NCBI GenBank assembly: GCA_035578175.1 | Contig: JAQMRL010000003.1 | Span: 108,662,469-108,726,468 of the forward strand | Length of the DNA: 64,000 bases | Direction of reading: 5' to 3' | DNA from: Catonia carolina | Lineage: Eukaryota > Arthropoda > Insecta > Hemiptera > Achilidae | Shown here: positions 1 through 64,000 of the stretch, piece by piece | Layout: each line of letters starts with the position of its first letter | Position numbering within the stretch: the stretch's first letter is position 1 | Notes under the pieces: model-generated | Seen by the model: only the letters and a program-made list of their open reading frames with translations | Told to the model about the DNA's origin: nothing | The model's database searches: none | Translations under genes and position numbers: made by a program

Positions 1-1700
1 TTCAGCTTCTTACTGATTTCCGTTGAGATATTTTGTTCACACACATATACACACAGGTCAATCCACTAAAGACATGTTCAGGGGTCATCGTTCCACTTTT
101 GAAGTCGAGTTTTTTCAATATGTGTTTGATGTTGAATAAGATTTTGAACCGTGTGGATCTTGGTAAGGTTAATGCGTTTTGGCAGCTTTGTTAGCTTCCA
201 CATTTTCATTAATACCCACTTGAGATGAGCTCCATATAAATACCACTTAATTACTAATTTAAAAATTCTTGTGTACAATAAAAAATGTTTAACAAAATTA
301 GGAACCTAAATGTAGATATTATTTTTAGGGTCAGTGCGAATGAGAAAATATTTATATAGTCTAAGGATAAGTGTACGTACTTGAATTACTGTTTGATTAC
401 TTAAGCCTCGTTGTAGATTATAAAAGACCAGAGTTGTATTTTAAAGGTTTTTCTTCCTCCGGGAGGACTACTGCCCAGCCAAAGCATTATCGTTTTTTGA
501 ACCTTCAGTAAAACTCATTATCTTTAAAGTGCTCAGTGTGTCTTAACGAAAGACCAAATTTTGAAAGAAAATTGAAACAAACACTATAAACTCAAATTGA
601 GTAACACAAACTTATAAAATTGCAAGGATGTTGGTCAGTAATCCATGCTGCAATAACACCAAAACTGTTCTAATTTAGAAATGTACAAAAAAAGATTTGA
701 CACGACGCTGAAAATCTTGCACCCAGAAACCCTTACCGACTTCATCACCTACTTCAGTGTCTTGTGGTGTCCTTCGGTATTGATAAGAATTATTTCATAA
801 ACTTTAAGTAGGGTAACTTAGGGTACTATGGGCATGGTTAACGTAATTTGTTAATAACAAATACGCAAGATTAAAAAATTCATTATATTTACAAGAGAAC
901 TCTTTACACCTTTCTCTCCGTCTGCGTTAGCAGTAAATGCAAAACAGTCAACGGTAAACAAAAAAAACACCTTTCTTTAGCAGTTACTAAAGTTTCATAT
1001 CGTTAAATTTATGTCTTTATTTACAAATAGAATAAATTTGTGGTATTTTCCGTGTGCTCACACTCCCTATGTAAGAGGGTAACATAAGCACACTTTTGGG
1101 GAATATGAACACGTTTAAAAACATTTTGTTTTAATACTTAATGAACACTTTAAACAAGGTTGATAATGCATAATTTATTATTTAATGCATAATTAATTAC
1201 AATAGCACTTATACCAAATAATTGTACTCTCAAATGTATGTTTGACTTTCTTGAATTTTGAATAAAACTTTAAAAAATATTAGGAAATAACGGAAAAATT
1301 ATAAAAATTAGTTTTGTAAATTAATTGTCAATATTAATGGTTATTAACTTCATGAAAAACAATGTTAAAATTTTTGAAGAAAGTAAAATATTTCTAATAA
1401 TTTTATTTAAGGTTACAATAGTCGTTATTTCCACAAAAAAAGAAAATTTTATCATCGTTTGGTAACATCCCTGATTAAATATTTGGTACAATGCTAGAAA
1501 AAATGAACAACGTAATTGAAAATTAAGGTGCAATCATACAGGAATAAAAAGCTTATTTTTTACAGTTTCCGCAAGTTATATTATTTAATAACTTATATAT
1601 AGTTCCGTGCATTCAGTCCGTTTAGAAAAAAAAAATTGCGTTTCTTAATACTTCTGGGTAAAATCTGATGGCGTCATGAAATTAGGTCGGTCCTGTGAAT
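1..1700. repeat. Left part of duplicated segment A, non-coding
   Basis: Near-identical to 54964-56690, with only scattered substitutions and small indels. The first 90 bases resemble part of the R4 repeat. Short open frames here (for example 78-278) are not coding: they are shared with segment D only because the DNA is duplicated. No gene was recognised. Confidence 0.75.
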
Positions 1701-1739
1701 TGGCCTAATAGTACTTTTTTAATTTCTTTTTTTAAAATA

Positions 1740-2450
1740 CCTAATGAGCTACTAACAACAAAACAATAGGTATTAAAACAAATTTCTATAGTAATATTTG
1801 CCAATTGATTAGTCACGATTAATGAAATAGTTTTTATTTCTTCAATAATTTATGACCAATCAAATTAATTCGTTTATTATTACACATTAACAGAACGTAA
1901 TCCAGAAATTTACGATTAAAACCCGAAATAGATACGAAATACTTAAAAAACTTTTTATCCTCTATAACCGAAAAAAAATTGTAATGGGCTACTTAATTTG
2001 AATAACAAAATATAGGCATTAAAACACAATTTTCAAGTAACAATGCAAATTCATTAGTCACGATCAAGTAAGTATTTTGTATTTCTTCATTAATTTATGA
2101 CAAATCAAATTAATTCGTTTATTGTTACACATTAACAGAAAGTAATACTGAAATTTATGGTTAAAGCCCGAATCAGATACAAAATACATAAAACACTTTT
2201 AACCCACTATCATCAAAAAATAAAATTGTAATTAACAACTTTATTTGAACTACAAACAATAGGTATTAAAACATATTTCTAAAGTAATGATTGCAAATTG
2301 ATTAGTCACGATCAATGAAATATTTTTTATGTTTTTCAATAATTTATGACCAATTAAATTAATTCGTTTGTTGTTACACATTAACAAAAAGTAATCCAAA
2401 AATTTATGATTAAAACCCGAATCAGATACAAAATACGTTAATTTTAAATA
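1740..2450. repeat. Tandem array of about 245-bp monomers upstream of copy 1
   Basis: Three monomers start a shared block (GGTATTAAAACA or a variant, then GATTAGTCACGAT) near 1769, 2013 and 2260, giving periods of about 244-247 bases. The array ends about 85 bases before the TATA box. Related arrays lie upstream of the other three copies with different monomer numbers. Confidence 0.75.
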
Positions 2451-2535
2451 AGTTTAAATAATATAACGACAGTTGACTTAATTTTTTTTCATTTCATTAA
2501 AGGGAAAAATTGTCTTTACAAGTAGATTAGTTACC

Positions 2536-2575
2536 TATATAAGGCTGGATTGGCGGAATCGAAATACATTCAATC
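2536..2575 (+). promoter_or_regulatory. Copy 1 core promoter (TATA plus initiator)
   Basis: TATATAAG at 2536-2543 is followed about 30 bases later by an arthropod-type initiator ATTCAATC (A at about 2572). This predicts a 5' UTR of about 65 bases before the ATG at 2637. The same pair occurs at the same distance in all four copies. Confidence 0.65.
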
Positions 2576-2636
2576 CTTCTAGTACTGGAAAGCAGAACTG
2601 ATCTGTTCGAGGAAGAAATCACTTGTGACGATCAAA

Positions 2637-5600
2637 ATGGCCAATTTGATGAACTGGTTTAGTATTTGTAAAGGTAATTACTTCATCTAATGTTTAGTCT
2701 TAGGTTTCAGTCATTTAATTTTAACATATTTTGAAAGAAAAACCAGATATATGCGTTTTTCACTTCTTTTAAGATGCCAAGAGGAGCTTAATGCTGTCGA
2801 AATGTCTGGTATCGATTTCATTTAGTGTAATTATTTAAATGCACATTTAACCCTTAACTGGTGAGGTGGTATTATTGGAACACTCACAGTGAGGTGGGGT
2901 CTCACAGACCCCCTCAAATTTTTTCATTTTTTACACAAATTAAAATTTTTTATTGTTATGCAATGGCTTAAGTACATTTTTAAACTGGTATAGAAATTTG
3001 AAATAGAGCTAGAAATAAAATACACTTCGCTTAACCATTTCAAAAAAATATTTTTTATTTTACACTCGGAACAATGAACTCAAAACCTTTGTTTATTAAA
3101 ATTCTATCTAAAATAGACAAAAAAAATATTTGATAATTTTAAAATGGTTACACCTTTTAATTATGAGTTTAAAAACAATTCGAATAAATCAGAATAATTC
3201 TAAAATAAAACTAAAAAATTCTGCACGGTTTTAAAATTTGTAAAAATATGCTGATATTACACTGAATAAACACTAAACGTCTCTCAGTTTTCTCCACAAA
3301 TAGAGCAAAGATCAGCTCTACAATCCAGGCAGTATGGTTTTGACATCTTCTGCATTGAAATTTTGCTTTCCTATCTCTTTCTCTAGGACACGATTGGCAT
3401 CTTTTTCTTTTTTCTCCCACACGAACATTTTGCTGTGGCACTGTTTCTCCTAAAAGGTTTGCAACCATAGACCGTAACTGTTTCGGAAGAACTTCATTAT
3501 GGATACGCCTTCTCTAGTGTGGTTCCACTAAAGACTTTGCCAGGTTTTTCAAAAAATTAAAGCGTGTCGGTTTCTGGATATTGGGCACTGAGTAATGAAT
3601 CACGTATGCGTTTACACCAGCAATGTTCAATATTGCAAAAAATATTACTGTAGGCCATCTTTTTGTTCGCCTACTGGTGTTGTAACCAGCGCATTTCTGG
3701 TCCAATACATCCACTCCTCCTTTTGTGGAATTGTAAAATGCTATTTATAGCTGGTTTTCCGGTCTCTTTATCTTGTGATACATTGAGGACAAACGTATGA
3801 CAGCTTTACTTTGTTTTGGAACATAAAAGTGAAGAGTGAGGTCACTAGTGAACCCATAAACTGAGCTTAGTACGTTTCTAGACTTTTTAAGCAAAAACTC
3901 AAGTGGAATTTCACCTTTATTTTACCGAAGAGTTCCTACGTAAGTTAAAATTCGTTTTTTTAAATTCTCCAGCATACTAAATTGAAGAAAACCAATTATC
4001 AGCAGTCACATTTCTATTGCTATTGTATATAGGTTTTGACAAACGCAGAACACTCTGGGTGGGTTTTAGGAAATTTTGCTCTTCTTTGCTAAGACCCTCA
4101 CCATCACAATTTTTTCCAGTATAATCACATTAAATTTTTTATAACATTATCAGGAAAATCTGGGTCGTTAACTCTAAACTGTTTATCTCCAGACGCCATT
4201 TTTGTAAATCACTATGAGAACGAAACTAATACACTCACGGTGAGGTGGGGTCTGACAGACCCTAAAGCAACTTTAACTTGTTGTACCGACTATAAAATGG
4301 AAAACTAGAAAGCAAACAGATCGTAGGGGAGCTCAACACTAACTTACTTGAAGGTACTGAACGCGTCAAGGTCATCAGACTCTCAGTGTTGCCAATGTTA
4401 AAAAATGAAAATTTCCTGGGGTTTGGCAGACCCAACCTTAACAGTTAAGGGGTAAGCCCCTTTTCCTTATAAATATACTCTTCAATATTAGAAATCGAAC
4501 GTTCAATTTTTGCCTTTAATTAAAAACGTGTAAATGGATTGTAATCAAAAATACTTAAAATACTCCCGGAAGGGAAAATCTGCCCGTGTAATATTACGGG
4601 ATCATTGTGGAGACAACCCTTTGGATATGAAACAATCGGCAAAGAACGAGTCCGTAACAAGTCTGGCGTGTCATCGAAAGTAACGAAATTTGCACTGTAG
4701 CCCTGCCACTAACAGTCTCGTTCGTATAAATTTAACGTAGCAATACACAAATTAATGAATTTATTCCCAGTGGAAATGTTACATCCTCAAGTACTTCCAC
4801 CATCCCTTACATGTGACGTTACGATTTTGTAAACTTCCAGTCACGCGGAATTTATTTATTAAAACCAATGCTGTTTACTTATTTGTAAGAATAGAATTAT
4901 AATATATTAACTAAAAATCATCATATACTGGTTGTTTTAAGCAAAACAAAGTTTATAAATAAATACATCCAGTCTCGTAAAATTTACTTATTAATGCAAC
5001 ATTATGTTTTACAATATTTTTGCATGGCTTAAATTTTGACCGTTGCCAATACTTAAGGCGTTTTTTAATGTTAATCTTTCTCTTAACACACTAAATAAAC
5101 AGGCTTTGTACTTTTCAGTCACCTAACTAACTGTTGGATTTCAATAGTCCAAAAGTTGAACTTCATTACTTTTTATAATTTTACCAAGGGACATGCTTAT
5201 TGGCACACTTACACCCTTCTTCAGCTACTAAAGATTCTTGCAACTCAAGGTGGATTTTACTCAGCTGCGTCTAACATCGGGCATTTACAATGTTATTGAG
5301 CAGTTTGCTTTCAATTTTTTGAATAGGGTTTCTGTTGGATTGGTTTGGGCATACGTCCATATGAGTTTTAACACTTGAAAAGATCAACAGTTCAGAGTTT
5401 AACTGAAAAGCCAATAATTTTTTGAACTCTATTAGAATTTTATCTTTTTCCTTATTGTATTCTTCGTCGTGAGTTTGCTATCTTGGTTCAACCCAAGATC
5501 GTTTACTGTGTTGGGTAAACGATTATTTAAGAAAATGACAAATTTATTTACCATTGTGTTGCATCTAAATAAATCTTAACGAACACATTTCAATTGTTTT

Positions 5601-7111
5601 AACCAACACATTAGTGAATGTACTTTATTGTTTTTTTCAGGGTAAGGTTTAGCAGTAATGTTGATTATGACGCTAGGCTTCTCAAACTCTAAAGCGATAG
5701 TGGTAGGTCAAGAAGACTGTATGACTCCATCATGTGAGAGGTTTTGTCCTCCTAATACTGAAGTTTGTGCATTTGATTCCGGACCCGACCGATATATAAC
5801 TTTTCCTGATATTTATACTTTCTGTATGGTAGCTTTTAACAATCCTCGTAAGTAAATTTTCTATTATTTTATAATATATTCAAAATATGTAACTAAATAA
5901 TTTTCTAATTTTTGTGCAAAATACTTTCAGTTAAACTAAACCAAATAGCAGTTAATTCTTGCTTTCCAATAAGAGGCCAATCGTTGTTGCAAGCGTGTCA
6001 TTCCAGTCTTATGATGCACCTGAAATATTTTGTGTTTCGTAGAGCGGTTAAGTGAGGCATTCTAAGAGAATACTGCTAGAGATGAAACGAAGTAGTGCAC
6101 TTATTTCTTCATTTAATTATGTAGAACGTTTATGAAGCTTCCTCAACAGTCGACTTAACTCTGTACTGGACGGCAATTCGCTTTTGCAAAAAATTAGGAT
6201 ACAGAAAAAATTAAGCGACGTATGGAATAATAAAAAACGATGTCTCATTGTATTGATAGTGAATTTCAAGAAATGTCATTAAGAAGTTACTTTAATACAA
6301 TGCATAATTTTAGTAAATCGTCGCACGGCGAGTAATTAGTGTACTATAGTTCTATTTATATTTATGTATTTGTTACTTTTTGTAGTAAAATGTAACGCCT
6401 TACGATTTAAAATTCTTTAGTAGTAGTCGTAAGTAAATTATGTAAGATTATGATACCAGTATATTTGTGATCATTATTTGAACAAAAAATTGCAACCTTA
6501 TTGTTGGTTCTTCTTTAAAAGGTTCCAGTAAGTCATCAGATTTAAGTCTTCAATATATCGTGCCCTTATGCCTTTCTATGTTGCGAAATTGAAGCTAATT
6601 TATTTCATTTATTTTACTAGCCGTTATCAAAAGTACCGAGCATTAGCGTAATTTTTTACCAGTTAGGAATATTTTATAGTCATCTTACGTACTGTAATTG
6701 TAAGTCACAAGTTGTTGCAATCGTAATTATTTATTCCGCTCGACTAATTTGTGTAGAAAATACTGTTTCGGAATTGAAGGAAAGCTTAACAATTTTTTTT
6801 CTATCAGAACTAATAAAATTGTAGACGCACAGCCGTAGATTCTGATTTATGATAAAAACGGATAATCTTATCATGAAATAGGTCTACGTTACCCAATAAC
6901 AGCGTGCTGACGAGCGCTGTACCTTTACGATGTTACCTAGAACATTAGATCGTGTTCCCATTCTTTTTTCAGAAATAATTTTATGCTTTTATGGCCATCT
7001 TCATAAAGATTTTTTTCTTTTGCAGATTTACTTCTTTGCCACTGCAGTAAATGTAACGAAACACAACTTGAGAATACAACTCTGACTTTATTAGATGTCA
7101 TGAAACATTAG
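2637..7111 (+). CDS. Secreted Kazal-like cysteine-rich protein, copy 1 (disputed start of exon 2)
   Basis: Three exons: 2637-2673, 5641-5847 and 7026-7111, joined by phase-1 GT-AG introns. Exon 1 encodes MANLMNWFSICK, the start of a signal peptide. Exon 2 completes the hydrophobic core and holds five cysteines. Exon 3 holds three more (LCHCSKC) and an 18-residue tail with two N-glycosylation sequons (NET, NTT). The spacing C-x6-VC followed by a Y-x-T-x-P-D block and FC resembles a Kazal inhibitor fold, with an extra cysteine pair. Read from the acceptor used by the other copies, codon 14 is TAA (5643-5645) where copies 2, 3 and 4 have TTA. Everything downstream stays open, so either a downstream AG (5654-5655) is used, giving about 104 residues with a shortened signal, or the gene is newly dead. 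A start at the internal ATG 5658 is a third possibility. Expression is not shown by the sequence. Confidence 0.62.
2851..4451. mobile_element. piggyBac-family transposon relic in copy 1 intron 1
   Basis: Ends are CCCTTAACTG and CAGTTAAGGG, next to TTAA on the left and GTAA on the right (a decayed TTAA). Segment B has an empty site reading ATTTAAGCCCC. The minus strand encodes transposase pieces: near 3514-3714 a conserved block with DQKCAGYNTSRRTKRWP and NIAGVNAYVI, and near 3230-3440 a C-terminal cysteine-rich zinc-finger domain (RCQSCPRERDRKAKFQCRRC) that continues as CLDCRADLCSICGEN only after a one-base frameshift. A likely start, MASGDKQ, lies near 4198. The element is internally deleted and inactive. 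Confidence 0.85.
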
Positions 7112-7123
7112 ATGTGATGGTCG

Positions 7124-7129
7124 AATAAA
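7124..7129 (+). terminator. Copy 1 polyadenylation signal
   Basis: AATAAA 13 bases after the stop codon, in the context CGAATAAAG, which is kept in copies 2 and 4 and nearly so in copy 3. The 3' UTR is probably very short. Confidence 0.6.
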
Positions 7130-8905
7130 GTTTTCTGAAGATACCTGAAAATGTTGAATTATTTTTTATAACTTCTATCCAAGCCAATAATCCGGAATAA
7201 CTAACGATCGCAAATATTTTATCTAACTTTAACCAGTGTGTTAATCGATGTGTTAATCCTGATGTCTTCAATTTTAGTAATTGAACTAGTTAACCTATCA
7301 AAATTTATGGTATCTGTTCGACAAAAGCAAACTTAACGTAAGAACTAAACGGCTAGTATGCACGAGAGAGTTTACTCACTTTAACGGAAAATCTTTTAAA
7401 ACACATCACACGACCTTTTTACTACGACGGTGTGATTCTCCACGAGCGTTTCTCTTCGATTAATTTGTACCGACAGCTCCATCTGTGAGGTATTTAGGGC
7501 TATACTTTGAATGCCGATTAACTTGGAACTCTCATGTCTCGGTTAAAAGACGCACGTTAAATAACAGATTTACGAATATTGGTCCATGCACCCTAATGCG
7601 TTTCTAACGCTACCTTACATAACAACCAAAACATCCTTCTTGCAACAGGCGTTCGGATTCAACCTTATAGAAAATTCTAGAACAGACTTCTAGCTAAATG
7701 AAGCAAATTGATAAGTAAACTTTGTTCTCTAAGTTACATATATAACAAAATAAAGGCAACAGCGTTGGGAAGGAAATCCTGACCCACTGGTACAAAACTT
7801 CTATTCTCAAAGGTTAAGTTCTGGAGATGCGGTAAAAAAAATAAACAAATTTTAATTTGTACTAGGCGCATTGGAAGAACAAACAACCGATAAACGAAAA
7901 TTGTATGCTTAAAATAGTATTTAATCTTTATAATACAAACTTAACACTAATGACAAGAAAAATTGGTATTCAAATATTACCTTGAAACTTTCTGACTATG
8001 TGACTCGAAACTTTACGACCGAAAAAAGTTGTACCACACCCAAAATAATAATAGCAAAAAAGTTACACGGTAACCTAAAACCCAACATCGGACGAAAAAT
8101 AGCTAGAAACAAAAATAATTATCTTCAAAGTTATTCATTAAATTCACTTCCAACATAACATCGTTACATTTATGGTTTTACCATTTTGCTTTTGACCTAC
8201 ACAGAAATATTTTTGAAGACTAAAAAACAAGTTCAATTGTTAAAATCAACAAGAAACTTGTAAAATTTTACTTCCGCAACATATGCGACCTTCTAGTGAA
8301 TTTTTAAGCGCGGATGTCGCCCTGCGTCTCTAAACTTTGGGGATGTCAGGTCACGGCCAAACGGCGGCTACGCTCTGGACACTCGCAAGTGGGTTCACAC
8401 CTTCTAAGGCTGTTTACAGCTAATAAATGCCGAGCAAATTCAGTAAAATTAAAATTACAGTAGTATTGTGTAATTTGTCCAGTTTCCATTGTCGTCTGTA
8501 TTCCTAAACCGTGTTGTAGTGGTCAGCTCAATGTGGAATACCAAGTTCGATTCCTGATTTGAACTGATATTAAAAGAGTAAATTGCTTAATTGTACTTAT
8601 TTCTCTCAAAATCTAAATAATTGGATGATTGATTGAAATATTCCTACCACCACTACAGTGACTATAACAAAGACTTTATAGTGTACATAAGACAAACAAC
8701 ACCGTAGTTTAGTACGTCAAACCATACTGATTTTAATGTGAATTCAAATAATACAAGTTGGTTAGTACAGGGTGTTTCATCTAAACCATTATCCATTACA
8801 AAGTCAATAAACCTGCTTCTCTTATCTAGCCACAAGTGAAAAAAGTATCGTTACCTGTACGTTACAATCAAACATTCATATTACTTCATAAAGCTTTAAC
8901 AGTTA
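7130..8905. other. 3' flank of copy 1, non-coding
   Basis: Shared with segment D (62074-63850) and in part with B and C. Around 8470-8660 is a tRNA-like stretch (GTAGTGGTCAGCTCAATG, then GTTCGATTCCTG) which also recurs near 21360 and 37400. No gene was recognised. Confidence 0.6.
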
Positions 8906-8907
8906 TA

Positions 8908-9491
8908 ACAAAATTAAATTACTCCTCATAAGGGTATGCCAATTTTATGATAAAACTAAATTAGTTCTCACAAGGGTATGCCAATTTGTAATAGATTATT
9001 ATTTAATATCATATTCTTTATTGGTGTTGCATCAGCTTTCAAGTTTGATTTTATTATTTTTCCATTTACCTTGTCTCCTATTTCGTTCAATAAAACATTA
9101 TTCACATTTAACACATTATAGTTTTTATTTAATCAATATATTTTCATAATTACAATCACAAGTTTCATTGTTTGTGCAATTCTAAAATACTACTCCTGTT
9201 CTTAATACTGTAAAATCAACTCACTGGTTTCATTTGATTTGAATGTTAAAATCAAACGACAACAATTTTTTATATTATTTATTTTATCCTATACATTATT
9301 CTATTTTATCCTTGGTCTCTACTAAATTGAAGTGCAATTCTTGACTTAGTTCATTTATTTTTCTGTCCACGTCATTACATTTTTGATTAACCTCAATCAT
9401 GTTGTTTATAAAATCATTCAGTTCCATGTACTTATTATTTGTTTTTTCTAGTCTATCATTGAGTTCCCTATTTTGGTTTTCTATTATTCCT

Positions 9492-9571
<80 letters not shown>

Positions 9572-9832
9572 TATTAATAAACGAATGTATGAATGTACGA
9601 ATGGGACGTCTAATAAAAACATGTTGTTATCTTGAGGTTTTACGCCCCATTAAAATAATATTTACAACGTTTATTTCTTCTTCTTAGTTGCTTAGTAACC
9701 ATATTTTGTTTATGAAAATTAAAGAATTTTAAAAAATTTTATTTTAATCAGCTGGAGTTATTTATATTTATTTCAATAGACTCAAATATAAACAAATCCA
9801 GATGTCCGTCAATTTTGTATTATTACACAGTC
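8908..9832. mobile_element. Insertion found in segment A only (non-autonomous element)
   Basis: Segment D reads AACAGTCTACT where A has about 925 extra bases. ACAGT borders both sides, a likely 5-bp target duplication. The ends are loosely inverted (TATAACAAAATT and AATTTTGTATTATTAC). A shorter relative is at about 23275-23870. It contains a long (TA)n run at 9498-9566, which creates the low-complexity open frames on both strands; these are not genes. Confidence 0.72.
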
Positions 9833-10905
9833 TACTAATTCAATTGAAAAAAAAAATTTCCTTGCTTATACCGTTATTAAGAATTAAGGTAGGGTATATG
9901 TGTTCATATTAGACAACAAAAATAGACAATTACGGCCTGAGGATTTAAAAGACTTCCAAACTACTTCAAAGCTGGTGAACTACAAGGAAATACCATTTAC
10001 GCAAGTAGCAAGGTTACCTTTCAGCTGACCTCTGCATGTTTTTACTATAAAGACATCCTGTGATAAAAAAACGTGCCTGAGAATCGCGCAAACATAAAAT
10101 TTAATATAACGTCAACTAATAGACAGAGAAAAAAGAAAAAAACTATATATAAACTATATATATACTAAAACTTCCTCAATGGATATTTTAAAGACCAAAC
10201 TGAAAGCGCAAAAATGGCAAAGGAATTAGTGACTTCAAAAAGAGAGACGTCAAGACAGCCTTCTTGTACATGCACTATTCAAGACGGAATAAAATAATTC
10301 CACTATTCTTAATTTATACTGAGAAAAATTTGCATTTATGTCCTAAATCAAGTTAGATGTATAAATTATTGTGTGTTCGTTAAGTAAAAGTAATTGTATA
10401 TTTTCTTTCATAGTAAGCTACAAAAATTTTCCTTGTTAAAAATATATTGTGACAATATTGAAAAAAATTATGGTTAACGAAATTTCTAGTACTTAATTCG
10501 TGAATGGTAAAGAGTCGATAATAGAATGAAAAAGTAGCAATAGGGTTAGTTAAAAAAGAATACTTATTTATAAAAGTATTTTAAAAGGGTCTTTGTTGTA
10601 CAACTGTTTGTGATAGAGTCGGTTGGTTATCTGTAACACCTTTTATTTTATTGATTTTGTTTAAATTAGTTATGATCTCCGAGAAGCAATAAAAATGATT
10701 TTTGTAAGAAACAGACCTCAGTTTTTCTAGAATATTTCTTTAACCCACCTATTTAAAGAGATTATATGACTATATACACAATATATATACAATTATATGA
10801 TTATAAAAACGTTTTTAATGATGTTGAATTTTTCAAACGGATAAAGGTAAAATTATTCTTATTAAAGAATTCTTGACGTTCGACGGTACACTTTCATTAA
10901 ATTAA
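9833..10905. other. End of segment A and unassigned AT-rich sequence
   Basis: 9833-9990 matches the right edge of segment D. From 9990 to 10905 I see no gene, repeat copy or RNA. Confidence 0.5.
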
Positions 10906-10908
10906 TAC

Positions 10909-12520
10909 TTTTTTTTTTTTTTTGCGCCCTGGAGACTCCAGGAGGAGTATAGGACATGTCGTCAGATGTAACACCTGAAATACATATAAGAAACACACTA
11001 TGTATCACTACTATCAAGAAAGAAATTCTTGTACGCTATAAAAAGTTTCACCGTCAAGTAATTTTTTAAAGGAATTCAAATCCTCACAACACTTTAAAGA
11101 TTGGGGTAATTTATTTATGAATTTTCTCCCTGCATAAGTAGGTTTTTGTTCAAACAATTTTGTGGAGTGATTAGCCACATAATAATCATTCCTGTTTCTC
11201 GTGTTATGATTGTGAACATTGAAATTCTGCATAAAATTATTTTGCCTAACATACATAATCACCTCAAAAATGTAGAGACAGGGAACTGTAAGCAATTTAA
11301 GCTCCTTAAATAGTGGCCTGCATGAGGTTAGCTGGTTAGCTCCCACCATATACCTAATAGCTTTCTTTTGAATTTTAAAAACCCTATTCATATTACCCAT
11401 GCTAGAATTACCCCATACTAAAATACCATAACGGATATGAGACAGAATGAGGCCATGATAAGCTGCCATGAGTAATTTTTTATCATTTAATCTGGCGATT
11501 TGTTTTAGTGCAAATACCCCAGATGATATTTTACTACAAACTTGATTGATATAGAAGTCCCAAGACAAAGATCTATCTAGAGATACGCCCAGGAACTTCA
11601 CTGTTTCTACATGCTCTAAACTATTATTATGAATAAATACATCCACTTCTCTACTTTCTTTAACGTTATGTTTATTTTTGAACTGCAAGTACTGACACTT
11701 TTTCCCATTAACTGTTAATAACATTTCATTCAAGACCTGCACTACGGACTCTATGTTAACATGTGTATTTACTTCAAGAGCATCTACCAGTGAACTGTTA
11801 CTGATTACTGAAGTATCATCAGCAAACAACAAAGCTCTGCCATTAGGTATGACTTCTGGTAACCTATTAATGTACAATAGAAACAGAATTGGACCTAAAA
11901 CTGACCCTTGTGGAACGCCTGCTTTGACTTCAAGCTTTCCAGATACAACTTTTGTAAGTTTCCCTCTAACAACCCTAGTTAACTCCACACACTGTAATCT
12001 ATTAATAAGGTAAGATTGAAACCATTTCAACTCTACATCCCTAACGCCTAATGACTCTAGTGTTTTCAATAAAATTTCATGATCAACACAATCGAAAGCT
12101 TTACTCAGATCCAGAAACACTGCCAATGCTTTCTCCCCGGCGTCCAATATATCAACTACTTGCTCCACAAGTGAAACAATTGCAGTTTTAGTTGATCTAC
12201 CTTTTTGGAAACCATGCTGATCCTCTGAGATGATTAGGTTTTCAGTCAAGAAACTGATTAACCTAATAAATACTACCTTTTCAAAAATTTTACTGATTGT
12301 GTTTAAAATACTTATGGGTCTATAATTTTCAACTAACTGGCTATCTCCATTCTTAAATATAGGCAATATTTTTGCCTCCTTCAGTTTGTTTGGAAATACA
12401 CCTGCTTCAAGTGAGAAGTTAATCAAATGAAGGAGAGGAGTAATTAAAAGATGTTTACATTCTTTAACAATTATACTAGAAATCCCATCTAACCCACATG
12501 TTTTCTTTATCGTCGGTTTT
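10909..12520 (-). mobile_element. 5'-truncated non-LTR retrotransposon (Jockey/CR1-like)
   Basis: A 16-base T run at 10909-10924 is the poly(A) tail of a minus-strand element. The reverse transcriptase frame occupies 11014-12426. The 5' end is lost near 12520, where R1 begins. The whole reverse transcriptase core is open, so the insertion is fairly young. No clear target-site duplication was found. Confidence 0.82.
11014..12426 (-). CDS. Reverse transcriptase, C-terminal part of a Jockey/CR1-like LINE ORF2
   Basis: A 470-residue open frame copying LINE RNA into DNA by target-primed reverse transcription. In order it shows a fingers block (ENYRPISIL), DQHGFQKGRST, the first catalytic aspartate block (AVFLDLSKAFDCVDH), GVPQGSVLGPILFLLYIN, the FADD catalytic box (LLFADDTSVI), KFLGVSLD and a C-terminal region with HIRYGILVWGNSS. 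The N-terminal endonuclease is absent because the element is 5' truncated, so the first Met here is not a true start. No stop interrupts the domain, unlike the other LINE pieces in this window. It is selfish DNA and unrelated to the Kazal-like genes beside it. Confidence 0.88.
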   Translation of the reverse strand: MINFSLEAGVFPNKLKEAKILPIFKNGDSQLVENYRPISILNTISKIFEKVVFIRLISFLTENLIISEDQHGFQKGRSTKTAIVSLVEQVVDILDAGEKALAVFLDLSKAFDCVDHEILLKTLESLGVRDVELKWFQSYLINRLQCVELTRVVRGKLTKVVSGKLEVKAGVPQGSVLGPILFLLYINRLPEVIPNGRALLFADDTSVISNSSLVDALEVNTHVNIESVVQVLNEMLLTVNGKKCQYLQFKNKHNVKESREVDVFIHNNSLEHVETVKFLGVSLDRSLSWDFYINQVCSKISSGVFALKQIARLNDKKLLMAAYHGLILSHIRYGILVWGNSSMGNMNRVFKIQKKAIRYMVGANQLTSCRPLFKELKLLTVPCLYIFEVIMYVRQNNFMQNFNVHNHNTRNRNDYYVANHSTKLFEQKPTYAGRKFINKLPQSLKCCEDLNSFKKLLDGETFYSVQEFLS

Positions 12521-12540
12521 TTATCTTCTTACAAATGTCC

Positions 12541-12939
12541 CTACTGCCCATAACAGATAGGTGGAGTGTCAAATTATTTACACTCAATCTGTTTGTTGCA
12601 GGGCTAAAATAAATAGTTCTGTTTCTTTTCATTTTGTCAGTCAATTAAATGACTGAATCATTTAAGAACAGAAGAGGTAGAGGTGTAAAAGACACTAATC
12701 AGAGTTATTTTCTCTGAAAGTAATGAATTTCATTGTATAGCCAGACCCTGTGGTGAATGAAGTGAAGGTGTCATTTACAGAATGGAAAATATGTGCTTTT
12801 CAGAGGGTCCGGCATGCTGATAAGCGTACTTTTCCACTCAGTGAGGAAGGCTATTGTAAACCACCTCACTCCTCGTTTCACTTAGTAAAACCTCTAGAGG
12901 TTCAAACCAGCCTTTCGGCTGTTGACCTAAACAACAACA
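12541..12939 (+). repeat. R1 repeat, copy 1
   Basis: About 400 bases, from CTGCCCATAACAGATAGG to CTGTTGACCTAAACAAC. Shared landmarks are GAACAGAAGAGGTAGAGG, CAGACCCTGTGGTGAATGAA, GGCATGCTGATAAG and CCAGCCTTTCGGCTGTTGAC. It abuts the end of segment B. Seven copies occur in the window; no coding capacity is conserved. Confidence 0.75.
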
Positions 12940-13702
12940 AATTTCCCTAGTAAAAATTAAAATTTGTTTATTTGTTTTAACGCATCTCCAGACTTTAACC
13001 TTTTAGAATTAAAGTTCTGTACTAGTGAGTCAGGATTTCCTTCCTTACGCTGTTGCCTCTATTTTGTTATATAAGTAACTTAAGGAACAAAGTTTACTTA
13101 TCAATTTGCTTCATTTAGCTAGAAGTCTGTTCTGGAATTTTTCTATAAGGTTGAATGAGAACGCCTGTTGCAAGAAGACTGTTTTGTTTGTTATGTAAGG
13201 TAGCGTTAGAAACGCATTAGGGTGCATTGACTAATATTCTTAAATCTGTTATTCAAGGTGCAACTTTTAACTGAGATATGAGAGTTCCAAGTTAATTAGC
13301 ATTCAAAGTATAGCACTAAATACCGCACAGATGTAGCTGTCGGTACAAATTAATCGAAGAGAAACGCTCGTGGAGAATCACTCCGTCGTAGTAAAAAGGT
13401 CGTGTGATGTGTTAAAACATTTTATGTTAAAATGAGTAGACTCTCTTGTACATACTAGCCATTTCGTTATTACGTTAGGTATACTTTTATCGAACAAATA
13501 CCATAAATTTTGATAGGTTAACTAGTTCAATTACTAAAATTTTAATTGTACGTATTAGGTCTTACTTCATCAGGATATAACACATCGATTAACACACTGG
13601 TTAAATTTAGATAAAATATTTGCGTTCGTAGTTAATCAAGATGGTTGGTTTGGATAGAGGTTATAAAATATCATTCAACATTTTCAGGTATCTTCAGAAA
13701 AC

Positions 13703-13708
13703 TTTATT
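13703..13708 (-). terminator. Copy 2 polyadenylation signal
   Basis: AATAAA on the minus strand, homologous to the signals of copies 1 and 4, but farther from the stop because this copy terminates earlier. Confidence 0.55.
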
Positions 13709-13764
13709 CGACCACTTAATGTTTCTTGACATCTAATAAAGTTAGTTGTATGCTCCAGTTATGT

Positions 13765-16700
13765 TTAAAAACAACTACCGCAGCGACAAAAAAGTAAATC
13801 TGCAAAAGAAAAAAATCTTTATGAAGATGGCCATAAATGCATAAAATTATTTCCGAAAAAAGTATCGGAACACGAACTTATGTTCTAGGTAACAACTTAA
13901 CGGTACTGCGCTCGTCAGCACGCTGTTATTGGGCAACGTAGACCTAATTCATGATAAGAACATCCGTTTTTATCATAAATCAGAAGCTACGGCTGTGCAT
14001 CAGGAATTTAATTAGTTTTGATAGGAAGTAAAAATTGTTAAGATTTCTTTTAACTTCAAAACAGTATTTTTTTACACAAATTAATCGAGCAAAATAAACC
14101 ATTACAGCTGCAACAACTTGTGACTTTTACAGTACGTAAGATGACTATAATATATTCTTAACTGGCGCAAATTTACGCCGTTGATCGGTACTTTTGATAA
14201 CGACTAGTAATATAAATGAAATAAATTAGCTTCAATTTCGCAACATAGAAATGCATAAGGGCACAGTATATTGAAGACTTGAAACTGATGACTTACTGGA
14301 ACCTTTTGGAGAAGAATCAACAATAAGGTTGCAATTCGTTGTTTAAATATTGATCACAAATATACTGGTATCATAAGCTTACACAAATTACTTACGACCA
14401 TTACTAAAGAATTTAAAATCATAAGGCGGGACATTTTGCTACAAAAACTAACAAATGCACAATTATAAATAGAACTATAGTACACTAATTACTCGCCGTG
14501 CCACGATTTATTAAAATTATGCATTGTATTAAAGTAACTTCTTAATGACATTCTTTGAAATGCACTATCAATACAAAAAAGTATTGTTTTTTATTATTCC
14601 ATATGTTGCTCAATTTTTTTCTGTATCCTAAATTTTACTCAACAGCTAATTCAGTCCAGTACAGAGTCAAATCGACCGTTGAGATAGCCAAATAAACGTT
14701 CTTCATAATGAAACGAAGAAGTAAATGCACTACTGCGTTTCATCTCTAACAGGATTTTCTTAGTACGTCCGCACTTAACCGCTCTACGAAACACAAAATT
14801 GTCAGGTGCATCTTATTACTGGAATGACACGCTGGCACCGTCGATTGGCCTCACACCGGAAAGCAAGAATTGACTGCTATTTGGTTTAGTTTTACTATAC
14901 GTTTTTGCACAAAAATTAGATAAATATTTCGTTACTTATATTGAATATATTATAAATATGAAATTTACTTACTAGGATCTTTAAATGCTGCGTTACAGAA
15001 AGTAAATATATCAGGATAAGTTACATATCGCTGGATATTGAAATCAAATCCACAAACTGGCACACCAGAAATACATAAATACGGACATTCTTGTGGTGAT
15101 GGATGGCGACAGGCTTCTTGACCTTTCCCTAACGCTTCAGTGTTTGAGAAGCCTAGCGTCATAATCAACAATACTGCTAAACCTAACCCTGAAAAAACAA
15201 CAACGTACATTCACCATTATGTAAGTTAAAACAATGAAAGTTGTTCGTTAAGATACATTTAGATGCAACACAATTTTGTAAATAAATCCTGCACTTTCTG
15301 AAATAGACGTTTATCCAACACAGTACACGATCTTGGGGTAAACCTAGATAGCAAACTCATGACGAAGAATAATATAAGAAAATTAAGATAAAATTCAAAT
15401 GGAGTTCAAAAAATTATCGGCTCGTCGGTTAGACTCTGAACTTTTAATTTTTTCAAGTGCTAAAACTGATTTGGACGTATGCTCAAACCAATCCAACAGA
15501 AACCCTATTCAAAAAATTGAAAGCAAACTGCTGAAGAACATTGTAAATGCCCGATGTTAGACGCAGCTGAGTGATATCTACATTGAGTTTCAAGTAGCTT
15601 TAGTAGCTGAATAAGGGTGTAAGTGTGCCAATAAGCACGTCCCTTGGTCAAATTATAAAAAGTAATGAAGTGCAAGTTTTGGACACTTAAAATCCAACAG
15701 TTTTTTAGGTGACTGAAAAGTACAAAGCCATTTTATTTAGTGTGTTAAGAGAAAGATAAGCATTAAAAAACGCTGTAAGTATACGCAACGGTCAAAATTT
15801 AAGCCATGCAAAAATATTATAAAACAAAATCTTGTATTAATAAGTAAATTCCACGAGTCTGGAAGTATTTATTTATAAACTTTGTTTTGCTTAAAAACAA
15901 CCGGTATAAGATGAATTTTAGTAATATTTTATAATTCTATTCTTACTAGTAAGTAAACAGCATTGGTTTTAATAAATAAATTTTGCGAGACTGGAAGTTT
16001 ACAAAGTCGTAACGTCACATGTATTCGGTAAGTGATGTTGGAAGTACTTGAGGATGTAAAATTTCCACTGGGTATAAATTCATTTGTTTATCGTTACATT
16101 ACATTTATACGAACTAGACAACTAGTGAGTGGCAGGGCTACAGTGCAAATTTCGTTACTTTCGATGACACCCCAGACTTGTTACGGACTCGTTATTTGCC
16201 GAATGTTTCATACCCGAAGGGTTGTATCTTCAACGACCCCTAATATTACTCTGGGAGACTTTGTCTTGCAGGAGTATTTTAGTATTGTTGAATACAATCA
16301 AATTACACGTTTTTAATTAAAGTCAAAAATTGACGTTCGATTTCTAATATTGAAGTGTATATTTATACGGAAAAGGGGCTTAAATTGTTACAAAACTTAT
16401 ATACAAAATATATTCAAAACTTATTATACGAACTGCTATCCGGTCAAAGAGAATTATTAAAACATGTATTATAACTTTAATGGTTATTTTATTAGTAATT
16501 TGAATATTATTTTTTAAACTCTAATAAAAATTTAGATTTACGTTTATGTAAATTAAAAACCTATTGCACCTATATGATGTTGTGTACAACTTCTTCTTCT
16601 TCTTCTTTGGCCTCGCCTCTTCCCGTTACGTGGGGTCGGCTTTCCCAATTAGAGAGCTCCATTTGTTACGCTCCTGTGCGTCTTCCTCGGATAAGCCCAA

Positions 16701-18018
16701 CATTTTCATGTCTCTTTGGACATTCGTCATCCACGTGGTAAGGGGTCTACCCCTTCCTCTCCTCCCTGTAGCCATTGAAAGGCACCTCTTCACGACATGA
16801 TCATCCGTTCTCCTAAGCACATGACCATACCATCTCATCCTGGACTCTCGCACCTTTTCTGCTATATTAGCAACTTTGAAGGTTCCCCTTATATGCTCAT
16901 TCCGCACCTTATCCTTCAATGTGACTCCTCCCGCCCATCGCAGCATGCGCATCTCTGTAGTGTGGAGTTTCTGTTCATGCACTCTCTTAAGTGCCCAAGC
17001 TTCGCTGCCATAGACAAGTGCTGGTCTAACTGCCGCTCTGTAGACTCTTCCCTTTATTTTTATGGGCACTTTTGGGTCACACAGAACCCCAGTCAGCATA
17101 CGCCACCTGTTCCAGCCCGATGTTATTTTATGCACTATTTCAGCCTTTATGGATCCATCCTCTGAGATCACTGCCCCCAGATACTTGAAAGTTTTAACTC
17201 TGGGCAGGGGGGTTGCCTCAAGTTTGATGTCTCCACTCCATGAGTCATCAGGATCAAAACCACAAAACATGTACTCTGTTTTCGTTCTACTGATGCGCAA
17301 CCCATTTTGTTCCAGTGCTTTTCTCCAATTTTCCAAGTTCTCTTGAATCCCCTGCAGGCTATTTTATATAAGGGCTACATCATCAGCATACAAAATGTTC
17401 CATGGAGTCTCCTTTTGAATTTCCGATGTCAAGTAGTTCATGACAGTATTAAACAACAAGGGACTTAAGGCACTGCCTTGATGTACACCAACCCTAATAT
17501 TGAAATACTTGGATGATCCAGCTGGGGTTCTAATGCCTGTTTCAACATTGTCATACATGTCCATAATAAGTCTGACATAACATTCAGGGAGTCCATGTGC
17601 TCTCAGAGCCTGCCATATAATTGTTCTCGGAACTCGATCAAATGCCTTTTCAAGGTCAATAAATACCATCCACAGATTTGTCTTGTTATCCCGAGCCTTC
17701 TCCATGACCAGTCTGATTGCATGGATAGCATCAGTGGTCCCTTTCCCCTTTGTAAAGCCAAATTGGTTTTCCGTCAGAACAGCATGGTTTGTGAGGTGCT
17801 CACTTAGGATTCTTTCCCAGATCTTCAGGGTATGTGAGGTGAGTTTGATCCCCCTATAATTACCACAATCACGAACATCACCTTTGTTTTTATAGAAGGG
17901 CACAAGGATACTTTTCCTCCAACGTTCTGTACAACGTTCATGTAAATTAAATAAGAAGTTCACCTATTTTAAATACCCTGTATCGACAAAAGATTTTTAA
18001 ACAAATTTTCCTATATTA

Positions 18019-18069
<51 letters not shown>

Positions 18070-18265
18070 TATTTTAAACTAAATAAAATCGATACCAAAC
18101 ATTTCGACTGCATTAAGCTCCTCTTGGCATCTTAAAAGATGTGAAAAATGCGTATTTCCGGTTTTTTTTAAAATATGTTAAAATTAAATGATTGAAAACT
18201 ATGACTAAACATTAGATGAAGTAATTACCTTTACAAATACTAAGCCGGTTCATCAAATTGGCCAT
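13765..18265 (-). CDS. Secreted Kazal-like cysteine-rich protein, copy 2
   Basis: Minus-strand gene of three exons: 18229-18265, 14973-15188 and 13765-13799, with GT-AG phase-1 introns. The spliced frame is open for 95 residues. Residues 1-31 form a signal peptide (MANLMNRLSICK then GLGLAVLLIMTLGFSN). The mature domain has eight cysteines at about 39, 47, 51, 58, 77, 89, 91 and 94. It contains PVCGFD and RYVTYPD followed by FCNAAFKDP, which look like the C3 to C4 region of Kazal inhibitors. The cysteine count and the 18-residue C3-C4 gap are not classical. It stops one residue after the last cysteine, so it lacks the tail of copies 1 and 4. Intron 1 carries an RTE-like LINE (16591-17927) and an ATT microsatellite. 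A protease inhibitor or secreted effector role is inference from the fold; the splice structure is seen directly. Confidence 0.75.
16591..17927 (-). mobile_element. RTE-like LINE, 5' truncated, in copy 2 intron 1
   Basis: TGTACAAC occurs at 16583-16590 and again at 17928-17935, a clean 8-bp target duplication. The 3' end on the minus strand is a (GAA)n tail, seen on the + strand as (TTC)n at 16591-16602. Copy 3's intron shows the related uninterrupted sequence near 28370. The reverse transcriptase relic fills the element. Confidence 0.85.
16626..17927 (-). pseudogene. Reverse transcriptase of an RTE-like LINE (one nonsense codon)
   Basis: One reading frame runs the length of the element, interrupted by a single TAA immediately after the catalytic box YADDVALI (stop near 17364). 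The upstream part has RWRKSILVPFYKNKGD, NYRGIKLTSH, FTKGKGTTDAIHA, a DLEKAFDRVPR block and GVHQGSALSPLLFN. The downstream part has KTEYMFCGF, TFKYLGAVIS, LVYGSEAWAL and RMRWYGHVLRR. These blocks follow the RTE/BovB-type ORF2 order. Endonuclease and N-terminus are missing by 5' truncation. It is dead as a coding unit but otherwise well preserved, which suggests a recent insertion. Confidence 0.85.
18001..18078. repeat. (ATT)n microsatellite
   Basis: A run of TTA/ATT triplets in intron 1 of copy 2, near the point where segments A and D carry their piggyBac insertion. Confidence 0.85.
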
Positions 18266-18326
18266 TTTGATCGTCACAAGTGATTTCTTCCTCGAACAGA
18301 TCAGTTCTGCTTTCTAGTACTAGAAG

Positions 18327-18366
18327 GATTGAATGAACTTCCATTCTGCCTATCCAGCCTTATATA
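18327..18366 (-). promoter_or_regulatory. Copy 2 core promoter (TATA plus initiator)
   Basis: On the minus strand TATATAAG lies at 18366-18359, followed by ATTCAATCCTT. The arrangement matches copies 1 and 4, which supports both the exon 1 assignment and the orientation. Confidence 0.6.
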
Positions 18367-18439
18367 GGTAACTAATCTACTCGTAAAGACAATTTTTCCC
18401 TTTAATGAAATGAAAAAAAATTAAGTCAACTGTCGTTAT

Positions 18440-18928
18440 ATTATTTAAACTTATTTAAAATAAACATATTTTGTATCTGATTCGGGTGTTAACCATAAAT
18501 ATTTGGATTACTTTCTATTAATGTGTAACAATAAACGAATTAATTTGATTGGTCATAAATTAATAAAGAAATAAAAAATATTTCATTGATCGTGAATAAT
18601 CAATTTGCAATCATTACTTTAGAAATTTGTTTTAATACCTATTGTTCGTTATTCAAATAAAGTACCCCATTACAATTTTATTTTTGGATTATTAAGGATG
18701 AAAAGTTTTTTTTTGTATTTTGTATCTGATTCGGGCTTTAACCATAAATTTCAGTATTACTTTCTGTTAATGTTTAACAATTAACGAATAAATTTGATTT
18801 GTCATAAATTAATGAAGAGATACAAAATACTTAATTGATCGTTACTAATCAATTTACAATTAATTGTTACTTGAAAAATGTGTTTTAATATCTATTGATT
18901 GTTCTTCAAATAAAGTAGCTCATTAAGA
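18440..18928. repeat. Tandem array upstream of copy 2 (two monomers)
   Basis: Inverted relative to segment A. Two monomers are visible, each with an ATTGATCGT block and the TAATACCTATTG or TAATATCTATTG end. The segment B homology stops here at the junction with the L3 LINE. Confidence 0.68.
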
Positions 18929-18931
18929 TAA

Positions 18932-19975
18932 AATGCCCCACTCTCATATCCGTTATTCTCGTCATATACCTCCATGTACAACTTTATTCATCCACTCGCC
19001 TAAGAACTTCTAAATTACTTATCTTGACCACCCACCTCTTCTTAACATTTTCCTATGACACCACATTTCAAAAGCTTCCATTCTCTTCACTTCTACATTT
19101 CTCTTTACACCCACGTTTCACTCCCGTATAATGTTACAATCCAAACATGGTTTTTACGAAATTTTTCCTGATCTTTAAACCAATGTTTGTAGTCAGTAAG
19201 CTGTTTTTAATTTCAGAGGCTTTTGTAGCTTGAGCAATCCTACTTTTGAAATCACTTGTGGTTCTACTATCCATTGTTATTTTACTCCGTAGATAGGAAA
19301 ATCCCCCAATTTCCTGTATGTTTTTGTTGCTTAGTTTTAAATTTTCCATCTCTTCTAAACAACTCTTGCTGCTGCACAACACGTTCGTTTTGTTTTTATA
19401 TTTTCATTAAGTTTTCCATTTTTATGATCTCATACATTTCATTTAAGATATATTTTAGCTCTTTCTTTGTCTAGGCTAATACTACTATATCATCGGCAAA
19501 TCTCAGCATTTTTATTGTTTCTCCTTTAATTTTTATTCCTGTTTTAAATTTTTATTTTCACTACAATTTATGTTCTCTTCTATATACACTTTTTTAGTTA
19601 AACGTCCGACTGTTATGCAATTACTGCTGATGCAAACGGTGAAAGATAAAATGATTTTTTGTAACGTATTAAAATGTACCGTACCTGAATGGGATTCGAA
19701 CCCAAGACCGCATGATGAGAGGTGAGCACATTACCAACTACGCCAGTGCGACCAAACTTCTATACAACTTAAAAAGTAGTGGTGACAATGAACACCCTTG
19801 TCGTACACTTATTCCTACCGCAGGCTTTTTTTCGTACCCATAAATATAAATTCGAAAACTGCTGTTTGATTCTAATACACCGTAGGTAACTTTATTTTCT
19901 ATGAATTTAATTCCTCGCCTTTTCAAAGTATTAAATATTTTACTATTGTCCAGATACTCAAGTTAAACTTTTATG
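18932..19975 (-). mobile_element. L3 LINE fragment, interrupted by a SINE
   Basis: Minus-strand pieces of a reverse transcriptase: VRQGCSLSPLLFKLY near 19770-19830, the FADDIVVLA catalytic box near 19468-19510, and the post-catalytic part (LKIRKNFVKT) at 19134-19382. Several stops and the SINE at about 19588-19752 break it. The 3' part resembles 36599-37280 and 43730-44160. Confidence 0.75.
19588..19752 (-). mobile_element. tRNA-derived SINE
   Basis: Read on the minus strand, its head is a tRNA-like promoter: A box TGGCGTAGTTGG and B box GGTTCGAATCC, about 30 bases apart. A conserved body follows (CCGTTTGCATCAGCAGTAAT), then an A-rich tail. CTTCTATA on both sides is a possible target duplication. 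Unlike a true tRNA gene there is no matching acceptor stem. A second copy lies at 44256-44392. Confidence 0.75.
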
Positions 19976-20602
19976 AAAAAGCAAAATAATGCTGATTTTT
20001 GACAATCAAACTTCAACACGATACGTATAAACAATATCCTAAAGCTTAAATGTGCGAATTTAATTTCTTCCTAGGGTATCAGGGGTCAGCTAGAGATTGC
20101 ATGAAGATTGTGAAATTTCTTGGTTCATTGTGTAAGTATGAAATGTTTGGATATTATTGATGCGTATCATATCAAAGTTTGGTTGTTAAATCTTTGCATA
20201 TTTTTGCTCTATCATATAAGTTCACATTCAATGCACGCCTACTGCCGAAACTCAAGAAATCTTTAAAACAAATATGCACCTTTATTCACCTGCAAAATTA
20301 AATATAATTAAAGAGTTTCTATGGTCATGTATATTGTAAGGGGGCATGGTCTACACTAATGGTTTTAAAATATAACACAACACTACAGAAAATTTTGACT
20401 GTCTTTTGTAAAAATTGGTTGAAAAGTACTGAACACTTACATTTCTTACATAATTTCCTGGACTGTATTATTTATTTTACGATTTTTTTTAGGTATTTGT
20501 CTATGTTTGTGTTAAAATATAAACAGATATACTTTATTGTTAATAATAGTATTAGTACGAAAAATAAAATTGTATTAATCTAACACGAAGACTGTTACTG
20601 CC
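19976..20602. other. Unassigned AT-rich sequence
   Basis: The 74-codon open frame at 20359 is low complexity and starts in no recognisable context. I see no gene here. Confidence 0.4.
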
Positions 20603-20993
20603 TAGTTGTTGTTAGGTCATCAGCCAGAAGGTTGGTTTGAATCTGTAGAGGTTTTACTAAGTAAATCGAGGAGTGAAGTGGTTTACCACGCCTTCTTTAC
20701 TGAGTTGGGAAGTACGCTTATCAGCATGCCGGGCCCTCTGAAAAGCACATATTTTCCACTCTGCAAATGACACTGTCATTCATTACAGGGTCTAGCTGTG
20801 TGAAAAATTCATTACTTTCAATGGAGATAACTCTGAATAGTGTCTTTTAAACCTCTACCTCTTCTGTTCTGAAATTATTCAGTCATTTAATTGGTTGACC
20901 ATGTGATAAGAAACGGAACTTTTTATTTTAGCCCTGCAACGAACAGCTTGAGTTTAAATAGTTTGACATTCCGCCTGTCTGTTATGGGCAGGT
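20603..20993 (-). repeat. R1 repeat, copy 2
   Basis: Reverse orientation, from GTTAGGTCATCAGCC to CTGTCTGTTATGGGCAGG. It sits exactly at the outer edge of segment C. Confidence 0.72.
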
Positions 20994-21225
20994 TTCTGCT
21001 TTATGGAATAAAATAAATGTACAGTTACGGAAAATATATTTGTACCTGTGGCTTGATATAAGAAGCAGGTTTATTGGATTTGTAATAAATAATAGTTTAA
21101 AAGGAGACTCCCTATATTAACATACATCTCTGATTTGAATTCAAGTAAAATCAGTATTTCTTACGTATAATCGCTACAATAGAGTTATTTATGTACAGTC
21201 TAGTACAGTAATTACTTTGTTCAAG

Positions 21226-21760
21226 AAACTGTTGTGGTGATAAGAATGTTTCAATCAATCATCGCATTTTAGATATCCAGAGATATTATATAACATTTAG
21301 CCGCAGTCCGTATAATTTTAAAAAATAATTTTGAAAAATAAAAAATTTCATATTTTGTTAAAAACATGTCAAACCAGGAGTCGAACCTGTGACTCAGCGT
21401 TTAGCTGACCAGTACATTACGGTGTAGGATATGCAGACGACTTTGTAAACCGGACAAATCACATATTACGACTGTAATTTTACTTTTACTGGCATTGCAC
21501 GGCAAATTTTAGCTATATACGGCATTAGAAAGTGTAAACCCACATGCGAGGGTGACGAGCGTAGCTGCTGTTTGGCCGTGCCTGACCTGTTAAGAGTTTA
21601 GAGGCGCAGTGCGGCATCCGTGCTTAAAAATTGAGTTAAAGGTCGCAAACGCATTAATAAAGTCATTTCAGTTTAAACAACTATTTTTTTCGTAGATATC
21701 TTAAGAAACGAAGGATTTGAAGTCATGGGACTTTTTTAAATAAAATATACATATTTTACG
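21226..21760 (+). repeat. R2 dispersed sequence (3' flank block of the gene units)
   Basis: The reverse complement matches 8300-8640 of segment A, and it also matches 37290-37540. It includes a tRNA-like B-box stretch in reverse (GGAGTCGAACCTGTGA). The blocks CTGACCTGTTAAGAGTTTAG and GCAGTGCGGCATCCG recur. Confidence 0.6.
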
Positions 21761-21803
21761 TTAGAAACCTTAAGGTTTCACTAAGTTTGCTTTATAAATA
21801 ATT

Positions 21804-21950
21804 ATGGTGGCAAACATTTTAATATTGCCTGATTTAACCGGGATAACTGAACTCCAAGCAAAATTATTTGCCTCCCACATCGTCTCGCTAAAGAAGCGTT
21901 ACTGTACATTCATGTTTCCATGGATATATTTCTTTATTTTCAGCTGTTAG
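21804..21950 (+). CDS. Possible 48-residue open frame, paralogue of 37716
   Basis: The frame starts MVANILILPDL and ends FIFSC. It aligns without frameshift to the 52-residue frame at 37716, differing by one whole codon. Shared blocks are ITE-x-QAK, FASH and TFMF-x-WIY. No signal peptide, known domain or upstream promoter is visible, and the region is otherwise repeat-like, so this may be a surviving piece of a transposon or an exon of unknown parentage. Low confidence. Confidence 0.25.
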   Translation: MVANILILPDLTGITELQAKLFASHIVSLKKRYCTFMFPWIYFFIFSC

Positions 21951-23274
21951 ACAAAAACTACATAGTGTTTAGATTTTAGTTCGTTTAAAGACACTCTGAA
22001 TAGTATGTCATTTGTCCATAAAAGTTAATACACGGCAGGAAAAACGAGTTTCCTGATTTCTCTAACGGTCAATGAACCATCTTTTAAATGCATCATCTCG
22101 AGTGAATTATGTACCATAATTTGAAATGTTGCTGATATTAAAACGAACCAGAAATAAGATAACCGTCACACGAACCTAATTTATTTGGACTGATTTCGTT
22201 ACTGCCATTCGTATAAGAACGAAAAAATGATACTTCTGTATGATTAAAACCAATTCTGAAATACCATCAACGTGTGAGTACCCTGCCGGTTGACATATTT
22301 AAAGGTATTTTCATCCAAATTCCAAATATTATATTCGAAGAATAAAATAACACCTGTATAGGTTCGGCGACGCTATTCTCAAAATATACATTAATGACTA
22401 ATTTTAATCTTGAATCATTTTTTACGTTTAATTTTGTTTGAAAGATGTATTACCGTGTAATTTTACTAGCTACTAAATTTAAGTAACGATTACATGTAAC
22501 AATCGTGACTACTTTTCCGTGAATAAGTCTCTCTTTCGCAAAAATCATGTCAACCTCACTGGTCTAAGCAACATTTTGATATTTCTTAGCCTAAATTTTT
22601 AAAACAATAACTTGTTGGACCACTCCGATTTGTTTGTTGCTATTAATCCCTTCAAGTTACACAAATTCCTCCATTTATACACATTTTATTGATTTTATTA
22701 ATGAAATTTATAATAGGTACAAAATAAACAACCAGTGTATATAATGCAGGGTGAAATAATGAATGAAATGACTTGAGTGACGTACATGGAAAGCACCATC
22801 CACTGACAGGTCTCCGACGTGTTTTTTAGTTGCATCTTACTAAGGCAATCGACTAATTAAATAGGTAAATAAAAACCTTAACCGTTTCTAAAACAGGAGA
22901 TCCCTGCTCCACTTTCTCCTTAACCTTCTTTGGACGTTGTCAGTAAAAATGCAGGGCGGATAGTTGTAACGTATAACATTTGTCTTCTTCAATTTTAATT
23001 CTGCACTGAAAGGAAATGAGAAATCTCGATTCTAAGCATGTTTGGTAGTTTGATTGTCGAGTACGTAATAGTGCTTTTATGTTGAAAACTAGTAGGTTTC
23101 TTTCCCTTTGTAAATTTTATATTTAGAGTTGTTCAAAATTGTTTTTATCTGAGAGGAACCAAAGAATAAAAAATGGTTAGTTTTAAAATTATATAACTTG
23201 TAAGTTTATGAATAGCAATTGATAGCAAAAACTATGATTAGATAAAAAATATTTGATTAAAGGGGAATAGGTTA
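21951..23274. other. Extra sequence in segment C, non-coding
   Basis: No match to segments A, B or D after about 22010, and no recognisable gene or element. Confidence 0.35.
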
Positions 23275-23870
23275 TAATATAACTAAATTACTCCTCTCAG
23301 TTCCTCCACGAGGGTATGCCAAATTTGTAGTAAAATTGTTTAATTAAGTTATATTCTTTATTACCTTGTCCCTTGTTTCATTAAATAAACATCATTTCAG
23401 ATTAAATCATTATAAGTTTTACTCAATTAACACATTTTCTTAATTACAGTTATTGTTATTGTTTTCATATATGTGTTATTGAAAAGCCACCAGATAATCA
23501 CTGTTATTGTAAAGTTTATAATTTGTGTCTCTTTTAAGAACATGAACATTATATTTAATTCCTGTTTCTTTATATTTACTATTGACTATATGTTTATTAC
23601 TATTTATTTAAGCACGAATGAGGGACCCGCCCGTTCGGTTTGGTCTCCTGTCCCCCAATAAAATATTTTACAATTCTCTTTTCTTCTTCTTAGTTGCCTA
23701 GTAACCAAATAAATAATTCTTTTAAAATATTTTTGTTAATGTAAATTAAATAATTTTTAAAGTATTTATTTTAATCAGCTGGAGATATCTATTTTTATTT
23801 CAATAGACTCAAAAATAAACAACTCCAGGTGTCCACTAAATTTGTCATATTACAAGGTTGAAGGCGCGTT
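23275..23870. mobile_element. Relative of the 8908-9832 insertion, in segment C
   Basis: Shares the start AAATTACTCCTC, the motif GAGGGTATGCCAA, the block CTTCTTAGTTGCCTAGTAACC and the end TCAATAGACTCAAAAATAAAC with the A insertion. It lacks the (TA)n tract. It interrupts segment C homology. Confidence 0.65.
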
Positions 23871-25207
23871 GTGGAGGTAATATTATCCATGTTTCTTGAT
23901 GATTTTTAATAAAATTGTACTTGTTTTTTATCATGCAGAAAATACTTCTGGGTGGACCCAAAGCAAAATGATAAAACATATATCGTGACATATTATGTCA
24001 CAATGTTGTGTTGGACAAGAATTATGAACGACTTTAAAGATATTTTAATTTTGTTTTGAGCTATTTTTCGTACGATTTAGCCTTTAGTTTTACTGTGACT
24101 GTTTTTGTTATTTTTATCATTGGTGTGGTACCACTTTCAATTTGTTTTAAACGTTTGAAGTCAGTAATATTTTAAACTCAATTTTTCTTGTCATTAGTGT
24201 TTAGTTTTTATTATATAGATAAAAAAAAATTTACAGCATACAATTTTTCTGTTTTACTTTTTTGTTCTACCACGTAGTCTCAGTGTATATTAAAGTTGGT
24301 TTTTGGTTATAACTCATCTCAAGAATTAAACGTTCTGGAATGGAAGTTCTGTAATAGTGAGTCAATCTTTCCATTTTCCAGCTGTTATCTCTAATTTGTT
24401 TTCATACCCTGATGGTACATTGTGTACGTATCAGTTCGTTTCGATGACCGATAAGTACGTGGAGAAAGTATCGATAAAGTTGAATATGAACGACTGTTAC
24501 AAGGAGGTTGATTACGTCGTTATGTAAAATAGCGTTAGATACGTATGAGCGTGCATTAAGTAATATCCGTAACGTCTACGATAAAAACCAACGAATCTGA
24601 GCAATCACTGAGGGTTTATCACACCCATGCGTTTGACCGTGTGCAACCTAATAAACCTAAAAAGGGACTTGTGTGAAAAAAGTATCTGATCGGTTAAAAG
24701 TAACGATCGTCGAGACATCAATTTGTGTAACTCCTAAAATCTATCGTCCAGAGTGCGTTTTTTAACATACACATGAGGGTCCCAAGTAATCACCTGCCAA
24801 AGTATAGGCCTAAATACCTCACAGATATAGCTGATTGTATGGGTGAATCGAAGACAAATGCTCGGGTAGAATCTCTCGTTCATAATGAAAAGGTTGTGTG
24901 ACGTGTTTCAGCAGATTTTACGTCAAACTGAGTAGACGTTTTCGTACTTCACGCCATTTCTTCCTTAGCTTGGGTTATTTTTTATCGTTAAGATATTGCA
25001 GGTTTTGATATGTTTCTTTAAGTCAGTAGTTCACTTACTAAAAGATTAATTTTGTACAATGCCTTACTTTTTTGTGTTATAATAATTAAATATTCGATTA
25101 ACACACTGGTTTAAGGTAGCTAATATATTAGCGATAGTAGTTACTATTAATGGCTTGGATAAAGGTTAAAAAAAAATATTCAACATTTTCAGCATTCTTC
25201 AGAAAAC

Positions 25208-25213
25208 TTTATT
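25208..25213 (-). terminator. Copy 3 polyadenylation signal
   Basis: AATAAA on the minus strand in the context CAAATAAAG, at the position homologous to the other copies. Confidence 0.5.
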
Positions 25214-25282
25214 TGACCATCACACTACATATTTTCATGACATTTAATAAAGTGTGTTTGTATCATCAACTGATATAACATA

Positions 25283-28200
25283 TTAACAAGCATAGCAGCG
25301 GCAAAAAAGTATATCTGCAAAAGAAGAGATCTGCATGAAGATGATTTCAAAAGCATAAAATTATATCACAAAACATGATTAGGTACACCAACTCATGTTC
25401 TTGCTAATATCGAATCTTTACTGCTGCTCTTCTGTACGCTGTTATTGTTTAACAAATTTTGTGACAAGAACATGATCTGTTTTGTCATAAATCATATGTT
25501 AGGCTGACGGTCAAGAATTTAAATATAGGTAATTATAACAAAATAGAAGTATAATAAAATATACGAGTATATTATAATTTATGAAATTTGTTTTTAGTAA
25601 AAATTATAATTTTTCCTTTGGAACTTCAGATAAGTATTTATTAAGAAACTAATCAAGTTCGATGAACAATTATTACGAAAACCGACACTCGCAAATTACG
25701 ATTATACTACGTGAGCTCATTTGATTACAAAATATAATCCCGTAATTTACTGCTAATTCCCGCTAAAGATCGACGTTTTGAAATAGATAAGCGAATTACA
25801 TTTAACAAATTAGTTTCAATTTGCCACAATAGAAGTACATATAGGCACAGTACATTGCAGACGTACAACTGATGACTTATTGGAAACTTTTGGAGCAGAC
25901 CCAACAAAAGGTGACGCAATTCGTTGTTAAAATAACGATCACAATATTAATATACTGGCATCATAAGCCTACATCATGTACTTACGACCAATACAGACGA
26001 ATTTAAAAACATTAGGCGGGACATTTTGTTAAAAAATAACAAATGTAATAATAGAAATTGAACACTATTACACTAATAACATGCCGTAGTTCGATTCACT
26101 AAAATTATATACATTGATGTGAGGTATTTGGTTTTTTCCCGTACAATTTGTAACACAAAACTTGTTTAATTTGAGTTGTAAAAATTTGTAACACAAAATT
26201 GACGCCTAGTACATGGTCAAATCGACCGTTAACTCAGTTTGATAAATTTTCTTCATAGTAACGAAGAAATAAATGCACTACTGCTTTTCATCTCTAGCAG
26301 TATACCTGTAATATGTCCGCATTTATCCGTTCTACGAAACACAAAATTTTCATGTGAGACATATATGATCGGTCTGACACGCTCTAACGACGATTGGCCT
26401 CACACGGGAGAGAGAGAAACATTATAAATTGATACTTTGTATAATACGTACTAAATTTCTTTTAAAAAAATGTAACAAACATATTTCGTTACTTATATTT
26501 AATAAATTATTAATGTGAAGTTTACTTACTAATATCTTTATCTGATTCGTCACAGAAATACTGTATATTTGGATAAGTTACATATCGGCCGATATGGCGA
26601 TTAAATCCACAAACTTGAATACCACGAGTACATAAACCTCTACATATCGCTGGATCTGGATGATAACAATATTGCTGATTTAACCCTGATGACTTTTCTT
26701 CACAGTTTGAGAAACTCAGTATCATAATCAACAAAACTGCCACAAGTAACCCTGAAGAAAAAACAAAAAAATACGTTCACTATTACGTTAGTTGAAACAT
26801 TTGAATTGTGTTTGTTAAGATACATTTAGATGCAACACAATTTGTAAATCAATCCGTCATTTTCTGAAGTATAAGTTTTCTCAACACAGCATACTATCTT
26901 GCCGTAAACTTAGATAGCAAACTCATGAGGAAAAGGAAGAAGATGATATTCAAAAAGAGTTCAAAAAAGTAATTATCTTTTCGGTTAGACTCCAAACTGT
27001 TGATCTTTACAAAAAGTGAAACTGATATGGACGTATGATTAAACCAATAAAATAGAAACCTCATTCATAAATTTGAAAGCTAACGGCCCAAAAACATTGT
27101 ACATGTCTGATATTAGACCCGGCTGAGTGACATTCAACTTGAGTTGCAAATATAGTATTCAGATGAACTAATGTCCCCTAGACGTGGGAGTGAGAGAATG
27201 CATAACGCTCACTAGCACAAGCCATACGCGCCAATAACATTCCAATAACATTGCCGTATAATTTTACTCATTGTTGTGAGCAAGCGTTTATGCACGTAGT
27301 TAACTAACAAAAAAGATAACGACTGTAGTATGTTTTCAGATTTGGATTATAACGGTAAAGACCTTTGAGCGCATGCATAGTTATGCCACATATCTCCCTC
27401 TTACTCGCTCGGCTATGAGACATTAGTTTGTCTGATACCTATTACTACAGTAGCTGAAGAAGTGTGTAAGTGTGCCGATCAGCGTGATGCCTTTGTGGAA
27501 TTATCAAAAGTAATGTTTTTCAACTTTTGGACACTTAAAATCCAACAGAAAAAGGACAAAGCCTTTTTATTTACTGTATTGAAAGAAAGAAAAATATTCA
27601 AAATGCTGTAGATAAAAAAAACGGGCAAAATTTAACCCGTGTAAATAAATTACAAAAAATAAACTTATATTAATTAATAAATTCCACGAGACTGGAAGTA
27701 TTTATTTTTTAACTTTGTTTTGCTTAAAACAACCGGTATTAGATGATTTTTAGTTAATATTTTTTAATTCTACTCTTACAAATAAGTAGACAGCATTGGT
27801 TTTTATATATAAATTCTGCGAGGCTGGAAGTTTATAAAGTCGTAACATCACATGTCTTCGGTAAGTAATGGTGGAAGTACTTGACGGTGGAACATTCCTA
27901 CTGAGAATAAATTCATTTGATTATTGCGACGTTACATTTATACGAACAAGAATGTTTGTGCAAGGCCTACAATGCAAATTTCCTTAGTTCCGATGACACG
28001 CTAGACTTTTTGCGGATTCATTATTTACCTATTGTTTCATATCCTAAGGGTTGTATCCTAAACGATCCCCTAATCATACACGTGCAGACTATTTCTGCAA
28101 GAGTATTTACAGCATTTTTAAATATAATCCTTTTACACGTTTATAATGAAAGGCAAAAACTATAAGTTAGATTTCTAATATTGATGAAGAATGATTAGGA

Positions 28201-28971
28201 AAAGTGGCTTAAAATGTTACAAAATTTATACGAAATGCCATTCAGTCACAGATGTTTAAAACATCTGTTTTGATGTTATAAATGTTTATTTAATTTTATA
28301 GTATGAATATTATTTATTCAAATTATAACAAAAATTTAAATAGGTATTTAATTCATATGATATTTTGTACGACATTTATGGTAATTACAGTTGTATTGAA
28401 CCTTTTTCAAATACCCTGTATCGGCAGTCGATATTAAAAAAATTTCCCATTTATGATGTCGCTAAAATCAGCTGTGTAACAGCTGATTTTCGGAGACGAT
28501 GGTTCCTGGTTCAAATCCTAGTAAAGTTAGTTACTTTTATACGGATTTGAATGCTAGACAGTGGTTACCGGTGTACTTTGATGGTTGGGGTTCAATTAAC
28601 CATACTCTCTCAGGAATGATCGGTCTGAGTCTGTACAAGACTACATCTCATTCACACGGCATACAGATCATCCTCATATCATAGGGTTTCTTATTGTTCT
28701 GAATTTAACAGATTGCAACGTACACACATTAAGTTAAGTAGATTTAAGATGTGTGGAACTAAGCTATAAAACTACATTAACTACAGCGCACCTATGCCAA
28801 CATGCCGACTGCGTTAACCTCCTCTTGACATCTTCAAATGCTGTAAAAGAACTAAGAAATGCATGAATCTGTTTTTAAAAATGTTTAATTTAGATGACTA
28901 AAAACTACGACTAAACTTTAGATAAAGTAATTACCTTTACAAATAATTGAACAGTTCATCAAATTGGCCAT
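25283..28971 (-). CDS. Secreted Kazal-like cysteine-rich protein, copy 3 (most divergent)
   Basis: Minus-strand gene of three exons: 28935-28971, 26530-26751 and 25283-25314, all with GT-AG phase-1 junctions in the same positions as the other copies. The spliced frame encodes 96 residues. The signal peptide is MANLMNCSIICK then GLLVAVLLIMILSFSN. The mature part has a ninth cysteine near the signal cleavage region (position 29) and the shared set at about 41, 49, 53, 60, 79, 91, 93 and 96. Conserved blocks are QVCGFN, GRYVTYPN and LFCRCYAC. Translation ends exactly at the last cysteine. CTR after the third shared cysteine puts an Arg where the P1 reactive residue would fall if the Kazal comparison holds (inference). 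Introns and flanks are clearly less similar to the other copies, so this is the oldest duplicate here. Nothing breaks the frame. Confidence 0.74.
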
Positions 28972-29037
28972 TTTGATCGTAGCAAGTGATTTTGATTTTT
29001 TCCTCAAACAGATCAGTTTCGCTTTCTAGTACTAGAA

Positions 29038-29078
29038 GGATTGAATGTATTTCCAATCTGTCAATGCAGCCTTATATA
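29038..29078 (-). promoter_or_regulatory. Copy 3 core promoter (TATA plus initiator)
   Basis: On the minus strand TATATAAG lies at 29078-29071 with CATTCAATCC downstream. The core elements are retained although the surrounding sequence has drifted. Confidence 0.58.
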
Positions 29079-29179
29079 GGTAACTGATATACTCGTAAAA
29101 TCAACTTTATTCATTTCAATGAAATTAAAAAAATTTAAGTTAATTATCGTTTATTATTTAAACTTACATGAAATGTTCT

Positions 29180-29410
29180 TATTTTGTATCCGATTCGGGT
29201 TTTAACCATAAATTTTCGGAATTACTTTCTGTTAATGTGTAACAATAAACGAATAAATTTGATTAGTGATAAATTAATGAAGAAATACAAATTACTTAAT
29301 TCATCGTGACTAATCAATTTTGCAATTATTACTTGAGCAATGTTTTTAATACACATTGTTTGTTATTCAAATGAAGTAGCACAATTAAATTTTATTTTTT
29401 GATGATAATG
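29180..29410. repeat. Single monomer upstream of copy 3
   Basis: One recognisable monomer of the promoter-proximal array, more diverged than in the other copies. Beyond it 29410-29540 matches segment A near 1640-1710. Confidence 0.55.
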
Positions 29411-29540
29411 AATGAAAAAGTGTTTTTGGGCCATTTCACAGGTCCGATACAATTTCCTGACGCCATGAGATTTTATCCAGCAGTTTTAGGAAACGCCAAT
29501 TGTTTTTCTAAACAGTTTAACGCACGAGACGATATACGAT

Positions 29541-29904
29541 ATTATATTATATAACATTATGAAACTTTTAAAAGTAAGCTACTTCTTCCTTAATGATTGC
29601 ATCTTAATTTTTAATTACATTGTTCATTATTTCTAGCATTTTAACAAATATTTAATAAACCTTGTTATTAAATGATGAAAAAGATTCCTAATTTGTGGAA
29701 TTAATAAATCTTCAGTGACAATTAGGTTTAATTGTTTCCTTTATTTAATCTTTTCCCATATCCTGCAATTATTTTGCTCATGCATAATTAAGGCTTCATT
29801 GCTTTCTCAGAGTTACGATTTCTATGTATTGTTAAAAAAATCTGTTGTGAAATACTCATGCTCCTTGTCCTGCCAAATAATGAAAAATGCACTCTATGTT
29901 CATT
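29541..29904. other. AT-rich gap between segment C and an R4 fragment
   Basis: I see no gene, RNA or repeat beyond low-complexity AT sequence. The open frame at 29715 has no supporting context. Confidence 0.35.
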
Positions 29905-30400
29905 CATGAGTAAATAATGTTAACTGAAAACCTCAATATAATTTTAATCATAACAGAAATGTGCAAAATGAGAGTTTGAATTTAAAACATGGAAAATTTC
30001 CAAATGATTCTAAACTGGGCTTTCTAAAGAGAAATTTGTTGAAGTAAAAAATGTTGGTTATTAAATTTTTGACAATTTTAATTACACTATTGCCCTACAA
30101 TGGATATGATGGCAGAAATATTAAAAAACAATGTTTCCTACGAGAGCACAGGCCCTCCAAGAATTTCAGCAGATACAGCGCCCACCCTATCTTGTAGAGT
30201 GTACAAAATGTAGTTAATGATGCGATTACGTGATGAGGCTTACGTTTTCAAAAGTGGAAACAAATTATTAACAAATGTTTGGGTTTTTGTGCCAGTATAC
30301 AAAACTATTGCATCATCTCAACACACTATTTTTCGTTACAATAAAAATGGCCGTAAAAACTCTTTGAGTTAAGGAGAATTATGCTAGAAGAAAAAGTATA
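29905..30400 (-). repeat. R4 repeat, partial and diverged
   Basis: Matches the distal part of R4: AATTTTAATCATAACAGAAA, AGAATTTCAGCAGATACAGC and CCTATCTTGTAGAGTGTAC. The Pro-rich coding-like look is accidental. Confidence 0.5.
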
Positions 30401-30632
30401 TATCCGAATTATTTTGTAAAAGAGATTCGATTGTATATTGAATTTAAACTTATAAAAGAGACTTATAAACAATATTCTAAACCTTAAATAGGCGTATTTC
30501 CTTTGTTCCTTGTTTATCTCGAACTTGGTTTATGATTGTAAAAGTTGGTGTTGCATTGTGTTTAAAACGGTACACTAAAACAAGTTGTCTGATATAAGTG
30601 TGAAATGTATAGGGGTGATTCAAAACTATACA

Positions 30633-31591
30633 GCAATCTCTTGGGATCTCATTCTATAGCTAAAAATAAGAAAAAAAGTACATATAAACATATGCCTGAA
30701 AACGCTTACTTACCGAGTTACGGCTAGTGAAAAATTTCACCTAGAACTCTGTACCCTCAGTGAAGTAAGGCCGTATAAAAATGTTAAAGGTACTTACAAA
30801 GACACAAATACTTTTGTTTCTGATATTTTTTAATGTGAAAAATTGAATAAAAACGGTTCCAGAGGTGTAAATGCAATAGGCTACTTTCAGAGATATCTTA
30901 CATAAAACACAAGAATTGGTGCAAAGAAACAACATATTTTTGTGTTTAACGTAAGATTACTTCCAATAAAGATATATAAAGGTGTATTTTTTCTTAAATA
31001 AATTTGTAGAAAATTTAATTCGAAAAAGATTCATGTGAATATCTCAGGAAAAATGAATAATATTATATTGAAATTTCGCTTTATTTAAAATCAAAACAGA
31101 CGCACATTCTTAACTGCATAAAATATTAACCAATATATTTTAGGTTGGGAGTAACAGATGACAAATGATTCATTTTTTCCTGAGTAATTCACATGAATCT
31201 TTTCAGAATTAAATTTTCTACAAATTTATTTAAGAAAAAATACACCTTTAATTATCATTTATGGAAGTAATCTTACGTTAAACACAAAAATGTGTTATTT
31301 CTTTGCACCAATTCTTGTGTTTTTAAGAAATCTCTAAAAGTGGTCCTATTGCATCTACAGCTCTGGAACCAATTTTATTTAATTTTACAAATTAAGAAAC
31401 ATAAGAAACAATCGTGTTTGTAACTTTGTAACTACCCTTATTATTTTTATACGGCCTTACTTCACCGAGGGTACAGGTTCTAGGTGAAATTTTTCGTTAG
31501 CCGTAAATCGCTAAATAAGCATTTTCAGGCATATGTTCATATGAACTTTTTTTCTTATGTTTAGCTATAGAATGAGATCCCAAGAGATTGC
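30633..31591. repeat. Large foldback palindrome
   Basis: Left arm 30633-31058 begins GCAATCTCTTGGGATCTCAT. The right arm, about 31168-31591, ends in the reverse complement of that block. The arms pair through TTTTTATACGGCCTTACTTC, CACCAATTCTTGTGT and TTCATGTGAAT, with a loop of about 110 bases. The arms differ at scattered positions and by a few indels. Open frames inside are by-products of the repeat. Confidence 0.82.
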
Positions 31592-31919
31592 CATATCTAA
31601 AACGAAACAAATTGTTAAAAAATTATGAACTAATTCTGATTTTTAAACTAACTAGAAACTAATTTCGATTTTTAAATTCTTCTATTTTAATAATTATTAT
31701 TTTCATTTAAACTGATACCAAAAAATTGAAATGTTTTTAAATAATCGCATTAGAAACTAAAGTTTTCATTTTCACATAACAAATGTCTCATGTACACTTT
31801 TAGCCGTAGATTTCACTTAAAGTTACATGATCAGGGTAAGTTTCCTCTTGAAATGTTAAATAGAAAATTTTCTTACAGAGGATAACTATTTTCGGTTGCG
31901 GAAGTATCTAAAGAATTTG
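31592..31919. other. Unassigned AT-rich sequence
   Basis: No gene, RNA or repeat recognised between the palindrome and the degraded coding relic. Confidence 0.4.
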
Positions 31920-32800
31920 TGTTTTTTTTATAAACAGTTCATTTTCTCTGTAAGAGAAGTCATCTGCTGTAAAGTTGTCAACATTTTTTTAAGGAAAGTC
32001 ACTTTCACATCTTTCACATTGACTGATTTAACATTGGCAATACGTTGGCACTTTCCTGGATTTTGTGAGCCTACTTCTTTTTCTCCAATCACAAGAATGT
32101 ACAACCCAGCAAAGTATAAGCAAAGACAATTCATGATTTTCCAATTTTTTTACCTGCGTCTTTTTTCATAACTTCTTCACTGTCACTAAACGCATCGCTG
32201 AATTGTAATCTTCTACTACCATCAGAAGTACTGGGTAATGGCCCAAGTTCCTCATATGAAATATCTGAATCATCTTCTTCAACGAAAGCGATTTTACTTA
32301 GACCGTAGTGGGAACATTATCGTTGCACTCTGGGTCAAAACAAGACATACTCTGAAACCATATTATTTGAATTTCTGGTCTTACTAGCACCTGGTGTACT
32401 TCTAAATTTTCTTTAAATAGTAAAATCTTACCCTTTTGAATTTCTTCATCAAATTTTGCAATGTCTTCTTCTGGAATTAGGTATCTCTCACGTGATCTTT
32501 GACAACTTCCTCAAATAACAGTCTTTTAACCACATTCGAAATACTTTTCTGAAATTTAGCTTATGTTCAGTATTTTTTCACTCTAGTTCTTGGCGTTGCG
32601 GTTTCATCACTTCCCTCTGCGTATTTTCCTTTATTTCTGACGGTAACAACGCTTATATTGTATTTTCTAATAGTTTCTGTAACGATTTATATTTATTTAT
32701 TAGAGATTGTTAATCTTTATACCGCTTAGTTTTATTTCTCTTACGACGTTTTCTGTCTGATACATGTTGAAGATTTTTAGGTTCGTCATCGGAATTTTGA
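31920..32800 (-). pseudogene. Degraded protein-coding relic, probably transposon derived
   Basis: Minus-strand stretches read like real protein but are broken by frameshifts and stops. About 32320-32150 encodes FVEEDDSDISYEELGPLP then an STSDGS linker ending KKDAGKKIGKS. About 32130-31930 encodes LYILVIGEKEVG, then VNVKDVKVTFLKK. Near 32500-32350 is RRYLIPEEDIAKFDEEIQKG. The order (basic patch, acidic Ser-rich linker, short C-terminal beta-rich module) is seen in several insect DDE-transposase proteins, but I cannot name the family. There is no intact frame. Confidence 0.45.
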
Positions 32801-32887
32801 AGACTATTATCTGTTAACAATTTCTTCTCCTTTTCCACATTCTTCATCCTTAATCTGGACAACCTTTTTTGTTCCTTTAATTTTTAC

Positions 32888-33470
32888 TTTCTCTTGCCTA
32901 TATGAATGTATAGGAAGGACAGTATTGTTTTCATGTCGATTTTTGGAAATCGAGTTTTCACCGGATCTACACGTTTTCAGACCCCCTGAACCCAAAATCA
33001 TGGTTTTAGCGATTGGTCTGTGTGTCTGTGTGTTTGTCTGTGTATGTGTGTTTAAAAAATATCTCAAGAACGGATCAGTGTACGAACTTAAAACTTGAAG
33101 CTTAAGATACATACCACTACCGGACCCGACAAGAACATTTTCATCAAAATCGGTCAACCGTAAGTAGTAGTTTACTGGTGTAATTTTTCACTTTTTTGCG
33201 AATTTCTCAAAAACTGGTCATACGATATTTTTTTTAAATCGCCTCATTTACTTATTTTTTTATGCTCTACAAGATAAGGTAGGTACCATTTTTGCTGAAA
33301 TTCTTGGTAAGGCTGTTTTCACGTAAAAAAGTTTTTTTTAAGATTTTGCGTCTTTCATATATGATTAAAATTGGGTTATGGTTTTTGCGGTTAGTTTTTT
33401 GTTTATTTTTTAATGTTAGGTTATATTAGTTATTATTTGCATTGGAAAAAGAAAGTTGTGTGAGTGTTTC
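32888..33470 (+). repeat. R4 repeat, copy 1
   Basis: Begins CTTTCTCTTGCCTATATGAA. Landmarks are ATCGAGTTTTCACCGGATCT, ACGTTTTCAGACCCCCTGAA, a TG-rich run and CATTTTCATCAAAATCGGTC. It ends near GTTGTGTGAGTGTTTCA. The 116-residue minus-strand frame at 32807 spans it and is not a gene. Confidence 0.7.
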
Positions 33471-34690
33471 AAACCGGATTTTTTTGTAACGTTACGTCCC
33501 GATCGGACATTTCACCAATAGATTTACGTTTTTTTTGTTTTAAATATTTTTCATGGGCCTTTATCTTCTGTTATTGTTTGTTAGCAGGGTCACCCCAATT
33601 CTTCTTTTTACTCTATCTTTCTTGCTTCCTGTTCTCCCTTAATTTTTCTTCATCGCAAACTTCTTCTTCTTTGCCATGTTGGCAGTTAATTGGAATACAA
33701 TAATAATCTGAAGATTCCATTAATTTCCTGTTCATTGCTCATACTCTACAAACTTGCTCCCACCCTAAAACATAAAACTAAAAAATTTCATGAAATTTGT
33801 TTAAACAGTTTTTAATATTAAAAATCCAACAACTAACGTACTATTTTAATTTCTTAATATAGATTACTTGAGCACAGAACAAGGAGATTGTACAAAAAAT
33901 AATATTTTTTTACTTCAGCGACAGTACTTCTGACCCAAACAACATTATGTCCGTACCGTGGCTTATTGGTCAGGACCGTGCCATGTGATTTCCATGGGAC
34001 TGACGCCCACGGTACTGACATTTTCAGGTTATAAAATTGTACTTACAGCTCTTACTGTTAAAATAGTCAATTAGTAAGTGAACTACAGATCAATATTCTT
34101 ATAATACTTAATACAACAAAAGTAATATAAATTTAACAAACCTGATAGCAAAGTTAAAAGGCACACGGTACTGACGATAGCAAAGGTTTATCGCATACTT
34201 CAAATGCAAAATCGTTATAAAATATCAATATAAACACGAACTGCATTAAAAAAATGGCTTACTGAACTCCGACAACAAAAAAGGCGGGAATCATTGCACA
34301 GAACGGTCCGCCAGTTGATCGATAAGCGCCCAATTGAATTTTTTCATTACCCCATGGTACGGACTGCATAACTTTTGGGACATCGTTAAAACGCAAAAAA
34401 AATCAAAAAATTTAGTTTTAATCTTAATTTTTTTATAATATAAAAATTAAATAAGAGTTCAGGAAAGTAAATATAAATTAAAAAGTTTATAAATTATTTT
34501 AGGTAAATAAAAATTATTAATATGAAAGTAAAATGCCCGGTGTCGGGAGATGCCACGGTACTGACATTAAATTCATATTTCGCAAGATTTTCTTACTAAA
34601 TTTTTTTAATTTTAATGGAGGTTAAAAAATAAAGACTAAGTAAATATTAGTTTTATTACCACGATAGAAACTGCATATTTCTTGTAATTT
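33471..34690. other. Unassigned region with a short inverted pair
   Basis: GTCCGTACCGTGG near 33949 and its near-reverse complement CCATGGTACGGAC near 34355 flank about 400 bases. CCACGGTACTGACATT recurs near 34008 and 34553. This may be a small inverted-repeat element; no gene is seen. Confidence 0.35.
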
Positions 34691-35239
34691 TTGTTGTTTT
34701 TTCTACGAGACATCGAAAGTTTCACTTTCAAAATATTGACCCACATAATGTGTAATGTATTTTGTTACGATATAAACATATTCTGTACCAACCATCATGT
34801 ACTGCTTAGAACTATAAATAAAGTGCAACAAATTTTTTGTGTAAATAATCTTGGTTTTAGAACCTGGAAATATTTCTGGTAAGTACAATAAATTTGTCTT
34901 GTAATACATAAATATAAACATTATTTCATTCTTTACAATGCTGTAGAATTATTATACACTTTATGGCTTTAATTTCAACTCTAAAGGCAGTTATGTTTGA
35001 ACGTGTATCATGTAAAAAAAATTTTTTTATAAAAATTCCCTCTTCACTATTAAGAGTTTATAACATGTTATGTACAATAAATAACTAATTTAAAATTTAT
35101 AATAAAAAAATCATTGTTTAATTCTCTTTTAAATAATACATAGAACAAATGAACCTACAAAAACAATGAAATGCATGATAATTTTTTTACAAAACCTCAA
35201 AAATCCTCAGGTCCCCCGGATTGTGCACGTTATAAATGT
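34691..35239. other. AT-rich gap
   Basis: I see no gene, RNA or repeat here. The two short overlapping open frames on opposite strands have no supporting context. Confidence 0.35.
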
Positions 35240-35570
35240 AAAATAAACCTGAAAGAAGCAAGTTTATTGACTTGGTAATGAAAAATGATTTGAAAAGAAA
35301 CATTCTGTATTAACGCACATGTCTTATTTAAATTCACGGCAAAATCAGAATGATTTTATGTACTAAACTGCGGTATTTTTTCCTTACGAAGGTGTATTGA
35401 AAGGTAATGGCTTCATCGCTATAACTGTACTAGTAATGGAATATTGTTTACATATTAGTGTAAAATGATTACTCTGATTCTTTTCACCAATATAATCACT
35501 TTTCTACAAAATTGCCGTTAACAGCTAGTTTTACGCCAACGTACTATTATTTTATATTTTATATGTTTTT

Positions 35571-35955
35571 TAGGTCAACAGCCGAGGCTGGTTTGAAGCT
35601 CTAGAGGTTTTACTAAGTAAAAACGAGGAGTAAGGTTGTTTACCATTGCCTTCCTCACTGAGTTAAAAGAGTATGCTTATCAGCATGCCAGGCCCTCCGA
35701 AAAGCACTCACTTTCCACCCTGCAAACGACACCTTCACTTCTTTCACCACAGGGTCTGGCTGCATAGTGAAATTCATTACTCTCAGAGGAGATAACTCTG
35801 ACTAGTATCATTTATACCTCTACCTCTTCTGTTCTTAAATAGTTCAGTCATATAAGTGGCTAACTATGTGTTAAGAAACAGAATTATTTTTTTAGCCCTG
35901 GACTAAACAGATAGAGTGCAATTAAAATAACACTCCACCTGCCCGTTTTGGGCAT
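35571..35955 (-). repeat. R1 repeat, copy 3, nested in a mariner element
   Basis: Reverse orientation, AGGTCAACAGCC to CACCTGCCCGTTTTGGGC. It interrupts the mariner element of 35394-36555. Confidence 0.72.
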
Positions 35956-36301
35956 GCCAACGTAGTACGCTTTCGAAAAGTCTGTCACGGAAGAAGTCGA
36001 AAGTTTTTGTACGACACCATTTTTTCAACACCACTATCTCATCTGCTATCGAAGAGAAACGCAAGCCCTTGAGATGTTCTTTAGCTTCAGAAGGAGAAAA
36101 GTCACAGGGTGCAAAATCTGGGCTGTAAGGTTGATGAGGCAAACCTCTTGAAACCCACGCTTCCCGAGTGTCATACGCGTTTTTAGATTTGTTAGAGGAC
36201 AGGCGTTGCAATAAAGCAGAATTGGTATTTGTCTGGACGAACCCTACACACCCGTCGCTTCCCATTTGACAGGGTGCCAACATATTGTTCGGAGATGACA
36301 A
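35956..36301 (-). pseudogene. mariner transposase C-terminal fragment
   Basis: The minus-strand frame contains LPHQPYSPDFAPCDF, matching the catalytic YSPDLAPCD block of mariner transposases. KEHLKGLRFSSIADEIV and RTKTFDFFRDRLFESVLRW follow. The last 20 or so residues of the open frame are R1 sequence. The upstream catalytic half is not intact. In an active mariner this enzyme cuts and pastes the element at TA sites. Confidence 0.8.
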
Positions 36302-36598
36302 TGTCGCCGAGTTCCAAATACTTCATATAAACGATACCATCACAGTTCCAGTAACGGTAAACATGACTTTCTCGGGAAATGGCATGGTTTGGAATTTGTC
36401 GGTTGCGGCGAACCGGTTGTCGTTATTAATTGCGGTGTGCTGAATTGTTTACAAAGAGTTTCAGTACAAGACTAACCATATTTGAGACTCCCTGGCCCAC
36501 AATTACAATCGTTATAGCGATGGAGATATTACTTTTCAATACACCATCTTATGTACAAACAATAACCTTGGTTAAGCCAGTGTTGTGGTGGTAGGAAT

Positions 36599-37280
36599 TT
36601 TTGTTTGTCATCAGTGTCTCGACTGGTTTGATGCAGTTCTCCAAGCTTTTCTATTATGTGCAAGTCTTTTCATATTTACATATCTGTAACACCCTACATC
36701 TTTTGTATTTTTCTTCATATATTCTAATCTTTGCCTCCCCTACAATTTACTCCCTCAATATTACCCTCCATTATTGAAATCCCAATACCTAGATGTCTCA
36801 AGATATGCCCCACTAGCCTATCCCTTCTTTTTGTAAGATGCTTCCATATACTTCTTTTTTCATCCACTCGCCTAAGAACCTCTAAATTACTTATTTTGTC
36901 CACCCACCTAATCTTAAATATTTTCCTATAACACCACATTTCAAAAGCTTCTATCCTCTTCTTTTCTACAGCCTCTATCACCCACGTTTCACTCCCGTAT
37001 AATGCTACACTCCAAACATAATGTTTTAAGAAATTTTTCCTAAGTTGTAAATCAATGTTTGTAGTCAGTAAGCTGTTTTTCATTTCATAGGCTTTTTAGC
37101 TTGAGCAATTATACTTTTGTTATCACTTGTGCTTCTACCATCCTTTGTTATTTTTTTCCCTAGATAGAATTCCCCAACTTCCTGTATATTTTCGTTGCCT
37201 ACTTTTAAATTTCCCATCTCTTCTAAACCACTCTTGCTGCTGCACAACACTTTTGTTTTGTTCTTTTTAATTTAATTAGT
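36599..37280 (-). mobile_element. L3 LINE 3' fragment with target-site duplication
   Basis: GTGGTAGGAAT occurs at 36588-36598 and 37281-37291, an 11-bp target duplication. The minus-strand frame at 36724-37083 encodes the post-catalytic part of the reverse transcriptase ORF: LRKNFLKHYVWSVALYGSET, EMWCYRKIFKIRWVDKI and RRDRLVGHILRH. The 3' tail includes CCAGTCGAGACACTGATGAC. Confidence 0.82.
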
Positions 37281-37289
37281 GGTAGGAAT

Positions 37290-37540
37290 ATATCACTCTA
37301 TCATCAGATTTTAGATTTTCAGAGAAATAAAGCATGGTTTACCAAACTACGTGTATTAATAAAAATAATATTTTATTTTGTTAAAAAGCAGACCATACCA
37401 GGAATCGGACCCGGGACTCCACGTTGAGTTGATCACTACAACACGCAGTAGGATATGCAGACCAGTCTCTAAACCGGACAAACTACCAATACGACCGTAA
37501 TTTTACTTTTACTGACATTGCATGGCATTTTTTAGTTGTA
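37290..37540 (+). repeat. R2 dispersed sequence, second copy
   Basis: Continues the pre-insertion sequence of 35240-35393 and 36563-36598, and matches 21226-21500 and the reverse complement of 8430-8660. It holds a reversed tRNA-like B box (GGAATCGGACCCGGGACTCC). Confidence 0.55.
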
Positions 37541-37715
37541 ATTTTTACTACATTTTTTTAGCATTAATATCTTTTTAGTTACAACTAACTTTTGTTCTAA
37601 TCTTCGACTTGTTAAAAACCTTGGGTGTTACAGTCGTGGTATGTATTTTGTTAAGCAAATTTAATATTTGAAGTTAGAAACCTTAAGATTTCACTACGTT
37701 TGCTTTACAATAATT

Positions 37716-37874
37716 ATGGCCGTGAAAATGTTCATATTTCCTCGTTTTACCGAGATAACTGAATTTCAAGCGAAATATTTCGCCTCCCATTACTCGCTAA
37801 TGAATCGTTACCGTACGTTTATGTTCCTGTGGATATATTCCCTTGTTTTTAGTTGTTATATAATAACTTCCTAG
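37716..37874 (+). CDS. Possible 52-residue open frame, paralogue of 21804
   Basis: Starts MAVKMFIFPRF and ends VFSCYIITS, with blocks ITEFQAKYFASH and TFMFLWIYS. The paired copy at 21804 keeps the same frame with one codon-sized gap and several replacement changes. The hydrophobic C-terminus could be a membrane segment. I do not recognise a family and cannot exclude chance within a duplicated repeat. Confidence 0.25.
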   Translation: MAVKMFIFPRFTEITEFQAKYFASHYSLMNRYRTFMFLWIYSLVFSCYIITS

Positions 37875-37979
37875 TGTTCAATTTTTTAGGCCTTATAGAC
37901 ACTCTGAATAAGTAATCTGATATATTGGTATGACCATTTTTTATCACTTTCAGTAAAATAAAATACATAAAATTTTCGT

Positions 37980-38230
37980 TTATTTTTAATGTTTCTTTTT
38001 ATGAGATTCGAAATTTACTAAAAGTTTCTGTACTACTTTTTGTTTATCTGTAATAATAAAATAATGAGTTTGCTGTGTCATTAAATTAGTAAAGGAGTAC
38101 ATATCACCTAATTAGCCATGACTAATTCAATTTGTAATACTGTTGTAAATTATTTTAATACCTATTGTTTGTGATTTAGATATAAACGCCCATTATGTTT
38201 TATTATTTCTTAACTACAAGTTAAAAATAC
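37980..38230. repeat. Stray monomer of the promoter-proximal array
   Basis: Contains AGCCATGACTAATTCAATTT and TTTTAATACCTATTGTTTGT, matching the monomer of 1740-2450. No exon 1, TATA box or later exon was found next to it. Confidence 0.5.
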
Positions 38231-38760
38231 AATTTAATTAGCTTGGTAACTGGGTGACAAAAAATTTATTTTTGTACTTAATTAAACTTTTGTGCATAAT
38301 TGAATATTAAAGCCGTAATCTTAAAAAAAACTATGTTTTCACGTGAAAACAGCCTCACCCAGAATTTCAGCAAACATCACGCCTACCCTGTCTTGTAGAG
38401 AATAAAAAATTGAGTGAACCAGGCGATTTTTAAAAAAAATCGTAGGACTAGTTTTTGAGAAAATCGCAAAAAAGTGAAAAATTATACGAATAAACTACTA
38501 CTTCCGGTTGACCGATTTTGATGAAAAAATGTTCGTGTCGGTTCCGGTAGTGGTACGTAACTTAAGTTTTAAGTTTAACGTTCGTATGTTGTTCCGTTCT
38601 TTAGATATTCTTTACACACACACATAGAACAATCGCTAAAAACATGTTTTTTTGGGTTCAGGTGGTCTGAAAACGTGTAGATCCGGTGAAAACTTGATTT
38701 CTTAAAATCGACATGAAAAGAATACTTTAATACCTATATATTCATATAGACAAGAGAAAG
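38180..38760 (-). repeat. R4 repeat, copy 2
   Basis: Reverse orientation, with GTGAAAACAGCCTCACCCAG, GGTTGACCGATTTTGATGAA and GAAAACGTGTAGATCCGGTG. It ends TATTCATATAGACAAGAGAA. Confidence 0.65.
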
Positions 38761-40960
38761 TAAAAAGATACAAGATATCTACGTTACACTCGAGGTATAT
38801 TTTCTGGTTAGGGTAACAAGTAGTTAGTTATAATCGTACAGTTAACCTACAAATGGTTCCGTGAAATACTGTATGGGCTCTGAGTATAGTGCACGTTACT
38901 GTGTTGTTTGTACTAAAATTAAAGTAGTCGCGCATGTGCAATGATGCTTTCCCCCTTTACCACTCGATAAAACCAAAGGCAAACTCTTGATTCAAGTAAC
39001 TATATGCTGTCAACCATTTTTGTTATATGTTAACGCAACCTCACCGGGGTTATTCTGTTTTTATTGCTGTGTGCTTGTTTTTGAATTAACACGCACTGTA
39101 ATTTTTAGTTTCATCGCAATATAGTTCCGATATGCGCTGTTTGACCGCGTGACTTCATTATTACGTCACCAATACATCCCTTCCGATCCATTATTATAAG
39201 TGCAAATTACGATAATACCATCTTGATTTGGATTGAAACAAACTAGTGTATTCATAGTGTAATAGTATTTTCGCAATTCAGAAATTAAATTTTATAAATA
39301 TGACAATACAAATTGAATCGGTCATTTCAGAAAGTCCAAGAGTCAAAAAGATAACTTTTGAGGCCTTATTGAAAACTACTAATTCACTTTATTTTTACTG
39401 AAATAATATTAATGAATAAAGTTTGTGTAGAAGAGTTCCCTTTAATATGGTGTGTATACATTAGTTTTTCTTCAAAGTAAGCCACATAAATAATAAAAAA
39501 ATTTAACATGTTAACTTGTGGTTTTCCTGAATTAAAAAAGATCCAAATAATAACTTATGTTATGTTTGTACAAAAGGCGTTGTTAAATAACCACAAAAAA
39601 TTATATTTTACAATAATATCAATTAAATTTATCACACTAGTTTAGCGCCCTCATGGATGACTTAACGAGACTTTTCACGATAAATAAAAATTGAAATTTT
39701 TCACTTTCAAGAAAAATGTTGAAGTTCAGAAAATTCCACGTACTTCTTTATCGTCACCAGCAGTATTATCCCCAAAAAAATACTTTTGCATAGAAACTTT
39801 CAGTGCCCTCTCCCTCTGGAAAGAGTGCTTAAGCGTCAAATTAACATCCATTTTCTTTTTCTTAAATTGAAAGAAAACTTTTAAAATATGCTTTTTCTTA
39901 GTATTAAATTAATTGAGGAAATTAAATGACATTAAAGAGAACGGAAGTTTAAATTAACTTAGTCCAAAAGTTAAATAAAGCAAAAAATAACAAAATTGAC
40001 TTGCAAGTTTTCTAAAACGACTGATTCAATTGTAATCATGAAAAAGTAACTAATCTTCTACAAGTAATCAGCAGGACGCTTGTTAGTAACTGACAAGGGC
40101 TGAAAGCACATCTATAACACGTAGCAATTCGAGTGCCTATTAAACATTCCGGCAAAATAATGGACAGAAACAATATTACAAAAATAACTACATGTTGATG
40201 AAGATTCTAACCACAAAGTGATAACAAATCAGACAGACTAAACTGATAAAAAATATTATATATAAAGATAACTTTTTCTTATATATTTGGCGCACTTCTG
40301 AAAACCTGAGGTCATTGAAGCTATACAATTTGAGGTAAAATTGATAGTGTGATCCTGACTCCATCCGAAATAATTTTCTATTTCGTGAGTTATAAATATT
40401 GTGTTACAACTGTATTGTCTTTTATTTATTTAGTTTGTTACAAAAAATATTATTTTAATGATAATGATATGAATTTATTGTATAAATGCTTACAAAAAAC
40501 ACATTCATTTAATTTATTTGCGTTTATAAAAATTGTAACTACAAATAACAGTCACATTAAATTTTGTATACACAAGATATTGTAAAAAAAACCTTCATCT
40601 CGATCTTTACTCCCAAAAACCATTAACTTTGCAAAAAAATATACTAATTTGTCTGTGGTAGACGAATTAAAATAAAACAATTTTACAAATTTTGTACCTT
40701 ATGGTGAATACGACTGTTACAAAACTAACTAAATGTTACTAAACACGGTTTCATTCATTTCCTGTTTTTCAATCAAATAGTTTAGGGAAGCAACAGCTGA
40801 GATGTTGTTGTTTTCATAAAGCACTGTGTTTTAACCCTTCCATATACTTACCCTACCATACTTAAGAGGTTGTGGTGGTGATTTTCTCAGCTGGGTCGGG
40901 TGGTCGCGAAATACGGAGCAAAACATGCAAAACAGTTACAGTATTATTTATTTAAAAGAA
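38761..40960. other. Low-information AT-rich region
   Basis: I find no open frame with coding character, RNA gene or repeat copy. The open frame at 40349 is low complexity. Confidence 0.4.
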
Positions 40961-40964
40961 CACA

Positions 40965-40992
40965 ATAATAATAATAATAATAATAATAATGA
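40965..40992. repeat. (AAT)n microsatellite
   Basis: Uninterrupted AAT triplets. From here to 41560 nothing else was recognised. Confidence 0.8.
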
Positions 40993-41569
40993 ACTTTATA
41001 CCCATATTGTTTTACAGTAGTAAGTAGACACATTCTTTCCAAAAGCTATAAAATCATTAAGTACCAGGTGGAGGAAATTGACCTACCCAACTATGACTAA
41101 AAGCCATGTCCAATGGTAGGTGCTCTCTTCTTTTATTCAGTAAGTTTAATACAGTACCAAAGAAATTTAAAAGTTTGTTAGTGTTGAAACCAATGACACT
41201 TTATAAAAAAAAAATTTTAGAAAAAAGTACATTCTTTAAAAAAAGGCTTTTATAAAGGACTCTACTTTTCAAAGATCATTTTTTAAATTTTTTACATAAA
41301 AAAAGGAAGCAAATTCAACATGTTTGGAGCCAAACAATCACAGTGACGCCGATAAAAAACCTTTTGTCGCCAGTTGTGGAAGGATTAGGTGCCTATTTCT
41401 AGTGCTGTAGTAGTGGACTCTACTCCGGAGATGTAACCTGTTTTTATGGCCTCTACCTTTAACATAGAGTTGTTTTGTATCCATTTCTGGAAAATCCGCG
41501 CTCAGACGAATATGTCGAAGGTTTGTGTTTATAACTTTGCTTATTAAATTTTGCACGTTCACAAGGTGG

Positions 41570-41641
41570 AACTAGAAGATCAAGTGCAATTAATTTAACA
41601 GCCGGAGGAATATTAATTTAATTGGACTTGATCTTCTAGTT
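41570..41641. repeat. Short palindrome (hairpin)
   Basis: AACTAGAAGATCAAGT at 41570-41585 pairs with ACTTGATCTTCTAGTT at 41626-41641. AATTAATTT/TTAATTTAATT extends the stem. The loop contains CAGCCGGAGG. Confidence 0.8.
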
Positions 41642-41642
41642 C

Positions 41643-41985
41643 AAGGGTTACAGAAAATAGTTATGTTTATTATCTCATGGGCAGCCAATTATATGACTGA
41701 ACTATTTAAGAACAGACGAAGTAGAGGTATAAAAGACACTAGTTCCAGTTATCTGCTCTCAGGGTAATGCAGTTCATCATTATACAGCCAGAACCTGTGG
41801 TGAATGAAGTAAAGGTTTCATCTGCAGGGTTGAAAGTAGTTGCTGTTCGGAGGAACTGGCATGCATGAGCATATTATTCTTCAACTAGGTGAGGAAGGCA
41901 TGGTAAAGCACCTCAATCCTTCTTCTTACTTAGTGAAACCTTAAGAGGTTTAATCCACCCTTTCGGCTGTTGACCTAACAACATT
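41643..41985 (+). repeat. R1 repeat, copy 4
   Basis: Forward copy with an altered 5' end. It directly follows the palindrome at 41570-41641 and ends in CTTTCGGCTGTTGACCTAAC. Confidence 0.65.
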
Positions 41986-41989
41986 TTCA

Positions 41990-42769
41990 TTAGGATCATT
42001 ACTTGTACAACTTTTTCTGATTCAATCAACTCGAAACTTGGGTTTGTTTGCCATTAATCAATTTTTTGAATTTCTGGATTTATTTTTGTGACATACAAAA
42101 CAATTACATTTTCCAATGTCAAACGACTTTTGATTTGGTTTCAAATTCACCATTACGGAAAATCCTTGATCACAGGTTGTATAATGTGGAAAATGGAATG
42201 TTCAACGCTGCTCTAGACAGTTCTTGGTATTCGTTTTTTAATACTTATCAAAAATTCGACGGGACAAGCTCTATTGAAAGTCAATTATATAAATTCCTGA
42301 TAATTTCGTAGCTCTATGATAATGGTTATGATGAAGATGAACACTTTGCTAAGCACTTTGTACAGCTTGCTAATTACAAGGATTCACAACCCACAAATAC
42401 CCACTCATCCCGTCTTCACTGGAATAGTTATAATCTGTTAATTGTTCGATAAAATCATTGCATTTATTACTTGTCTTATTTAAAGTGATGTGTAATAATG
42501 TATCTTAATAAGTAAACGAGATTGTTACGAGTAAAAATTAAAACTACTTTAGATTTTTAAATTTGTTAATATTATAATTGAGTGGGTCGGCAAAACGCGA
42601 GTACGCCACCTGAAAAAGGAAATCGCAGTGTCTAAAAGGTTGAGAACCACTCCCTTAAGATATCTGGTGTATTTTAATGTGTAACGGAAGCAGATTGTGC
42701 AGCTTGGGTGCCTAGTAGCAGAAACTTTCTTTAATAAAACGTCTTTGACGTCTTATGTACAAAACAAAT
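41990..42769. other. Unassigned sequence
   Basis: The 87-codon open frame at 42048-42311 matches no family I recognise and begins at a TTG or internal codon. No other feature was seen. Confidence 0.35.
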
Positions 42770-43165
42770 ATCTGGTGTGAAACACTCACACAACTTTCTT
42801 TTGCCACTGCAAATAATTAACAATATAAACTAACATTAGTAAACAGAAATTACAAGTAAACTAACATCAAAAACATAACCTAATTTTAATCATGAGAGAA
42901 TAGTGCAAAATGTAAACCAATCTAAGTTTGGCTTTATAATACGGAAAATCACTCTTTGGTACTAAACAAGGCTATGTAAAGAAAAATGCTTGAATAAAAG
43001 TTGTACATCTTTTAATTTCCTACAAATTTAACTATACACACGTTTTTTCGTCAAATTCATAGTACGGGCGAGAATTAAAAAAATTCATTTAATTACAGGT
43101 TTTCGTGAAAAAACAAAGAATCACTAAATACCGCTGAACTAAGCGTTGTACAAAGAATCGTTATA
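42770..43165 (-). repeat. R4 repeat, distal part
   Basis: Starts GTGAAACACTCACACAACTT and carries ATAACCTAATTTTAATCATG, the same order as in 46230-46620. Confidence 0.55.
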
Positions 43166-43729
43166 AAATAAAAGAATACAGGAATGAAATTTAAAACAGT
43201 TTTAATCTTAATGGCCGATTTGAAACACCGTTTTAAATTTTAATCATATTGCTCTGAAGAAGGTGGTACCAACGTAACGCGCGTAAGATTTTTAAACTTA
43301 AAAACAAACGAAGGTAAGGTGATAAATTTCATTTATACTGTGATTTATATTAATGGTTGTCAGGATGCATTTCAACAATTTATTTGTGAATGACGAAATA
43401 TATATTGGAGCAATATCAGACTTCTTTTAGGAAACAACATCGGAGAGGATGAAGAAACGGATGAGAAACGAGCAGGGGACGGAAAATGCAATTTTATTAC
43501 CAATAAGCTCACTGTGATTGAATTATTAGAAAAGAGACACCGCGATATGTTCTTATTCAGACTCAAGTTAATTCAAAATACCAAATTGTTAATACGCGTC
43601 TACGAACAGAGAAAAATTCATTTAACTTAAATTATATTATACATTCGTTGCTACTTTACTGAAACATACATATAATATTTTATGGTACAGTACAAGCTAG
43701 TTACCTACTAAATGCATTGACTTACAGAT
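43166..43729. other. Unassigned sequence
   Basis: No gene recognised. GCTCTGAAGAAGGTGGTACC at 43252-43271 looks like part of a dispersed repeat but has no second copy here. Confidence 0.35.
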
Positions 43730-44165
43730 TAGAAAAAATTTCTGAAACACTGTTTCGAGGGTAGCAAAATACAGGAGTGAAACGTGGGTGAAAGGGGCTG
43801 TAGAAAGGAAGACGATAGAAGCTTTTGAAATGTGGTGTTATAGGAAAATGTTAAGATTAGGTGGGTGGATGAAATAAGAATTTTAGCTGTTCTTAGGCAA
43901 GTGGACAAAAAAAGAAGTATACAGAAACATCTAACCAGAAGAAGAGATAGGTTGGTGGGGAATATCTTAAAAGATCCAGGTATTGGTCTATCAATAATTG
44001 AGAGTAGTATTAAGGGAGTGAATTGTAGGGACAGACAAAGGTTAGAATATATATGCAAATTATTACAAAAATGATGTAGGGTGTTACAGGTATGTAAATA
44101 TGGTACGAATTGCGCAAAAAAAACAGGTTAGACATCAGCATCTCACCAGTCGAGAGACTGATGAA
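43730..44165 (+). mobile_element. L3 LINE 3' fragment
   Basis: Forward copy of the same 3' end as 36599-37280. The translated pieces are EMWCYRK, RRQVDKKRSIQKHLTRRRDR (with one variant base) and RLVGNILKDPGIG, with frameshifts. It ends CATCTCACCAGTCGAGAGAC, then TGATGA. Confidence 0.75.
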
Positions 44166-44255
44166 AACACTAAGCTAATAACAAAACATTAGTTTCGTGA
44201 AATGACGCCGGAGTTTTATCTCTTGTCTACTGAATACAAACCGAAATAGTAATTC

Positions 44256-44392
44256 TTATTTTTTTTTTTTTTTGGTTTAACGTCTGACTGCTTTGCAAAT
44301 TGCTGCTAATGCAGACGGTAAAGGATGAAATGAATTTTTTTTGTAACGTATGAAAAATGCCCATGCCCGAGTGGGATTCGAACCCAAGACCT
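44256..44392 (-). mobile_element. tRNA-derived SINE, 5' truncated
   Basis: The minus-strand element has its poly(A) tail at 44256-44270 (T run on +), the conserved body (CCGTCTGCATTAGCAGCAAT) and the B box GGTTCGAATCC. The A-box end is missing. Confidence 0.7.
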
Positions 44393-44539
44393 ATAAATTT
44401 CTTAAATAGTACATTTCTTAAATATGTGTAACAAAATAATATAACAATGGGGTAAATGAAATTGTGTTGCTAAGAAACAGTAGTCAAGGTTAGGTCCCGC
44501 AGTAATTTTTGAAAGTTTTTTGAAAAATTTTTGAAGACC

Positions 44540-44722
44540 ATGAAAAAGTTAAACATCGGAATATTTTTGGCTATAGGGTTCGGGCTGGGGCTGCTTTTGT
44601 GGTGGCAGCCGTGGAGGCGGCCACCCGCCCCAGCCATCGAGGAAGAGGACTCCTCTGAAGATGAGGAGTCCCACCCGCCGCCAAAGCGCGACCCGAGTAG
44701 GCCGCATTTGGCTGAACAATAA
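44540..44722 (+). CDS. Predicted single-pass membrane microprotein
   Basis: A 60-residue frame from an ATG with good context (ACCATGA). Residues 6-22 are a hydrophobic helix (IGIFLAIGFGLGLLLWW), then the basic PWRRPP, an acidic Ser-rich patch (EEEDSSEDEES) and a Pro/Lys/Arg tail. The stretch is strongly GC-rich inside AT-rich DNA, which suggests constraint or foreign origin. A perfect donor-like GTGAGT begins three bases after the stop codon. I do not recognise the family; the layout resembles small mitochondrial or ER membrane proteins. An 89-codon frame on the opposite strand is the alternative reading, but has no comparable layout. Confidence 0.5.
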   Translation: MKKLNIGIFLAIGFGLGLLLWWQPWRRPPAPAIEEEDSSEDEESHPPPKRDPSRPHLAEQ

Positions 44723-44759
44723 AGTGAGTAAACACACATTAATTTCTACTTTACTATCT

Positions 44760-45690
44760 AGTCTTTATCAATATACTATACTACTAGTAACCATGAAATT
44801 GCGAGCCTAGGGTCTATTTAGACAGTAATGCAGTGTTGCCGTATTTGCCAGGGTGGGAACAAACTATTTACTTTTTTTACGGGTATTTCTTTATCATAAA
44901 AATTATAAATTTTAATTTGTTCTTGCTTCAGGATTGTTAGCCAAATTTTTAAAAAAGCTCACACACAATACTGATTATTTCTTTACTTTGTTTTCTAAGC
45001 TCTTTCTTTCGATAACGACGGTCGCTATCAGAGGCGATTTACCGAATTGTTCGCAAAATCACTAAATTTATTCATATTTACAAATAAAATTACAGTTACT
45101 ATAAACTAAAAGAAGAAAATTTAATTTTAAATTTTTTAAAGAAAGGCTGTATTAAACAATTAAACGGTAGGCCTAAAAAAAACAAATGTTTAAAACGAAA
45201 ACGACTTTGAAAAACACCTCACAAACGTTACGAAACGTTGTGTACGTTACGCTTACATTGAACTGACTAAGTGAAGAAATTTCAATGCCTGCAGCAGGGC
45301 GGGTGGAGTGCAAAAACTAAATAGCAGGACCGGTGGAGTTACACGACTTTATGGTTGACATGGAAGGTCTCAATTTCGTGGTTAATAGTAAAGAAATTCT
45401 CGTATGCCAATAAAATACACGCAAAAAAACTACTTGAAAAAATAGATTTAACGTAACTAAGAATACATAATTTGTTATTAGTTAACAATAATTTAGATTT
45501 AATATTAATTAATTTATATGATTTAAAAATAAAGAAACGCAATGATTAAAAACGTTTAATTAGCTATTTTTAATGCGTAGCAAATAATAATAGATAATAC
45601 AATAAAGAATAATTTTGATTATTATTTTCTATCCACCGTACAGTATTCTTATATGTTCTTAAAGCAACATATTGTTATTTTGAGTAGTGT
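44760..45690. other. Unassigned sequence downstream of the microprotein
   Basis: Contains GC-rich islands (GCAGCAGGGCGGGTGGAGTG at 45291-45310) but no open frame or repeat that I recognise. Confidence 0.35.
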
Positions 45691-45694
45691 TATT

Positions 45695-46069
45695 TAGGTT
45701 AACAGCCAAATGCTGGTTTGAATCTCTAGAGATTTAACTAAAAAAACGAGGAGTCAGGTGATTTACTAATGCCTTCCTCACCAAGTGGAAAAGTATGCTC
45801 ATCAGCATTCCAGGCCCTCCGAAAAGCATCTTCTTTCCTCCATACAAAAAATACCTCCACTTCATTCACCACAGGGTCTGGCTGTATAGTGAAATTCATT
45901 AAACTTAGAGTAACGACTGTCGTTTACACCTCCACCGTTTCTGTTCTTAAATAGTTCAGTCATATAATTGGCTGACTATGTGACAAGAAACAGAACTATT
46001 TTTTTTAGCCTTAGGACTAACAGATCGAGTGCAAATAATTTAAAACTTCACCTGCCTTTTATAGGCAAT
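45695..46069 (-). repeat. R1 repeat, copy 5
   Basis: Reverse orientation, with CAGGCCCTCCGAAAAGC and ACCACAGGGTCTGGCTG. It ends in CACCTGCCTTTTATAGGC. Confidence 0.7.
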
Positions 46070-46229
46070 TTTCAATAGTACAGTAAAACTATGTCAAGAT
46101 TTAAAATGCTAACAACGAACAACGATTGCTTACGCACCGTTCACTCATCCTGTAACCGCTGAGTCGCTTGGCCTGTGCAATATGTGTCAGTGGGGGCGAT
46201 TCACTACCACCACAATTACAAAAGAAATC

Positions 46230-47165
46230 TGCTGTGAAACACTCAAACGAAATCCTCTTGCCAATGAAAATAATTAACAAAATATAACATTAGAAATAAA
46301 ACATTAGAATTACACAAAAACGAACCTCAAAGTCATAACCAAATTTTAATCATGAGTGAATGATGCAAATGAAAACTAATTTTAGTTTGGCTTTATAATA
46401 CACGGGATATGACTCTTTGAAGCTAAACTAGGCTCTATAGAGACAAATATTTACAATAAAAGTTGTAGATCTTTTCATTTCTTATAAGTTTGATTGTATA
46501 CACTTTTCTCGGTAAAAGTATACTAACGCCGAAATCTTAAAAAAATCAATATTTTACAGATTTTCATGAGAAAGAAACAGTCACTAATTACCGCTAAACC
46601 AAGCGATATACTAAAATTTGTTTGGAATAAAGTTGTAGGTTTTTCAATGTTCTGTGTACTACAACTTTATGTACACTTTTGCAATATAGCATTTTAGAAC
46701 TGCAGTCAAAAAAACAACCATTGTTTCTTCGAGAGCACAGCTTCTTAAAGTTTTTTTGTTGACATGGCGCTTACCCTGTCTTGTAGACCAAAAAAGATGT
46801 AGTAATTGAGGTGGTTTTTTACAAAAAATCGTAAGAACTTTTTTTGAGATAAATGCAATAAAAGTGAAAAATTAAACGAATAAACTACTACTCACGGTTA
46901 ATCGATTTTGATGAAAATGTTAGTGTCGGGTCCTCTAGTAGTACCCAACTTAAGTTTCAAAATTCATTTTTTTTCGACGTTCCGTGTTCGAGATTTTTTC
47001 ACACACTCGCGCACATACACACACATACCAATCGCTAAAAACATGATTTTGGATTCAGGGGGGTCTAAAAACGTGTATCCGGTCAAAACTCGATTTCGAA
47101 AAGTCGACATAGCAACAATACTTTCCCTCCTATATATTCATATTGGCAAGAGAAAATAATACGCT
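46230..47165 (-). repeat. R4 repeat, longest copy (about 0.94 kb)
   Basis: Runs from CTGTGAAACACTCAAACG to ATATTCATATTGGCAAGAGA. It includes a variable AC/TG tract, CCAATCGCTAAAAACATG and GTGTATCCGGTCAAAACTCG. It defines the likely extent of R4. Confidence 0.65.
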
Positions 47166-48039
47166 AGTGAGTAGGGTTGCGCTATCAACCAAAATGTTTA
47201 TTTTAAGAAAACTCTGCGAAAAGTTAACGTGATCGGTATTGTGTTAGTAAAAGTCTAGTTTCCCGGGTGGAGAAATCGATTAACAAAAGTCAGCGCTTAA
47301 TACCTTCAGTTTTCCTTTCTTAATTCTTCAGTTACGAGATATTTGTATATTTCTAAGCCCCGGAATGGGGTCGTACCTCGGATTTATCCTGTGGGTTTCA
47401 GAGGGTGAGGAACAAAAAAGGTCTCCTGTATTTTTCGTTCCAAAGCTTTCTTATGGGTTTAAGAGCCCGTTACATTAGCCTCTAGGTTATAACAAGACTA
47501 ATATCAGTAATATGTAGATACTCATGCCTATAATGAATACGTATATAGGAAGAAAAATATTGTTTTTATTTTTTAATTATTTTAATATTTATTAACAATA
47601 AAAAAATATATTCGTAGTTGGATTCGACCCACCTATCTCTAAAATTTACAATACTTAAATTTACAATAAACTTAAATACTTAACTTCTACAATATTTAAA
47701 TACTTACGGTTACAAATGTATATATTTTGAGCTAAAATACAGCTTAAAATGTATCTACATTGATATTTTTAAGAGGTCTAAATATTTTCTAATTATTCCT
47801 GATTGCAACTAGTGTTCATTTATTCGTGGGAAGATAATATTTGCAAACTAATGAAATCAATGCTATTTCCCTATAGTTCAAATTTCGTGGGAACCCGGTA
47901 TAGGGCAATCGGGAAAAATTGTTTGCAGCCCTTGGTGGGCATTTTATGACAAAATCGTATACACAGAGGTTGTATGCAGAGTACGTATGCAGAATTTTAC
48001 AGGTGCAGAGGTAGAAATGTAATAGATAACAATCACATT
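47166..48039. other. Unassigned sequence
   Basis: 47630-47710 is an irregular run of TTTACAATA/CTTAAATA units. Otherwise no gene or RNA was recognised. Confidence 0.35.
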
Positions 48040-48273
48040 TATATCCTCTGAGACTAATGAATTTCATATCGCTATGCAGCCAGACCATGTGGTGAATGAA
48101 GTAAAGTTATCGTTTGATGCAAGGTGGAAAGTAGATGCTTTTCACAGGACCTGGCATGCTGATAAGAATATTTTTATATTCAGTATGGAAACCACCTCAC
48201 TCTTCGGTTTACTTAGTGAAGCTTCTAGAGGGTCAAACCAGCCTTTCGGCTGATGACCTAAACAATAAGCACA
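48040..48273 (+). repeat. R1 repeat, copy 6 (5' truncated)
   Basis: Only the 3' half is present: CAGCCAGACCATGTGGTGAA through CCTTTCGGCTGATGACCTAA. Confidence 0.65.
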
Positions 48274-48974
48274 TGTGCAATTTCATTTAAAATACTTATT
48301 AAATGCAAAGTACATTTTGATTTTGTTAATTCCTGCGTAAGAAAAGCCTGTGATCGGGAATGAGTTGAATAATATTGATAATAATTAATTACTAAGTACT
48401 TTTTAATAATTTTATTACATACCTAGCTTATTGAAACTTAAACTAGTAATAAAATTTTTAATTAATGAATCAGTCATTTCAGAAAACCCAAAGGTCAAAA
48501 AACTAACTTTTGGTGAATTAAAAAACTGGTAATTTACTACGTTTCAATAAAAAAAACAATGTAATAATAGAGTTTGTTCAGAAGACTATTCGTCACAAAC
48601 AGTAGTCACGTATCTCGCTTAAAAGATTTTTGCATAGTTCTTTTACATAGCCTCATCCACTACAAAGTAAAACTTAAGCTTCAAGACATCATCAACTTTC
48701 ATTTTTAAATTAGAAGAAAGCATTTTATATCCTTAACGATGAGCTGTGTCTTAGCGTTATATAACTTAGAAAAGCCAGACTTATGTATTTTTTTTTAGGG
48801 AGGAATGCACTACAGAAAAAAAGTAAAATTGTGACTTACGGGCTTTCTGAACTGACTGATTCACATTCTAAATAATTTAAAATTTACAGTATTATAAACA
48901 TTTACATATTCAACAAAATAAAATTTACAATATTCCTACTTTATCAAAGAAAAAATAACTATTAACATATTCCG
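48274..48974. other. Gap between two R1 copies
   Basis: AT-rich. Some blocks (CAGTCATTTCAGAAAACCCA) also occur near 39322, suggesting an older duplicated fragment. No gene was seen. Confidence 0.35.
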
Positions 48975-49364
48975 CAATGCCCACAAAAGGCAGGTGGAGT
49001 GTAAAATTATATGCACTCTTTATGCTAGATCCAGGGGTATAAAAAATAGTTCTGTTTCTTATCACGTTGTCAGCCAATTATATGACTGAACTTTTTTAGA
49101 ACAGAAGAAGTAGAGGTGTAAAAAGATACTAGTCAGAGATATCTCCTCAGAGAATAATGAATTTCACTATACAGCCAGACCCTGTGGTGAATAAAGTGGT
49201 TTCAGGGGGCAGAGTAGATGATTTTTGGAGAGCCTGGCATGCTGATAAGCTTAGGCTACGTTTGTACTCGGTGAGGAAGACATGGTAAACCAACTCACTC
49301 CTCGTTTTACTTAGTAAATCATTTAGAGGTTCAAACCAGTCCTTCGGCTGTTGACCTAAACAAC
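48975..49364 (+). repeat. R1 repeat, copy 7
   Basis: Full-length forward copy, from GCCCACAAAAGGCAGGTGG to GGCTGTTGACCTAAACAAC. The 5' end can form a small hairpin, GCCCA with GGC. Confidence 0.7.
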
Positions 49365-50600
49365 ATATTCTACAAAAAATCCTTTCAGCTTACTAAAATT
49401 AATACTTAGGGTACAAACTATTATAGATCTTTAACTTAGCATTTTTAAGGGATCAAATAAATAAAACTAGCATAGTGGACCCGTGTGAATAAATTCGCAC
49501 AATGTTCTTTAAAACTGTGTAGTAAATTACAAAATTCCATTCGGTGGAGCTCTGTATTTAGGAGTTAATAGAACTCCCATTTAAATACTCGTATATAGAT
49601 TTCTGTATTAATTTAGGAATTGTATAACTTACTAATAAATTTGTTTGTATGTCTTTCAGTGAGTACTCGGGTCGCCAAAAAAATTAGAAGTTAACCAGTG
49701 TCAAAGAAGTACGATGAATAGTTACCAGCGGAGAGTTCTATACACTTACACGAACACACAGACACACACACACACACACATTTACAAATACACAACATAA
49801 TAAACATACCGGATTTTTCACCTAACTTAATTTTCATTTATTAAAGCCTCTTTCCTGATATGACAATGTCTCACACCTGATTATACTTTGAATTGCCTCT
49901 ACCGGATTATAAGAATTGCCTAAATAATACAAGTTTTTTTATTTATATGTGTGAATTTTTTAATTAAAAATTATTTTGTTTTAAAATCTTTCATAGACTC
50001 ATTTTTATTCTATAAGTTTGTTGTATTTTAATATGTAGATACTTTTGTTAAGGTTGTTCTGCCAAAAAATATATTTCAGTTTTTTTTTTTATCTTAAAAT
50101 CTATAATAAGTTCATGTAAGACCATTTAGATTATTTTTTAGTATTTTTCTGTCAATTTGTTGGCAGGAAGGTGCGTTTATAAGGGTATTTGTTTGCTAAA
50201 ATTGTCGGCAGGAAGGCGCGTTTATAAGGGTATTTTTTGCGAAAATTGGTACAAAAGGTTTTTAAGAACGACTTTAATTACAGCAATGAAATTTTGAATA
50301 TGGGTTTAAAAAGTAGTAAGAAATAATCGTAAGCTATTTTTGAAAATGTATTTTTTTTTAACTGAAGCTTAGCACAGTTTTTCAGGGTTAAAAATATTTG
50401 GTATTGGATTTTTTTACAAAAATCAAAATACCTTATGTTCAAATTCAAAATGACTACCTACTTAATAATTCGAGTAGTGCAGTACTTTTTATGATAGCAG
50501 CAAGGCAGAAGTGATTATACCAATTTTCTGGACTTGGTTAGGGCCTGTTACTCCTTGCACTTAAACAGAACCGCAGGACTGACTCCTTGCAGTTAGACAG
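49365..50600. other. Non-coding, with AC microsatellite and a short tandem duplication
   Basis: (CA)n at about 49758-49780. GGCAGGAAGG(T/C)GCGTTTATA is repeated near 50162 and 50210. No gene was recognised. Confidence 0.5.
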
Positions 50601-50604
50601 ACCC

Positions 50605-51000
50605 GCAATACTAGTAGATGCACACACACACATGCACGCACGCACACACACACACATACACACATGTAACTCTATAGTAAATGGTTTATGTAGTGGTATT
50701 TCCATACTTTTAACCCCAAACTATCCCCACTACCAAACTGCTAGAACTCGTGCAATTTGCTGAGAACCGCGGAACAGACATGCGCATTAGCAGTACTAGT
50801 AGATGCACAAACACACATGTACGCACGCGCACCCACATAAACACATACACATACACACACGCACACACACATACATGTAACTGTATAGTAAATGGTTTAT
50901 TAGCGGTATTTCCATACTTTTAACCCCAAACTATCCCCACTACCAAACTGCTAGAACTCGTGCATTTTGCTGAGAACCGCGGAACAGACATGCACATTAG
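50605..51000. repeat. Tandem duplication of a 185-bp unit with (AC)n tracts
   Basis: ACTAGTAGATGCAC at 50610 and 50795 starts two near-identical units. Each has an AC/GCAC tract, then CCATACTTTTAACCCCAAAC and GAGAACCGCGGAACAGACAT. Confidence 0.8.
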
Positions 51001-51600
51001 CAGCCGAACGTTCCGTTTCTGGTGCTGCCAATCACTTACAGTCACGTAGGCATACGTAAACAACTTTGTGCTGCATCGTGCACAACATTAGTATTTACAA
51101 AACCCCTTAGTTTAGCACAAACCATAGTGTATTGGATGTAGCGCTGTGACCGCAATGTCTGCTTCTCAGCTCTCAGCATAAAGAAAATGCTTGACTACAG
51201 TTACCGATGTCCACCGTGTGGCGTTTGGCTGTATTATAGTTTCGTTCTGTACACGAATACGAACTATCCCTGTTATGTTATAGGAACTATCCCTGTACAC
51301 AGTATCTATAGGATACCAGACAGCACTCGCCGTGCTCAGACGAATATAAAAATAATAGCCTATGTTTTTACATCTTTGACATTGTATTTTTATGGATGGT
51401 ATCCTCCATCACAGCTTTTCCTACAAGAGATACCTAGTTCCAAATTTTATATAAAGTTACCATTTTGTTAATTGAATTTCATTGTTTTTAATTTTAAGGT
51501 GCATTTGCATAATTTTATTTAGGGTACATTTTGTGTACTAATTTGTGCATTTTGCCTTAATGTTGTATTGTAACATGTGGAATAAAGATTATTGTTATCA
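51001..51600 (+). other. Possible 3' end of an unidentified retroelement
   Basis: Ends AATAAAGATTATTGTTATCA, like the short-repeat tails of some LINEs. The 94-codon open frame at 51187 shows no domain that I recognise. Confidence 0.3.
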
Positions 51601-52805
51601 TTACTGTATGAAAAATGGCAATAATTTTTAATGGAAAACACTGCCCAGTGACGGTGCTCCAGGAAATTTAAAAAGTATTAAATGTAAATAATACATTAAA
51701 TTGCTACTACTAGCGTTGTTTTATCTTATCTTTCATCAGATAGCGCTATCCTTTTGGGTAATGGATTGGAGTTCAGTAGGAAGGAACAAATTAGACAAAT
51801 CCCGAAGATCATGAACATTTAAAGTTGATGGGGAAATGGAGAGAGAGGCTTTGGAAAAGTGAAGATAAGACAACTGTAGCAATTCCTAAAATAGTAAGTG
51901 ATCTCTATTCCATCGTCGATTCAATCAATCGCCTTTGAGCTATTTCTCTGGAAGTTATTAATTAATAAAATTTACCAAATAATTTTTAACATTCGTTGAC
52001 AAAGATGTCCCCAATATTTTGTTTTCATATTACTTTTTCCTTAGTCTGTGATACTTTGTCATAGAAAAATGGTCTTTAAAAATTAAAGTAAACAATTTAT
52101 ATATATTTTTTTTTAATTGAAATTTATTTTGATTAGTCTTAGACTAACAATTATTTTGTTGTAACTTAATTGAACTAAGTACTTAACCTAAGAGAAATTA
52201 ATAACAAATTAATAACCTTATACTGTTCATTACACCAGTTCAAATGGTTTTACACGAGGAAGTCTCCAGATCTGCGTTGTCGAGTAACTGTAGTATAGCT
52301 TCGGCATTCACATGGTGAAGAAGTCTGTCTTCATGACTCCTTGCATCTTTCCGAATTACTCAAATTAACTTACAAATTATTAATCGTCGAGTCGAAAGTC
52401 GAATGAGTATGGACATATCTAATAGGATCATAACACAAACCTTATTTTATTAGGGCGATTTTACACAGATTATTTTATAGAAAACAAACCATGGGCGAGT
52501 CAGAATGCCAGGAAAGATTAAGACAATTACTTTCTACACTCACCTTACTATCCGTACGAGACCATTAACGACACTAATCCCGAGAACGTCAAAACTTGTA
52601 TGATAATTTCCGGACAGTAATTTCTTGACAAATCGCGCGGCACGTGCGGTAGATCAGGGAAGAGAGAATAGGAGAGGGACGCCTGTCGGGGTGATAATAA
52701 CGAATTCAGTGTTAGCCAGGTAAAGCTCTAAATTAAGGTCAGCAGTACAGGAATACAGATCGTTAGTTACAATGTAGCGGGTCTCAAAGGTAAGCTGAAT
52801 GATTG
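51601..52805. other. Unassigned sequence
   Basis: No gene, repeat copy or RNA recognised. 52490-52790 is relatively GC-rich but contains no long open frame. Confidence 0.35.
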
Positions 52806-53470
52806 TTTATTACTTTCTCTTGTCTATATGAATGTATACGAAGGAAAGTATTGTTTTCATGTCGATTTTAAGAAATCGAGTTTTCACCGGATCTACACGT
52901 TTTCAGACCCCCTGAATCCAAAAAACAATTTTTTTAGCGATTGGTCTGTGTGTGTGTCTGTGTGTGTGTGAACAGAATATCTCAAGAACGGAAGAACGTA
53001 CGAACTTGAAACTTAAGTTACATACCACTACCGGACCCAACACGAACATTTTCATCAAAATCGGTCAACCGGAAGTAGTAGTTTATTCGTGTAATTTTCA
53101 CTTTTTTGCGATTTTCTCAAAAACTGGTTCTACGAGTTTTTTGAAAATCACCATGTGTACTAAATTTTTTATGCTCTACAAGATGGGTAGGCGCCATGTT
53201 TGCTGAAATTTTTGGTGAGGCTTTTTTCACGAAAAAAAATTGTTTTCTTTTAAGATACCGGCTTTAATATGCATTTTAGCGCAAAAATTTATGTAATAAA
53301 ATATGTGCAAAATTTAAAATCCTACAACTTTTATCTTCAACATTTTTTGTTTAATTTTTGTATATTATGGTTTTTGAGTTTTGTTAAATTTTTAATGTTT
53401 GATTACTAATGTTAGGTTATATTTTTCATTATTTGCAAAGGGAAGAGAAAGTTGTGTGAGTATTTTACAC
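52806..53470 (+). repeat. R4 repeat, copy 5
   Basis: Forward copy: CTTTCTCTTGTCTATATGAA, TCGAGTTTTCACCGGATCTA, a TG run, ATCAAAATCGGTCAACCGGA and GTTGTGTGAGTATTTTACAC. Confidence 0.68.
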
Positions 53471-53516
53471 GAGATTATTTATTATCTAAGAAAATCTGAG
53501 CTTTGAAAGAAACAGA

Positions 53517-53690
53517 TTTGACAGTGTGGAAGCAGTGAAAGCAAAACCGATGTAAGTTCTAAACAAGCTGACAGAAGCGGACTTCCAACACTGCTTAAAA
53601 CAATGGAAAATTCGTATGAAGCGTTGTAGGGATTGGCTAGAGAAGTACATTGAAGGAGATAAACTTTGTAATATAATTGGTGATCAATAA
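53517..53690 (+). pseudogene. mariner transposase C-terminal relic
   Basis: 58 codons reading FDSVEAVKAKP, one stop, then LTEADFQHCLKQWKIRMKRC and YIEGDKL. This is the C-terminal block of SETMAR-like mariner transposases. It begins abruptly after R4 and ends at TAA. The catalytic domain is absent. Confidence 0.75.
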
Positions 53691-54199
53691 AATATTTTTT
53701 AGCTCAGTCCGGTTATTTAATTGCCACATCTCATAAATCATAAACAAATTTTGGTCAAGACATTTTCCTCGATGGAAATTAAGTTTTCTTGGTTTATTCC
53801 AGTTTTCACAAAAATCCTTTCTGACTTCTTTAAATCATTTATCCGACACCTTTGTTCTAGAAACTGTTTAGTATCTTAGCTTTTTGTTTATGTGAATCGG
53901 TCGTCTTCCATTATGTCCAGGCGTCCGTACAGTTTTAGTAATCTTTTTCTGATCGTTTCCATTAATAGTTAATTAAATAATGTTTAGTAATTATTCGTTA
54001 AAATTATTAGAAATTAATATTTTTATTGTCGTTCTACAACACGAAATTTTTTTTCTACAGGTTCAGATTCAAAATTCATTTCCTAAAGATGACAGTCATA
54101 TCTTCAGACAACAGAAAAATAATGTTTGTTTTGTTTGTTATTTTTCTGATGTTGGCGGTAAAAGAAAATTACGTTTATTTTATAATAATATTGTTAATA
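53691..54199. other. Unassigned AT-rich sequence
   Basis: Two overlapping open frames reach 54230-54286, but only their last 25 codons resemble known protein (see the next relic). No other feature. Confidence 0.4.
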
Positions 54200-54620
54200 A
54201 TCTACGAATTGATGGACAGGAACACCTTGGTTAACAAACTAAAGGAATATGGTGTTAGTAAGAAGACTATTCATCTCATCAAATAGACTTCAAATTTTAA
54301 TTTCAGGAATAAATTAGTGAGTCTTTTGTAAATCATAACGTGGCTAAGACACGGCTATGGCCTGTTACCGATGCTATTAGCGTCATTTTGGACGAAATCA
54401 TGAAAGATCTCTGGAAAGGTTCCTAGAATTCTGGAAAAAAGATCTCTTAACATGCTACAAGGACTTGCGTCCGTGCCTAGCACTTGCAGACGATCTTGCC
54501 CTGATGTCCGAATCAAAGAAGGAAGCTATTCAATAAATTGAATAGCCAAAGGAAATAACTGAATGGCAAGTTAGCAAATCTCATTCGAAAAGATGAAATT
54601 AATGACAACAGTGCTAACTG
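54200..54620 (+). pseudogene. LINE reverse transcriptase relic
   Basis: Pieces in order: LMDRNTLVNKLKEYGVSKK at about 54208-54270 (the region after the first catalytic aspartate), then LALADDLALMSESKKEAIQ at about 54478-54535 (the ADD catalytic box), then KEITEWQ. Stops and deletions separate them. Confidence 0.7.
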
Positions 54621-54732
54621 TGCACACACATTTTAATATTTATTACTTGCTGTACAACATTTCTAACAATATATTATGACCATGATGAAGGTATTGATGG
54701 AAACATCAAGTTCACCATGACTTCACATTGTT

Positions 54733-54963
54733 TCTTTATTTATTACTTTCTCTTACCTGTATGCATATGTAGAAAGGAAAGTATTGTTTTCATGGCGAAT
54801 TTAAGAAATAGACTTTTCATCGGATATACACGTTTACAAATCCCCTCAGCCCAAAAAAACATATTTTAGCGATTGGCATATGTGTATGTATGTGTGCGTG
54901 TGTGCGTGTGCGTGTGTGTGTGTGTGTGTGTTTAAACAAAGTAGTGAGTAGTAAGTTACAATT
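54733..54963 (+). repeat. R4 repeat, truncated at the left edge of segment D
   Basis: Forward R4 start followed by a (TG)n tract. Segment D begins just after it with a short R4-like stretch in the opposite orientation. The duplication breakpoint therefore lies in or next to R4. Confidence 0.6.
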
Positions 54964-56699
54964 TTCAGCTTCTTACTGATTTCCGTTGAGATATTTTGTT
55001 CACACACATATACACACAGGTCAATCCACTAAAGACATGTTCAGGGGTCATCGTTCCACTTTTGAAGTCGAGTTTTTTCAAAATGTGTTTGATGTTGAAT
55101 AAGATTTTGAACCGTGTGGATCTTGGTAAGGTTAATGCGTTTTGGCAGCTTTGTTTGCTTCCTCATTTTTATTAATACCCACTTGAGATGAGCTCCATAT
55201 AAATACCACTTAATTACTAATTTAAAAATTCTTGTGTACATTAAAAAATGTTTAACAAAATTAGGAACCTAAATGTAGATATTATTTTTAGGGTCAGTGC
55301 GAATGAGAAAATATTTATATAGTCTAAGGATAAGTGTACGTACTTGAATTACTGTTTGATTACTTAAGCCTCGTTGTAGATTATAAAAGACCAGAGTTGT
55401 ATTTAAAAGTTTTTCTTCCTCCGGGAGGACAACTACCCAGCCAAAGCTTTATCGTTTTTTGAACCGTCAGTAAAACTCATTATCTTTAAAGTGCTCAGTG
55501 TGTCTTAACGAAAGACCAAATTTTGAAAGAAAATTGAAACAAACACTATAAACTCAAATTGAGTAACACAAACTTATAAAATTGCAAGGATGTTGGTCAG
55601 TAATCCATGCTGCAATAACACCAACACTGTTCTAATTTAGAAATGTACAAAAAAAGATTTGACACGACGCTGAAAATCTTGCACCCAGAACCCCTAACCG
55701 ACTTCATCACCTACTTCAGTGTCTTGTGGTGTCCTTCGGTATTGTTAAGAATTATTTCATAAACTTTAAGTAGGGTAACTTAGGGTACTACGGCCTTGGT
55801 TAACGTAATTTGTTAATAACAAATACGCAAGATTAAAAAATTCATTATATTTACAAGAGAACTCTTTACACCTTTCTTTCCGCCTGCGTTAGCAGTAAAT
55901 GCAAAACAGTCAACGGTAAACAAAAAAAAAACACCTTTCTTTAGCAGTTACTAAAGTTTCATATCGTTAAATTTATGTTTTTATTTACAAATAGAATAAA
56001 TTTGTGGTATTTTCCGTGCGATCACACTCCCCATGCAACGGGGTAATATAAGCACACTGTTGGGGAATATGAGCTCGTTTAAAAACATTTTGTTTTAACA
56101 CTTAATGAACACTTTAAACAAGGTTGATAATGCATAATTTATTATTTAATGCATAATTAATTACAATAGCACTTATACCAAATAATTGTACTCTCAAATC
56201 TATGTTTGACTTACTTGAATTTTGAATAAAACTTTAAAAAATGTTAGGAAATAACGGAAAAATTATGAAAATTAGTTTTGTAAATTAATTGTCAATATTA
56301 ATGGTTATTAACTTCATGAAAAATAATGTTAAAATTTTTGAAGAAAGTAAAATATTTCTAATAATTTTATTAAGGGTTACAATAGTCGTTATTTCCACAA
56401 AAAAAGAAAATTTTATCATCGTTTATTAACATCCCTGATTAAATATTTGGTACAATGCTAGAAAAAATGAACAACGTAATTGAAAATTAAGGTGCAATCA
56501 TAATGGAATAAAAAGCTTATTTTTTACAGTGTCCGCAAGTTATATTATTTAATAACATATATATAGTTCCGTGCATTCAATCCGTTTAGAAAAAACAATT
56601 GCGTTTCTTAATACTTCAGGGTAAAATCTGATGGCGTCATGAAATTAGGTCGGTCCTGTGAATTGGCCTAATAGTACTTTTTTAATTTCTTTTTTTAAA

Positions 56700-57395
56700 A
56701 TACCTAATGAGCTACTAACAACAAAACAATAGGTATTAAAACAAATTTCTATAGTAATATTTGCAAATTGATTAGTCACGATTAATGAAATAGTTTTTAT
56801 TTCTTCAATAATTTATGACCAATCAAATTAATTCGTTTATTATTACACATTAACAGAACGTAATCCAAAAATTTATGATTAAAACCCAAAATAGATACGA
56901 AATACTTAAAAAACTTTTAAAATGAAATTGTAATGGGCTACTTAATTTGAATAACAAACAATAGGTATTAAAACACAATTTTCAAGTAACAATGCAAACT
57001 CATTAGTCACGATCAATTAAGTATTTTGTATTTCTTCATTAATTTATGACAAATCAAATTTATTCGTTTATTGTTACACATTAACAGAAAGTAATACTGA
57101 AATTTATGGTTAAAGCCCGAATCAGATACAAAATACATAAAACACTTTTAACCCACTATCATCAAAAAATAAAATTGTAATTAACTACTGTATTTGAACT
57201 ACAAACAATAGGTATTAAAACATATTTCTAAAGTAAAGATTGCAAATTGATTAGTCACGATCAATGAAATATTTTTTATTTTTTTCAATAATTTATGACC
57301 AATTAAATTAATTCGTTTGTTGTTACACATTAATAGAAAGTAATCCAAATATTTATGGTTAACACCCGAATCAGATACAAAATACATTTATTTTA
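56700..57395. repeat. Tandem array upstream of copy 4
   Basis: Three monomers homologous to those at 1740-2450, slightly shortened by an internal deletion near 56925. The array ends just upstream of the copy 4 promoter. Confidence 0.72.
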
Positions 57396-57483
57396 AATAA
57401 GTTTAAATAATATAACGACAGTTGACTTAATTTTTTTCATTTCATTAAAGGGAAAAATTGTCTTTACGAGTAGATTAGTTACC

Positions 57484-57523
57484 TATATAAGGCTGGATTG
57501 GCAGAATCGAAATACATTCAATC
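57484..57523 (+). promoter_or_regulatory. Copy 4 core promoter (TATA plus initiator)
   Basis: TATATAAG at 57484-57491 and initiator ATTCAATC with A at about 57520, matching copy 1 base for base over the TATA box. It lies about 100 bases upstream of the ATG. Confidence 0.65.
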
Positions 57524-57584
57524 CTTCTAGTAGTAGAAAGCAGAACTGATCTGTTCGAGGAAGAAATCACTTGCGACGATCAAA

Positions 57585-60500
57585 ATGGCCAATTTAATGA
57601 ACTGGTTTAGTATTTGTAAAGGTAATTACATCATCTAATGTTTAGTCTTAGGTTTCAGTCATTTAATTTTAACATATTTTGAAAAAAAAACCAGATATAT
57701 GCATTTTTCACTTCTTTTAAGATGCCAAGAGGAGCTTAATGCAGTCGAAATGTTTGGTATCGATTTCATTTAGTTTAATTATTTAATTGCACATTTAACT
57801 CTTAACTGGTGAGGTGGTATTATTGGAACACTCACAGTGAGGTGGGGTCTCACAGACCCCCTCAAATTTTTTTAATTTTTTACACAAATTAAAAAATTTT
57901 TTATTTTTATGCAATGGCTTAAGTAAATTTTTAAACTGCTATAGAAATGTGGAATAGAGCTAGAAATAAAATACACTTCGCTAAACCATTACAAAAAAAT
58001 ATTTTTTATTTTACACTCGGAAAAATGAACTCAAAAACATTGTTTATTAAAATTCTATCTAAAATAGACAAAAAAAAATTTGATAATTTTAAAATGTTTA
58101 CACCTTTTAATTATGAGTTTAAAAACAATTCGAATAAATCAGAATAATTCTAAAATAAAACTAAAAAATTCTGCACGGTTTTAAAATTTGTAAAAATATG
58201 CTGATATTACACTGAATAAACACTAAACGTCTCTCAGTTTTCTCCACAAATAGAGCAAAGATCAGGTCTACAATCCAGGCAGTATGGTTTTAACATCTTC
58301 TGCATTGAAATTTTGCTTTCCTATCTCTTTCTCTAGGACACAATTGGAATCTTTTTCTTTTTTCTCCCACACGAACATTTTGCTGTGGCACTGTTTCTCC
58401 TAAAAGGTTTGCAACCATAGACCGTAACTGTCTCGGAAGAACTTCATTATGGATACGCCTTCTTTAGTGTAGTTCCATTAAAGACCTTGCCAGGTTTTTC
58501 AAAAAATTGAAGCGTGTCGGTTTCTGGATATTGGGCACTGAGTAATGAATCACGTATGCGTTTACACCAGCAATGTTCAATATTGCAAAAAATATTACTG
58601 TAGGCTATCTTTTTGTTCGCCTACTTGTGTTGTAACCAGCGCATTTCTGGTCCAATACTTCCACTCCTCCTTTTGTGGAATTGTAAAATGCTATTATAGC
58701 TGGTTTTCCGGTCTCTTCATCTTGTGATACATTGAGGACAAACTTATGACAGCTTTACTTTGTTTTGGAACATAAAAGTGAAGAGTGAGGTCACTAGTGA
58801 ACCCATAAACTGAGCTTAGTACGTTTCTAGACTTTTTAAGCAAAAACTCAGGTGGAATTTCACCTTTATTTTTCCGAAGAGTTCCTACGTAAGTTAAATT
58901 TCGCTTTTTTAAATTCTCTAGCCAACTAAATTGAAGAAAACCAATTATCAGCAGTCACATTTCTATTGCTATTGTATATAGGTTTTGACAAACGCAGAAC
59001 ACTTTGGGTGGGTTTTAGGAAAGTTTGCTCTTCTTTGCTAAGACCCTCACCATCACAATTTTTTCCAGTATAATCACATTCAATTTTTTATAACATTATC
59101 AGGAAAATCTGGGTCGTTAACCCTAAACTGTTTATCTCCAGACGCCATTTTTGTAAATCACTATGAGAACGAAACTAATACACCCACGGTGAGGTGGGGT
59201 CTGACAGACCCTAAAGCAACTTTAACTTGTTGTACCGACTATAAAATCAAAAGCTAGAACGCAAACAGATCGTAGGGGAGCTCAACACCAACTTACTTGA
59301 AGGTACTGAACGCGTCAAGGTCATCTGACTCTCAGTGTTGCCAATGTTAAAAAATGAAAATTCCCTGGGGTTTGGCAGACCCCACGTCAACAGTTAAGGG
59401 GTAAGCCCCTTTTCCTTATAAATACACTCTTCAATATTAGAAATCGAACGTTCAATTTTTGCCTTTAATTAAAAACGTGTAAATGGATTGTAATCAAAAA
59501 TACTTAAAATACTCCCGGAAGGGAAAATCTGCCCGTGTAATATTACGGGATCATTGTGGAGACAACCCTTTGGATATGAAACAATCGGCAAAGAACGAGT
59601 CCGTAAAGGGTCTGGCGTGTCATCGAAAGTAACGAAATTTGCACTGTAGCCCTGCCACTAACAGTCTCGTTCGTATAACTTTAACGTAGCAATACACAAA
59701 TTAATGAATTTATTCCCAGTGGAAATGTTACATCCTCAAGTACTTCCACCATCACTTACATGTGACGTTACGATTTTGTAAACTTCCAGTCTCGCGGAAT
59801 TTATTTAATAAAACCAATGCTGTTTACTTATTTGTAAGAATAGTATTATAATATATTAACTAAAAATCATCATATACTGGTTGTTTTAAGCAAAACAAAG
59901 TTTATAAATATATACATCCAGTCTCGTAAAATTTACTTATTAATACAACATTAAGTTTTACAATATTTTTGCATGGCTTAAATTTTGACCGTTGCCTATA
60001 CTTAAGGCGTTTTTTAATGTTAATCTTTCTCTGAAGACACTAAAAAAACAGGCGTTGTACTTTTCAGTCACCTAACTAACTGTTGGATTTTATGTTTCCA
60101 AAAGTTGAACTTCATTACTTTTTATAATTTCACCAAGGGACATGCTTATTGGCACACTTGCACCCTTCTTCAGCTACTAAAGATTCTTGCAACTCAAGGT
60201 GGATTTCATTCAGCTGCGTCTAACATCTGGCATTTACAATGTTATTGAGCAGTTTGCTTTCAATTTTTTGAATAGGGTTTCTGTTGGATTGGTTTGGGCA
60301 TACGTCCATATGAGTTTTAACACTTGAAAAGATCAACAGTTCAGAGTTTAACCGAAAAGCCAATAATTTTTTGAACTCTATTAGAATTTTATATCTTCCT
60401 TATTGTATTCTTCGTCGTGAGTTTGCTATCTAGGTTTAACCCAAGATCGTTTACTGTTTTGGGTAAACGATTATTTAAGAAAATGACAAATTTATTTGCC

Positions 60501-62055
60501 AATGTATTGCATCTAAATAAATCTTAACGAACACATTTCAATTGTTTGAACCAACACAGTAGTGAATGTACTTTATTGTTTTTTTCAGGGTTAGGTTTAG
60601 CAGTATTGTTGATTATGACGCTAGGCTTCTCAAACTCTGAAGCGTTAGGGGTAGGTCAACAACGCTGTCACCGTCCAACATGTATGGCGTTATGTCCTCG
60701 TGGTCCAGTTTGTGCATATAATCCCGATTCCAAGCAATATGTAACTTATCGTGGTATAGTTCCTTTCTGTGTCGCGTTTGATCAAAATCCTAGTAAGTAA
60801 ATTTCCTATTGTTTTATAATATATTCAAAATAAGTAAATAAATAATTTGCTAATTTTTGTGCAAAATACTTTCAGTTAAACTAAACCAAATAGCAGTTAA
60901 TTCTGGCCTTCCAATAAGAGGCCAATCGTTGTTGCAAGCGTGTCATTCCAGTCTTATGATGCACCTGAAATATTTTGTGTTTGTTAGAGCGGTTAAGTGC
61001 GGCATTCTAAGAGAACACTGCTAGAGATGAAACGAAGTAGTGCACTTATTTCTTCATTTAATTATGTAGAACGTTTATGAAGCTACCTCAACGGTCGATT
61101 TAACTCTGTACTGGACGGCAATTTGCTGTTGCAAAAAATGAGGATACAGAAAAAATTAAGCGACGTATGGAATAATAAAAACGATATCTCATTGTATTGA
61201 TAGTGAATTTCAAAAAATGTCATTAAGAAGTTACTTTATTACAATGCATAATTTTAGTAAATCGTCGCACGGCGAGTAATTAGTGTACTATAGTTCTATT
61301 TATATTTGTGTATTTGTTACTTTTTGTAGTAAAATGTAACGCCTTATGATTTAAAATTCTTTAGTAATAGTCGTAAGTAAATTATATAAGATTATGATAC
61401 CAGTATATTTGTGATCATTATTTGAACAAAAAATTGCAACCTTATTGTTGGTTCTTCTCCAAAAGGTTCCAGTAAGTCATCAGATTTAAGTCTTCAATAT
61501 ATCGTGCCCTAATGCCTTTCTATGTTGCGAAATTGAAGCTAATTTATTTCATTTCTTTTACTAGTCGTTATCAATAGTACCGAGCATTAGCGTAAACTTT
61601 TACCAGTTAGGAATATTTTATAGTCATCTTACGTACTGTAATTGTAAGTCACAAGTTGTTGCAATCGTAATTCTTTATTCCGCTCGACTAATTTGTGTAA
61701 AAAATACTTTTTCGAAATTGAAGGAAAGCTTAACAATTTTTTTTCTATCAAAACTAATAAAATTGTAGACGCACAGCCGTAGATTCTGATTTATGATAAA
61801 AACGGATAATCTTATCATGAAATAGGTCTACGTTACCCAATAACAGCGTGCTGACGAGCGCTGTACCGTTACGATGTTACCTAGAACATTAGTTCGTGTT
61901 CCGATTCTTTTTTCAGAAATAATTTTATGCTTTTATGGCCATCTTCATAAAGATTTTTTTCTTTTGCAGGATTACTTCTTTGCTACTGCGAGAAATGTGA
62001 TGAAACACAACTTGAGAATACAACTCTGACTTTATTAGATGTCATGAAACATTAG
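57585..62055 (+). CDS. Secreted Kazal-like cysteine-rich protein, copy 4
   Basis: Three exons: 57585-57621, 60589-60792 and 61970-62055, with GT-AG phase-1 introns. The frame encodes 108 residues. Residues 1-31 are a signal peptide spanning the exon 1-2 junction. Eight mature cysteines lie at about 39, 44, 48, 54, 73, 85, 87 and 90. Blocks GPVCAY, KQYVTYR and PFCVAF match the Kazal-like plan of copy 2. After the last cysteine there is an 18-residue tail with an NTT sequon, identical in its final 16 residues to copy 1. It is the intact sister of copy 1: promoter, introns and 3' flank are nearly identical, while the mature domain is strongly changed. CPR places an Arg at the possible P1 site (inference). 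The first intron contains the same piggyBac relic as copy 1. Likely a secreted inhibitor or effector; the target is unknown. Confidence 0.78.
57799..59400. mobile_element. piggyBac-family relic in copy 4 intron 1 (same insertion)
   Basis: Homologous over its full length to 2851-4451, in the same intron position and with the same right end (CAGTTAAGGG then GTAA). The left end has mutated to CTCTTAACTG. It carries the same broken transposase remains on the minus strand, so it was duplicated along with the gene. Confidence 0.82.
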
Positions 62056-62067
62056 ATGTGATGGTCG

Positions 62068-62073
62068 AATAAA
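62068..62073 (+). terminator. Copy 4 polyadenylation signal
   Basis: AATAAA 13 bases past the stop codon in the same CGAATAAAG context as copy 1. Confidence 0.6.
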
Positions 62074-64000
62074 GTTTTCTGAAGATACCTGAAAATGTTG
62101 AATTATTTTTTATAACCTCTATCCAAGCCAATAATCCGGAATAACTAACGATCGCAAATATTTTATCTAACTTTTACCAGTGTGTTAATCGATGTGTTAT
62201 ATCCTGATGTCTTCAATTTTAGTAATTGAACTAGTTAACCTATCAAAATTTATGGTATCAGTTCGACAAAAGCAAACTTAACGTAAGAACTAAACGGCTA
62301 GTATGCACGAGAGAGTTTACTCACTTTAACGGAAAATCTTTTAAAACACATCACACGACCTTTTTACTACGACGGGGTGATTCTCCACGAGCGTTTTCAT
62401 CGATTAATTTGTACCGACAGCTACATCTGTGAGGTATTTAGGGCTATACGTTGAATGCCGATTAACTTGGAACTCTCATGACTCGGTTAAAAGACGCACG
62501 TTGAATAACAGATTTACGAATATTGGTCCATGCACCCTAATGCGTTTCTAACGCTACGTTACATAACAACCAAAACATCCTTCTTGCAACAGGCGTTCGG
62601 ATTCAACCTTATAGAAAATTCTAGAACAGACTTCTAGCTAAATTAAGCAAATTGATAAGTAAACTTTGTTCCGTAAGTTACATATAAAGTAAAATAAAGG
62701 CATCAGCGTAGAAAAGGAAATCCTTACCCACTAGTACAGAACTTCTATACTCAAAGGTTAAGTTCTGGAGATGCGATAAAAAAAATAAACAAATTTTAAT
62801 TTGTACTAGGCGCATTGGAAGAACAAACAACCGATAAACGAAAATTGTATGCTTAAAATAGTATTTAATCTTTATAATACAAACTTAACACTAATGACAA
62901 GAAAAATTGGTATTCAAATATTATCTTGAAACTTTCTGACTATGTGACTCGAAACTTTACAACTGAAAAAAAGTTGTACCACACCCAAAATATTAATAGA
63001 AAAAAAAGGACACGGTAGACTAAAACCTAACATCAAACGATAAATAGCTAGAAACAAAAATAATTATCTTCAAAGTTATTCATTAAATTCACTTCCAACA
63101 TAACATCGTTACATTTATGGTTTTACCATTTTGCTTTTGCCCTACACAGAAATATTTTTGAAGACTAAAAACCAGCTTCAATTGTTAAAATCAACAAGAA
63201 ACTTGTAAAATTTTACTTTCGCAATATCTGCGACCTTCAAGTGAATTTTCAAGCGCGGATGTCGCCCTGCGTCTCTAAACTTTGGGGATGTCAGGTCACG
63301 GCCAACCGGCGGCTACGCTCTGGACACTCGCAAGTGGGTTCACACCTTCTAAGGCTGTTTACAGCTAATAAATGCCGAGCAAATTCAGTAAAAGTAAAAT
63401 TACAGTAGTATTGTGTAATTTGTCCAGTTTCCATTGTCGTCTGTATTCCTAAACCGTGTTGTAGTGGTCAGCTCAATGCGGAATACCAGGTTCGATTCCT
63501 GATTTGAACTGATATTAAAAGAGTAAATTGCTTAAATGTACTTATTTCTCTCAAAATCTAAATAATTGGATGATTGACTAATATTCCTACCACCACTACA
63601 GTGACTATAACAAAGTCTTTGTAGTTTACATAAGAAAAAAACAACACCGTAGTTTAGTACGTCAAACCATACTGATTTTAGTGTGAATTCAAATAATACA
63701 AGTTGGTTAGTACAGGGTGTTTCGTCTAAACCATTATCCATTACAAAGTCAATAAACCTGCTTCTCTTATCTAGAAACAGGTGAAAGAAATTATCGTTAC
63801 GTGTACGTTACAATCAAACATTCATATTACTTCATAAAGCTGTAACAGTCTACTAATTCAATTGAAAAAAATTATTTTCTTTTGTATACCGTTATTAAGA
63901 ATTAAGGTATATGTGTTCATATTAGACAACAAAAATAGACAAATTCGGCCTGAGGTTTTAAAAGACTTCCAAACCACTTCAAAGCTAGTGAACTTTAAGG
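62074..64000. other. 3' flank of copy 4, non-coding
   Basis: Matches 7130-8907 and then 9833-9990 of segment A with few differences. It shows the uninterrupted site of the A-only insertion at about 63850. A tRNA-like stretch (CCAGGTTCGATTCCTG) lies at 63486-63501. No gene was seen. Confidence 0.7.

Follow-up and report, generated by a model that had tools for sequence, protein, structure and literature searches.

Which process makes the mature-peptide code of a duplicated gene diverge far beyond the introns that flank it? This question is raised by a 64-kb window (the whole stretch of DNA analyzed here; C69:108662469-108726468) of a genome of 1.47 Gb in 142 contigs. Four copies of one gene were found in this window, copies 1 and 4 on the plus strand and copies 2 and 3 on the minus strand (Table 1). 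A sequence-only reading of the window had claimed that exon 2 evolves faster than its introns and had taken this as the hallmark of diversifying selection. In the lineage of copies 1 and 4, amino-acid change in the mature exon runs at about ten times the intron rate, very probably as the result of diversifying selection for new loop residues. The family as a whole is read as the product of two processes, namely diversifying selection on the mature code and homogenization of the rest in part of the family.

The gene comprises exon 1, a long intron 1, exon 2, an intron 2 of about 1.2 kb, exon 3, and an AATAAA signal, a model based on sites that are directly observed to be conserved among the copies. 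Exon 1 spans 37 bases in the four window copies, encodes MANLMN...ICK, and ends in phase 1 at a GTAATT donor, with the element CCTATATAAGGCTG located 103-109 bases upstream of the ATG in all four. Exon 2 encodes the remainder of a hydrophobic predicted signal peptide, called by eye, followed by the start of the mature part with five cysteines, and exon 3 encodes three further cysteines and the stop. Exons 1 and 2 lie about 3 kb apart in copies 1, 2, and 4 and 2.2 kb apart in copy 3, and the predicted read-through lengths of copies 2, 3, and 4 are 95, 96, and 108 residues, respectively. No convincing candidate for exon 1 was found within about 1.8 kb upstream of exon 2 and the farther exon 1 was adopted; a conserved TATA-like stretch near 59410 was set aside because the adopted exon sits farther upstream. 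Copies 1 and 4 and their sisters carry an 18-residue C-terminal extension past the last cysteine (7055-7111 and 61999-62055), while the frame of the other groups ends at or directly past that cysteine, leaving the corresponding DNA as 3'UTR. Tandem repeats of about 190-250 bp were observed upstream of the promoters of copies 1, 2, and 4 (1754-2441, 18467-18925, and 56717-57387), with related sequence at the matching place of copy 3 (29180-29704). Minus-strand retroelement open frames (RVT_1) were also detected, above the Pfam cut-off at 11014-12528 and 17364-17963 and weakly at 16626-17363. Scans of the 64-kb window for tRNAs and against Rfam were empty.

Table 1. Coordinates of the duplication and of the four gene copies, counted from the first letter of the window.
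Feature	Position	Strand	Remark
Duplication arm with copy 1	1-8903	+	95.9% identity to 54964-63849
Duplication arm with copy 4	54964-63849	+	pairs with 1-8903; duplication of 8.9 kb
Copy 1 exon 1	2637-2673	+	four-copy alignment, duplication profile
Copy 1 exon 2	5641-5847	+	in-frame TAA at 5643-5645, probable pseudogene
Copy 1 exon 3	7026-7111	+	
Copy 2 exon 1	18229-18265	-	
Copy 2 exon 2	14973-15188	-	
Copy 2 exon 3	13765-13799	-	short form, CRCGSCF then stop
Copy 3 exon 1	28935-28971	-	
Copy 3 exon 2	26530-26751	-	
Copy 3 exon 3	25283-25314	-	short form
Copy 4 TATA-like promoter element CCTATATAAGGCTG	57482-57495	+	one exact match per copy (4 in the window; 0 expected)
Copy 4 exon 1	57585-57621	+	ATG, MANLMNWFSICK, phase 1, donor GTAATT; four-copy window alignment
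Copy 4 exon 2, signal-peptide part	60589-60653	+	TTTCAG acceptor directly 5' of 60589; conserved among copies
Copy 4 exon 2, mature part (hypervariable)	60654-60792	+	33% different from copy 1; rest of duplication about 3%
Copy 4 exon 3, last three cysteines and stop	61970-62055	+	TGCAG acceptor; open to TAG
Copy 4 AATAAA polyadenylation-like signal	62068-62073	+	found in all four window copies

Copies 1 and 4 were compared codon by codon and along the full duplication. The recount of mature exon 2 agreed with the sequence-only reading, with 29 of 46 aligned codons changed, one altered only silently, 16 identical, and one more gapped. The intron counts given there (about 2 differences in the 60 bases upstream and about 6 in the 112 bases downstream of exon 2) came out as 2 and 5. 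Exon 1 likewise differs by a single silent base (TTG/TTA), and in exon 3 four codons are changed, all of them replacements and one at the junction, with an identical end in the codon recount. In the full profile (1-8903 versus 54964-63849), differences amounted to 47/1698 (2.8%) in the 5' intergenic DNA, 22/669 in the repeat region, 7/205 in the promoter, 1/37 in exon 1 (a segment whose limits are 6 bases off the exon coordinates, so that the TTG/TTA difference was read from the four-copy alignment), 95/2958 (3.2%) in intron 1, 5/65 in the signal part of exon 2, 46/139 (33.1%) in mature exon 2, 40/1177 (3.4%) in intron 2, 7/31 (23%) in the variable start of exon 3, 1/56 in its end, 2/128 in the 3'UTR plus the next 100 bases, and 65/1660 (3.9%) in the 3' flank. 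The segments outside the mature code differ by 1.6-7.7%, and the 431 stretches of 60 bp that start outside exon 2 reach a maximum of 18%, compared to up to 40% for those that start inside it. This profile demonstrates that the contrast is not local noise. In exons 2 and 3 the peak stays within the mature code, the intron between them remaining at the level of the duplication, and apart from the slightly raised signal part of exon 2 (4 of 20 codons changed) the mature code alone departs from the divergence of the duplication. Since the flat 3% extends into the intergenic DNA at either end, the low intron divergence of this pair requires no special protection of introns.

The gene belongs to a family of at least 48 copies, all of those found being on contig C69 within 1.25 Mb (107.92-109.17 Mb). 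A 500-base query around exon 2 of copy 4 gave 42 matches, two of them fragments, and hence at least 40 loci, all on this contig (the best 40 of 57 candidates). A promoter query gave at least 40 near-full matches (the best 40 of 87 candidates), eight of which lie away from the loci of the exon-2 query; exon 2 was present in every one of these eight additional stretches, that of L056 being paired with a second exon 1. The copy number of 48 is a lower bound. Close copies of the block that holds the set from copy 1 to copy 4 recur in the cluster, and close sisters were identified for copy 1 (two, L015 and L016), copy 2 (two, L028 and L030), and copy 4 (four, L010-L013). An identity profile of 38 copies displayed a valley of 0.66-0.78 at the mature exon, with introns mostly at 0.77-0.90. 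Among the 43 aligned copies, a six-codon insertion (TPNSLK) before the mature domain was seen in L046 and a five-codon insertion (YVSNM) in L015 and L016, each absent from the other copies.

Rates of the mature exon were computed clade by clade with intron branch lengths. In the clade of copies 1 and 4 (eight copies), the nonsynonymous rate was 10.4 times and the synonymous rate 1.00 times that of introns; the likelihood ratio test (LRT) of equal nonsynonymous and intron rates gave 172.9, and omega was 8.9 (LRT against omega of 1, 10.6). Here the dN/dS well above 1 that the earlier reading had anticipated was borne out, with no ratio near 1, and this is the clade with the purest signature. Of the other clades, three had raised silent sites as well and three displayed no acceleration. 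The synonymous and nonsynonymous rates relative to introns were 7.1 and 9.6 in the L017-23 clade (LRT of equal synonymous and intron rates, 8.5), 5.9 and 5.2 in the L025-27 clade (13.3), and 4.6 and 6.0 in the copy-3-like clade (10.5), with omega of 0.8-1.6, not different from 1, in all three. Given these raised silent rates, selection on point changes does not explain everything in these three clades. The mature exon was not accelerated in the L021-24+43 clade (2.2 and 0.45), the L036-42 clade (0.30 and 0.42), and the copy 2 clade (0 and 0). For the whole tree, the two ratios were 0.80 and 0.59 in the signal part and 1.63 and 2.37 in the mature part.

We also picked 14 non-overlapping sister pairs from the intron tree, which cover 28 of the 43 aligned copies. 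Their introns differ at 347 of 23924 sites (1.45%) and their mature nonsynonymous sites at 91.7 of 1623 (5.65%), where 25.1 changes were expected at each pair's intron rate (P = 3e-24). Mature synonymous divergence was 2.8% (12.3 changes versus 6.8 expected, P = 0.045), with 11.8 of the 12.3 silent changes derived from four pairs in the three silent-raised clades, and the signal part had 1.46% nonsynonymous and 1.8% synonymous divergence. No acceleration was observed in five of the 14 pairs (L021/L024, L033/L034, L038/L041, L045/L056, and L028/L029). Site models were fitted to 50 codons of 43 copies with our own codon-model script; L039 (frameshift) and L049-L052 (divergent) were left out of the codon work, the stop codons of L014 and L017 were entered as gaps, and non-homologous intron segments were masked in L031, L034 (5'), L038, and L040 (3'). 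Averaged over all codons, omega under M0 was 1.42 on the intron topology (LRT against 1, 5.5) and 1.40 on the exon's own topology (4.8). Twice the log-likelihood difference was 108.1 and 88.3 on these two topologies for M1a/M2a and 86.7 and 76.9 for M8a/M8, tests that can be inflated by recombination. The positively selected class, a direct observation with omega near 4 (3.7-4.0), holds 26-27% of codons, and the conserved class includes all five cysteine columns of mature exon 2.

The same contrast would also be produced if the copies were older than their flanks suggest, with conversion or unequal exchange having re-homogenized promoters, introns, and flanks while the mature exon, spared by selection or heterology, kept its old divergence. 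The copy-3-like group (seven copies) presents features of this kind: from a divergence of 0.8% at -1.6 kb, the profile climbs to 3.3% immediately upstream of exon 2 and 15% in the mature part, then falls from 3.8% just downstream to 1.2% beyond +1.6 kb, in uneven steps, notably downstream. This is the pattern expected from flank conversion around a selected exon. In the same flank profile, L025/L027 are 17.8% different at the far 5' end, probably at the junction of a duplicated block. Moreover, silent sites at 4.6-7.1 times the intron rate in three clades, the copy-3-like exon at the lower end among them, suggest that conversion or homogenized flanks probably contribute. In older pairs, intron divergence (0.11-0.18) is about half that of the 3' flank (0.24-0.30, a region hard to align), which makes introns an imperfect neutral reference there. 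Pairwise dS exceeds intron divergence even between copies 1 and 4 (0.116, on 3.2 silent changes, versus 0.036), next to a dN of 0.56, and homogenization or concerted evolution was likewise proposed in the published description of salivary gland genes of the Hessian fly (PMC2955719). On the other hand, divergence between copies 1 and 4 is flat across the 8.9 kb, intergenic DNA included, the synonymous rate of their clade equals that of introns, and conversion tracts would have to skip both mature segments yet cover the intron between them. We therefore regard concerted evolution as a rather unlikely replacement for diversifying selection. Overwriting of one copy's mature exon 2 by conversion from an older paralogue is improbable. 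The mature exon does reject the full intron topology (p-AU 0.0006), which shows recombination or saturation to be present, and in its mature exon copy 4 differs less from L017/L018 (23.9%) than from copy 1 (33.3%). Among the 39 copies compared, however, the nearest mature exon outside the own clade still differs by 27.7% for copy 1 and 23.9% for copy 4. Neither outcome that the sequence-only reading had named against its own claim appeared in the clade of copies 1 and 4: besides the absence of a ratio near 1, none of the six multi-codon changed runs of copies 1 and 4 has a donor in 35 other copies, and the sister status of the two copies is not rejected by the mature exon (dlnL 0.03, p-AU 0.45). 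Replacement would also require one tract for exon 2 and a separate one for exon 3. Since the census is a lower bound, a donor may exist outside it. Across eight recent pairs, five of 18 multi-codon changed runs were matched elsewhere on either side, two of the five being merely an absent insertion.

Two further explanations dispense with selection for change altogether. Local hypermutation aimed at the mature exon would account for the raised silent sites of the three clades and for the fact that more than one base differs in 15 of the 29 changed codons between copies 1 and 4, but codons with an unchanged amino acid show silent differences at an intron-like rate in the 14 pairs (7/399.7 sites, 1.75%, versus 347/23924; P = 0.53), cysteine codons are conserved, and the variable part of exon 3 follows the same pattern across an unaffected intron, which makes such a process very improbable. 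Relaxed constraint, by which the mature exon would belong to decaying pseudogenes, is less credible still. Exon 2 or its acceptor is indeed disabled in four of the 48 copies, copy 1 included, but an open exon 2 runs from an AG acceptor to a GT donor in the other 44. Under relaxation the rate should not exceed roughly that of introns, let alone reach ten times it, so that this explanation is already contradicted by rates above the intron rate. The lesions are a nonsense codon in L014 (copy 1), another in L017, an acceptor lesion in L035, and a frameshift in L039. In copy 1 the TAA is the first whole codon of exon 2, and as assembled the product would therefore end after 13 codons. This TAA is unique to copy 1 among 40 exon-2 copies aligned, and L015 and L016, its near-identical sisters, are intact at that site and have the same diverged exon. 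Copy 1 is a probable recent pseudogene or an assembly error. Exon 3 was checked in part of the copies, and it was not found within the stretch aligned for L041 and L042.

The gene is predicted to encode a secreted and probably disulfide-rich peptide. Eight cysteine columns, nearly invariant by direct observation, are shared by all 15 aligned mature sequences, 14 of which have exactly eight cysteines and one of which has ten. The spacing C-x7-C-x3-C-x6-C-x18-C-x11-C-x-C-x2-C occurs in 12 of the 15, while the first gap is x4 in two (the copy 4 and copy 1 groups) and the third gap is x5 in copy 4. Six copies (L045, L048, L055, L056, L051, and L052) lack the otherwise nearly invariant fourth cysteine (VLGF, VFGF, VLAY). 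No Pfam family was found for four mature and ten full-length copies plus two peptides of exons 2 and 3, no relative in PDB sequence searches, and no match in a protein collection at E up to 1 (2 candidates; 595 candidates), so these peptides may be a lineage-specific secreted set. A weak structure model of exon 2 from the four window copies (pLDDT 67) has a hairpin and then a helix, and at this low confidence gave no useful structural match. The peptide has what we take to be a Kazal-like look (P-V-C, then a Y-x-T-Y stretch and F-C). Kazal-type inhibitors have a six-cysteine spacing, whereas all 15 mature sequences share eight columns, and no Kazal profile matched at E up to 10 (four mature and ten full-length copies) or at E up to 1 (the two peptides of exons 2 and 3); Kazal membership was not adopted. 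Given diversifying selection, the peptide is probably aimed at a changing partner, and venom, saliva, seminal fluid, and defense are candidate roles.

Under diversifying selection, duplication would supply redundant copies, the signal peptide would likely direct their products to one secretory tissue, and the cysteines would likely keep one scaffold. A changing external partner (prey, host, plant, microbe, or mate) would then likely select altered loops, and worn-out copies, such as the four with a lesion in exon 2 or its acceptor, would decay. In the three silent-raised clades, the exon would probably also be held apart while conversion homogenizes the flanks. More tentatively, the locus might work as a cassette system, in which conversion re-copies promoters, introns, and flanks across dozens of genes and selection keeps the mature exons apart. 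The divergence peak of the copy-3-like group is centered on the exon and decays over about 1.5 kb, and if the cassette reading were true the family would be a gauge of both conversion tract length and selection strength at one locus. In the pair of copies 1 and 4 the case is unusually clean, since an 8.9-kb duplication diverged by about 3% provides its own clock, which essentially only the mature code of two exons breaks, by a factor of ten. A family of at least 48 copies with graded ages could allow selection and conversion to be told apart, a question left open in what the Hessian fly study reports (PMC2955719).

The kind of pattern described here is already known from a few venom and saliva gene families. 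No database relative of the present family was found, and the literature was looked through by subject, not by sequence. The bicycle proteins of aphids presumably differ from the peptides of this family. Bicycle genes are described as encoding fast-evolving, likely secreted effectors without detectable relatives elsewhere and as sharing a gene structure that is steadier than the code, a likeness drawn without sequence comparison (PMC9168663). Among the conotoxin superfamilies named in PMC3862624, eight of nine have three exons and two introns; introns are conserved, and most point mutations and indels fall in the mature-peptide exon. These are genes of cone snails, likened to the present family by gene structure and not by sequence. 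The three-finger toxins of viperids, too, are reported as multigene venom families with accelerated coding change (PMC2474615, PMC2711939), but they swap short exon segments for unrelated sequence, and a search for exchanged segments in copies 1 and 4 found none. The closest precedent, by analogy, is given by SSSGP-1 and other small secreted salivary gland protein (SSSGP) genes of the Hessian fly, which according to PMC2955719 are clustered with one inverted member, combine a conserved promoter, UTRs, signal-peptide code, and intron with a hypervariable mature coding region, have dN/dS above 1 (18.8 in one pair), and form typically species-specific families. As far as that source describes them, there are seven SSSGP genes in 15 kb with established salivary expression, whereas the present family, known from genes alone, has at least 48 copies over 1.25 Mb with large blocks repeated, two introns, and a cysteine scaffold that stays alignable. 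In common with these genes, the present paralogues are clustered on one contig, promoter, signal code, introns, and UTR are conserved around a diverged mature code, and dN/dS exceeds 1 overall, though not in each clade alone. The likeness, one of pattern and not of sequence, thus lies in reversed conservation, positive selection, and suspected homogenization (PMC2955719).
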